DNA from: a virus | Reading direction: 5' to 3' (one strand) | Length of the DNA: 40,471 bases | Virus record (IMG/VR): IMGVR_UViG_3300027969_000193 | Span: 1-40,471 of that record | In this document: one piece after another, positions 1 to 40,471 of the stretch | Numbering within the stretch: position 1 is the stretch's first letter | Layout of the letters: each line of letters begins with the position of its first letter | The notes under the pieces: model-generated | What the model was told of the DNA's origin: nothing | The model's database searches: none | Seen by the model: the letters and a program-made list of their open reading frames with translations, nothing else | Translations under genes and position numbers: made by a program

Positions 1-196
1 TTGTAGCACCCAAGGCAAGAGTAGTTGATTCTAAACCAATGTTTAATGTGTTGGCATTAAACGGTAGTAAGTTAAACGCACTACAATCAGTGAGTATTGA
101 ACAGCCATTGACCGTTAGTGTGCCAGTGATAATGACATTATCACCTGCTGGTAATACATTACCATTTGAACCATATAAAGAAGTATTATTAGCCAT
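1..196 (-). CDS. Tail fibre N-terminus, second allele (cut off by window start)
   Basis: Reading from ATG at 196 with a good ribosome binding site (AAGGA) upstream, 65 codons are open to the window edge. The residues align with the start of the 1145-residue fibre encoded at 35724-39161: both share the stretch GDNVII.GTLTVNGCSILTDC followed by a near-identical FNLLPFNA. This copy lacks about 18-20 residues that the other has near residue 10-30 and diverges again after residue 50. It lies 9 bp after the stop of the adaptor gene, just as in the other copy. I take it as the same gene from a co-occurring strain, not a second fibre gene of one genome. Confidence 0.75.
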   Translation of the reverse strand, partial: MANNTSLYGSNGNVLPAGDNVIITGTLTVNGCSILTDCSAFNLLPFNANTLNIGLESTTLALGAT

Positions 197-205
197 TTGT
201 TGTCC

Positions 206-1417
206 TTATTTGTAAGCGTAGTTTCTGTATTGACGAGGCTGCCATACTGAAGTTAGTTTAGTATGTCCTCCACTCCACTTACCTAAATTGTTTTGATCTT
301 CTACGATGTTGTATGCGTTCTCAAACTTTTGAGCATATACCTGAGCATCTTCGGCATTGTGTCGTTTAATGTAATACTCACGTAATGTAGCATATACATA
401 ACCTTCTGCCCAAGTTGCCAATACTGCGTTGCTTTGAACCGTTAAATCAGTGATGCTGATGTTGGTTATAGTGCCACCTTGTGGGCTTGTGCCACCAGTG
501 ACACTTACTTGAATACTTGTGCTTGAAGTTAGTTGTGTGACAATAGCAGTAGTAAAACCAGTGCCTAAACTACCTGTTCCTGCTGTGGCTGTAATGTGAT
601 CACCAACGTTTAATCCGTTGATATCTGTCATACCACTGATACCAATCAACCAAGGACCGCTACCACTAATAGGATTTACACTACCAGTTGTGCTGATTAG
701 AATATCATCCTGTGGAGCAAATAACAAATCCCAAGCCTTATAGTAATATAAATTGATTAGAGCACCTTCGGCAACATAAGGAATGAATTGATATTTTTGT
801 GCTACTTCACTGAACTTACCACGGATCACATTTGGCACATTGACTGGACTCAAATATAACTGGGCAAGCATACCTTGAGTAATAATGTCTCTGTCACCAA
901 TACGGTCATAGACAATCCAAGGACCACTTTGGTTGCTGTTGTTAGCATTAGTGGCAAACACTATAGTGCCACTAACCGTGGCTGTATTGACAATACTTAA
1001 AGTAATAACTGAACCACTGCCGCCTCCACCAGTGACATTTACTACCAGAGCACCAGTGGCAATACCAGTTCCCGACACCAACATATTATTTTGTATAGTC
1101 TGTGCTGGAGTTGAAGTTAGTGTAATTGTAAGTTGCCCACTAACACCTGTAGCCGTAGCACTGGTAGTGACCTGTGCTCCTTGTTGGAAAAACAAGATAG
1201 GCTTGTTCATATCAGCAGGGATAGGCACTCTACCATCTTGATCTGCTACACCAATGTTTTCAGGTGCGTAAGGATCACAGCGTAATGCTGGTAGTTCAAT
1301 ATTTCTCATTGACATTTCTGCCATAAAAATACATTTCTTTATTTCTGCGTCATTGGTAGAACCTGTGAAGTCTTTAACAAATGTCACAAGGTCATCGGCT
1401 GTGGGTATTACAAACAT
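206..1417 (-). CDS. Head-tail adaptor-like virion protein, second allele
   Basis: 403 residues, same length as the protein at 39171-40382 and about 90% identical (I count roughly 40 substitutions by eye, none an indel). An alpha-helical core (residues about 1-80, 160-240 and 325-403) is interrupted by two Gly/Thr/Ser-rich beta inserts, at about 81-157 and 242-323. The position after the capsid gene and before the fibres, and the helical core ending in a long conserved C-terminus, fit a connector/adaptor that docks onto the portal, but the family assignment is inference. Substitutions cluster in the beta inserts and at the segment boundary near residues 205-245; the C-terminal 75 residues are nearly invariant. 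It starts 2 bp after the stop of the upstream gene. Confidence 0.6.
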   Translation of the reverse strand: MFVIPTADDLVTFVKDFTGSTNDAEIKKCIFMAEMSMRNIELPALRCDPYAPENIGVADQDGRVPIPADMNKPILFFQQGAQVTTSATATGVSGQLTITLTSTPAQTIQNNMLVSGTGIATGALVVNVTGGGGSGSVITLSIVNTATVSGTIVFATNANNSNQSGPWIVYDRIGDRDIITQGMLAQLYLSPVNVPNVIRGKFSEVAQKYQFIPYVAEGALINLYYYKAWDLLFAPQDDILISTTGSVNPISGSGPWLIGISGMTDINGLNVGDHITATAGTGSLGTGFTTAIVTQLTSSTSIQVSVTGGTSPQGGTITNISITDLTVQSNAVLATWAEGYVYATLREYYIKRHNAEDAQVYAQKFENAYNIVEDQNNLGKWSGGHTKLTSVWQPRQYRNYAYK

Positions 1418-1506
1418 TTTTAATGTAGTCCTTTAAAGTATTTCTGTTCGCCTCGTTTTGTGGGATAAGGCACATCTATGGGAATAGGTAATTTACCACC
1501 TGGGTA
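1380..1506. repeat. 127-bp exact repeat of the window's last 127 bases
   Basis: Bases 1380-1506 are identical to 40345-40471. The base just before (1379 a against 40344 g) differs, as do several more upstream. The repeat spans the start of the adaptor gene and the end of the 196-residue gene. An exact length of 127, a usual largest k-mer in short-read assemblers, ending at the last base of the sequence points to an assembly-graph overlap that closes the circle. Confidence 0.85.
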
Positions 1507-2010
1507 TGTCACATATTCTGGATATTCTTGTTGAACAACTCTGTAAAACTGGGCTTTGAGTGTTCTGTCGTTTTTAATAGCGTTCCAAGGAATACCATCA
1601 AAGTATTGGTCACTGATACGGATACTGATAACCGTGGGCAAATCCATCCACTTATAAGTTAGTTTGCCATCTTCACCAATAGGTGCCAAAGGATCAGGAA
1701 TACCAAGTTCGGCAGCGTGTCTGTAGTTCTTTACACGCAGTTTAATTTCTTCGGTGTTCTGCTGTTCTCGTTTGATGTAAAACTTGCCATCTTCTCTGCC
1801 AGTGGTCACAATCATATTGCCACTTTTATTAGTGTCAGTTCTTTTCCAATCACCTTTCATACTATTATACAAGTCATTGTTATTAGATAATAAGCGTTCA
1901 GCCACACCATTGTGTGTAGTCACCATACCACCGTGATCTTGTCTCCAGTAATCGTGATTCTTTTCTGGATCTTTATCGTCCAGATATTCAGGTTGATTTA
2001 TATCTTTCAT
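1420..2010 (-). CDS. Conserved late protein of unknown function (between capsid and adaptor)
   Basis: 196 residues, hydrophilic, no membrane segment. It begins with many acidic and polar residues (DINQPEYLDDKDPEKN) and ends in a Lys/Pro-rich tail. I do not recognise a family. Its place, directly after the major capsid gene and 2 bp before the adaptor gene, suggests a virion or head-completion role. A strong terminator sits between it and the capsid gene, so it may be expressed at a lower level than the capsid. ATG at 2010 has no clear ribosome binding site; it is preceded by the AT element TAAATAATA. Confidence 0.7.
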   Translation of the reverse strand: MKDINQPEYLDDKDPEKNHDYWRQDHGGMVTTHNGVAERLLSNNNDLYNSMKGDWKRTDTNKSGNMIVTTGREDGKFYIKREQQNTEEIKLRVKNYRHAAELGIPDPLAPIGEDGKLTYKWMDLPTVISIRISDQYFDGIPWNAIKNDRTLKAQFYRVVQQEYPEYVTYPGGKLPIPIDVPYPTKRGEQKYFKGLH

Positions 2011-2030
2011 AGTATTATTTAGCCAAACAA

Positions 2031-2052
2031 AAGGGCAACCGAAGTTGCCCTT
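2031..2052 (-). terminator. Rho-independent terminator after the major capsid gene
   Basis: A perfect 9-bp stem (AAGGGCAAC / GTTGCCCTT) closes a UUCG-type tetraloop and is followed on the minus strand by TTTTGTTT. It lies 24 bp after the capsid stop codon and ahead of the 196-residue gene, so it probably lets capsid mRNA end here while part of the transcripts read through. Confidence 0.85.
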
Positions 2053-2075
2053 GTCACTTAAAATCTTAAAAAGAT

Positions 2076-3251
2076 TTAAGGTGTGACATCGCCAGGACCG
2101 AAGTTTGTGCGACTTACCAAAGCGGCTGGACGAGCACTTGGCAATGATGCCTGTGCTGTTGTGCCTGCTGTGATGTTGTTTAGAACACCAACGCCTGCTG
2201 GGTTGCGAACGATCAATGTGCCTTCCATAATGAATTGGTCCAATGACGCATCAGCGTTTGAGAAGACTTCATTATTTGGTCCAAGATCACGCAATGAACC
2301 CCATTGTAGAACATCCTCGTTCATAAAGTAGATGCTGTTAGCATTTACTTGGTCCATAATCCAACTATCGAAAATCTCATAAGTGTAATTAAAATCACCC
2401 TCATAAGTTTGGATAGTATCGCCACGAGCACTATCAACACGATTGATACCACGGCTTTGTGGCATATTGTCGCTTAAAGAAGTGCGTAGGCTTGTTGGAG
2501 CAACTACCGTGCGGATTTTAGCATTGTAGCGTTGTTCAGCAACCGTGACCAATTGCTTGTATAACGCTGGGCTAAAATACTGGTTAGTAAATGTGCCACC
2601 GTAGTAGTAATTACCATTAGCATAAATGCGAAGGGCATTACTGATTTGTGTAGAACTATCAGTATCTTCATTGTTATAGAATGTATCTAAACCTGAAGTT
2701 GTGCCTGAAGTTGTGTTGAAAGACATAGTGCCTGCGAATGAGTTTAATGAACCCATACGACGACCTGTTTGTCCTGCTGGCAAACCTGAAGCAGTTCCAC
2801 TTTGACCAGCATACTTCGTTCCGATTTGGTCGGCACGAACTAATTGTTGTTCAACGTCAAACATCAACTCAATCAGTTGTTTTACCTCCTGATAACTTTG
2901 CGGATCTCCGCCAGATTGTAGAACGGCACGAGCAGTTCCAGAAGCCGCAATAACGGTGCTGAAAATCTGCGTGTAGTTGCCCAAGTTATAGCGTTGATTG
3001 CTCTCTGCTTGACTTGTAGAAACCGTGGCACCTTCGATCTGTGCTTGAACTTGAGGAGCACGATAAATGTCATCAGTCCATAGTGGTAAAGTAGAATTTA
3101 CTTTACGCTTTTTGCTCATACACATATTGAGCACTGGTGTGTCGTCCTTGACACGATTAGACACATCAAGGTCTAAATCTTTAACAACGATATCAGCACT
3201 ATAAGGTAGTGTTGTGCCATTGCCAATTTGGGATGTTGTAATTTCTGCCAT
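2076..3251 (-). CDS. Major capsid protein (HK97 fold, SU10/DUF5309-like)
   Basis: 391 residues. The sequence shows the pattern of the SU10-type capsid family: an N-terminal segment ending in TPVLNMC and KKRKVNSTLPLWTDD, a long helical spine region (SYQEVKQLIELMFDVEQQLV) and a C-terminal region with NVLQW-type and IVRNPAG motifs. It forms the icosahedral shell. Directly upstream lies the scaffold gene, as expected for head assembly. ATG at 3251 has a strong ribosome binding site (AAAGGAAAA). The gene is followed by its own terminator, consistent with very high expression. Family recognition is from memory of the motif pattern; the role is secure from context. Confidence 0.88.
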   Translation of the reverse strand: MAEITTSQIGNGTTLPYSADIVVKDLDLDVSNRVKDDTPVLNMCMSKKRKVNSTLPLWTDDIYRAPQVQAQIEGATVSTSQAESNQRYNLGNYTQIFSTVIAASGTARAVLQSGGDPQSYQEVKQLIELMFDVEQQLVRADQIGTKYAGQSGTASGLPAGQTGRRMGSLNSFAGTMSFNTTSGTTSGLDTFYNNEDTDSSTQISNALRIYANGNYYYGGTFTNQYFSPALYKQLVTVAEQRYNAKIRTVVAPTSLRTSLSDNMPQSRGINRVDSARGDTIQTYEGDFNYTYEIFDSWIMDQVNANSIYFMNEDVLQWGSLRDLGPNNEVFSNADASLDQFIMEGTLIVRNPAGVGVLNNITAGTTAQASLPSARPAALVSRTNFGPGDVTP

Positions 3252-3276
3252 TTTATTTTCCTTTAATAATGGTTGT

Positions 3277-4431
3277 TTATCTTCCCCCTCTACCAGAACG
3301 AATACTCTGTAATCGTGCTACTAAAAGGTTATCAGAGGCTTTTTTATCGCCTCTATTGGCTTGCTCACGAAGTTTGCTGATTTCATCACTACTGCCCTTC
3401 CCTGAAGAAGTGCCTTTGCGATTAGTCAATGCTGCCATAGAAGAACCTGCGGATTTAGTAGATGGCTTGTCTCTGTAGCGAAGACCGTCACGGACGAGAC
3501 TTAAAAGTGCTTCGTCACTGCTGATTAGGTCTATATTAGGAACACCTGGAATGATCTCGTCTTTAGCATTCTTCCAAAGTTTGCTAACCTTATCCCTGAC
3601 TTCATTATAGACATATTCGTTTTTCAACTCTTTGTCTGTAAATCCTCGTCGGGCTGCGTCTAATCGTTCGGATACTTGCTGACTACGCACTTGCCTGAAC
3701 TGGTCAATAGCAGGTTTAATTTGTGATATAACCTGTTGTTGTTGCTGTATCCAGCGTTCATTCTGTGCCATACTTGCCTGTATCCTTGCGGCTACCGCAG
3801 GATCACTTGTTCTTGCCAATTGTTGCTGGAAGGTAGTTTGATAATTTTGTGTTTTCACAATCTCATCATACGCTGCCTGTAATTTTGGCTGAACGGTAAA
3901 TTCCATTGCTAAAGTTAAACCTTCTTGTCTGGCTCGTGCCTCATTGAGATACTCGTCAAACTCTGCTCGTTCTATCTTTAACTGCCTTGCTTCTTCGTGT
4001 ATTGCTCCACCTTGACCTAATATTGCGGCTGCTTTTTTAGCATCAATAACTACTTCTTTGCCGTTCTTTAAGAACTTGAATTTAGCATTGGGATTAGTCT
4101 CAGCAAATTCTACAAAGTCAATAAGTTCGTCTGCTGATGAATCATTACTACCAGTGCTTACCTCTTCAGGGGCATCTGCTTCTTGATCGCTGCCATCGCT
4201 ATTATAATTTTCAGTGTCGTCAATTTCTGGCATATCGTTTGCCACAGGGTTTGATGACTGCTCTGCCTCTTCATCTACTCCTGTCGCAGTCTGGTTGGTA
4301 GCACCAATTTGATTACGCAAAGTCATTTCTTTCATTGCGGTCATTTTAGCGGCTATTGAATCCATACTCGGAACTGCTGGTGATTCAGTGACCGCACCTT
4401 GTGAGGTGTTAGGACTAATCGGTTCTGTCAT
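3277..4431 (-). CDS. Capsid scaffolding protein
   Basis: 384 residues. The N-terminal third is acidic and low in complexity (runs of Glu, Asp, Ser around residues 50-100), followed by a segment FKFLKNGKEVVIDAKKAA and then a long Gln/Ala/Arg-rich helical region likely to form coiled coils (about 140-260), and a basic, Gly/Ser-rich C-terminus ending in SIRSGRGGR. This layout, and the position between portal and capsid genes, is typical of podovirus scaffolds whose basic C-terminus binds the capsid protein. Start ATG with AAAGGAAAT ahead of it. No protease motif is visible. Confidence 0.82.
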   Translation of the reverse strand: MTEPISPNTSQGAVTESPAVPSMDSIAAKMTAMKEMTLRNQIGATNQTATGVDEEAEQSSNPVANDMPEIDDTENYNSDGSDQEADAPEEVSTGSNDSSADELIDFVEFAETNPNAKFKFLKNGKEVVIDAKKAAAILGQGGAIHEEARQLKIERAEFDEYLNEARARQEGLTLAMEFTVQPKLQAAYDEIVKTQNYQTTFQQQLARTSDPAVAARIQASMAQNERWIQQQQQVISQIKPAIDQFRQVRSQQVSERLDAARRGFTDKELKNEYVYNEVRDKVSKLWKNAKDEIIPGVPNIDLISSDEALLSLVRDGLRYRDKPSTKSAGSSMAALTNRKGTSSGKGSSDEISKLREQANRGDKKASDNLLVARLQSIRSGRGGR

Positions 4432-4442
4432 TTCTATTTCCT

Positions 4443-4787
4443 TTAATTAGTATCGGGCGACTCTATGTTGCTTACGATACGGCTTTTTAAGTAAGCAGCC
4501 TTTTTAAGACTACTTACAAAATTGTCAATGCCTACAAGTTGATTACTTAAAGCAACTCTTTCAGCATTGTCGTCTGGAGTGTGTGCCCTGATGTTAGCCA
4601 GTGCGTCTGCCACTTCAAACTTAAAATGGTGTATAAACATAGCCAAGTCCTTGTTCTTTAACAAGTTCTCAGCCTGTGTTCCATAATGTCGAACCTTGTC
4701 CAGTTGTTCTGGCTTTAGGTTCTTCAAACTGCTCAAATCTATAGTCAATCTGGAGTTATAAAACTCCACCGTATTATCATTTATCAT
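4443..4787 (-). CDS. Small helical protein of unknown function in the head block
   Basis: 114 residues, predicted mostly helical (LKPEQLDKVRHYGTQAENLL, then KKAAYLKSRIVSN), no membrane segment, no recognised family. It lies between portal and scaffold, so it may be a head accessory or assembly factor. The ATG at 4787 has no purine-rich binding site; the upstream 30 bases are AT-rich with two TAAATA cores. Confidence 0.65.
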   Translation of the reverse strand: MINDNTVEFYNSRLTIDLSSLKNLKPEQLDKVRHYGTQAENLLKNKDLAMFIHHFKFEVADALANIRAHTPDDNAERVALSNQLVGIDNFVSSLKKAAYLKSRIVSNIESPDTN

Positions 4788-4804
4788 ACATTTATTTATG
4801 CTAT

Positions 4805-7066
4805 TTAACTATATACCTTTGGAGTTCCTTGAGCAAGTGCCATATAATCCAACTGGCTTTCGGCATCAGTGCCAGCCATTTCGGCTTTGATCTGTTCTGC
4901 TCTTGTATCATCCAATGCCGCACTACTCAAGCGTTTCTTATCTTCTGGACTTGGTTCTCTGTTCTTCATTGCTTCAGCACCAGAAGTAATCATTGTTTGG
5001 ACTTCTTCATCGCTTGGCAAATATGTATCGCAGTCTTTGACACCTAAAACATACAGAGTGTCAGCAAAAGGCTTCTTGACCTTTTTATACACTTCGGGAG
5101 TTAAAGTGCCAGCAGTGACCATAGCCTGTGTTGTAGCATACAAATCTGCCTGACACTTTTGAATGATCTGTAGTCTGCCCAATGAGTTTTCTTCACTCAT
5201 CATACCAACTGCTAACTCCAAGTGTATTTCTTTACGCTCACAAAAGTTCATATCATCCCAAGCCAAATAGTCAAGGAACTCTGCTTTTTTGTCAGGGTGG
5301 AATGATGCGGCTAACTTTTTAACACCATAGTCATCACCGTATTGTATCAATGTTCTCCATACCAACCATAGTGCTTCTTTTAATCCTTCGGCAGCATTAC
5401 GGACAATGTTGTCCTGAATGATTTGGTTAGGCGTTAGTGCCATTTGTAGTTTGATACCACTATTGCCAGGTGCCATAACTTCTGGGTTGAACACATCTGT
5501 GGGTGAAGTCATACCAACCAATGACATAGTGTCTTGTTTGATACGTTCCATAGCAGTTTCAAGGAAGGCAAGATTGCCACTTGGTGGTGGGATTTGGTAA
5601 ATGTCTTTGGCAGGATCAAACTTGCTGTCAAGAATAAAGATTGCTGATTCGCCATCTTGTAGCATCTCAAAATCTAATCTATCTGGTTTAACACCTATTC
5701 TTGGTGTTGCTGTTAGTAAGCCTAACTGAATCTCTGCTCTGGCTGCTGATGTGTTATATTCTTGAGCAGGAACAACTGATTCTGCCACGCTCATACCATA
5801 AAAGTTTCCTGGCAATGGACGAGGACACATATTGGCAACAGGAATAAACTCAACTTCTCTGGCACTGATAATGTATGAACCTGAATAGATAATTTCAATA
5901 AGTTCTAACTCACCATCACCGTCAATGTCAAATCTGTTCCAAGCAGTGACAATACTGACAATTCTGGCATCTTCATCTTGTGCCGCACCACTGCTAACAG
6001 GCAAGCCCATAACAGGCACACTATCACGGGCGTGAATAGCCAAGTTGTTTAATACTGAACCCGCTTGATATGCTCCGCTTTGGTTGTATTCAGCGTGTCG
6101 TCTAAATTCTTCTAAATTGATATCAGGATATAACTCAGTTGCTTCCTGTATAGTCATTGGGTCGTAATACCCGCAGAATGGTTGATCTTTGATTTCAGGC
6201 ACCGTTGGATCGCAGATCCAGTAATGTTGAGCAATAGGATGGAACTTGATGTTGATACTATAACCAGTTAGTTTGTATTTGGCTTTGTAAATTGTGTTGC
6301 GTTTAACAGCATCATCTAATACTGATGTTTCAGCATCAACACTGATAGTCTGTAAATCTTCTTCAACCATCAAATCTTCACCATCACCAAAAGCGTTGAT
6401 AGCACTTTCTAAATGATCTCTGCCCATCTGTGCTCGTTCAGGTCCAAGATTTTGTTGTATCTCTGCCATAGCCTTTTCCATATCAATACTGACTTGTCGT
6501 TTGCTTTGGCGTAATGCTGTCAAACCACTTTCACTGGCTTGTTGTTCAAATGCTCGTAATTGGTCATTGGTTCCCTGTGTCTCAACATAACGGACAATCT
6601 GCTCACGCACAGGTTTAATCATCATCATACCATTCTTGTGTAGATTGGCATCCATAATCCAACGCTCTAAAATAAAGTGCGGATCGTTCATTTGATTGAC
6701 TACCTTTGATACCATATCACTGGCTTGTCTTGCGGCAACTTCATCATCTTCACCATCGGCTACGAATTCAAAGTTGATTTCACCACCTGGCATCAATCCT
6801 TTGGCGATAACTGCTGTTGTATAATCCACAACTGGTTTTACGGTTGGGTGAATATAGTCAATGCCATTTACAGGGGCAGTTGAGTTTGTCACAGCCAAGC
6901 ACAGATAGTGATAGTCGGCACTTCTATTTACAGCGTTCTTGGTAGCAAGATAGCGTAAGAATGAAGCCATTTTAACTTCTAACAGATTTTTCAAACGCAC
7001 AAAGTTGGCATTGATTTTTCTATTCTGATTGAGGTCTGTGATGACGGTGTTTTTTATGTCTAACAT
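4805..7066 (-). CDS. Portal protein (podovirus type)
   Basis: 753 residues, the usual size of P22-like portals. Recognisable elements: an N-terminal helical part with YLCLAVTNS.APVNGIDYIHPTV, the core with DPTVPEIKD and the loop-rich middle ending in LPGNFYGMSVAESV, the region APGNSGIKLQMALTPNQ, and a C-terminal helical barrel-like tail. Twelve copies form the ring at one capsid vertex through which DNA passes; terminase, adaptor and scaffold are its partners. The gene follows the terminase/glycosyltransferase cluster and precedes scaffold and capsid. ATG at 7066 has AAAGG 10 bases upstream. Confidence 0.9.
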   Translation of the reverse strand: MLDIKNTVITDLNQNRKINANFVRLKNLLEVKMASFLRYLATKNAVNRSADYHYLCLAVTNSTAPVNGIDYIHPTVKPVVDYTTAVIAKGLMPGGEINFEFVADGEDDEVAARQASDMVSKVVNQMNDPHFILERWIMDANLHKNGMMMIKPVREQIVRYVETQGTNDQLRAFEQQASESGLTALRQSKRQVSIDMEKAMAEIQQNLGPERAQMGRDHLESAINAFGDGEDLMVEEDLQTISVDAETSVLDDAVKRNTIYKAKYKLTGYSINIKFHPIAQHYWICDPTVPEIKDQPFCGYYDPMTIQEATELYPDINLEEFRRHAEYNQSGAYQAGSVLNNLAIHARDSVPVMGLPVSSGAAQDEDARIVSIVTAWNRFDIDGDGELELIEIIYSGSYIISAREVEFIPVANMCPRPLPGNFYGMSVAESVVPAQEYNTSAARAEIQLGLLTATPRIGVKPDRLDFEMLQDGESAIFILDSKFDPAKDIYQIPPPSGNLAFLETAMERIKQDTMSLVGMTSPTDVFNPEVMAPGNSGIKLQMALTPNQIIQDNIVRNAAEGLKEALWLVWRTLIQYGDDYGVKKLAASFHPDKKAEFLDYLAWDDMNFCERKEIHLELAVGMMSEENSLGRLQIIQKCQADLYATTQAMVTAGTLTPEVYKKVKKPFADTLYVLGVKDCDTYLPSDEEVQTMITSGAEAMKNREPSPEDKKRLSSAALDDTRAEQIKAEMAGTDAESQLDYMALAQGTPKVYS

Positions 7067-7093
7067 TATGGGTAATTACCTTTAATTTATCTA

Positions 7094-7270
7094 TTATTTA
7101 GCGTTTTCTAATGCCTGGCGTATCTTGGTCAATTCGTCAGGCGACACCATAAAGAAGAATTCACGCCAGCCCAGTTCAGGAATGTATTTTTTAATCTTTA
7201 TAACATACTGATCTTTGCTGTGTTTTCGTAGAGTTATATCTAATTTGTAATCTTCTCTGTCTATGATCAT
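7094..7270 (-). CDS. Small protein (58 aa) of unknown function
   Basis: Fifty-eight codons from ATG at 7270 to TAA. The start overlaps the stop of the nucleotidyltransferase-like gene as ATGA, a translational-coupling arrangement used repeatedly in this genome. The protein is charged, with about one third Lys, Arg, Asp and Glu; it starts MIIDREDYKLDIT and has the segment PELGWREFFFMVSPDEL, which suggests a small compact beta/alpha fold. It fills what would otherwise be a 200-bp gap ahead of the portal gene. No family recognised. Confidence 0.72.
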   Translation of the reverse strand: MIIDREDYKLDITLRKHSKDQYVIKIKKYIPELGWREFFFMVSPDELTKIRQALENAK

Positions 7271-7809
7271 TCTGCGGCTCCTAAAGGTAAATGGGCAAGT
7301 TTGCCGTGTTTCATTATATATTGTTCTAAATGCGGTTTAAGTTTTTTAGCCACACGCTGATATGTGCTGCCAACTAAATTGTCATTGACTTTGGCAAAAG
7401 CAGGATGTAGTCTGTAATCGTTGATGACCTTGCGTCCCTGTCCGTTGTCGTGTTCGTGATAATTTAAGAATACAAATTCAGTGGGTAATATTGTAATCTT
7501 ACCATCTTTAAATTCTGCTGTTTCAATGACATTTTGCCAACGAGCATCTATAACTAAATTATGTCTAAAACCTGTGACTACACTGGAGATCAACAAATGC
7601 TCTAAAGCATCTATGTTCATTTTGCCTGTGAATACAATATCAACATCCATAGTATTATTGATGTCTGTTAAACTTCTGCCAGTTAAATATGCTCTATAAC
7701 CACTGCGTTCTGCTTCTAATTTTATTTCGTCATACCAAGCAACAATGGCTGGTATAGTTGGACGCACAAATTCTCTGTCTGTGCTAACTGGACCTCGGGT
7801 GTATTTCAT
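7267..7809 (-). CDS. Putative nucleotidyltransferase-fold protein
   Basis: 180 residues. Near the N-terminus, LTGRS (residues 42-46) followed nine residues later by DVDIVF (55-60) matches the GS/GR...DxD pattern of the pol-beta-like nucleotidyltransferase superfamily, in which the two Asp bind metal. The rest has no clear motif. It overlaps the glycosyltransferase stop by ATGA and the following 58-residue gene also by ATGA, so the three are one coupled unit. Together with the glycosyltransferase it may modify a sugar, a protein or DNA; the substrate cannot be read from the sequence. Confidence 0.55.
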   Translation of the reverse strand: MKYTRGPVSTDREFVRPTIPAIVAWYDEIKLEAERSGYRAYLTGRSLTDINNTMDVDIVFTGKMNIDALEHLLISSVVTGFRHNLVIDARWQNVIETAEFKDGKITILPTEFVFLNYHEHDNGQGRKVINDYRLHPAFAKVNDNLVGSTYQRVAKKLKPHLEQYIMKHGKLAHLPLGAAE

Positions 7810-8765
7810 ACTGATTCCTTGTAATTTATTTCGCTGACTTTCTTGTCAGTGTATTTTTGGTTGATGTAGTCTAACCCACAAAAATCAATATATTGTTTAA
7901 GTGAGCGTTTAGTGCCTAATCCATAGATACCAAGTTCTTTGCCTGTGGTCACACGATTACTGCGATGCTTGCCAGCCGTGCTGTATTCGTGCCATTTTGT
8001 CTGTGCGTGTGGTTCTATCATTTTATCTGCCCAAGCCTTGTTTCTATACTTACCAACATATTGATGATACACTGGCATATTACAAGGATGGAATATATTA
8101 TAGCCGTGTGTCCATAAGCGTAGTGCGTATGAACATTCTTCACCACTAAAATAGATATGCGGGTCATATGGCACTCGTTCTACTAAATGTCCTGGACCAA
8201 ACAAACATCCACCAGCAATTAAAAATCCGTGACTTGGTTCTTGCTTTTTGCCAAAAGTTCCACGAATACTTGCGTGTTGTTCGTTGGCATTTTTAAATGT
8301 GTGTTCTTCATTTACAGCCAACAGCATACAATCTGTGGTGGTCTGTCCTTTTTTCAGGTTAGTTAAATCTCCGTCTATGATCTCAAACGGGTATGGATAA
8401 CTTGTGATAATTGGATTAGCGTGATATTGTTCTATGTGTCTAAACTGATTGATAAAATACAAATCCCAGTCTTTGTCAAAGATTGTGTGACTATCTATTT
8501 GGAAATAATAAGTTTCTTCATTATATAATGTCTGGCATAAGTGTCTTGCCCAACAAGCACCACGGCTTAAATGTGGTTCTATCCTGACATACCTGATTTG
8601 TTTCTTAAAGTCAAAATAACCAGGGTCAAATGTTTCCATTCCAAAACTTTGATCTACAATTCCAAATACTAAACTATCTTTGTTGTGTGCGTTATCGTAG
8701 GCATCTTTCACGGTATTTGCTAACAGCGGGTCCCTATAACTCGCTATGCTAATAAAAATCTTCAT
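7806..8765 (-). CDS. Glycosyltransferase, GlcNAc-transferase (PF11397 / GT60) type
   Basis: 319 residues with the signature of the Skp1-type GlcNAc-transferase family: FISIASYRDP at residues 4-13, FGIVDQ at 34-39, RGACWAR at 68-74, QIDSHT at 89-94 (the DxH metal/nucleotide-sugar site) and WD at 100-101, followed by the acceptor region with SGEE. Such enzymes transfer a sugar from a nucleotide sugar to a hydroxyl. In phages these genes may decorate virion proteins or DNA; the target here is unknown. ATG at 8765 has AAGGAATTG upstream. It sits between terminase and the nucleotidyltransferase-like gene in the head-gene block, so it is probably expressed late. Confidence 0.82.
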   Translation of the reverse strand: MKIFISIASYRDPLLANTVKDAYDNAHNKDSLVFGIVDQSFGMETFDPGYFDFKKQIRYVRIEPHLSRGACWARHLCQTLYNEETYYFQIDSHTIFDKDWDLYFINQFRHIEQYHANPIITSYPYPFEIIDGDLTNLKKGQTTTDCMLLAVNEEHTFKNANEQHASIRGTFGKKQEPSHGFLIAGGCLFGPGHLVERVPYDPHIYFSGEECSYALRLWTHGYNIFHPCNMPVYHQYVGKYRNKAWADKMIEPHAQTKWHEYSTAGKHRSNRVTTGKELGIYGLGTKRSLKQYIDFCGLDYINQKYTDKKVSEINYKESV

Positions 8766-8774
8766 TTCAATTCC

Positions 8775-10391
8775 TTATTCTGCTGTGTAAGTCTTCTTCC
8801 AACTTGGTTTTTGACTATCATCATATTTAACATATCTATCACGTTGTGCTCTCATTCTCTGCTGACTGCTCATACCATCAAATGGTTCTGCGATGCCTTG
8901 TAAGACAGCCATAATAGCATAACGACAACTATCTATACAATCATCTGGATCACTGAATCTGCCTTTTTCATCAACGAAATAGTTTTGTGCTTCTGTTAAA
9001 AAGTTAGAGCAATTTTCATTTACGAAAAATGTGCCCATTTCAAACATTTGTCGCATCTGGTTGATGCCATAACTTTTGTGGTTGTTCTGTTTGCCATACT
9101 GATCTGGTGGATTCATAATAGCATTTTCATAAACATTGAGTCCATAACTTTCAAACAACTCACGGATACTACTTGAACTCATTGTATATCTGCCTTTGGT
9201 GCTTGCGTCTGCTGGTAATACTATGGGTGTGCCAAATACTTCAGGTCTGAGCAGGTGATTGACATATTGCGTTGGCACGGCTTCTTCAACACCTTGTATA
9301 ACAATCTGTCTGTGTAAGTATGCCATTTTCTCGTTCGGCTCCCAATACATCAATGATATAACGGTTTTGTCATTGACTAAACCAAGGTCAAGTGCGATAA
9401 CACGTTGAATGTTTGGCATCCTGTTAAAATCTACTTCACCTGTTTTGTATGTCACTGCTGCCCAATCACCTAACTGGAACACAGCACCTTTACCCATTAC
9501 AGGCTTACCTGCTATTCGGGCTTCTCGCTCGTGTGGCAAATAGTCACGCTCAAGTTGTCGTCTGGTTTCTTTTAATAAAAATGGCTGACCCCAAGGATCA
9601 TATTCAGGACAATCATCCCAACTTACACGGATGTAGTTGTATCCTTCTTCTCGGTTCCAGAATTTACTGACAAGTCCGTTGAGTCCTTTAAGTGGCGTGA
9701 ATGAGCAGAGAATCTTTCCTTGCGTAGTAGCAGTTCGAGTGACGATCTCACTGAAGAAGTCATCTGGTGGTTGCTCATCGAAGACTGCCATATTGAGTTT
9801 AAAACCTTGTAATTGACGAACCTCCTGAGTATAATTTGCGAATAACAAATAACTATTAGCCCCAGAAGTATGCCTAATCTCCACTCCGATACAATTGGCA
9901 CCGTCATTTCGCATAGTATCAACAACGATACAACTACGAGGAATAGCACCAGTTCCCAAGTTTTCAGTAATTTTAACATCTTGCGTTCCTAACAATTCAT
10001 TTTGTAGCACTAATGCTACCTGACTCCATCCCTCACCAGCCACCATACAAGTTATTGGTGCTGTGAATCTATGTCCTTGCCACCAATCTGGATACAATCC
10101 TGTTAAATGACAGGCTGTTTCAAAACAAGTAGATACGGTTTTACCAATCCTGTTAGCAGCCAATATCCCTCGTCTATCGTGTTCGCCTGTGGCAAAGAAT
10201 TTAAGTTGATGCTCAAAAGGTCTAAAGTATTTTAGACTATTAAACTTCATATCTTCAGCCACGGTAATAGCCAAGTCCATTAGTTGGCTTTGTAATGAAC
10301 CTGGTATATTTTTTAATGCGTCAGTGTCAAGACCGTGTTTATCCACGCTGTAGCGTAGTGCTCTCGCCATCAATACATCTTGTCCTAACAT
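8775..10391 (-). CDS. terL: Terminase large subunit (ATPase/nuclease)
   Basis: 538 residues. ATPase: Walker-A-like GILAANRIGKT at residues 75-85 (classical for headful packagers), Walker B MAVFDE at 201-206, coupling segment CSFTPLKG near 229. Nuclease: ALDLGL around 333-338, then ADAST and a C-terminal DPDDCIDSCRYA, giving the RNase-H-like acidic triad. The enzyme cuts the concatemer and pumps DNA through the portal. Start overlaps the stop of the preceding gene (TAATG). The motif set resembles terminases of pac-type phages, in keeping with a circularly permuted genome. Confidence 0.93.
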   Translation of the reverse strand: MLGQDVLMARALRYSVDKHGLDTDALKNIPGSLQSQLMDLAITVAEDMKFNSLKYFRPFEHQLKFFATGEHDRRGILAANRIGKTVSTCFETACHLTGLYPDWWQGHRFTAPITCMVAGEGWSQVALVLQNELLGTQDVKITENLGTGAIPRSCIVVDTMRNDGANCIGVEIRHTSGANSYLLFANYTQEVRQLQGFKLNMAVFDEQPPDDFFSEIVTRTATTQGKILCSFTPLKGLNGLVSKFWNREEGYNYIRVSWDDCPEYDPWGQPFLLKETRRQLERDYLPHEREARIAGKPVMGKGAVFQLGDWAAVTYKTGEVDFNRMPNIQRVIALDLGLVNDKTVISLMYWEPNEKMAYLHRQIVIQGVEEAVPTQYVNHLLRPEVFGTPIVLPADASTKGRYTMSSSSIRELFESYGLNVYENAIMNPPDQYGKQNNHKSYGINQMRQMFEMGTFFVNENCSNFLTEAQNYFVDEKGRFSDPDDCIDSCRYAIMAVLQGIAEPFDGMSSQQRMRAQRDRYVKYDDSQKPSWKKTYTAE

Positions 10392-10687
10392 TATTCAGCC
10401 TTTAAGTCTTGTCTAATTTGATGGACATAAAACATTGCCTGAGCAAGGCTTTCTATTTCATCACAACTTAAAATCCAAGTTTTAGGGTTTTGTAAATCAG
10501 TGCCTTCAAGTTTAGTCAAACCAAGTTGTAATCGTTCCGTGATTAAACGAAGGATATGCTCAACCTGATTTGGATACTTGTCAGCAAATGCGATACGATG
10601 ACTGGCATTTACCTTTTGTAAGATAAGCGTGTCATTGTATCTGGCAGCGTCTTGTGCTGCCTTGATCTCTGTTTCTCGGGCGGTCAT
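10391..10687 (-). CDS. Small helical protein upstream of terL
   Basis: 98 residues, almost entirely helical by composition (Glu, Ala, Leu, Gln, Arg), no membrane segment, no recognised family. It overlaps the downstream terminase start by one base (TAATG) and itself starts in an ATGA overlap with the upstream gene, so it is coupled to packaging genes. A terminase accessory role is possible, but the better small-terminase candidate lies at 12615-12977. Confidence 0.62.
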   Translation of the reverse strand: MTARETEIKAAQDAARYNDTLILQKVNASHRIAFADKYPNQVEHILRLITERLQLGLTKLEGTDLQNPKTWILSCDEIESLAQAMFYVHQIRQDLKAE

Positions 10688-11451
10688 TTAGTCAAATCCC
10701 AAGGATTGTTTTTAACTGAATCATCAAGACTGATAAACTCTCTGTCGATCCATACTTCCCATTGATTACTGCGATTGACCTTAAATGTCATCATCATACC
10801 ACGCAAGCGTTTGCCCTGCGGAGTTAGTGTGCCATCTTCACGGACAATAGTTTGTTCGCCTGTTCTTGGATCAACCCAGGTAATAATTTCTGGGCGTGTT
10901 CTACCAAACTTGTCAATCTTTTCACCCTTTGGTTTTTGCTCAAGTGGTCCAAGCACTTCATAACTAATCATACCATTTTTGTATTTCTTAAATAATACGT
11001 GACATTTCTTATCCATTGCTCTGCTTTCATCATCAGGATGTGGGACAATAGGACTATAAAATAAGTTTTGAACTTGGCTACGATCAGGTAATGAAGGATC
11101 TCTGGCTGGAACTTCTTTAAGTGGTTCTTCAGGTATCAGTTCTGCTTTATCAATGTAAGGATTGTTATCACCTTTGAATTTAGCATCAATCTCAACACCA
11201 TTTAGTGTGTCCATTGCTACCTGATATTTTAATTTATTGGCTCTGCCTTTTAAGTTTAGCACGATGCCTGTTTCGTCAAAAACAAATCGTTCTAATTCTC
11301 GGGCTGTGGGGAAATCAGTCATCAATCCTTCTAAATCATATTCAGCGTTGCTGACTGCTTTAGGGGCTACTGGTTTTTTTGCTTTAGTAGTATCTACTAC
11401 TGGTTCTTGGGGCTTGTCTGCCCAAGGGCTATCTATATTGCTTGTTATCAT
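10684..11451 (-). CDS. Protein of unknown function in the packaging block (255 aa)
   Basis: The in-frame ATG at 11466 is probably not the start: an AAAGGAAAAGAA ribosome binding site lies between it and the ATG at 11451, giving a 255-residue protein. The N-terminus is Pro/Lys-rich and likely disordered (residues 1-35); a middle part has TDFPTARELERFVFDETG; the C-terminal half is basic and mixed, with EVWIDREFISL near the end. No family recognised. The C-terminus overlaps the 98-residue gene by ATGA. Upstream is a terminator at 11482-11502, so this gene probably has its own promoter; TGTATAGT at about 11467-11475 on the minus strand is a candidate -10. Confidence 0.65.
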   Translation of the reverse strand: MITSNIDSPWADKPQEPVVDTTKAKKPVAPKAVSNAEYDLEGLMTDFPTARELERFVFDETGIVLNLKGRANKLKYQVAMDTLNGVEIDAKFKGDNNPYIDKAELIPEEPLKEVPARDPSLPDRSQVQNLFYSPIVPHPDDESRAMDKKCHVLFKKYKNGMISYEVLGPLEQKPKGEKIDKFGRTRPEIITWVDPRTGEQTIVREDGTLTPQGKRLRGMMMTFKVNRSNQWEVWIDREFISLDDSVKNNPWDLTK

Positions 11452-11481
11452 TTCTTTTCCTTTCATAACTATACAATTAAA

Positions 11482-11502
11482 AGAGCAGTCTTGGACTGCT
11501 CT
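11482..11502 (-). terminator. Rho-independent terminator after the small-basic-protein cluster
   Basis: Perfect 9-bp stem AGAGCAGTC / GACTGCTCT around a 3-nt loop, followed on the minus strand by TTTAATT. It lies between the stop of the 99-residue gene and the start of the 255-residue gene. Confidence 0.78.
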
Positions 11503-11517
11503 GTTATTTATACTACT

Positions 11518-11817
11518 TTAACCTTTTGTGGTAGGTTTTTTGTATTTTGATGGTAGGCTGCTATTACTGGCTGTTGGATTCTTTTTAGGTCCAGTATTAG
11601 TATTACTACTTACACTTTCTAAAGCAGGATTTACTTTAGGTTGAACACCTCTGCCACGCATTTCTAAAGCACTTGTGACCATATTGGCTAATGTTGCTTT
11701 TTCACTGCTGGAAGTAGATTTGGCATCCATAAAAGCATTACGCTTTGTAGTGTTGCCTGCGTTGCCTGTTGTAGGACCACGCTTTTGATTGATTGGTTTG
11801 CTTTGTGGGTTTTTCAT
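11518..11817 (-). CDS. Small basic, disordered protein (99 aa)
   Basis: Rich in Lys, Ser, Thr, Asn and Pro with little hydrophobic content except a central ATLANMVTSALEMRG; both ends look disordered. Start ATG has AAAGGAAAC ahead. It belongs to a run of four short proteins (to 12606) with similar composition. The family is not recognised; small basic proteins of this type occur near packaging genes in aquatic podoviruses and may bind DNA or head components, which is inference. Confidence 0.65.
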   Translation of the reverse strand: MKNPQSKPINQKRGPTTGNAGNTTKRNAFMDAKSTSSSEKATLANMVTSALEMRGRGVQPKVNPALESVSSNTNTGPKKNPTASNSSLPSKYKKPTTKG

Positions 11818-11828
11818 TTTGTTTCCTT

Positions 11829-12158
11829 TTATCCTGATACTGCTACTGCTTGAACATACAAACCTGTTCCGCCAGTTGCTCTGACATATACTGGTCCAGT
11901 AAAATTGGCATTTGCTACTTGAACAACTACCGTGGCTCCTGGTGCTACTCCTATAACATTATTAAAATCATAAGTATCGACTTCTCCAGTTAAACTGAAA
12001 CCTAAAGCACCAGTATTGATTAAATCAGGATTGTCAATTTTAAGAGTCGTAATATTTTTATTGCCAGCAAAATTTATGGTTGCCGTAGATGGAGTTAGTG
12101 TTGTAGGTGTATCTACTGCTAATAAAATCAATGGACCTACTATTTGATAGACTGACAT
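11829..12158 (-). CDS. Small beta-rich, decoration-like protein (109 aa)
   Basis: Thr, Val, Ala, Gly and Asn dominate, with alternating hydrophobic residues over most of the length and no long helix or membrane segment, though the N-terminal PLILLAV is hydrophobic. The pattern suggests an all-beta sandwich such as a head decoration or fibre tip protein. Its start overlaps the last base of the preceding stop. Function is inferred from composition and place only. Confidence 0.65.
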   Translation of the reverse strand: MSVYQIVGPLILLAVDTPTTLTPSTATINFAGNKNITTLKIDNPDLINTGALGFSLTGEVDTYDFNNVIGVAPGATVVVQVANANFTGPVYVRATGGTGLYVQAVAVSG

Positions 12159-12448
12159 TATGCTTGATTCCCTTTAGTTGGACCACGGGCAAAGTCAAAC
12201 TTTTCTCTGCCAAGATTAGGCATAGATTTAGTTTGTCCGTCACTGACTGCTTGACGCTTTTGTGGATTACTTGAACCTTTGGTCATTTCGTGTCCGCAGT
12301 ATGGCATTGCTGTTCCACCGCCTCTGGGTCCTTGACCTTTATTGATTAGTGCGTCAGGGTTGCCTTTTTGGTTGGGATTACCACTGAATTTGTTTGGTGA
12401 GCCTTTAGCAGCCATACCACCGATAGCATAAGATAATTTATCTGTCAT
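12158..12448 (-). CDS. Small Gly/Lys/Asn-rich protein (96 aa)
   Basis: 96 residues, low complexity, basic, rich in Gly, Lys, Asn, Gln and Pro, with a lone CGHE motif near residue 52. No hydrophobic core evident. ATG at 12448 has AAAGGAAAACAAA upstream and overlaps the stop of the preceding 53-residue gene as ATGA. Not recognised. Confidence 0.65.
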   Translation of the reverse strand: MTDKLSYAIGGMAAKGSPNKFSGNPNQKGNPDALINKGQGPRGGGTAMPYCGHEMTKGSSNPQKRQAVSDGQTKSMPNLGREKFDFARGPTKGNQA

Positions 12449-12606
12449 TTTGTTTTCCTTTTAATTGGTTTGGCTGTCTTTGCCGATTCTGTAAATGCTT
12501 TGGCTGTGGGAGCACCTTTAGTGCCTGGCTTTCGCATTGTTTCTTTACTGCCTGCTTTGATTCTATCACGCTTGGCATTGATGTTGGCATATAGTCCGTT
12601 TTTCAT
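12445..12606 (-). CDS. Very small basic protein (53 aa)
   Basis: Fifty-three codons from ATG at 12606 to TGA at 12447-12445, which overlaps the next start as ATGA. The protein is strongly basic (many Lys and Arg, including RKPGTKGAPTAKAF and a KPIKRKTK tail). It starts 8 bp after the stop of the terminase-small candidate. Similar short Lys-rich proteins ending in a GAPTAKAF-like segment are familiar to me from aquatic podovirus genomes, but without an assigned role. Confidence 0.7.
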   Translation of the reverse strand: MKNGLYANINAKRDRIKAGSKETMRKPGTKGAPTAKAFTESAKTAKPIKRKTK

Positions 12607-12614
12607 AGTATTAT

Positions 12615-12977
12615 TTATACGTTCTTCACGCCTGTTAGTTTAGACAATGCGTCGGCAAATGCCTGTTGTTTTGCGGCTACAGCATCAGCACTATCAGTGA
12701 CTTCTATTTTAGCCAGACTATTCATAACCTTGCTTAAAATAAGATTGTGATATTTGATTACCGTGGCACTATCGCTGTTATTTCTGGCAGTCATAAAATC
12801 TTCAATCAGCAGTTCTTCGTAGTCTTTACCCTGTGTTTGATTAAAAACTTGTTCTAATAATCCACTGATAGTGACTGCGTCTTTGCTGCCTTTTGGTCTG
12901 CCCGAGCCTGGACGATATCCACCGTGACTTTTTACATTAGGGTTGGATTTTGTAGCAATTTTCTTTTCTTTTGTCAT
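12615..12977 (-). CDS. Putative terminase small subunit / DNA-binding protein
   Basis: 120 residues from ATG at 12977; the upstream extension from an earlier in-frame ATG would reach into the intergenic control region. The N-terminal GGYRPGSGRPKGSKD (residues about 19-33) is a signature found at the head of many phage small-terminase-like proteins; the rest is helical. It lies about 2.2 kb upstream of terL with packaging-block genes in between. A small terminase recognises the packaging start and stimulates the large subunit. The identification rests on this motif and position, so it is moderate. The gene is transcribed away from the plus-strand acetyltransferase gene. Confidence 0.55.
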   Translation of the reverse strand: MTKEKKIATKSNPNVKSHGGYRPGSGRPKGSKDAVTISGLLEQVFNQTQGKDYEELLIEDFMTARNNSDSATVIKYHNLILSKVMNSLAKIEVTDSADAVAAKQQAFADALSKLTGVKNV

Positions 12978-13025
12978 ATTATTATTTAGCAAGATTAAAT
13001 ATACAAACACTTGAAAGGATATGAA
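12978..13025. promoter_or_regulatory. Divergent intergenic region
   Basis: Forty-eight bases separate the divergent terminase-small candidate (minus) and acetyltransferase (plus) starts. It holds TAAATAATA next to the minus-strand start and, for the plus strand, an AT-rich stretch with AAAGGA seven bases before the ATG at 13026. A full -35/-10 pair is not clear; TTGTCA at 12971-12976 could serve as a plus-strand -35. Confidence 0.4.
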
Positions 13026-13514
13026 ATGATTACATATATTTGGCGACCAGCATTAGGCACAGATGTCACTGCTATTGTAGCCTTGGCTGAAGCCAACTTC
13101 CAAACTGAGATAGATACTATCTTTACTCCTGAGCCAATTACATATTCTCGAAATATTACCTTGGCAATTATAAATCAATTCTATAAACCCACCACCGAAC
13201 TCTTTAGCGTTGCTGTTGAACCAAGTGGCAATTTACTTGCTTACACTTGGGCAAAAACTAACGACTTTGCTCCGTGGTCAGACGATAAGATGGTTGGTGT
13301 GCGTATGGCTCACCTTGATCTCGGCTTGTCCAGTAGAGACAGAATCCAATTATTAAAAGATATGATACAACTATGGGAAGGTTTCGCATTGTTATCTCAA
13401 AGTCCTATAATCTGTTCTACTACTATGCGTAATGACCAACAAGCATTTCTTAAACTACATCAACGAGCAGGTTATGATGTCCGTGGGTCATACGCTTACA
13501 AACGTTTATTCTAA
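13026..13514 (+). CDS. GNAT-fold N-acetyltransferase-like protein
   Basis: 162 residues; ATG at 13026 is chosen over TTG at 13011 because AAAGGA lies seven bases before it. The N-terminus WRPALGTDVTAIVALAEANF matches the first strand/helix of GNAT proteins, a central strand pair follows (SVAVEPSGNLLAYTWA), then SSRDRIQLLKDMIQLWEGFA where the acetyl-CoA-binding helix would be, and a C-terminal FLKLHQRAGYDVRG resembling the GNAT last strand. The glycine-rich Q/RxxGxG/A loop is weak, so activity is uncertain. It is the only plus-strand gene in the window and overlaps the convergent Dps-like gene by 9 bp at the 3' end. Confidence 0.62.
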   Translation: MITYIWRPALGTDVTAIVALAEANFQTEIDTIFTPEPITYSRNITLAIINQFYKPTTELFSVAVEPSGNLLAYTWAKTNDFAPWSDDKMVGVRMAHLDLGLSSRDRIQLLKDMIQLWEGFALLSQSPIICSTTMRNDQQAFLKLHQRAGYDVRGSYAYKRLF

Positions 13515-13937
13515 AGTGCTACGAAGCATCCAAATACTCTTATTCAAATCTAAAATCTGGTCTTGAGCATAATTGGCTATTTCATCGTGCTCATCTTCTT
13601 CTGCTATTTCTTCAAGTTCTATATAACAATCTCGTAGTTGTTCTAAATCATCCAAGACCATTTGTAGCAATTCATCAGCCGTGCCTTCTATGGCATCTGT
13701 AGGCAATTCTGAGTTGTTGATAATTTCGGATAAATCTGTGGGCATCATTTCTTGTAAGGTGCGTAAGAGTTCGCCCAAGACATCAATCTGTGCTTGTCTG
13801 CGTTCATATACACCTTGTAGCAACTTGTGGTCGCTTCTAAAGTTTCTGCCTGTGATATTTGCGTGGGCAGCGTGGCTTCTGTAGTATGCTACGAAGTTGT
13901 CGTAAAAGACTTGTGTTAGTTGTTCAGTTGTTGTCAT
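13506..13937 (-). CDS. Dps-like ferritin (four-helix ferroxidase)
   Basis: 143 residues. Alignment by eye to E. coli Dps gives the complete intersubunit ferroxidase site with exact spacing: H25, H37, D52 and E56 (12, 15 and 4 apart, as in H51, H63, D78, E82). The flanking context is also Dps-like: SHAAHANITGRNF, YERRQAQIDVLGEL, and WMLRSTLE at the C-terminus. Dps proteins form 12-subunit shells that oxidise and store iron and bind DNA. Here the conserved Trp after the second His is Ala and the N-terminus is short. Its stop lies next to the plus-strand gene and its start overlaps the stop of the 1020-residue ejection-type protein, so it is probably expressed late, perhaps as a virion component. 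Confidence 0.78.
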   Translation of the reverse strand: MTTTEQLTQVFYDNFVAYYRSHAAHANITGRNFRSDHKLLQGVYERRQAQIDVLGELLRTLQEMMPTDLSEIINNSELPTDAIEGTADELLQMVLDDLEQLRDCYIELEEIAEEDEHDEIANYAQDQILDLNKSIWMLRSTLE

Positions 13938-16900
13938 TATTCTTCTCCACCTATTATATCATTACTTGGATCTCTGCCACCTTTTTTAACAAAGGCTTTT
14001 CTTTGTTTTTCGGTCATTGCTTTCCAATTTTCTTTAGCAGTTCTCATTTCTTGTAAGTTTTCTTTTAATTGTTTATTTTTTACATCTTGGCTTCTTTTAG
14101 CATCAATGGCTTTTGCTTCTTCCAAAGATTTACCCACAAGTTCTGGTCTTCCAAAACTGGATTGATTTTGTATTCTTTCGTAATTTCTAATTATAGTATC
14201 AGCCACGCTTTTACTTACTTGAGAAACTATTTCTTGTTCAGTTTTTGCTTTAGGATTTTTAGCAGTTTTAGTTTCTGCTTTTAATGATGGCATACTTATT
14301 GAGTTGAGATCATAATCATACCAATTTTTAATATCTTCTTTAGTCAAAGAAGCAGGATCTTTTTTAACTTTGTTATATAATTCTTCTGCTAATGTGCCAG
14401 GACTATATTGTTGTTCAATCGGAGATTTACCGCCTGAAATATAATGTTTATAATATTCATCGCCTGATACTGGCGTTTTTCCCCAATCAGTGTTCATTTC
14501 TGTTCCTTTCAATTCAGTAGTATTTATAGTCGCTGCCTTTTTAGATGCTCTGCTTTGCTTTAGCATTTCTTCTGCTTCCGCTTGTAGTTCAGCCATAGAC
14601 TTTGGACCTTTTAATACTTTACCAGTTTTAATGTCAATTTGACGCTCAATAGTTTTAGGCATATCAGGCACTAATTTTTTAACATCATCAGGCATATTTT
14701 TGTATGAAGCGTTTTCAACAACTTCATAGCGTATGCCATCTTTTTCAAAATTACCAACAGGTAAATCACCACCTGATATTTTAGCAAAAGTTAAATCTTT
14801 TGTATAATCATTTTCAGGTATAGCATTAGGCTCTACTTTAGGCATAGTAGTATCTAATGGTTCTTCAAACATTGATTTACCAGTTTCTTTACCTGCTTGT
14901 TGAGCACTTAAATCTCTGTATAGTTGAGCAACATCACCATTACGCTGTGCTAACATTTCGTTATACATATCTTTGGTAGTTTTGTCAGGTGCGTTTTTAA
15001 TGGTGTCGTCAAACCACGATTGTGCCATTTCTCGTTCCATAATGTCACTTTCTTTTGGCTTTAATCTGGCTGAACTTCGTTCGCCAGTTAGCGGTGGTAG
15101 TGCGTTGCGTTGTAATGCTTGTTTTCCAGCCTGTGTTGCTTGTGCTTCAGTTTTGCCTTCGGCAATGGCAGCATCATAGGCTTCATTATAAACACGCAGT
15201 TGTTTTCTGGCAGTGACACCTTCATATTTTGCCATTGCTTCCGCAACAGGTATAGTATCATTTTCTAAATCTTTATAGAATTGTTTTTTAGCATTACCAA
15301 CGCTCATATCTCTGGTTTGTTTTGGTATTTCTACAACAGGCATTTCTGCTGTAGGTGTAGGTGCTACCGCAGCCACAGGCGTAGTTTCGCCTTGAGCAAC
15401 CGTGTTAAACATTTTATTGCCAGTTAAATCTCCACTACCAAAAGGATCAGGACCGTATCTGCCAGTAATTTTATCTGCCAGACTTTGTTCGCCTGCTGTT
15501 AGTGGTTTGCCTGTTCTTGTTTTTTCTTGTAATGAGAACCAATCGCTTCTGTCAAACTCTACATTAGGTTTATCTAATGTGCCTTCACCACGAGTTTTTA
15601 CCAATGCTGGATTCTCACCTTCTTCGGCTAATTTTGGTCCTGCGGCTTTAGGTGTTTTAAACGCATCAACATTATTTCTACGCCATTCTTTAATCTCGTC
15701 AAAGGCTAAATCACCTGCTTGTTCAGGAGTCAATTGTTTGCCAGTTTGTCGGGCATCTTTTAATAAATCTTGTGTTCTGGCACTAACAGCCTTGTTAAAT
15801 GTATCACCAAAGTTATCACTACCTTGTGCTGCCATATTATAATGAGTGCCAGCATCGGGTAATGCGAAGGGTTGTGGCTGTGGTCTTGGAGCACTTGTAG
15901 TTCTTGCTACTCGTTGTGTAGTAGCCATTGCTGCCTGTGCCGCAGGAGTTGGCGTTGCCAAGCCGCCTGGACTTACTGGTCCAGCAGCCTGAAATCCTCT
16001 GGGCATTGGTCCTGGTTGAACGCCTGGCATAGGACGAACACCTGTTTGATATTCGTTGAGTATTTTTGGCAACTCTGGAGTAAATCCTTTGTTGGCTAAT
16101 CGCATATCTGCCAGTGCTTGAACACCAGCCAGACCACCTCGTAGTGTAGATAACACTGGAACACCACCAGTAAAGAACATACTGCCAATGTCTGCGGCAG
16201 CAGTTAGAGGATTTCTGTAAGTTTCACCTAATCGTTCGCCAAATGCCTTGGCACCTTGTCCAGCGTTGGGTATATTACCACCACTGAGCATCATTGCGGC
16301 TCTGTCTAATTTACCCTGCGGTAATTCGCTGATTGGTCGTTGTTCAGGCATTTGACCATATGGTAATTCGCCACGTTCAAACTTTGCCAACTCTTCAGGC
16401 GGTGTAAATGTAGCACCAATAGGATTTCTTTGACTTGGCACTTGATAACCTACAGGTGCTTTGCCTGGTCTTGCTATGTAGCCTGTGCCTGTGCCCACAG
16501 CACCACTGACAACATCACCAGCACCACGGACTGCTCCTGGAATTGCTTTTATGGCTTTTACACTGGGGAATGGTGCCATTGCTTCTCCACCAAATCTGGC
16601 AAGTTTAGCCTGCGGTGTATCGCTTTGGAACGGCAACATTTGATTCCATTCTTCACTGCCTAATGGAACTTGATAAGGACTTGGTTGTCCAGTTGCCATA
16701 CCATATAGATTTCCTGGCAAGTTTAATAAATCACTGGGACCACCTAACGCACCTGTGACAACGCCACGGGCAGTTTGTATAGGCATATCTTTACTGGCTT
16801 CTCTGTCATTGTTAGCATCTGGACGACGACCTTGCGGACGATAAACGCCAAAGGCAGCACCACCAGCACCCTCTACAGGTTTAGGTTGGCGAGATTCAGG

Positions 16901-16999
16901 AGCAGGACGAAGGCTTTTGGCTGCTTCGTCAATGTCTTTTTCCGTGGGTTCTTTTTCAAACTCTACTCGTTGTCCATTTACTTCATATATGAATGCCAT
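13937..16999 (-). CDS. Large internal virion (ejection-type) protein
   Basis: 1020 residues. N-terminus is a short folded segment (YEVNGQRVEFEKEPTEKDID), then long Gly/Ala/Pro-rich stretches typical of proteins stored inside podovirus heads and ejected with DNA, and a charged, Lys/Glu-rich helical C-terminal half. Ala/Gly-rich regions such as ARGVVTGALGGPSDLLNLPG resemble membrane-active segments of P22/T7-like ejection proteins. No lysozyme or protease motif is visible to me. Its start overlaps the stop of the 793-residue gene (TAATG) and it ends one base into the Dps-like gene. Confidence 0.66.
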   Translation of the reverse strand: MAFIYEVNGQRVEFEKEPTEKDIDEAAKSLRPAPESRQPKPVEGAGGAAFGVYRPQGRRPDANNDREASKDMPIQTARGVVTGALGGPSDLLNLPGNLYGMATGQPSPYQVPLGSEEWNQMLPFQSDTPQAKLARFGGEAMAPFPSVKAIKAIPGAVRGAGDVVSGAVGTGTGYIARPGKAPVGYQVPSQRNPIGATFTPPEELAKFERGELPYGQMPEQRPISELPQGKLDRAAMMLSGGNIPNAGQGAKAFGERLGETYRNPLTAAADIGSMFFTGGVPVLSTLRGGLAGVQALADMRLANKGFTPELPKILNEYQTGVRPMPGVQPGPMPRGFQAAGPVSPGGLATPTPAAQAAMATTQRVARTTSAPRPQPQPFALPDAGTHYNMAAQGSDNFGDTFNKAVSARTQDLLKDARQTGKQLTPEQAGDLAFDEIKEWRRNNVDAFKTPKAAGPKLAEEGENPALVKTRGEGTLDKPNVEFDRSDWFSLQEKTRTGKPLTAGEQSLADKITGRYGPDPFGSGDLTGNKMFNTVAQGETTPVAAVAPTPTAEMPVVEIPKQTRDMSVGNAKKQFYKDLENDTIPVAEAMAKYEGVTARKQLRVYNEAYDAAIAEGKTEAQATQAGKQALQRNALPPLTGERSSARLKPKESDIMEREMAQSWFDDTIKNAPDKTTKDMYNEMLAQRNGDVAQLYRDLSAQQAGKETGKSMFEEPLDTTMPKVEPNAIPENDYTKDLTFAKISGGDLPVGNFEKDGIRYEVVENASYKNMPDDVKKLVPDMPKTIERQIDIKTGKVLKGPKSMAELQAEAEEMLKQSRASKKAATINTTELKGTEMNTDWGKTPVSGDEYYKHYISGGKSPIEQQYSPGTLAEELYNKVKKDPASLTKEDIKNWYDYDLNSISMPSLKAETKTAKNPKAKTEQEIVSQVSKSVADTIIRNYERIQNQSSFGRPELVGKSLEEAKAIDAKRSQDVKNKQLKENLQEMRTAKENWKAMTEKQRKAFVKKGGRDPSNDIIGGEE

Positions 17000-19380
17000 T
17001 ATTGGACCTTTTTATATTTGTTTCCGCTACTTGTAGTTCCTGGTTCTGCTTTACCCTGTGATTCACCGTATGTCCAGTCGTTTTTACCTGCTTTGTCATA
17101 CTTTTTAAGCATAAACACCATACCTTGTAAAGCAGCCAAGCGTTCTGCCTGTGTCTTTTTAGGATTGGCAAAGTCACCTGCGGCTTCAACATATAAAGCA
17201 GTATCTTTGTCACTTTGCGGACCTTCAAATCGTGGAATCATATATTTAAATGGATATGACATTACATTTAACTGCTGTGTGGCTTGAGCACCTTTAGTGC
17301 CTACACCAAAGAAACTTGCCAATGTATCTACTCTGGCTCCTAAACCACTACCAGTGGCTTGTTTAATTAAATCAGCCACGGGTTTAATCATAGCATAATT
17401 TTCATCTGCTGTTCTTTGATTATTGATGTCTGTGGCTTCATTTTTACCTTCTGCTTCTGCTGGAGGTTTTAATCTTGCTTTTGTCACATCTTCATTGACT
17501 TTAATATTGCTTTCACGCTGGGCTAAACTTGTTCCAGCGGCACCACCAACACTTGGGGCAACCCTGCCACCAAGTTCTGCGATTCTTGCTTCAGTTTTTG
17601 TGCGTTCGTCTGCTAATATTTTTCTGCGTGGATCATTGGCAGGCATTCTTGACGCTTCACGAGCATTAGCCTCTAAATCTCTGTTCAAACTTTCCAACAT
17701 TTTGGCATTAGCAGCCGTGTCAGCAGGTAATTTATCTGCTACACTACCACTTGGACTATAATTTTTAATCTGATTAAAAATGTCTGGACTATTAGCATTG
17801 ATCTGTGCTTGTGTAGCACGAATCAAACTTCCGTCACCTGGATCTAAAACATATGCTTTATCCATAGCGGCTTTGGCACCAGCAGTAGAAGGAGTAGTTT
17901 TAAAATCAATCATTGCTTTGTCTAATGCTTTATTAAACGATGTTCCAATACTTTGTGGTTGTGGAGTTGCTGTGCCTGTGTAAGCCTGACCTTGTTTTGG
18001 TCCGCTGGCATATGTAAAGCCTGCCTGACCAGTCATAGAATTTTGAGTTGGCATAACTAAATCTTGTCCATCGCCTGCGGCATTTGGAACCGTGTGAATA
18101 CCTCCAGTAAAACTGGTAGATTGACTGCCAAACTTTTGAGCACCTGCTCGCAATTGATTTAATGTAGATTCTGTAGCAATTACACCATTTTTATCTTTGG
18201 CTTTAATAATTCTGCCACTGCTGTCAGTTTCAGTTTCCCAATTACTGCCACCTAATGTGACTTGACCGAATTTTGTGTCTTTGCCAATGATTTTATTTTG
18301 AACATCAGCAGCCAAGGCATCTAAACCCAAACGCTTATATATATAGGCTTGTAAATAATCTTTAACCGTGACTTCTTCTTTTTGTCTGCCTTTATCTGGT
18401 TTAATGCTTTGTAGTATTTGATTTTGTGCTGATAAATCGCCTGCTTGAGCAGCCTTCATAATAGCATCAGCATCATCTTTTATTGATGATTGCTTAAATG
18501 TGGATTTTAATTTATCATAAATCATATCCTTGCTTTCAGGATGCTTGTTGGCTACATCTAACAATTTATAAAAGTCATTGCCAGCCTGATTCGCAGCCTC
18601 TACCCAAGCGGCAGGTTGTTGGCTAATGCCATTTTCTTGATCTTGAGCCTGTGCTTGTGCCTGAGCCATTTGTGGTGTTTGAACTTGTGGGCGTTGTTGT
18701 GCTTGAGCACCAGCCTGTGCCAGACTTGCTCCAGGAGCCGCAGCCTGTGGTGGCATCTGTGTGGCACCCGCAACTTGAACTTGTGGTCCAGGTTGTGGCA
18801 AATTTGCCATTACTGGTGCTTGTTGTGCTGCCTCGGCTGGAATTCTACCTTCAGCAGGTAAATTATCTGGCATTCCTGCGATAGGTGTAGTCAATCCACG
18901 ATTTTGTTGTTGGCTACGAGCCATTTGTTGAGCAAATGCCTGTGCTTGTTGTTGTGCTTCAGGACTATTAGGGCTAACAGGACCCATCATACCACCAAAT
19001 TGTGCTTGTGGTTGTTGTTGTGCTTGTGGTTGTTGTGCTTGACCAGCAGGAACCTGTGTTTTTACTATTTGTTCTTGACTGCCATCACCAAATGTTTTAA
19101 CGGTTTGTGTTTTAACTTCAGTATCGGCTGCTTCTTGTTGTTGTTCGTTAGCCATACGCTGTTGTAAGGCTTTTTGAGGATTCATTAGTGTATCACCAGC
19201 CTGTGACACTCTGTTCATAGCACTATCAAACCTATTGCCAAGATATTGACCAGCAACATCCATAAAACTTGGATCTACAGGTCCTCTGCCCACAGGCTCG
19301 TTCTCAGCCATAGCCGCAATCTGTTCTCTGCGTTTTCGTTCTTCTTCTTCGTCCAACGGATTCATATCATATAATGCCAT
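16999..19380 (-). CDS. Internal virion (ejection-type) protein, Gln/Ala-rich
   Basis: 793 residues. After an acidic start (NPLDEEEERKRREQ) a 170-residue part is extremely rich in Gln, Ala and Pro and likely disordered; the remainder contains a mix of helical parts (for example AWVEAANQAGNDFYKLLDVA) and ends in a Lys/Gly tail. The three-gene series 248, 793 and 1020 residues matches the ejection-protein module of P22-like podoviruses in place and composition, though I cannot assign individual homologues. ATG at 19380 has AAGGAATAAC upstream. Confidence 0.62.
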   Translation of the reverse strand: MALYDMNPLDEEEERKRREQIAAMAENEPVGRGPVDPSFMDVAGQYLGNRFDSAMNRVSQAGDTLMNPQKALQQRMANEQQQEAADTEVKTQTVKTFGDGSQEQIVKTQVPAGQAQQPQAQQQPQAQFGGMMGPVSPNSPEAQQQAQAFAQQMARSQQQNRGLTTPIAGMPDNLPAEGRIPAEAAQQAPVMANLPQPGPQVQVAGATQMPPQAAAPGASLAQAGAQAQQRPQVQTPQMAQAQAQAQDQENGISQQPAAWVEAANQAGNDFYKLLDVANKHPESKDMIYDKLKSTFKQSSIKDDADAIMKAAQAGDLSAQNQILQSIKPDKGRQKEEVTVKDYLQAYIYKRLGLDALAADVQNKIIGKDTKFGQVTLGGSNWETETDSSGRIIKAKDKNGVIATESTLNQLRAGAQKFGSQSTSFTGGIHTVPNAAGDGQDLVMPTQNSMTGQAGFTYASGPKQGQAYTGTATPQPQSIGTSFNKALDKAMIDFKTTPSTAGAKAAMDKAYVLDPGDGSLIRATQAQINANSPDIFNQIKNYSPSGSVADKLPADTAANAKMLESLNRDLEANAREASRMPANDPRRKILADERTKTEARIAELGGRVAPSVGGAAGTSLAQRESNIKVNEDVTKARLKPPAEAEGKNEATDINNQRTADENYAMIKPVADLIKQATGSGLGARVDTLASFFGVGTKGAQATQQLNVMSYPFKYMIPRFEGPQSDKDTALYVEAAGDFANPKKTQAERLAALQGMVFMLKKYDKAGKNDWTYGESQGKAEPGTTSSGNKYKKVQ

Positions 19381-19389
19381 TGTTATTCC

Positions 19390-20136
19390 TTAAATCTTAA
19401 AGCCAAGGTTGCTGCCACTGCTTGAAGTAGTGCTACCAGTAGGACCAAGATTATAACTCGAACTTGGTGTGCCAAATATCACTGAAGCGTATTTGTTGTA
19501 TAGGTCTATGTCTGCTTGGCTGGCACCTAATTTAGTTTGAGCAGCCCCAACACCTTGTCCAATGCCACTTTGTCCTAATTGTGCTAATTGTCCAGCCGCA
19601 CCCATTCGTTGTCCAGCAACATCTCGTTGAACATCAGCGGCAGTTTTAGCCATCATATTGGCATTTGACCCAGCAAGTTGCCTGTCTGCTAATGCTTGTC
19701 TGGCACTACCTAAATTACCAGTGCCACCAAATTGTGCGGCTTGATTAGTAATGTTTTGTTGATATTGTGCTTGAGCAGGGGCTAACGCTGCCGATATCTG
19801 GTTCTTTTCGTAGTCAGGATTGAATAAACTTTCTAATCCACTAATACCAGTGCGTAATGCTGATTCGCCTGTTTCACCCAAGGCTTTTTGTGCGTTGCCT
19901 GCTACACCCGCAAGATTTTGACTGGCGTTTTTTACACCACCAGCACTTTGGTTATAAACATCTTTAGCACCGCCTACAGCACCTTTATAAAAATCTATTA
20001 AACCAGGGTCTTTAACACCTGTAGTTGGATCTATTGTTCCTGTAAAAAATTTGTTCTGTGCCTCTACCTGTGCTGCCTGAGCACCAGTTAGTCTTGGGTC
20101 TGTTGAACTTTGATTGTTGGATTTTCCGCCACTCAT
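19390..20136 (-). CDS. Internal virion (ejection-type) protein, Ala/Gly/Gln-rich
   Basis: 248 residues, Ser-rich start (MSGGKSNNQSSTDP) and tail, Ala/Gln/Gly-rich helical middle with ISAALAPAQAQYQQNITNQA and QALADRQLAG. The composition resembles ejection or DNA-transfer proteins of podoviruses. It heads the 248-793-1020 series. Ribosome binding site AAAGGAACCC before the ATG. Confidence 0.62.
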   Translation of the reverse strand: MSGGKSNNQSSTDPRLTGAQAAQVEAQNKFFTGTIDPTTGVKDPGLIDFYKGAVGGAKDVYNQSAGGVKNASQNLAGVAGNAQKALGETGESALRTGISGLESLFNPDYEKNQISAALAPAQAQYQQNITNQAAQFGGTGNLGSARQALADRQLAGSNANMMAKTAADVQRDVAGQRMGAAGQLAQLGQSGIGQGVGAAQTKLGASQADIDLYNKYASVIFGTPSSSYNLGPTGSTTSSSGSNLGFKI

Positions 20137-20171
20137 ATTGGGTTCCTTTGTATTGTATTATTTAGCATATT

Positions 20172-22247
20172 TTAATATCTATCTATCACGGGATTTATAA
20201 TCGAATTCACCGTCTGTTGAATTTGGTTGTAAGTTTCCCAATCGCCTGTAGCGGCTGCTCGTTGTTGTCTGGTCATCCAGTCACTACCAAGTTGTTTTAC
20301 AATCTCGGCTTGTTGTGCTTGCGTTGCTGGACTCATAGTAGCCACAGGAGCATTAGTGGGTGCTACTGCTCCGCTGGCTGAAGTCATTCCAAAACCCACT
20401 TGGAATGTGTTATTAGCATTTGGAGTCACCATACTGGCAGGATCATATGCTTGTCTGCGACTTGCTGACTGAACATTAAAACTTGGCACATTCTTACCAG
20501 CAATTAAATCTGCTATCTGTGCTCCTGTCAATGGTTTGGCAAGTTGTTGTAATCCCCAGGGCGTATCTTCACCATAGGCAGCGTTCCATTGTTGGTCATT
20601 GAATACAGGACCAACCTGATAACCGTGACTACCCCAGTTAAACTTTGCCTGAGCATCATCATAGGTATTATAAAAATTACTTGGATTGATATAACCAGCG
20701 TTTAAGCCACGACCACTTGGAGGTTGTGTAGGCGGCAATGTTGGAGGTAAAGTTGGTGGCAATGTTGGTCTAATTGTCGGAGGCAATGTAGGTGGCAACG
20801 TTGGTGTATAACTAAAAGTAAATGTTGGACGCTCTGTTGTCACAGGTGGCGTTGTAGTTGGAGGTGGCGTTGTAGGAGGCTCTGTTGGTGGTAGAGTCAT
20901 ATCAGTAAAACTAAACGACAGCGTTGGAGGCAGAGTTTCAATTATACTTTTTGTAGGTCTATCAGTTGTAATAATCCATTCAAAAATAGTATCTGTTTCT
21001 GTTTCTGGAGGCAATGTCATATCAGTAAAACTAAACGACAATGTTGGCGGTAATGTTTCAATTATACTCTTTGTAGGTCTATCAGTTGTAATAATCCATT
21101 CAAAAATAGTATCTGTTTCTGTCACTGGTGGTTCAGTAGTCAAAGGAGGCAACGTCATATCAGTAAAACTGAATGTAAATGTCTCACTTGGCTCAGGAGT
21201 TTTTGTAGGTCTATCAGTTGTAATAATCCATTCAAAAATAGTATCTGTTTCTGTCACTGGAGGCAACGTCATATCAGTAAAACTGAATGTAAATGTCTCA
21301 CTTGGCTCAGGAGTGCGAGTAGGTCTGTCTGTAGTAATAATCCATTCAAAAATAGTATCTGTTTCTGTTGGTTGTGGAGGCAGAGTATCTGTAAAACTAA
21401 AAGTAAATGATTGTGTTTCAGTTTGAGTAGGTCTATCAGTTGTAATAATCCATTCAAAAATAGTATCTGTTTCTGTGACAGGTGGTTCAGTTGGTTCAAT
21501 AGCACTACCCGTCATTGTAGGTTCAGGCGTGTCTGTAGGTTCAATAGCACTTCCAGTTAAAGTTGGTTCTGGAGTATCCGTTGGTTCAATAGCACTAAAA
21601 GTAAATGTAGGTTCAGGAGTTGCTGGACCAGTTGGCTCAGGTGTAGGTGGCACATAAGGATCAGTTGGTGCTTCAGTAGGTGGCACATAAGGCGTAGGTG
21701 CGTCAGTTGGAGGCACATAAGGATCAGTTGGTGCTTCAGTAGGTGGCACATAAGGATCAGTTGGTGCTTCAGTAGGTGGCACATAAGGATCAGTTGGTGC
21801 GTCTGTAGCAGGAGGATCTGTAGCAGGAGGATCTGTAGCAGGCGGGTCAGTATATACTGGATCAGTATATGGTGGATCGGTAGGAATATCAGGTCCAGGT
21901 CCAGGATCAGGTCCAGGTCCAGGATCGTATGGTGGTTCGTATGGAGGTTCTGCTGGACCACTGGGATCTAAATCGTCACCACCAAATCCACCATAACCAC
22001 CATCATTATAATAATAATCACCACCACCAAAATCATAATCACCACCGTAATCTATGGCTACATTGCCCCAACTATCGTCGCCAAAAGCAAATTCCAACAA
22101 ACCTGTGTTAGGGTTGCGTGAGCCTCTGCCGCCCATTTTTTTAAGTAAGGCTGCTTCTTCGGGATTGATGTGTGCTAATATGGTGTCACCATCTCTGCCA
22201 TAGTTAGCCAGCATTTCTGCCAATGTGGGTAGTTTATTTTTATTCAT
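20172..22247 (-). CDS. Pro/Thr-repeat virion protein
   Basis: 691 residues from ATG at 22247. A longer frame that starts at 22319 would overlap the preceding gene by more than 60 bases with no purpose, so it is rejected. Residues 1-45 carry GDTILAHINPEEAALL and NPNTGLLEF, a pattern I know from other phage virion proteins. Then follow a Gly/Asp/Tyr-rich patch, about 350 residues of nothing but Pro/Thr-rich repeats in four families (see repeat entries), and an ordinary C-terminal 200 residues. The repeats predict an extended, rod-like stalk. It sits among tail and ejection genes and is presumably on the virion; no ribosome binding site is evident. Confidence 0.72.
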   Translation of the reverse strand: MNKNKLPTLAEMLANYGRDGDTILAHINPEEAALLKKMGGRGSRNPNTGLLEFAFGDDSWGNVAIDYGGDYDFGGGDYYYNDGGYGGFGGDDLDPSGPAEPPYEPPYDPGPGPDPGPGPDIPTDPPYTDPVYTDPPATDPPATDPPATDAPTDPYVPPTEAPTDPYVPPTEAPTDPYVPPTDAPTPYVPPTEAPTDPYVPPTPEPTGPATPEPTFTFSAIEPTDTPEPTLTGSAIEPTDTPEPTMTGSAIEPTEPPVTETDTIFEWIITTDRPTQTETQSFTFSFTDTLPPQPTETDTIFEWIITTDRPTRTPEPSETFTFSFTDMTLPPVTETDTIFEWIITTDRPTKTPEPSETFTFSFTDMTLPPLTTEPPVTETDTIFEWIITTDRPTKSIIETLPPTLSFSFTDMTLPPETETDTIFEWIITTDRPTKSIIETLPPTLSFSFTDMTLPPTEPPTTPPPTTTPPVTTERPTFTFSYTPTLPPTLPPTIRPTLPPTLPPTLPPTQPPSGRGLNAGYINPSNFYNTYDDAQAKFNWGSHGYQVGPVFNDQQWNAAYGEDTPWGLQQLAKPLTGAQIADLIAGKNVPSFNVQSASRRQAYDPASMVTPNANNTFQVGFGMTSASGAVAPTNAPVATMSPATQAQQAEIVKQLGSDWMTRQQRAAATGDWETYNQIQQTVNSIINPVIDRY
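20721..20815 (-). repeat. PPTL tetrapeptide array
   Basis: In-frame 12-base units encode LPPT repeated about eight times with small variants (IRPT, QPPS) in the stalk of the 691-residue protein. The units are uneven at the third codon position, so they have been kept by selection on the protein or are old. Confidence 0.75.
20955..21475 (-). repeat. Five copies of a 47-bp repeat encoding TDTIFEWIITTDRP
   Basis: Copies begin at about 20955, 21075, 21207, 21321 and 21429, spaced 120, 132, 114 and 108 bases apart, always a multiple of three, so the frame is kept. Between them lie FSFTDMTLPP-type and Pro/Glu/Thr linkers that are also repeated. The core is almost invariant at protein level and nearly so in DNA, which points to recent tandem expansion. 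Confidence 0.9.
21480..21880 (-). repeat. SAIEPTDTPEPT and PTDPYVPPTEA repeat arrays
   Basis: Three copies of a unit encoding SAIEPTDTPEPT (about 21480-21620) are followed, toward the N-terminus, by five copies of a 36-base unit encoding APTDPYVPPTE (about 21645-21800) and by three or four copies encoding DPPAT. All are in frame. Confidence 0.85.
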
Positions 22248-22255
22248 TGTGTTAT

Positions 22256-23494
22256 TTATTTCTTTATAACCTGTGCTGTGAGACTGCGTCTGCCAACTTC
22301 CATATCTTCTATATACCATTCAACATCTTGTCCGCCTGGCAATGTTATAAAAGCAAATTCTAAAATATACCAGTAAAGTCCTGGTGCTGGATTATCTAAC
22401 AAGGTGGTAAAAACCGTGGTAGGATCAATGTTAAAAGATGTAGGTGATGTTGTGACACTATCTACTACTAATACTAAATTATTGACACCAGTGACACCAT
22501 TTAAGTCAACACCTGGAATTGTTATAGTGTCTCCAACAACAAAAGCATAGCCTGGGTTGTTGATAGTAATACTTGTATTTCCTGTGGTATATGCTCCTGC
22601 CGCACTACTGGGTAAATCTATGCTGAAGTTTTGATATTGTCCAATTCCTGAAGTAGTCATTTGGTAATTGGCTATAATAGCATAATAACCTGATGGTGTA
22701 GTATCTACTTTAGTTCCACTACTGGCATCTATACTCAAGGTCAGAATTTGTCCAACACCACCACTTAAAAAGAATGTCTGTGAGTGTTCTGCTACCGTGG
22801 CATCAAATTGATAAAAGTATTGTGGGTTCTGTGCTGTGCCATTGTTAAACGCAATATATCTATTTAATTGTGTGCTGAATTTAACATCACCGTTGCTGCC
22901 AGGTTCTACAACTTTGGCTGTAATTCCCAGTGCGTTTTCTGTGGTTATCATTGCTGACAAATTGACAAAATCTTCTGGACCTACTACACTGATAATACCA
23001 TTACAATCAGTGGATGCTCGAGTTTCTGTGCCAGCAGGACTTGGATAAAAATAAAGATATTCTAAAGACACCGTGCCTCCAGTGCCTGGACCTGGATTTG
23101 GATACGGGTTAGTTGCTCTGGCTATGACATAATTTACATCACAATACACAACACCAGTTCTGTTAAATGTTCCATCGTAGTCTGATGGTGTGACACCCGT
23201 GACCGTGATGTTGTTGCCTATGGCAAAAGGAGGAACTGCCTGCGGTGCGGCAAATTCATACTTCCAAGTAAAATCATCCAGCCAAGTGCTGTTGCCCAAG
23301 GCTATAGGTGCTACATAAGTTGGAGCATAGTTAGTATTACTATAAGGCAGTCTAAAATTACCTGTGATATAAGCAGTGGTAGATTTATTAAAACCTACAT
23401 TATATTGTCCAAGACCACTGGGTCCTGATATAGCATAATTTACTGCGTCTAATAGACTGGCATCATCGCCACCTGTAATAGGATACGTTGCCAT
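22256..23494 (-). CDS. Tail-associated structural protein (412 aa)
   Basis: Beta-rich, with many Thr, Gly, Ser and Tyr, no membrane segment. The C-terminal third has GNTSITINNPGYAFVVGDT and ends in DVEWYIEDMEVG. It starts in a TAATG overlap with the stop of the 705-residue gene and has GAGGACG as ribosome binding site. The pair looks like tail hub/needle or fibre-base proteins; no family recognised. Confidence 0.62.
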   Translation of the reverse strand: MATYPITGGDDASLLDAVNYAISGPSGLGQYNVGFNKSTTAYITGNFRLPYSNTNYAPTYVAPIALGNSTWLDDFTWKYEFAAPQAVPPFAIGNNITVTGVTPSDYDGTFNRTGVVYCDVNYVIARATNPYPNPGPGTGGTVSLEYLYFYPSPAGTETRASTDCNGIISVVGPEDFVNLSAMITTENALGITAKVVEPGSNGDVKFSTQLNRYIAFNNGTAQNPQYFYQFDATVAEHSQTFFLSGGVGQILTLSIDASSGTKVDTTPSGYYAIIANYQMTTSGIGQYQNFSIDLPSSAAGAYTTGNTSITINNPGYAFVVGDTITIPGVDLNGVTGVNNLVLVVDSVTTSPTSFNIDPTTVFTTLLDNPAPGLYWYILEFAFITLPGGQDVEWYIEDMEVGRRSLTAQVIKK

Positions 23495-25611
23495 TATCTA
23501 TCGTCCTCGACTTGTGTGAATTGCCAGGTAGTGGCACTACACATCCAGACATTGCTACTACTGGTATTCCCTAATTGTATGCTATTGACTCTGTGAGCAT
23601 TCTGATCCATTTGTATCCAAGGATTGTCAGTGTTTAATGCCATTGCTTGACTTGCTTTAGTCACTGGTTGTTGTCCTACACTATTAGCACCTTCTATGGT
23701 GACACTGATATTTCCTGGACTTGGTATAATGCTGATCTCGTCACTGCTACTAAAAGGTATAGCACCAATATTCACTGCTTCAGGTAGGATACGATGAACC
23801 ATCAACTTACCACTATAATCTTTGATCATTTTAATATTGTCTCTGCGGAACAATGAAGTTATCGCACTACCATCTGCCTGAGCATAGCCAATGTCTTTTT
23901 GAACTATTTTACTATCTGTGACACCCTGAGCATAGACCACGGTTCTGCTGCCAAGGTTGGGTGTCCAAACGCCAGGAGTATTTTCTGTATAGATAGGACT
24001 TTCACAGCCCATAGTCGCTGAACTTACATCTCTGGGTGCGTTCCAACAATCTATATCGTATCTGTATGACAGCATCTTGTTGGGCACACCACCAATAGCA
24101 TCAGCATCAGGATAGTAAATCTCAATCTGATTTTTCTGTGAGTTGGCTTCCATAAACACTCGGTCATAGTATTCAGGATCTAACTGATCGTAGAACCAAT
24201 TTTTAACACGTTGATTGCCTATACCTTGAAAGTCTTGACCATCAAACACCCAGATATCTCTGGCATCAACACCATAGACTAACTTGTCTGTGTTTGCCCA
24301 GCAGTTTGAACTGAGCAGTCCTCTGCCTTGATTGTATAACTTTACACCAAGGATAGGTGCTGATGTTGTGCTATAGTTGATAGGTGAGAACACCACGGTG
24401 TCCCAGTATGAACACAGAAAGAACTGACCATTACTTGGGAACGCATCAAGGGCAGGTCCTCGTAAGGGAACCTCTAACTGGTTGGCTACATTGGTTATGG
24501 TAGGTTCCCAAGTAAGTGGTGCGGCATTTAATCCAAACGCTTGACTCCATTGTATGGTCACAGGATATTCTTCTATGGCTGCTGTTGTGCTATTCACTGC
24601 TGTAAGATTACCTGCTACCAAAATACTACCTACGTTGGGTGTGCTATACATACGCATAAAGTTAGCACTATAACTTGACCAATATGGGTTATAGTTCCAA
24701 GCATATAATGGTGCTACACTACCACCTCCAGGATAGCCTGATGTTGGCACAGCCAGGTATATGATGCCTAATAATGTGCTGGATGATACTACAAACTGCC
24801 CATCATAAACACCATTGACTCCGCTGATAACTATGCGTGATCCTGCCAAGTATGGTATGCTGTCGTAAGGACTGCCAGTTATGGTTGTGCTTGCGGTGGT
24901 TTGTGATAGATTGACAATCCAAGTTGATCCAGCACCACTGCCACTTATGTTGCTGACAATCTTGGTGCCTGCTGTGACACCTGTGCCTGTAAGATATTGA
25001 CCCACGGTTGGTGTGCTTGCTCCACCAGTGACCGTGCCAATAGTCAGGGTAGTTCCACTTATGGTAGATCCTGTTGCCACAAAGGTATTACTGAATGTCA
25101 GGTATTGTTCTGTAGCACTGGAGAACACTATGTCGTCAATGTCTGTGGGCAATAGGTCTGAGTATAAAGTCAGCGTTGCGTCACCGTCTAACCACACCAT
25201 TGGTGGATTGAATGTGTCATTAAAGAAAGGCACGGTGCCATTCCAGGCTTCAGTGATATTGGTAGCCTGCGTATAACCTGCGAAGTTGCCACCTGCTGGT
25301 GTAATGTCTTGCCAAGTTCCATTGTATGTTGCCCACCATTTACCTTCTGTAGTTGCCACAATAAACCAGAACTCTGTGTCTGCTCTAAAGCCACCACTGA
25401 TGTATGTTGGTGTTCCATCAAGATCATCAAAAAACTCTTCTTCACCTGCCACTGAGCGTATGCCACGGACATCTGTTTCTACATTGAGTCCTTGATTGTA
25501 TTCATTGGGTCCCAACGCTGTTGAAGGAACATCGGGAGTGAATGTCATCTTTGCGAATGGTATGCGAACTTCGTCTAACGGGTTTTTTATTTGTGCCACT
25601 TTGGTTTCCAA
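23494..25611 (-). CDS. Large tail protein (705 aa), likely tail tube/stabiliser
   Basis: Beta-rich protein with repeated Trp/Phe-Gly blades (FWFIVATTEGKWWATYNGTW), in size and look similar to the propeller-like large tail proteins of podoviruses. A Gly/Thr/Ser-rich beta insert lies at residues about 178-246 and resembles those in the adaptor and fibre proteins. The frame begins at TTG (25611); no ATG is near. GTG at 25599 with TTGGAAACC before it is an alternative start. It is the first gene of the late block after the terminator at 25.66 kb. Confidence 0.65.
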   Translation of the reverse strand: METKVAQIKNPLDEVRIPFAKMTFTPDVPSTALGPNEYNQGLNVETDVRGIRSVAGEEEFFDDLDGTPTYISGGFRADTEFWFIVATTEGKWWATYNGTWQDITPAGGNFAGYTQATNITEAWNGTVPFFNDTFNPPMVWLDGDATLTLYSDLLPTDIDDIVFSSATEQYLTFSNTFVATGSTISGTTLTIGTVTGGASTPTVGQYLTGTGVTAGTKIVSNISGSGAGSTWIVNLSQTTASTTITGSPYDSIPYLAGSRIVISGVNGVYDGQFVVSSSTLLGIIYLAVPTSGYPGGGSVAPLYAWNYNPYWSSYSANFMRMYSTPNVGSILVAGNLTAVNSTTAAIEEYPVTIQWSQAFGLNAAPLTWEPTITNVANQLEVPLRGPALDAFPSNGQFFLCSYWDTVVFSPINYSTTSAPILGVKLYNQGRGLLSSNCWANTDKLVYGVDARDIWVFDGQDFQGIGNQRVKNWFYDQLDPEYYDRVFMEANSQKNQIEIYYPDADAIGGVPNKMLSYRYDIDCWNAPRDVSSATMGCESPIYTENTPGVWTPNLGSRTVVYAQGVTDSKIVQKDIGYAQADGSAITSLFRRDNIKMIKDYSGKLMVHRILPEAVNIGAIPFSSSDEISIIPSPGNISVTIEGANSVGQQPVTKASQAMALNTDNPWIQMDQNAHRVNSIQLGNTSSSNVWMCSATTWQFTQVEDDR

Positions 25612-25612
25612 T

Positions 25613-25642
25613 CTGATCTATTATTTAGCCACTGAGTTCAAC
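25613..25642 (-). promoter_or_regulatory. Candidate late promoter region
   Basis: Reading the minus strand, TTGAAC is followed eight bases later by TAAATAATA. This is a degenerate relative of the six early elements (CTGAAT, seven bases, TAAATA), but its downstream -10-like hexamer is missing. It is the only place between the early terminator and the first late gene where a promoter could lie. Confidence 0.35.
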
Positions 25643-25652
25643 CAAAAAAATA

Positions 25653-25669
25653 ACCGTGTTTTTAACGGT
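25653..25669 (-). terminator. Terminator closing the early block
   Basis: Short 5-bp stem ACCGT / ACGGT with a 7-nt AT-rich loop, followed on the minus strand by TATTTTTTT. The stem is short but the T tract is long, and the place, between the last early gene and the first late gene, is right. Confidence 0.6.
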
Positions 25670-25731
25670 GTTTTATGACAGGGTAAGGGGTAGATACACA
25701 AACGATTAAAAGACAGCGATTTAGCAAAATG

Positions 25732-25799
25732 CCCTCTCGCAGCCCAATGTTTATGCGGGTTCCAAGAGGGTGGTTTCAATTCCTATCAAAGCCACCCTC
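25732..25799 (-). promoter_or_regulatory. Two mutually exclusive hairpins ahead of the early terminator
   Basis: GAGGGTGG and CCACCCTC (25766-25773 and 25792-25799) can form an 8-bp stem; CCCTCT and AGAGGG (25732-25737 and 25765-25770) can form a 6-bp stem that uses the same central bases. Only one can form at a time. They lie in the untranslated 200 bases between the last early gene and the terminator, so they may act as an attenuator or as mRNA 3'-end structure. Confidence 0.45.
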
Positions 25800-25810
25800 C
25801 CCTTTCTAAC

Positions 25811-26062
25811 TTATGCTTGGTAGTCCATCACGCTGTCCAATGTGAATCCATTGTTGTGTTTAATCACTGGACTCTTATACTCGGCAGCCTTGATCACGGT
25901 GTTCCAATCTACAACCACCGCACCATTTACTTGGTCATAGTATTCACGGTTGTCCATCAAATATTGCTCTTGAGCATCGGTGAGCATTAGCCCATCCAAA
26001 ACATTTACATCATAGAGCACTCTGGTGCTTTGGTTGTTGTCTTCAATAATAACTCTTCTCAT
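25811..26062 (-). CDS. Early protein of unknown function (83 aa)
   Basis: Acidic, mixed alpha/beta, no membrane segment; contains LTDAQEQYLMDNREYYDQVNG. Last gene of the early block. It has its own promoter-like element 33 bases upstream (26095-26128) and AAAGGAT as ribosome binding site. Not recognised. Confidence 0.68.
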   Translation of the reverse strand: MRRVIIEDNNQSTRVLYDVNVLDGLMLTDAQEQYLMDNREYYDQVNGAVVVDWNTVIKAAEYKSPVIKHNNGFTLDSVMDYQA

Positions 26063-26094
26063 AATATATATCCTTTTGTTAGTAGTTATATTTA

Positions 26095-26128
26095 ACTACA
26101 CAAGTATTTATCTCACGGTTCTGTTTAT
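26095..26128 (-). promoter_or_regulatory. Early promoter-like element, copy 1
   Basis: Minus strand: AACAGAAC at the upstream end, GATAAATA in the middle, TGTAGT downstream; hexamers CAGAAC and TGTAGT are 17 bp apart. It lies 33 bases before the start of the 83-residue gene. Confidence 0.6.
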
Positions 26129-26156
26129 TGCCCTGGGTTAGCAGGGCAATTTGTCC
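26127..26156. promoter_or_regulatory. Hairpin and 13-bp dyad upstream of early element 1
   Basis: A perfect 9-bp stem (ATTGCCCTG / CAGGGCAAT, loop of six) overlaps the dyad GGGCAATTTGTCC (26144-26156), an interrupted palindrome centred on 26150. The dyad starts 21 bases from the -35-like hexamer of the downstream element and 4 bases from the stop of the 120-residue gene. There is no T tract, so it is not a terminator. Confidence 0.55.
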
Positions 26157-26159
26157 AAT

Positions 26160-26522
26160 TTATATTTTGTTGCTCAAAAACTTTACCAACGGATCATTCT
26201 TAAAGTAAAAGAGTGTTCTATAATCAAAGTATTTTTTGTCGCCTTTTGATTTTACTTTTTTACCATTTTGTCTAATCAATATCCAACGGTTGTCATCAAA
26301 GTTTGGTAATATTGGTTGGTCTGTTTTGCGTTCTCGTTTCAATTCATATATCATATTTGAATTGGTAGGTCTAATAGTCAATATGCCTCTTTTGATTGAT
26401 AATACTTCACCAGTCTGACTGGGAGCAAAACCAGCATCGGTATGAAATATACTAATAACCTGTGCTCCAGACAACGGCTCTGTGTCCAATCCTAACTCAT
26501 CTACTAATGGTAATATGTTCAT
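26160..26522 (-). CDS. Early protein of unknown function (120 aa)
   Basis: Mixed alpha/beta with a basic centre and end (LKRERKTDQPILPNFDDNRW, KKVKSKGDKKYF). The sequence GAQVISIFHTDAGFAPS and later ILTIRPTNSNMIYEL suggest a small beta-barrel. Own promoter-like element upstream and AAAGGGAAC ribosome binding site. Not recognised. Confidence 0.68.
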   Translation of the reverse strand: MNILPLVDELGLDTEPLSGAQVISIFHTDAGFAPSQTGEVLSIKRGILTIRPTNSNMIYELKRERKTDQPILPNFDDNRWILIRQNGKKVKSKGDKKYFDYRTLFYFKNDPLVKFLSNKI

Positions 26523-26546
26523 AATGTAGTTCCCTTTCTATTTGTT

Positions 26547-26580
26547 TCTACACATTTATTTATCTCTGCGTTCTGTTATT
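26547..26580 (-). promoter_or_regulatory. Early promoter-like element, copy 2
   Basis: AATAACAGAAC, then GATAAATA, then TGTAGA; CAGAAC and TGTAGA are 17 bp apart. It lies 24 bases before the start of the 120-residue gene. A perfect 9-bp inverted repeat (CTCTGCGTT / AACGCAGAG, 26564-26572 and 26590-26598) flanks the upstream hexamer. Confidence 0.62.
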
Positions 26581-26595
26581 TTACTACACAACGCA

Positions 26596-26608
26596 GAGCA
26601 ATTTGCCC
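26596..26608. promoter_or_regulatory. 13-bp dyad upstream of early element 2
   Basis: GAGCAATTTGCCC, the same half-sites as at 26144-26156 and 27695-27707, with one mismatched pair. The gap to the -35-like hexamer is 20 bases, equal to that in copy 1. Confidence 0.5.
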
Positions 26609-26616
26609 ATTTTGTT

Positions 26617-27240
26617 TTACCAATAATAATTATCTTTTGGTTCAGGCTTAAAACCAAACACACGCTCCACATAACGGTTGCTCACGGTCCTGATGTTAAA
26701 CCGTTGCCTACCGTTCTTCAAGCGTAGTGGATCTTTCACAGCATACTTGTCAAGTATCTTGGCAATCTCAGCATCTACCTTGGCTAAATCTTCTGTGCGT
26801 ATATAAACATTGGGCACATCTATTCTAACAGCACGATCCACATATGTGCGTTCGCCATTTTGATAGATATGATTGTAGTCACAATAACTACAGATCTGTG
26901 TTTTAATCTTTCTACGCTGTTCAATCAGATCGTGAGTAGCCTGTGTCAGTCTGTCTTTAATGGTGGCTAACATTATGGGTGTATTCTGGAATGCCACGTT
27001 GTTCAACATCGTTGCGTCATCTTTTTGTAGCGTGTCATCATCAATCATCAGCGTGTTCAACTCTGTCCAAAGGTCCAGTCTATTTTTTTTCCAGAATGTA
27101 TCCTGCCCCAGCATATTCATAAACTTTTGCTTGTCATCATAAGTTTTGATTCTGTTCAACGCTGGACCTAATGGCAGCGTGATGCGTTCTCTGGTGCGTT
27201 CTCGCACAAGTGTCAGGTAAATTGGTTTGGTGTTTAACAT
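26617..27240 (-). CDS. Early protein of unknown function (207 aa)
   Basis: Basic, helical protein. A central part (about residues 115-150) has CSYC with nearby His/Asn (DYNHIYQNGERTY), and the C-terminus is Arg/Lys-rich (RLKNGRQRFNIRTV). A DNA- or RNA-binding role is possible but not proven by any motif I know. Own promoter-like element (27253-27286) and AAAGGAAC ribosome binding site. Confidence 0.68.
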   Translation of the reverse strand: MLNTKPIYLTLVRERTRERITLPLGPALNRIKTYDDKQKFMNMLGQDTFWKKNRLDLWTELNTLMIDDDTLQKDDATMLNNVAFQNTPIMLATIKDRLTQATHDLIEQRRKIKTQICSYCDYNHIYQNGERTYVDRAVRIDVPNVYIRTEDLAKVDAEIAKILDKYAVKDPLRLKNGRQRFNIRTVSNRYVERVFGFKPEPKDNYYW

Positions 27241-27252
27241 ATCAGTTCCTTT

Positions 27253-27286
27253 TCTATATAAATATTTATCTTTACATTCAGTTATT
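27253..27286 (-). promoter_or_regulatory. Early promoter-like element, copy 3
   Basis: AATAACTGAAT, GATAAATA, TATAGA; CTGAAT and TATAGA 17 bp apart. It sits immediately after the stop of the 103-residue gene and 12 bases before the start of the 207-residue gene. Confidence 0.65.
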
Positions 27287-27287
27287 T

Positions 27288-27599
27288 TTAAAATACTTTG
27301 TCTTCTTTAGGATACAACAATCCAAACAAACCTAATCTTATTTCTTCGTGCTTTTTAGGTCTATACAAATTTACTTGTTTTAAAGCCTTGTTCAACCAAC
27401 GCTGTCCTCTGTTGCCTTGTCTTGTTATTTTACCAGGCTGTTCAACTATTTCATAGTTTATCCCCAGTTCCATTCCATCAAACTTGCCTTTTAATTTTGA
27501 CAAAAAAACGTGTTCATCTGTGATGTTCAACCAAGCACCTGCCATAAAGTCTTTGTTGCCTGAATCAAACTCTTTTAAAATATATGTGTAATAAGTCAT
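27288..27599 (-). CDS. Early protein of unknown function (103 aa)
   Basis: Mixed composition with a basic C-terminal half (RQGNRGQRWLNKALKQVNLYRPKKHEE). Aromatic-rich start MTYYTYILKEF. Not recognised. Expression probably starts at the sigma70-type promoter at 27656-27684 or at element 4; ribosome binding site AAAGGGAC. Confidence 0.68.
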   Translation of the reverse strand: MTYYTYILKEFDSGNKDFMAGAWLNITDEHVFLSKLKGKFDGMELGINYEIVEQPGKITRQGNRGQRWLNKALKQVNLYRPKKHEEIRLGLFGLLYPKEDKVF

Positions 27600-27624
27600 T
27601 GTGTAGTCCCTTTCTTTGTTATGT

Positions 27625-27658
27625 TCTACAATAGTATTTACCTTACTATTCAGTTATT
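27625..27658 (-). promoter_or_regulatory. Early promoter-like element, copy 4
   Basis: AATAACTGAAT, GGTAAATA, TGTAGA; CTGAAT and TGTAGA 17 bp apart. It lies directly downstream of a canonical sigma70 promoter, whose -10 box ends where this element begins. Confidence 0.6.
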
Positions 27659-27684
27659 ATACAATGAAACACACACAAAGTCAA
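27656..27684 (-). promoter_or_regulatory. Canonical sigma70 promoter
   Basis: Minus strand TTGACT, 17 bp, TATAAT: five of six and six of six matches to consensus at the ideal spacing. It is the best host-type promoter I find in the window and would be read by host polymerase at once after infection. It drives the 103-residue gene and, by read-through, the genes beyond. Confidence 0.8.
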
Positions 27685-27694
27685 TAGTTTTTTT

Positions 27695-27707
27695 GGGCAA
27701 TTTGTCC
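27695..27707. promoter_or_regulatory. 13-bp dyad upstream of the sigma70 promoter
   Basis: GGGCAATTTGTCC, identical to 26144-26156. It begins 10 bases upstream of the -35 box (27679-27684) of the sigma70 promoter and lies 2 bases after the stop of the 87-residue gene, a position suited to an activator or repressor. Confidence 0.52.
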
Positions 27708-27709
27708 AA

Positions 27710-27973
27710 TTAGTTTCCAACTTCCATAACCTTAAAATCATCGCACTTAAATCTGTAGTTCAATCGTCTGGCTTGTAAGTTAGCACTACCAAGATTAGTG
27801 TATGTTAGTTTTTTATACTTGTGAATGTTGCCACTCATACTACCCTGTGTAATTCTAATGTTAGCAGGATCGTCTTTGTAAGTAATCACATAAAACTTAT
27901 CTGCTTGTAATATTTCCCATAAGTCGTCGCCAACTTCTTGTGCTAATCTAACTATTGGTTTAGGTCGTGCCAT
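27710..27973 (-). CDS. Small early protein (87 aa)
   Basis: Mixed alpha/beta, basic C-terminal half with RRLNYRFKCDDFK. Start ATG preceded by AAGGATTAC; overlaps the upstream gene by 14 bases. Not recognised. Confidence 0.66.
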   Translation of the reverse strand: MARPKPIVRLAQEVGDDLWEILQADKFYVITYKDDPANIRITQGSMSGNIHKYKKLTYTNLGSANLQARRLNYRFKCDDFKVMEVGN

Positions 27974-28187
27974 CTGTAATCCTTGTAAATCTTCTAATGT
28001 ATTCTGGATGCTTTAATATAAAAGCAAATGCCTGTTCGTCAGTCATTGTAGCCCAGTATTGTTGCCACTGCCAATCTATGCCTGTAGCAAACGGACTTTG
28101 GTTGTGATACTCTTTTAAGTCATCAACAAGTTTTTTAACTGGTTGGTTTTCACCTTCGTAGTCCATATCCTGTGTAATCTTCATCAT
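27960..28187 (-). CDS. Small early protein (75 aa)
   Basis: ATG at 28187 overlaps the HNH gene stop as ATGA, like most coupled genes here; an earlier ATG at 28199 is possible. Trp-rich middle (GIDWQWQQYWATMTDEQAFAF) and helical build, no membrane segment. Not recognised. Confidence 0.62.
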   Translation of the reverse strand: MMKITQDMDYEGENQPVKKLVDDLKEYHNQSPFATGIDWQWQQYWATMTDEQAFAFILKHPEYIRRFTRITDGTT

Positions 28188-28603
28188 ATGTTCCACCATC
28201 TTTCTTGTGTTTGAACTGGTATTATTTTCGCAATTCTTTCAGGCTTTGCTTGTCTGGGTATTTCTATAGTCCTGTCAGTGCCATCCAGTCTATACTTGCG
28301 TTGATTTGGTTTAACATCAAAATGCTGCCAATTCATACAAAATGCGTTGCCGCAAGTATGTTTGATCTGTTTGTCATCGCAGTCTTCACCAAACACATCT
28401 CTAAACAAAATGCGTCTGGCTTGTGTCATCTGTGCTTGACCTGATTTTCGTCCGCCATACAAGTTAGTCTGCGGACCACGGCTGCCTATCCAAGCCCAGC
28501 AACTATCATCGTCAGTTTTGACGATCTTTGACCATAACACGGTGCTGTTCCATTCCCACACACCCACCGTTTTGCGTTCGCCTGCTCGTCTGCCTTTACT
28601 CAT
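28184..28603 (-). CDS. HNH-family endonuclease-like protein
   Basis: 139 residues from ATG at 28603, chosen over ATG at 28615 because GGAG lies seven bases upstream. The motif HTCGNAFCMNWQHF at residues 82-95 is the zinc-binding form of HNH (H, C, C, N, H). Basic N-terminus. HNH proteins cut or nick DNA; in phages they are homing enzymes or work with packaging. Its place in the early block, away from terminase, fits a homing or host-DNA role. The gene is coupled to the zincin by an 8-bp overlap. Confidence 0.76.
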   Translation of the reverse strand: MSKGRRAGERKTVGVWEWNSTVLWSKIVKTDDDSCWAWIGSRGPQTNLYGGRKSGQAQMTQARRILFRDVFGEDCDDKQIKHTCGNAFCMNWQHFDVKPNQRKYRLDGTDRTIEIPRQAKPERIAKIIPVQTQERWWNI

Positions 28604-28898
28604 TTCGTTCTCCAAATAAGTTTTTAAGTTCTTGGTTGCTACTCAACAGATCCAACAAACCTAACGCTAACAGATCAACCTGCTTTTCTGTTAAACCAAG
28701 ATGTAGTTTCTGCTCAACTGCGTGTATCAATTCGTGTGTCAGTGTGTGACGCAGACTTGGTTCTGTCTGTGTGTCATTTAACAAGATCAGGTTTTGATCT
28801 ACTACACATCTACCTAAATCTGTGTCCAATTCCAACTCAGTGCCCATTCTTATACTCCATTCTTGTCCAAATAGTTTGAACTTGTGTAGTGCTTCCAT
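28596..28898 (-). CDS. Small zinc metalloprotease-like protein
   Basis: 100 residues with HELIH at residues 55-59 in the context THELIHAVEQKL, a zincin HExxH active helix; a following LTEKQVDLLALGLLDLL helix resembles small ImmA/SprT-like proteases. No third ligand is obvious. It is the first gene of a four-gene unit (zincin, HNH, 75 aa, 87 aa) under element 5, with an ideal ribosome binding site AAAGGAGA. Confidence 0.7.
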   Translation of the reverse strand: MEALHKFKLFGQEWSIRMGTELELDTDLGRCVVDQNLILLNDTQTEPSLRHTLTHELIHAVEQKLHLGLTEKQVDLLALGLLDLLSSNQELKNLFGERNE

Positions 28899-28911
28899 TT
28901 CATATCTCCTT

Positions 28912-28945
28912 TGTATATATCTATTTATCCTGATATTCAGTTATT
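28912..28945 (-). promoter_or_regulatory. Early promoter-like element, copy 5
   Basis: AATAACTGAAT, GATAAATA, TATACA; CTGAAT and TATACA 17 bp apart. It lies 13 bases before the start of the zincin gene. Confidence 0.65.
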
Positions 28946-28976
28946 TGCTATTAAACTTCGTTTATACCTGGTTTTT

Positions 28977-28988
28977 GGCAAAGTTGCC
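28977..28988. promoter_or_regulatory. Dyad upstream of early element 5
   Basis: GGCAAAGTTGCC, related to the 13-bp dyads but with five-base arms and a two-base centre. Confidence 0.35.
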
Positions 28989-29180
28989 TGTGTTTTACAA
29001 TTTACGAATCAGTTTTAGAAACTTTTTACAACGCACATAAAAACACATAATTGTATTTTTTATTATTCTTATATACTTTATATTTCTATAGTAAAAATAG
29101 TAAAAGTAATAAAAGTAGTGCTAAAATCGCTATTACAGGTGCTTACAATGCTGGTTTTACATTTACGAGTTAAAAAACAA
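28989..29180 (+). other. AT-rich region with a possible tiny plus-strand ORF
   Basis: Most of the 313-bp space between zincin and primase-helicase. I see no minus-strand gene in it. On the plus strand, TTG at 29051 opens 40 codons to TAA at 29171-29173, giving a hydrophobic aromatic N-terminus (MYFLLFLYTLYFY), a Lys/Ser linker and a Gly/Ala/Thr end, with a terminator right after it. No ribosome binding site is visible and no clear promoter either, so a non-coding transcript or nothing is equally possible. Confidence 0.28.
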
Positions 29181-29200
29181 AACCGTAATACTTTACGGTT
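29181..29200. terminator. Two-way terminator after the primase-helicase gene
   Basis: Perfect 8-bp stem AACCGTAA / TTACGGTT with loop TACT. On the minus strand it is followed by TTGTTTTTT and ends the 551-residue gene's transcript; on the plus strand it is followed by TTATTTT. Confidence 0.85.
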
Positions 29201-29211
29201 TTATTTTAATT

Positions 29212-30867
29212 TTAGCCCTTAAAAATCCAAACTACTCTGCCATTCTCCTCGGTCATATACTCGTGATCAGTGTCATACAGGCTGTCATTTACACTATTCG
29301 TAAAACTTATTAGTCTCCAAACGGTGCGTTGATAGCCAATCTTATCCAATCTGTTCTCATAAATCTTTGCTCGTTCTTGAAGTTTAACTGGCAGTTGTCT
29401 GTCTTTTATCAGTCGCAGTATCTCTTCACGCATTCTATTTCTGCCAGGAACTATCTCACCACGATTTTTTTCCCTGATCAATTGTTCCAATAATTCTGCT
29501 CTGATAAATGTAAAGTCTGGATCAGTGAATACTTGTTCCACGGTCTGTGTCCAACTGCCACGCTGTCTGTCGATCAGTGCTTGATACTCAACACCGTGAC
29601 AGGGTTTAACTGCTGTAATGTCACCGTGCTTTGCTGCCATAGCATTGATCCAACGTCCTACCTGTTCTCTGCTAAACAATAAGTTTTGCCCACTATCATC
29701 GCCAACACCTTCAATCCAAGTTTTAACTTCTTCCAATGTTAGATCCTGCTGTTCATACTCCAACATATAACGCTGACAAGTCTGGTAAATGTTCTTTGTA
29801 GTCTTAAACAGACTATAACGGTTATCACTTTGAGTGCCTGATAGCGTAATGCCACCAGTTATCTCATTGCTATAACTCATCACAAGTCCAGTGTTATCTG
29901 CCAGATACGGCACCTGATACTTTGCTTCGATCAGTATTTTTGGACTGCCCAAAAATGCTTTCATACGCTCAACATCAACTTTGTCTCTGCGTGTTTCATT
30001 GACAACAATCACAGCCTGACCAGCGATCACGCTATTAAACTTGCCCGTCACGTGATCAGTATTACAATTGTCTGCTACTTTGCCATTAAACAACCTGCGT
30101 AAGAATGTATTACTGATTAAACCTTTACCTGCTCTGCCTTCTTGGTCACGTATAAACAAGTTAGGCAAGAATGGATTGTTTGGATGTAAGTATTTGCTCC
30201 ATAGTGTTTTCTGTAGCGGTAAATAACTTTTTTCACCGTCTCTGTCATCACCACTAATGCTTTCCATAACAGCATCAAAGATCCAATGATAATCAGTTCT
30301 GCCAGTTTCTTCAGGCTGGCAAAAATTACTATTCATAATGTTTAGACAACCAGGTTGGTCTGTATAACTTTGTATGACATTGGTAAATGTTCGACCCTGT
30401 TCAACCAGCATCTTATTAAACTGCTTAAAACTGCTGTAATCTTCCTGACCTTCGCCCATTCTAATATACACATCAGTTATACTAAAGTTTGCTTGTAGTG
30501 CGTCTTTCTTTATACTAACCCAGGGTCTATTACCAAACTGGTCTGGTAGTTTTGGCTGATAAAACCACACAGCATTACCAGTGCTACTCATATAAAAGTT
30601 ATACTCGTCAATAATTTTGGCTAACTCTTGTTCGCTTTCACTTTTTGTTTGTAGTTTGTTTTCCCTGGCAGCAGCCTTGACTGCTTCTTTAACCAAATCT
30701 TTAACTAACTTTTCACTGCCTAAATCACCCTGCTCAACCTGTTGTATAGATTTTTCAATCTTACCAACTTCAGTGCTACTACCACTTTTAAGTGCCAGTG
30801 CTTTCTTTATTTTAAGTTGTTCAAGGATAGTTTCACGCAGTTCTAATTCTCGTTCTATATTATTCAT
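29212..30867 (-). CDS. Primase-helicase, DUF5906-type ATPase
   Basis: 551 residues. N-terminal 90 residues form a charged coiled-coil-like helix. The ATPase core has a phosphate-binding loop with GRAGKG (residues 244-249; GKG in place of GKS/T, which is normal in DUF5906 primase-helicases), a Walker-B-like AVIVVNE at 285-291, and MSYSNE (sensor asparagine) near 330-335. The C-terminus ends in GRVVWIFKG. Together with the primase-polymerase ahead of it, it should open the replication fork. It follows that gene by one base and is ended by a strong terminator. Confidence 0.75.
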   Translation of the reverse strand: MNNIERELELRETILEQLKIKKALALKSGSSTEVGKIEKSIQQVEQGDLGSEKLVKDLVKEAVKAAARENKLQTKSESEQELAKIIDEYNFYMSSTGNAVWFYQPKLPDQFGNRPWVSIKKDALQANFSITDVYIRMGEGQEDYSSFKQFNKMLVEQGRTFTNVIQSYTDQPGCLNIMNSNFCQPEETGRTDYHWIFDAVMESISGDDRDGEKSYLPLQKTLWSKYLHPNNPFLPNLFIRDQEGRAGKGLISNTFLRRLFNGKVADNCNTDHVTGKFNSVIAGQAVIVVNETRRDKVDVERMKAFLGSPKILIEAKYQVPYLADNTGLVMSYSNEITGGITLSGTQSDNRYSLFKTTKNIYQTCQRYMLEYEQQDLTLEEVKTWIEGVGDDSGQNLLFSREQVGRWINAMAAKHGDITAVKPCHGVEYQALIDRQRGSWTQTVEQVFTDPDFTFIRAELLEQLIREKNRGEIVPGRNRMREEILRLIKDRQLPVKLQERAKIYENRLDKIGYQRTVWRLISFTNSVNDSLYDTDHEYMTEENGRVVWIFKG

Positions 30868-30868
30868 A

Positions 30869-31810
30869 TTATTTCCTTGCTAATAATTTCAGTGTAGATA
30901 ATGGTAAATCTCTAACTACACCACGATCACTCAATAGATCGCTGACCAAATGTTTTAATGTTCCTCTGCCTGGACTTTTACCAGGATTGTATCCTCGTGT
31001 AAGTCTGTAATACTCATTTGCCGTTTGCTCAGGATAGAACTGGTTCATCACTACCAATCCCGCACTTGGACCAAGTTCTTTATAAACTGCCCAAGTGACA
31101 TTACGCCACACATCATACGCTAACATCGTGTATTTTTGTTTAAGTAGCGTTAAAAGACTGCTAATGTATTCAACATCATCTTCAGTTAAATCATCAACTA
31201 TCTTTAACGGCACCGCAACAACATCAAACTTTGGTTGTGGGCGTTGATATGTAAGTATAAACTCCAACAACCTATCTGGTATTGTCTGTATATTTACGCA
31301 ACTTGGTGCTCTGTCCCAGCGGTAATATATTTCTGGATCATTGACGCTGTCAGGATGTCGGCTTGGCGGTAATACACTTTGACAACCTGCTTCAAATGTT
31401 CCCCATCTAAACTCAAGTTGTTGCGGCTTACCATCATCACCAGTTGGTCCAGTGACAGCGAACTTTGCTGGCATAACTGACCAACACTCTTCTGGCACTT
31501 TAAATGCCATTTGTGCTCTGCCAGTTTTACCACTGCTCCAACACACCGTATCAACGTCTTCAAACGGTATTTGTATGTGTTCCTGCCAATACTCCCAGGT
31601 CCAAGGTCCGTCAAAATCCACGGCTAATATTCCATCACTGGCTTGACCAAGTATAACACCAATGTTGGCTGTGCCTGCTTGTGCCTGCGTCAGCCATTTC
31701 TTTTGCCAGTTGGGTGTTCTTGGACCTTTGGTTGGCTGTCCATTTATATCTGGTATAGCACAGAACCTCCAGCCCTGTGCTTCCAATATTGCTAATTCTG
31801 GATCGTTCAT
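30869..31810 (-). CDS. Primase-polymerase (PrimPol domain)
   Basis: 313 residues. N-terminal PrimPol fold: GVILGQASDGILAVDFDGP at residues 51-69 with catalytic DFD (65-67), then a LEFRWG strand near 132-137 and the VLPPSRHPD element at 146-154 with the conserved His. C-terminal 120 residues form a helical domain with ARG and GYNPGKSPGRGTL. These enzymes make primers and can extend them; this is the only polymerase-like protein in the window. It is translated after the 50-residue gene by ATGA overlap and leads into the primase-helicase. Confidence 0.8.
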   Translation of the reverse strand: MNDPELAILEAQGWRFCAIPDINGQPTKGPRTPNWQKKWLTQAQAGTANIGVILGQASDGILAVDFDGPWTWEYWQEHIQIPFEDVDTVCWSSGKTGRAQMAFKVPEECWSVMPAKFAVTGPTGDDGKPQQLEFRWGTFEAGCQSVLPPSRHPDSVNDPEIYYRWDRAPSCVNIQTIPDRLLEFILTYQRPQPKFDVVAVPLKIVDDLTEDDVEYISSLLTLLKQKYTMLAYDVWRNVTWAVYKELGPSAGLVVMNQFYPEQTANEYYRLTRGYNPGKSPGRGTLKHLVSDLLSDRGVVRDLPLSTLKLLARK

Positions 31811-31959
31811 CTTTTGGCTAACTGCTCACATACATCAATCATCATCTCTGTAATTTCTTCAATGTATGCGGCAGTCTGTAAATCACGTTCTTCAATAGCA
31901 GCCAAGTTTCGGTTCATTTGTTTTAGTAGTTCAACTACTTGATCTTCATATGCTGTCAT
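31807..31959 (-). CDS. Tiny helical protein (50 aa)
   Basis: Fifty residues, acidic and coiled-coil-like (Glu, Leu, Gln, Ile, Ala), e.g. EDQVVELLKQMNRNLAA. TGATG overlap with the upstream 47-residue gene and ATGA overlap with the primase-polymerase, so three genes are translationally coupled. Not recognised. Confidence 0.72.
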   Translation of the reverse strand: MTAYEDQVVELLKQMNRNLAAIEERDLQTAAYIEEITEMMIDVCEQLAKR

Positions 31960-32102
31960 CACGCATACCTCCGATACTCTTCAGGCTCTGGTTCTTCGTC
32001 CTGTTCATCTTGTTCAACTTCGTTGATCTGTTCAGGAGTTTCTTGTGCTTGTAGTTCAGCGACATCAGCGTTGCTCAACCACCATAATGTGATATTGTTC
32101 AT
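31959..32102 (-). CDS. Tiny acidic protein (47 aa), first gene of the replication unit
   Basis: Forty-seven residues; after a short hydrophobic start (MNNITLWWLSNAD) nearly all Glu, Asp, Gln and Pro. ATG at 32102 with AAAGGAAC ribosome binding site, 14 bases after early element 6. Acidic DNA-mimic or host-inhibitor roles are typical for such early peptides, but this is inference. Confidence 0.72.
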   Translation of the reverse strand: MNNITLWWLSNADVAELQAQETPEQINEVEQDEQDEEPEPEEYRRYA

Positions 32103-32116
32103 AGTGTTCCTTTCTA

Positions 32117-32150
32117 ACTATACATTTATTTATCTTCGCATTCAGATATT
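32117..32150 (-). promoter_or_regulatory. Early promoter-like element, copy 6
   Basis: ATATCTGAAT, GATAAATA, TATAGT; CTGAAT and TATAGT 17 bp apart. It heads the replication unit (47, 50, 313 and 551 aa) and lies between the late terminator and the first early gene. Confidence 0.63.
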
Positions 32151-32188
32151 TTACAACAAAATACTATCAATTTAGCCAAAAAATAAAA

Positions 32189-32218
32189 AAACCCTGACCA
32201 CGGCAGTAATCAGGGTTT
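32189..32218 (-). terminator. Late-block terminator
   Basis: Perfect 9-bp stem AAACCCTGA / TCAGGGTTT with a 12-nt loop, followed on the minus strand by TTTTATTTTTT. It ends the late transcript after the last late gene and insulates the replication unit. Confidence 0.88.
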
Positions 32219-32220
32219 AG

Positions 32221-32294
32221 TGTAGTAGCGTATTAGAAAGGGATATATACTTATGATTATAACTCAGAGCCATTGCGGATGAGTTGCTACTACA
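32221..32294 (-). ncRNA. Possible structured RNA at the 3' end of the late transcript
   Basis: A perfect 9-bp inverted repeat (TGTAGTAGC / GCTACTACA) encloses 56 bases; next to it inside, AACTCA and TGAGTT can form a second 6-bp stem stacked on the first. It lies 3 bases after the stop of the 58-residue gene and 2 bases before the terminator stem. The cloverleaf-like outline is not a tRNA: no T-loop sequence and no anticodon arm. It could be a stability element, a 3'-derived small RNA or an operator. Confidence 0.4.
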
Positions 32295-32297
32295 TTA

Positions 32298-32474
32298 TTA
32301 TTTAGTCAGATCATCCACTAATTTGTTAAATTCTATTTCACTTTCTGCTCGTAATACCATACCATATACTTCGGCAGCCACTTCTGGATGTTGTCGTTGA
32401 AGTTCTTGGGCATAATCCCAGTCGTCACTTTTAAATGCCTGATATAGTTCTGCTAATAATTCGAGGTGTGTCAT
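32298..32474 (-). CDS. Small helical protein (58 aa), last late gene
   Basis: Fifty-eight codons from ATG at 32474 to TAA. It overlaps the upstream gene by 44 bases in another frame. Acidic helical protein with repeats of Glu-Leu and Ala (LELLAELYQAFKSDDWDYAQ). Coding is supported by even length, no internal stop and continuity with neighbouring operon genes, but the long overlap lowers confidence. Confidence 0.6.
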   Translation of the reverse strand: MTHLELLAELYQAFKSDDWDYAQELQRQHPEVAAEVYGMVLRAESEIEFNKLVDDLTK

Positions 32475-32712
32475 TGTTCAGTTCCATAAATTCGCTCCAT
32501 ACAGCAACAAGTTTATCCACCGTTTCATAATCATACTTGCCAATCAAGTAAGTGATTTTGGCATCGTGTATCTCACTGCCTAAAGTAATCATTCCGTCTT
32601 TAGGTTCAAGATACACCAAAAGATGATCATCATCCAAGTATATCTTACCATTATCTACTTCTATAGTAGGACAAAAACCTGCGAACCAACGGGTTAAATC
32701 TTCTTTGTTCAT
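32431..32712 (-). CDS. Small protein (93 aa) of unknown function
   Basis: Mixed alpha/beta, acidic N-terminal half (VDNGKIYLDDDHLLVYLEPKD). No membrane segment. Preceded by a 26-base gap that holds a TAAATA core but no ribosome binding site. Not recognised. Confidence 0.65.
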   Translation of the reverse strand: MNKEDLTRWFAGFCPTIEVDNGKIYLDDDHLLVYLEPKDGMITLGSEIHDAKITYLIGKYDYETVDKLVAVWSEFMELNNDTPRIISRTISGI

Positions 32713-32738
32713 AGTAGTATTTATGCCACTGGTTCATA

Positions 32739-33107
32739 TCACAGCATCAAACTGCGTTGTTTTCTCAATCGTGGTGGTTTAGTATGCTGCCAATGAGCCG
32801 TTGGCTTTAGCCTTGCCAACCAACTATCATACTCAGCAAATTGTTCTTCAGGCACATACAACACCGTGACCCAGTGATTTTTATTTCGGTCCAAATATAT
32901 AACCTGATCTTCTATGCCCAGGCATTCTACTGGCTTGTCAGTGACAACTGCTCTGTTGTAATTATCAGGCTCGGGTATAGTATGCGTAGTTTCACCTGCT
33001 ACCTTTTGCCAAGCAATTTGTCTGGCTATAGGTATTCTTGGATCTGTGTATTCTCGCCTGGGCTTACCATTAGTATAAGTCCAGGTTATGTATTGATGTT
33101 TAGGCAT
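32739..33107 (-). CDS. Protein of unknown function (122 aa)
   Basis: Basic and Trp/Pro-rich protein (WLARLKPTAHWQHTKPPRLRKQ at the C-terminus). Not recognised. It lies directly downstream of the holin-like gene in the lysis/fibre block, so a lysis role is conceivable but there is no catalytic motif of an endolysin. Confidence 0.6.
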   Translation of the reverse strand: MPKHQYITWTYTNGKPRREYTDPRIPIARQIAWQKVAGETTHTIPEPDNYNRAVVTDKPVECLGIEDQVIYLDRNKNHWVTVLYVPEEQFAEYDSWLARLKPTAHWQHTKPPRLRKQRSLML

Positions 33108-33110
33108 TGA

Positions 33111-33383
33111 CTATTTAACAAACACAATAGCCGCACCAATGAACGCAACAACTATAGTTCCGATAGTGGCAATAATCTGAACATCCCGTCTGGCGTCGGC
33201 TTTTTCCAAGACAAGTTTAATCTCAAGTAAGTTTGATTGGATCTGACTACCCAAGTCACTGACTTTACTTTCAATCTGAGCGAGCCTTTGTTCGACATTA
33301 TCTAACCTCTGTTCTAAATTCTTATAGCGTAGTTCGCATAAGTGTATATGACCTTTTAAGGTTGTTTCTTTGAAAGCGTCCAT
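33111..33383 (-). CDS. Holin-like membrane protein (XhlA type)
   Basis: 90 residues from ATG at 33383. The longer frame from 33431 would overlap the fibre gene by 47 bases. Residues 5-65 are a regular coiled coil (heptads with Leu, Ile, Val: LEQRLDNVEQRLAQIE), followed by a single C-terminal membrane helix (IIATIGTIVVAFIGAAIVFV). This is the build of XhlA-like holins, which permeabilise the inner membrane. Host lysis also needs an endolysin, which I do not find. Starts one base after the fibre stop. Confidence 0.6.
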   Translation of the reverse strand: MDAFKETTLKGHIHLCELRYKNLEQRLDNVEQRLAQIESKVSDLGSQIQSNLLEIKLVLEKADARRDVQIIATIGTIVVAFIGAAIVFVK

Positions 33384-33384
33384 A

Positions 33385-35709
33385 TTATATTGCCCTGTTA
33401 TCGTGAATGTAATACCAGCCTGCTGTGCCATTGGTTTTCCAGTAAGCCATCATACCGTCATCACTTTGTGTTGGACTTGTGCTACTATTACTCACACAGA
33501 CCTGTTGTCCTGCCGCACCTGTGATAGCACCCCATTGTGCCACCGTTTTAACTGGGAAGCCCACTGGTTGTGCGAATGTCGCTGATGTTGAATTGAAAAA
33601 AGCATAAGTAGTGCCTGCTTTATTATTGATAGAGAAAGTGTCTGAAAATGTTTGACCAGTTTCAGGAGACATTACCAATACTTCATAACTGCCAGCAGTT
33701 CCGCTTGCGTTAGCATTAAAAATAATTTTAGTGCCCCAGTGTGTAGCATCCCAGTTTTCGCTGGCTTTAGTTTGAAAAGCACCAGCCTGTTTTTGGCTTG
33801 TGTTAGTGGTAGAATTATCAGCACTAAACGCAAACTTACCAATACTCCAACCAGTTTGAGGAGGATCATATACTGCTGTAGCGGCATTGGCTTTCCAACG
33901 AGCACTCATTTCAAATAAAGTTCCACCTTGAGTTAAAGTTGAACTACTGGCTAAACCAGTGTATTTGAAACCTGGAGCATAAACGCTTTGCCAAGTAGAT
34001 CCCATTTGTGCGATATTGACATCACCAAGTTGTAGCAAATTTGTGCTACCAAAACTCATATTTAATGTAGGACCTGTTGTGCTGCCACCACTCATATTTA
34101 ATTGAGTTCCTGTAGTTGAACCACTACTTGGACTTATACTCAGTTGGTTAGTAGTTATAGTGCCTGAAGTAGAACTTAAAGCCAATCTATTACTCAAATT
34201 AGTTGTGCCAGTATCCACGGTGCGTAAAGCAAATGAACTGCCGCAGGCACTTGTAGAATAATCTTCAGTGGCAAGCCAGTTAAAATTACCCACATTTTGA
34301 TTTGTAGAAGTCCCTAACGCACCAGTTTGAGCGGCAATATTAAAACTATATACACCATCATTATTCTTTAACGGCACTCTGCGTCCAGTCACAACACTTT
34401 TTCTTGATGCTAACGTGGTAATCCCATTTGTGCCTGCCAAGCCAATATCATCTGGAGTGCCTGCCATAGCCACAGGGCTGGCACCGCTACCCAACAATGT
34501 GCCTGCTGTTTGGAATGTTGATGCTATTGTGTATGTGCCTGTTAGCCCACTGCCACTACCCAAGGCTGTGATAAAGTAAGGAGTTGTATTACTCAAACCA
34601 ACGGCTCTGATAAGTTGTCCAACATATAATACACCTGAAGTCACCGAAGTCACCGTCAATGTATTACCAGCACTACCAGCACCGTTGTCAATGTAGCCAT
34701 TAAAACTACATCTATCTTCAAAAGGCACACCAGTTTGGGTAAGTGATGAACCTCCAATACTAAAGTTAGCACCGCCTCTGCCTTTATAAACAACATTACC
34801 AGCACTATTGACAAATGTAGTATCACCAGCATCCAAATTACCGTTGAGCATATTCAATCCTGAGTTTTGCGGAACCGTGACACCGTTGATTGTCTGTGTA
34901 GATGTAGCAGTTTGACCAGCCACCATCATACTTTGTCTGCTGGTAGCACTAAACTTATTACCTGTGGGTGTAGTTAAAAATACAAATCTACCACCACCTG
35001 CTGTAGTGCCAACACCTGTGATAGTTGTGCTTGCGGTAGTCTGTGAAAAACTAACCGTATAAGTTCCAACACCACCAAATGTATTCGCACCATAAGCAGT
35101 AATGGTTGTTCCGTTGGCTACACCAGTGCCTGAGATCAACTGACCAACGTGAATAGCACCACTGGTCACAGCAGTGACCGTCAATACCGTTGTTGCTATA
35201 CTGCCTGTAAATACCGAAGTTTCACTGGCAGTTGCTTCTGTGTTTTGAAATACTACGCCAGTATTAAATCCAACACCGTTTTCACTGCTGAATCTTGTGC
35301 CATCGTAATAACCAACACCAAGACTACCTACGCTGGAGTTTGCCACATTGACATTCACTGGGGCTGCGGCAGTTCCACGACTGCCTTCTAAAAATAATTG
35401 TCCTGCTCCAATAGTAGCAGCCGAAGCAAGGCTACCTGCGTTTTGTCCATACTCTCTAACAAACACACGACCTTGTCTATTTGCTGTAGTATTGTCAAAA
35501 AACGCAGCCGCTGGCAATTGAGTAGTATTTAAAGTAGAATTACTAACCAATACATTACCATTAGCATCTATGGCTTTACCGCCTGCTGTTATAGTGTCAC
35601 TGGTGCTTTGCCCACCCTGAGTAATAATATTACCAGTGGCGGCATCAACCGTCATTGTTGTATCGCCTACTGCGAGTCCGAATTTTACTTTGAATTTTTC
35701 GTTTGACAT
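33385..35709 (-). CDS. Tail fibre/appendage protein (774 aa)
   Basis: Ser/Thr/Gly-rich beta protein. N-terminus [24 protein letters not shown] is an attachment-type segment I know from other aquatic phage fibres. Two Gly/Thr-rich beta inserts (around residues 168-235 and 335-410) share [16 protein letters not shown]-like patterns with the inserts in the 705- and 403-residue proteins. The C-terminus [27 protein letters not shown] looks like a receptor-facing tip. It probably sets part of the host range. Confidence 0.68.
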
Positions 35710-35723
35710 AATTCACACAATCC

Positions 35724-38700
35724 TTATGTTAGTGAGGTTCTTACCACACTGAATACCGTGCTTGTAGCACTTGTTGGGGTCACCAATAATCTTAAAAGCC
35801 CACCACTTACATCACCAGTAAAACTTGCCAATGATGTAGTATTATACATTTCAGCATAGGTAGTCAGCAAGGCTGTTGTAGCATCTACTCGCAATATTGT
35901 AAAGTTTAGACAATGAACGTTAGCACCTTGAATGATGTTTATCAATCCTGTCATTGCGTTTCTTGTTGTAGTGTTTAATGCCACCGTGGCAGTTGCGGTT
36001 GTTGTCAGTGTTGAACTATCTAAATCTGCTTGATTATCAACACTTACATTATTAAAATTAGCACTCAAAGTAGCGGCATCTAATAAATTAGTAAAACTGG
36101 CTAAAACCAAATCACCTGTGGTAGTTGATATAGTATTGTCAGTGACAACACCCACCGTTATATTACCAAAAGTAGATCCACCGCCACCAGGCAATGCCCA
36201 ACTTAAATTTCCACTGCCATCATTGGTCAGTACCGTTGATACAGCACCCTGAGCCGCTGGCAACACGTATTGAATATTTGCCCCAACAGCAGGCTGTATA
36301 ATATCACTATATCCACTGGTTGTGCCATTTAATGTTATACCGCCAGTGGCAATCAAATTACTGGTAAATCTACCTGTGCCGCTGACATCTAAAGCATAGG
36401 CAGGCGTAGCCGTGCCAACACCTAAATTACCCGAAGGGAACCATTGATCTCCGCCTGTGGCGTCAAACTGAAGTCTATTTACAGGACTACCAGCAGTTTC
36501 TTGAACGGTATATGATATTAAATTATCACCAGCGTTGTTAGTCACTAACCACAAGCGTTCTGTGTTGATCATACCAAACTGAACATAACCATCACCACCA
36601 TCACTGATAGTAAATTCTTGACCAGGTGTTGCGGTATTCACACCAACTCTGCCATTGGCAGAATCTACAAAGAAAGTGCTGTCATTGACAACAAAATTAT
36701 TATAAGTTTTTACAGCACCAGTTCCAGGTGTATATGGTGCCAATACAATATTACCATTGACACCTGCTTCCAAGAACATTTGTCCAGAGTTTGTAAAGCC
36801 GTTGGTATTAAAGTAAAGATTACCTGTGCCGTTAGTTGTGATGGCAGCACTGGCATTTAAGTCACCAACAACTACTTGATCAGTGGTCAATAACACTCTA
36901 CCGAGACCATTTGGTTCAATAACAACATCATTATCCGCACCTGCTTCTATTGTGATAACACCTGAATCTACACCAGCCTCAGTTTGTAATATTAAATCAC
37001 CAGTGGTAGTTGATATAGTATTGTCAGTATCTACAGCAATAGTAATGTTGCCAAATGTTGAACCACCACCGCCTGGCAATGCCCAAGATAAGTTTCCACT
37101 ACCATCATTAGTAAGAACGGTGCTGACTGCTCCCTGAGCATTTGGCAATATATATTGAATATTTGCCGCAATAGCAGGTTGAGTAATAGCAGTATATCCA
37201 CTGGTAATACCATCTATTTTTATACTATTAGTGGCGATAAGATCACTGGTAAATCTACCTGTGCCATATACATCAAGTTCGTAGGCGGGTGTAGCATTAT
37301 TGACACCAAGTTTGCCAGTGTTAAACCATTGATCTGTTAAATTAAATTGTAGTCTGTTGTCGCCTGCTGGAGGAATAACACCATAGTATAAACTCAGCAA
37401 ATCATCAGCACCGTTATTACTGATAATAAAAGTGCGTTCATTATTAGTCATACCAAATTGTGTAAGACTATCCTGCCCTTGATCTAAATGTAGTTCATAA
37501 TCAGGAGCATTATTGTTTATACCAACTCTGTTGTTATTGACAAACAAATTATCACTATTGACATTAAAAGTAGTGGCATCAACCTTGACTAAATTGCTAT
37601 TGGCATCTAAAATTAAATCACCAGTAGTAGTGCTGATAGTATTGTCATCAACCACAGCAATAGTGATATTACCAAAAGTGCTGCCACCACCACCAGGTAA
37701 TGCCCACGATAAATTACCTGCTCCGTCATTGGTCAGCACCGTTGAACTTGCTCCAGCGGTTCCAGGTAATGTATAAATTAAATTTGATCCAGTAGCAGGT
37801 GCGTTAAATGTTGAACTGCCACTTGTGCTACCACTGACCGTGATACCACCTGCCAATTCTAAATTACCATTGCTGTCCAATGAACTTGCTAATGTCATAG
37901 CACCATTGCGTAATAATGAAACTGCGAATTTACTATCTTCTGTGGCTGCTGTAGCATCTGTCCAACTAACATCTATATTAGCGGCAGTTAAAAATGTGCC
38001 ACTGGCATTAGTCATTCCAGCATACATACCAACACCATAACCCGCACCTGGAGTCACAGCCGTGCCTGCCACTGCTTCCATACGCAACGGATATGCTACC
38101 GCATTATTATTGACATTATATTTGCGACTGGCTAAATTACCATTGATAAAGTTATCAGTAAAAAGCAAAGAATTACTTGGGCTACTAAAACCAGTTTGTA
38201 ATTCATCGGCATTATTACCAATATAAATCTGTGCTCCTGATGTTAAAGCACTATTCAGATACAATGCTCCAGTTGTAGTAGATATAGTTTGGTTGTCTGC
38301 TATACCCACCGTGACATTACCGCCAGTGATGCCTGCGAACACAGGATTACTTGTTGTAGCGATATCCTGTGGCAAACTTAAAGTCACCGCACCAGTTGGA
38401 CTTGAAGCGATGACCTGATTGGCTGTGCCTGTGATACTTGTGACACCTGCTGAACCAGGATCTGTGTTAGTAATAGTGATAGTGTCAGCGTCCGTTCTAA
38501 CCACGGTTATACCAGCACCTTGAGCAAACTTGATAGTATCAGTTGTGGCATCACTGCCTACAAGATTTAGATTAGCACCACCAGTAGTAGCACTTGCGTT
38601 CTGTGTATAAGTTGTATTTGTATCTATACTACTAATAGTAATTGTGCTTGCGTCTGTTCTACTGACCGTGACATTAGTTCCGTTGGCAAACTTCACGCTG

Positions 38701-39161
38701 TCAGTGGTAGCATCACTGCCCACCAATGTAAGATTGGCACCACCAGTAGCGGTGTCTGCTTGTATGTTATAGTTAGTGTCTAAACTCTGGACATCTGCGA
38801 AACTTAAAACACCAGCACCATCAGTTATCAATACCTGATTGGCTGTGCCATCTGCCAATGGAAAAAGATAATTGGCAGTGGATAATTGATTTTGGATTGT
38901 GGTCACGCCTGTGGCACCACCAACGCTCATTGCTGTTGCCGCACCACCAAAATTGATAGTGGTTGCGTTAAACGGCAGTAAGTTAAAAGTTGAACAATCA
39001 GTTAGGATACTACAGCCATTCACGGTCAGTGTTCCCGAAATGATTACATTGTCGCCACTGGGAACAAAGTTATTCCCACCACTATATAAAGTAGTGTAAT
39101 TGCTACTTGACACCGTGCCACTTGGAGGTGTTGATCCGTATAATGAACTATTGTCTGCCAT
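35724..39161 (-). CDS. Long tail fibre with internal repeats (1145 aa)
   Basis: Ser/Thr/Gly/Asn-rich trimer-type fibre. The N-terminal 60 residues (SILTDCSTFNLLPFNA) are shared with the cut-off second allele at the window start and are probably the virion-anchoring part. The body repeats GNLSWALPGGGGSTFGNI three times and has two copies of a unit of about 290 residues starting at QFGM...NNxER and ending in LDVxGTGRFTS...IATxxI. No chaperone domain is evident at the C-terminus. The gene starts 9 bp after the adaptor stop with AAGGAT as ribosome binding site. Confidence 0.75.
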   Translation of the reverse strand: MADNSSLYGSTPPSGTVSSSNYTTLYSGGNNFVPSGDNVIISGTLTVNGCSILTDCSTFNLLPFNATTINFGGAATAMSVGGATGVTTIQNQLSTANYLFPLADGTANQVLITDGAGVLSFADVQSLDTNYNIQADTATGGANLTLVGSDATTDSVKFANGTNVTVSRTDASTITISSIDTNTTYTQNASATTGGANLNLVGSDATTDTIKFAQGAGITVVRTDADTITITNTDPGSAGVTSITGTANQVIASSPTGAVTLSLPQDIATTSNPVFAGITGGNVTVGIADNQTISTTTGALYLNSALTSGAQIYIGNNADELQTGFSSPSNSLLFTDNFINGNLASRKYNVNNNAVAYPLRMEAVAGTAVTPGAGYGVGMYAGMTNASGTFLTAANIDVSWTDATAATEDSKFAVSLLRNGAMTLASSLDSNGNLELAGGITVSGSTSGSSTFNAPATGSNLIYTLPGTAGASSTVLTNDGAGNLSWALPGGGGSTFGNITIAVVDDNTISTTTGDLILDANSNLVKVDATTFNVNSDNLFVNNNRVGINNNAPDYELHLDQGQDSLTQFGMTNNERTFIISNNGADDLLSLYYGVIPPAGDNRLQFNLTDQWFNTGKLGVNNATPAYELDVYGTGRFTSDLIATNSIKIDGITSGYTAITQPAIAANIQYILPNAQGAVSTVLTNDGSGNLSWALPGGGGSTFGNITIAVDTDNTISTTTGDLILQTEAGVDSGVITIEAGADNDVVIEPNGLGRVLLTTDQVVVGDLNASAAITTNGTGNLYFNTNGFTNSGQMFLEAGVNGNIVLAPYTPGTGAVKTYNNFVVNDSTFFVDSANGRVGVNTATPGQEFTISDGGDGYVQFGMINTERLWLVTNNAGDNLISYTVQETAGSPVNRLQFDATGGDQWFPSGNLGVGTATPAYALDVSGTGRFTSNLIATGGITLNGTTSGYSDIIQPAVGANIQYVLPAAQGAVSTVLTNDGSGNLSWALPGGGGSTFGNITVGVVTDNTISTTTGDLVLASFTNLLDAATLSANFNNVSVDNQADLDSSTLTTTATATVALNTTTRNAMTGLINIIQGANVHCLNFTILRVDATTALLTTYAEMYNTTSLASFTGDVSGGLLRLLVTPTSATSTVFSVVRTSLT
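36120..37800 (-). repeat. Tandem repeats inside the long fibre gene
   Basis: The stretch encoding LSWALPGGGGSTFGNI recurs at about 36178, 37061 and 37676, roughly 885 and 615 bases apart. The two 3'-most copies form full repeat units sharing the QFGM, ER, LQF, LGV and ALDVxGTGRFTS elements; DNA identity is high but not complete. Confidence 0.78.
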
Positions 39162-39170
39162 TGATTATCC

Positions 39171-40382
39171 TTATTTGTAAGCGAAGTTTCTGTATTGACG
39201 AGGTTGCCATACTGAAGTTAGTTTAGTATGTCCGCCACTCCACTTACCTAAATTGTTTTGATCTTCTACAATGTTGTATGCGTTTTCAAACTTTTGAGCA
39301 TACACCTGAGCATCTTCGGCATTGTGTCGTTTAATGTAATACTCACGCAGAGTAGCATACACATAACCTTCTGCCCAGGTTTGTAGCACAGCATTAGTTT
39401 GAACCGTTTGCCCTGTAAGAGAGATGTCAGTTATAGTGCCACCTGTGGGGCTTGAGCCGCCTGTGACACTTACTTGAATACTGGTGCTTGAAGTTAGTTG
39501 TGTGACCACTGCTGAAGTAAAGCCTGTTCCCAGACTGCCTGTGCCTGCTGTGGCTGTGATTTCATCACCGACATTTAATCCAGTAATATCACTCATACCA
39601 CTGATGCCAATCAACCAAGGACCACTACCACTAATAGGATTTACGCTGCCAGTAGCACTAATTAGTTCGTCTTCCACAGGACTGAATAGCAACTGCCAAG
39701 CACGATAGTAATATAAGTTGATAAGAGCACCTTCAGCCACATACGGCAAAAAGTGATACTTGTTTGCTACTTCACTGAATTTACCACGGATTACATTTGG
39801 CACATTTACTGGACTCAAATATAACTGGGCAAGCATTCCCTGAGTAATAATATCTCTGTCGCCAATACGGTCATAGACAATCCAAGGTCCGCTTTGATTG
39901 CTGTTGCTGGCATTAGTGGCAAATACAATAGTTCCACTAACCGTGGCAGTATTGACTAAACTTAAAGTAATTACACTACCACTGCCACCACCACCTGTGA
40001 TATTGACAATAGTAGTGTTAGACGCAATACCAGTTCCCGACACCAACATATTGTTTTGTAGCGTCTGTGCTGGAGTAGAAGTCAGAGTAATAGTAAATTG
40101 ACCTGACACACCTGTGGCTGTGGCACTGGTAGTGACCTGTGCTCCTTGTTGAAAGAACAAGATAGGTTTGTTCATATCACCAGGAATAGGCACCCTACCA
40201 TCGGCATCGGCAATACCAATGTTTTCCACAGCATAAGGATCACTGCGTAATGCTGGTAGTTCAATGTTTCTCATTGACATTTCTGCCATAAAAATACACT
40301 TCTTTATTTCTGCGTCATTGGTTGAGCCTGTGAAGTCTTTGATGAATGTCACAAGGTCATCGGCTGTGGGTATTACAAACAT
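39171..40382 (-). CDS. Head-tail adaptor-like virion protein (main allele)
   Basis: 403 residues, the counterpart of 206-1417. Helical core with PTADDLVTFIKDFTG at the start, SEVANKYHFLPYVAEGAL in the middle and the long helix ending WAEGYVYATLREYYIKRHN and QVYAQKFENAYNIV near the C-terminus; two beta inserts as in the other copy. It should dock under the portal and seal the head. It is translated before the long fibre gene. Confidence 0.62.
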   Translation of the reverse strand: MFVIPTADDLVTFIKDFTGSTNDAEIKKCIFMAEMSMRNIELPALRSDPYAVENIGIADADGRVPIPGDMNKPILFFQQGAQVTTSATATGVSGQFTITLTSTPAQTLQNNMLVSGTGIASNTTIVNITGGGGSGSVITLSLVNTATVSGTIVFATNASNSNQSGPWIVYDRIGDRDIITQGMLAQLYLSPVNVPNVIRGKFSEVANKYHFLPYVAEGALINLYYYRAWQLLFSPVEDELISATGSVNPISGSGPWLIGISGMSDITGLNVGDEITATAGTGSLGTGFTSAVVTQLTSSTSIQVSVTGGSSPTGGTITDISLTGQTVQTNAVLQTWAEGYVYATLREYYIKRHNAEDAQVYAQKFENAYNIVEDQNNLGKWSGGHTKLTSVWQPRQYRNFAYK

Positions 40383-40384
40383 TT

Positions 40385-40471
40385 TTAATGTAGTCCTTTA
40401 AAGTATTTCTGTTCGCCTCGTTTTGTGGGATAAGGCACATCTATGGGAATAGGTAATTTACCACCTGGGTA
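40385..40471 (-). CDS. 3' end of the 196-residue gene, repeated at the window end
   Basis: The last 87 bases encode the C-terminal 28 residues plus stop and are identical to 1420-1506. This is the repeated closing part of the circle, not another gene copy. Confidence 0.85.
   Translation of the reverse strand, partial: YPGGKLPIPIDVPYPTKRGEQKYFKGLH

Follow-up and report, generated by a model that had tools for sequence, protein, structure and literature searches.

A T4-late-type TAAATA box as the probable core of early promoters in a small phage with SU10-family portal and capsid proteins

Six conserved elements stand before the early and replication units of the phage genome described here, and they are probably promoters built on a -10 box of the T4 late type. 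This box would be shared across the whole phage family and read by a gp55-like factor, and a further upstream box would set the early units apart as a class. We give this reading a probability of about two in three. The promoters would be built around (G)ATAAATA at -13/-12 to -6, with the start (+1) six bases past the last A. The bare form, [A/C]TAAATA, would serve the structural genes and a small RNA, and GATAAATA combined with AAAWAACWGAAY (-31 to -19) would serve the early units in the clade to which the phage belongs.

The stretch of DNA analysed, which we will call the window (40,471 bp; G000), is an IMG/VR-type virus record in which the genes of note are all encoded on the minus strand. 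In Pfam and PHROGs scans, its portal falls in the SU10 family PF23899 and its major capsid protein in the SU10 family PF17236. For replication, the window encodes a Prim-Pol and a DUF5906 helicase; it also encodes a Dps/ferritin-like protein and a glycosyltransferase of the GlcNAc type, and no tRNA genes have been found. On the coding strand, the initial 1.34 kb matches the genome's own end at 86%, and contig G002 spans the end-to-end junction at 99-100%. The record is therefore a circularly permuted genome of ~39 kb, and its two ends are strain variants of one stretch. Similarly, the near-duplicate 403-aa genes at 1-1400 and 39100-40471 are strain variants of a single gene. In one relative, G008 (L101/L102), 15-bp tandem repeats (ACAGAACCAGTATAT...) have been observed at both record ends.

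The relatives were collected with a terminase scan, which gave 128 matching stretches, and 80 contigs with 75-100% identity were kept. The window is a complete genome, and several of the relatives are fragments. The genes universal in the family form the structural and packaging module, and no early gene common to the whole family was found. The most distant relative, MW202484, has portal, terminase, and capsid proteins with ~46-60% identity, and the motif bias described below is absent from it. A host-lineage search returned no portal relatives in bacterial or archaeal genomes, and for the terminase it returned only a 28% match, located on a contig of an archaeal MAG.

A first-pass annotation of the window had reported six promoter-like copies of a common element, each heading one gene or short unit and each containing a conserved core in its spacer. 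All six are present at the reported places and are read on the minus (coding) strand. The pattern AACWGAAYNNNRRGRTAAATA with up to one mismatch has 6 matches in the window, which are exactly these sites, while 0.02 are expected in shuffled sequences. Element 1 (AAAATATCTGAATGCGAAGATAAATAAATGTATA; 32119..32152, predicted +1 at 32121) heads a unit formed by a small ORF, the Prim-Pol, and the DUF5906 helicase, and element 2 (28914..28947, predicted +1 at 28916) heads the unit of a SprT-like protein and an HNH endonuclease. The other four each head a single ORF: element 3 (27627..27660, predicted +1 at 27629) the 103-aa ORF 27288-27599, element 4 (27255..27288, predicted +1 at 27257) the 207-aa ORF 26617-27240, element 5 (26549..26582, predicted +1 at 26551) the 120-aa ORF 26160-26522, and element 6 (26097..26130, predicted +1 at 26099) the 83-aa ORF 25811-26062. 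The transcript from element 6 is predicted to open with a 7-bp hairpin, GTAGTTA-AATA-TAACTAC. Each site heads one unit, as had been claimed, and every unit between 32.1 and 25.8 kb is covered. The reported spacer core is also real: it reads GATAAATA (GGTAAATA in element 3, annotated at 27625), with AATAA just upstream. The upstream box (-31 to -19) precedes all six early units of the window and none of the late units. A hairpin-forming repeat similar to TTGGACAAATTGCCC is found between early units, at 26140-26160, 26590-26610, and 27693-27709; strings of this kind precede several early elements by ~30-50 bp or more and are also present in G005 and G007.

In the relatives, copies of the early element have been identified in G005 (four), G007 (five), L211 (three), G004 (one), and G001 (one), giving ~14 copies, or ~20 with those of the window. 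When the copies are aligned on TAAATA, the conserved stretch is AAAWAACWGAAY-N3-RRGATAAATA (also written AACWGAAY-N3-RRGATAAATA), and the distance from the upstream box to GATAAATA is fixed. The genes behind the copies are not homologous. They include a GIY-YIG-like ORF in G005, a 47-aa ORF in the window, the 207-aa family, the SprT-like family, and unrelated small ORFs. Since the genes differ, the similarity of the elements has not been inherited through gene homology. In a scan of 2.9 million viral contigs, the strict pattern matched only the close clade of the window, and a loose pattern gave mostly chance matches inside genes. The upstream ACWGAAY box is a clade-specific mark of early units.

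The core has a much wider distribution, as the box [A/C]TAAATA occurs throughout the family and GATAAATA is its form at early units. In ~1 Mb of sequence from the relatives, the strings most enriched upstream of genes are 8-mers around [A/C]TAAATA. The box is enriched ~30-50-fold in this position, and ACTAAATA is found upstream of genes 42 times versus 0.9. The strand counts across the family are 177:9 for ATAAATA and 168:29 for CTAAATA, whereas the comparison strings GTAAATA and AATAAAT give 62:62 and 113:114. In the window alone, the raw count of MTAAATA is not above chance (18 vs 19.9) and the strand bias is 17:1, with 17 of the 18 on the coding strand; the signal within the window lies in strand bias and position and not in the raw count. 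At three of the first five bases after the box, the A+T content is 0.86-0.88 compared with a background of 0.60. No conserved -35 is present at the bare sites, where no upstream information was found among 250 non-redundant sites. In the early region, scanning for generic sigma-70 promoters gave a background-level result (23 vs 23.4).

The bare box, in which the upstream box is absent, precedes most other units of the phage and its relatives. In the window, all of the following sites are on the minus strand. CTAAATA precedes the portal gene (7095..7101), ORF 19390-20136 (20159..20165), the tail gene 23494-25611 (25622..25628), and a predicted small structured RNA (32299..32305). The CTAAATA at 2016..2022 is conserved in relatives and is located directly behind an intrinsic terminator (2052-2031), with the ATG of ORF 1420-2010 at the predicted +1, which would make this gene leaderless. 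Leaderless ATGs are also predicted behind the ATAAATA boxes at 4793..4799 (ORF 4443-4787), 12612..12618, and 32718..32724 (ORF 32431-32712). The ATAAATA at 11505..11511 precedes the unit of a 260-aa protein, a 98-aa protein, and the terminase, and is followed by a terminator-like hairpin (11502-11482). This combination of a box and a hairpin within ~10 nt (11512-11482 on the minus strand) is found at the same place in three relatives (G001, G008, and G024), and the hairpin is possibly an attenuator or a 5' hairpin.

The position of the start codons points to where transcription would begin. Counting offsets from the T of TAAATA to the first ATG of the ORF, an ATG is found at offset 11 at 57 sites and at offsets 10 and 12 together at 7 sites, where the count of 57 is inflated because orthologous sites were counted in several close-clade genomes. 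Four control motifs give 1-3 ATGs at offset 11. The same lock of the ATG at offset 11 is present in nine other genomes of the family, and a second, broad group of ATGs, with Shine-Dalgarno leaders, lies at offsets 20-35. In the window and in more than eight relatives, the box preceding the gene of a 196-aa protein lies directly behind a terminator-like hairpin; this arrangement of terminator, box, and ATG leaves no space for another promoter. In the early leaders, 4-bp complements peak at offsets 9-11, with 10 of 20 at offset 11. From the ATG lock, the stems of the small RNA described below, and these complements, we infer that +1 is at offset 11, six bases after TAAATA, which would put TAAATA at -11 to -6. 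TRTAG, at about -1 to +4, would then be mostly initiator sequence, and many structural genes are predicted to be leaderless with their ATG at +1. The motif, its conservation, its strand bias, its position, and the ATG lock are properties of the DNA itself, and a lock of this exactness allows start sites to be mapped from sequence alone in uncultured phages and offers a route towards the missing factor.

The ATG lock also suggests that two ORFs of the window start inside the longest reading frame (MNKNKLPTLAEML and MTKEKKIATKSNP). Behind the ATAAATA at 22253..22259, the leaderless ATG at 22247 would be the true start of ORF 20172-22319, in place of 22319. Similarly, behind the CTAAATA at 12983..12989, the ATG at 12977 would replace 13010 as the start of ORF 12615-13010; both are on the minus strand.

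The predicted small RNA (32189..32293, minus strand) has a GTAGTAGC...GCTACTAC closing stem running from the predicted +1, followed by an intrinsic terminator (32218-32189). In the window and in three relatives (G005, G001, and G021), the closing stem opens at offset 10 or 11, and its start lies at offsets 7-11 across the window and seven relatives. Counterparts of the RNA are seen in these seven (G001, G005, G007, G008, G011, G019, and G021) and in G024. The closing stem is 8-16 bp long, and its sequence changes on both sides between phages. The RNA has single-stranded CCYUUYCU stretches, and the terminator is present in the window and close relatives. In some early leaders, the Shine-Dalgarno region has 9-10 nt complementary to the loop of the RNA. 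The RNA has no match in Rfam.

The start sites, the polymerase with its factor, and the timing of expression are deduced from these sequence features. The units would be transcribed by the host RNA polymerase. Since the base at the predicted -11 is T and not A, which is disfavoured by sigma-70, a gp55-like specificity factor would be needed to read the core. The first-pass annotation had also called for a factor beyond plain sigma-70 to explain GATAAATA, and we judge this to be right. A second factor or contact would read ACWGAAY and make the units early. Expression may begin with sigma-70 at a few early units and then pass to a factor-dependent programme on the TAAATA boxes.

Several searches have been made for the factor that reads the box. 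Neither gp55 (phrog_234) nor sigma region 2 (Sigma70_r2) has a match in 15 records, a gp55 profile built from 22 sequences has no match in the family, and profile-profile comparison of gp55 with 147 ORF clusters (hhalign) gave probabilities below 5% throughout. The gp45 clamp (PF09116) has no match in 14 records, in a search where the named controls scored only weakly, and a six-frame search for a T7-type polymerase (PF00940) gave no match, with its controls negative as well. Among the large ORFs of the window, those for which a match exists encode structural or replication proteins, and the others are without a match. Two universal proteins have been considered as sigma candidates and rejected: the model of the 196-aa protein folded poorly, and a fold search with the model of the 260-aa protein gave no match. 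The reader of the box would be a diverged phage protein or a host factor, possibly an odd host sigma.

A different account, which we consider unlikely, takes ACWGAAY-N6-TAAATA as the binding site of a phage regulator. This site would overlap the region where sigma-70 promoters start transcription, and the -10 of these promoters (TANAAT) would lie at the AAAWAA end. A near-consensus sigma-70 promoter, TTGACT-17-TATAAT (27656..27684, minus strand), has its -10 adjoining the box of element 3. In all, four early sites from three phages have TTGACT-N16/17-TA(T/C)AAT with an adjoining -10: this one, the corresponding site in G007, and two in L211. Also, TANAAT is present at the AAAWAA end in about half of the copies. 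However, the -35 at the remaining early sites is no better than in shuffled sequence. A regulator site also leaves the bare [A/C]TAAATA, with its ATG locked at offset 11, unexplained.

The partition proposed in the first-pass annotation is very improbable as a promoter model. There, CTGAAT or CAGAAC was taken as a sigma-70-type -35 and TRTAGW or TATACA as the -10, with 17 bp between them and a helper protein on GATAAATA. The spacing is indeed exact in the six copies of the window, but it is not a defining property of the element. The element recurs before early units of the close clade, and TRTAGW is not conserved there. The tail of the G005 copy at 31320 is 2 bp closer, other copies end in TATTAC, TAATGTTA, or TACACA, and in the G007 copies at 18190 and 20766 the second box is missing as such. 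In addition, CTGAAT shares only 3 of the 6 bases of TTGACA, and at 28912 a transcript beginning 7 bases past the second box would start within the Shine-Dalgarno sequence. The family-wide strand bias of TAAATA and the ATG lock also count against this partition. The copies would be promoters of early units, as first proposed, with the core itself, and not TRTAGW, in the -10 position.

We give a similarly low probability to the proposal of an RNA element, in which the conserved stretch would control stability or translation from within the 5' leader and the promoters would lie further upstream. The leaders do tend to form a short 5' stem around the Shine-Dalgarno sequence, and half of them have the complement at offset 11. 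However, these stems begin at offsets 9-11, downstream of the box, as would follow from its being promoter DNA, and the terminator directly before the bare boxes leaves an upstream promoter no space. Promoters of a T7-type single-subunit phage RNA polymerase are the least credible reading. It is suggested by the length of the conserved element, which ends in (T)ATAG around the predicted +1, and by the resemblance of the terminal TATAG to the T7 initiation region. However, in Pfam and PHROGs no window ORF above 300 aa has an RNA polymerase match, in agreement with what had first been noted.

The preferred reading, a T4-late-type core with an added upstream box, leads to a broader proposal, which we hold tentatively and at slightly less than even odds. 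A widespread family of small tailed phages would run its whole transcription programme, including the early genes, on T4-late-type boxes, using the host RNA polymerase and a specificity factor unlike gp55 in sequence or an unusual host sigma. A second upstream box would separate early from late, and many late genes would be leaderless.

Other promoter systems share single features with this arrangement. In the MotA-dependent middle promoters of T4, an upstream box for a phage factor replaces the -35 beside a -10 box. The idea of an upstream box is the same here, but its sequence and spacing differ and the -10 is not the sigma-70 TATAAT. The portal and capsid families of phiEco32 and SU10 are homologous to those described here. 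These phages also have a Dps-like protein, and a phage-specific -10-type motif in their middle/late promoters, which depend on the ECF sigma gp36. The phiEco32-type promoter is tAATGTATAtA, located 6-8 nt upstream of the start and used with an ECF sigma (PMC4281155). The motif here is different, with AATGTRTA in only 2 of the 6 early copies, and no sigma region 2 is matched. In Deinococcus-Thermus, leaderless genes have the -10 motif TANNNT adjoining the ORF (PMC12340547). A -10 box right before the ATG of leaderless genes would be common to both, but in Deinococcus-Thermus it is a classical TANNNT read by RpoD, whereas here it is an invariant TAAATA with T at the predicted -11.

The closest likeness is to the late promoters of T4-type phages (T4, RB49, KVP40, cyanomyoviruses, and Aeh1). 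The T4 late promoter is TATAAATA at -13 to -6, with the variant CTAAATA from -12 in Aeh1 (PMC1524935), and the cyanomyovirus late promoters have NATAAATA (PMC2984593). In T4, the -35 is absent and the downstream segment is AT-rich (PMC2988020). The family described here has the same core, [A/C/G]TAAATA at -12 to -6, with a predicted start six bases on, an AT-rich downstream segment, no -35 at the bare sites, and structural genes among those served. The first-pass statement that no described promoter family matches was therefore too strong, as both the core and its geometry agree with T4-type late promoters (PMC1524935, PMC2988020). Outside T4-like phages, literature searches gave no match to described GATAAATA or CTAAATA promoters. 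Published work presents T4 late transcription as confined to the T4-related phages and linked to gp55 and the replication clamp (PMC2988020). In these phages, gp55 recognises the late promoters in concert with gp33 and the gp45 clamp, whereas gp55 and gp45 have not been found in this family, the phage is ~39 kb, and the gene content seen is unrelated to that of T4. The same core also heads early units here, with the extra ACWGAAY box, and many starts at +1 are predicted to be leaderless. We therefore compare the boxes and not the systems: in its DNA features the box appears to work like a T4 late promoter, and we make no claim that the T4 late system is present in the phage. The interest of the comparison is that T4-late-type boxes would run a small, unrelated phage family that has no recognisable gp55. 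If this is true, the same box and the same start distance in small SU10-type phages that lack gp55 and the clamp would point either to convergent evolution or to an unrecognised class of sigma-like factors.
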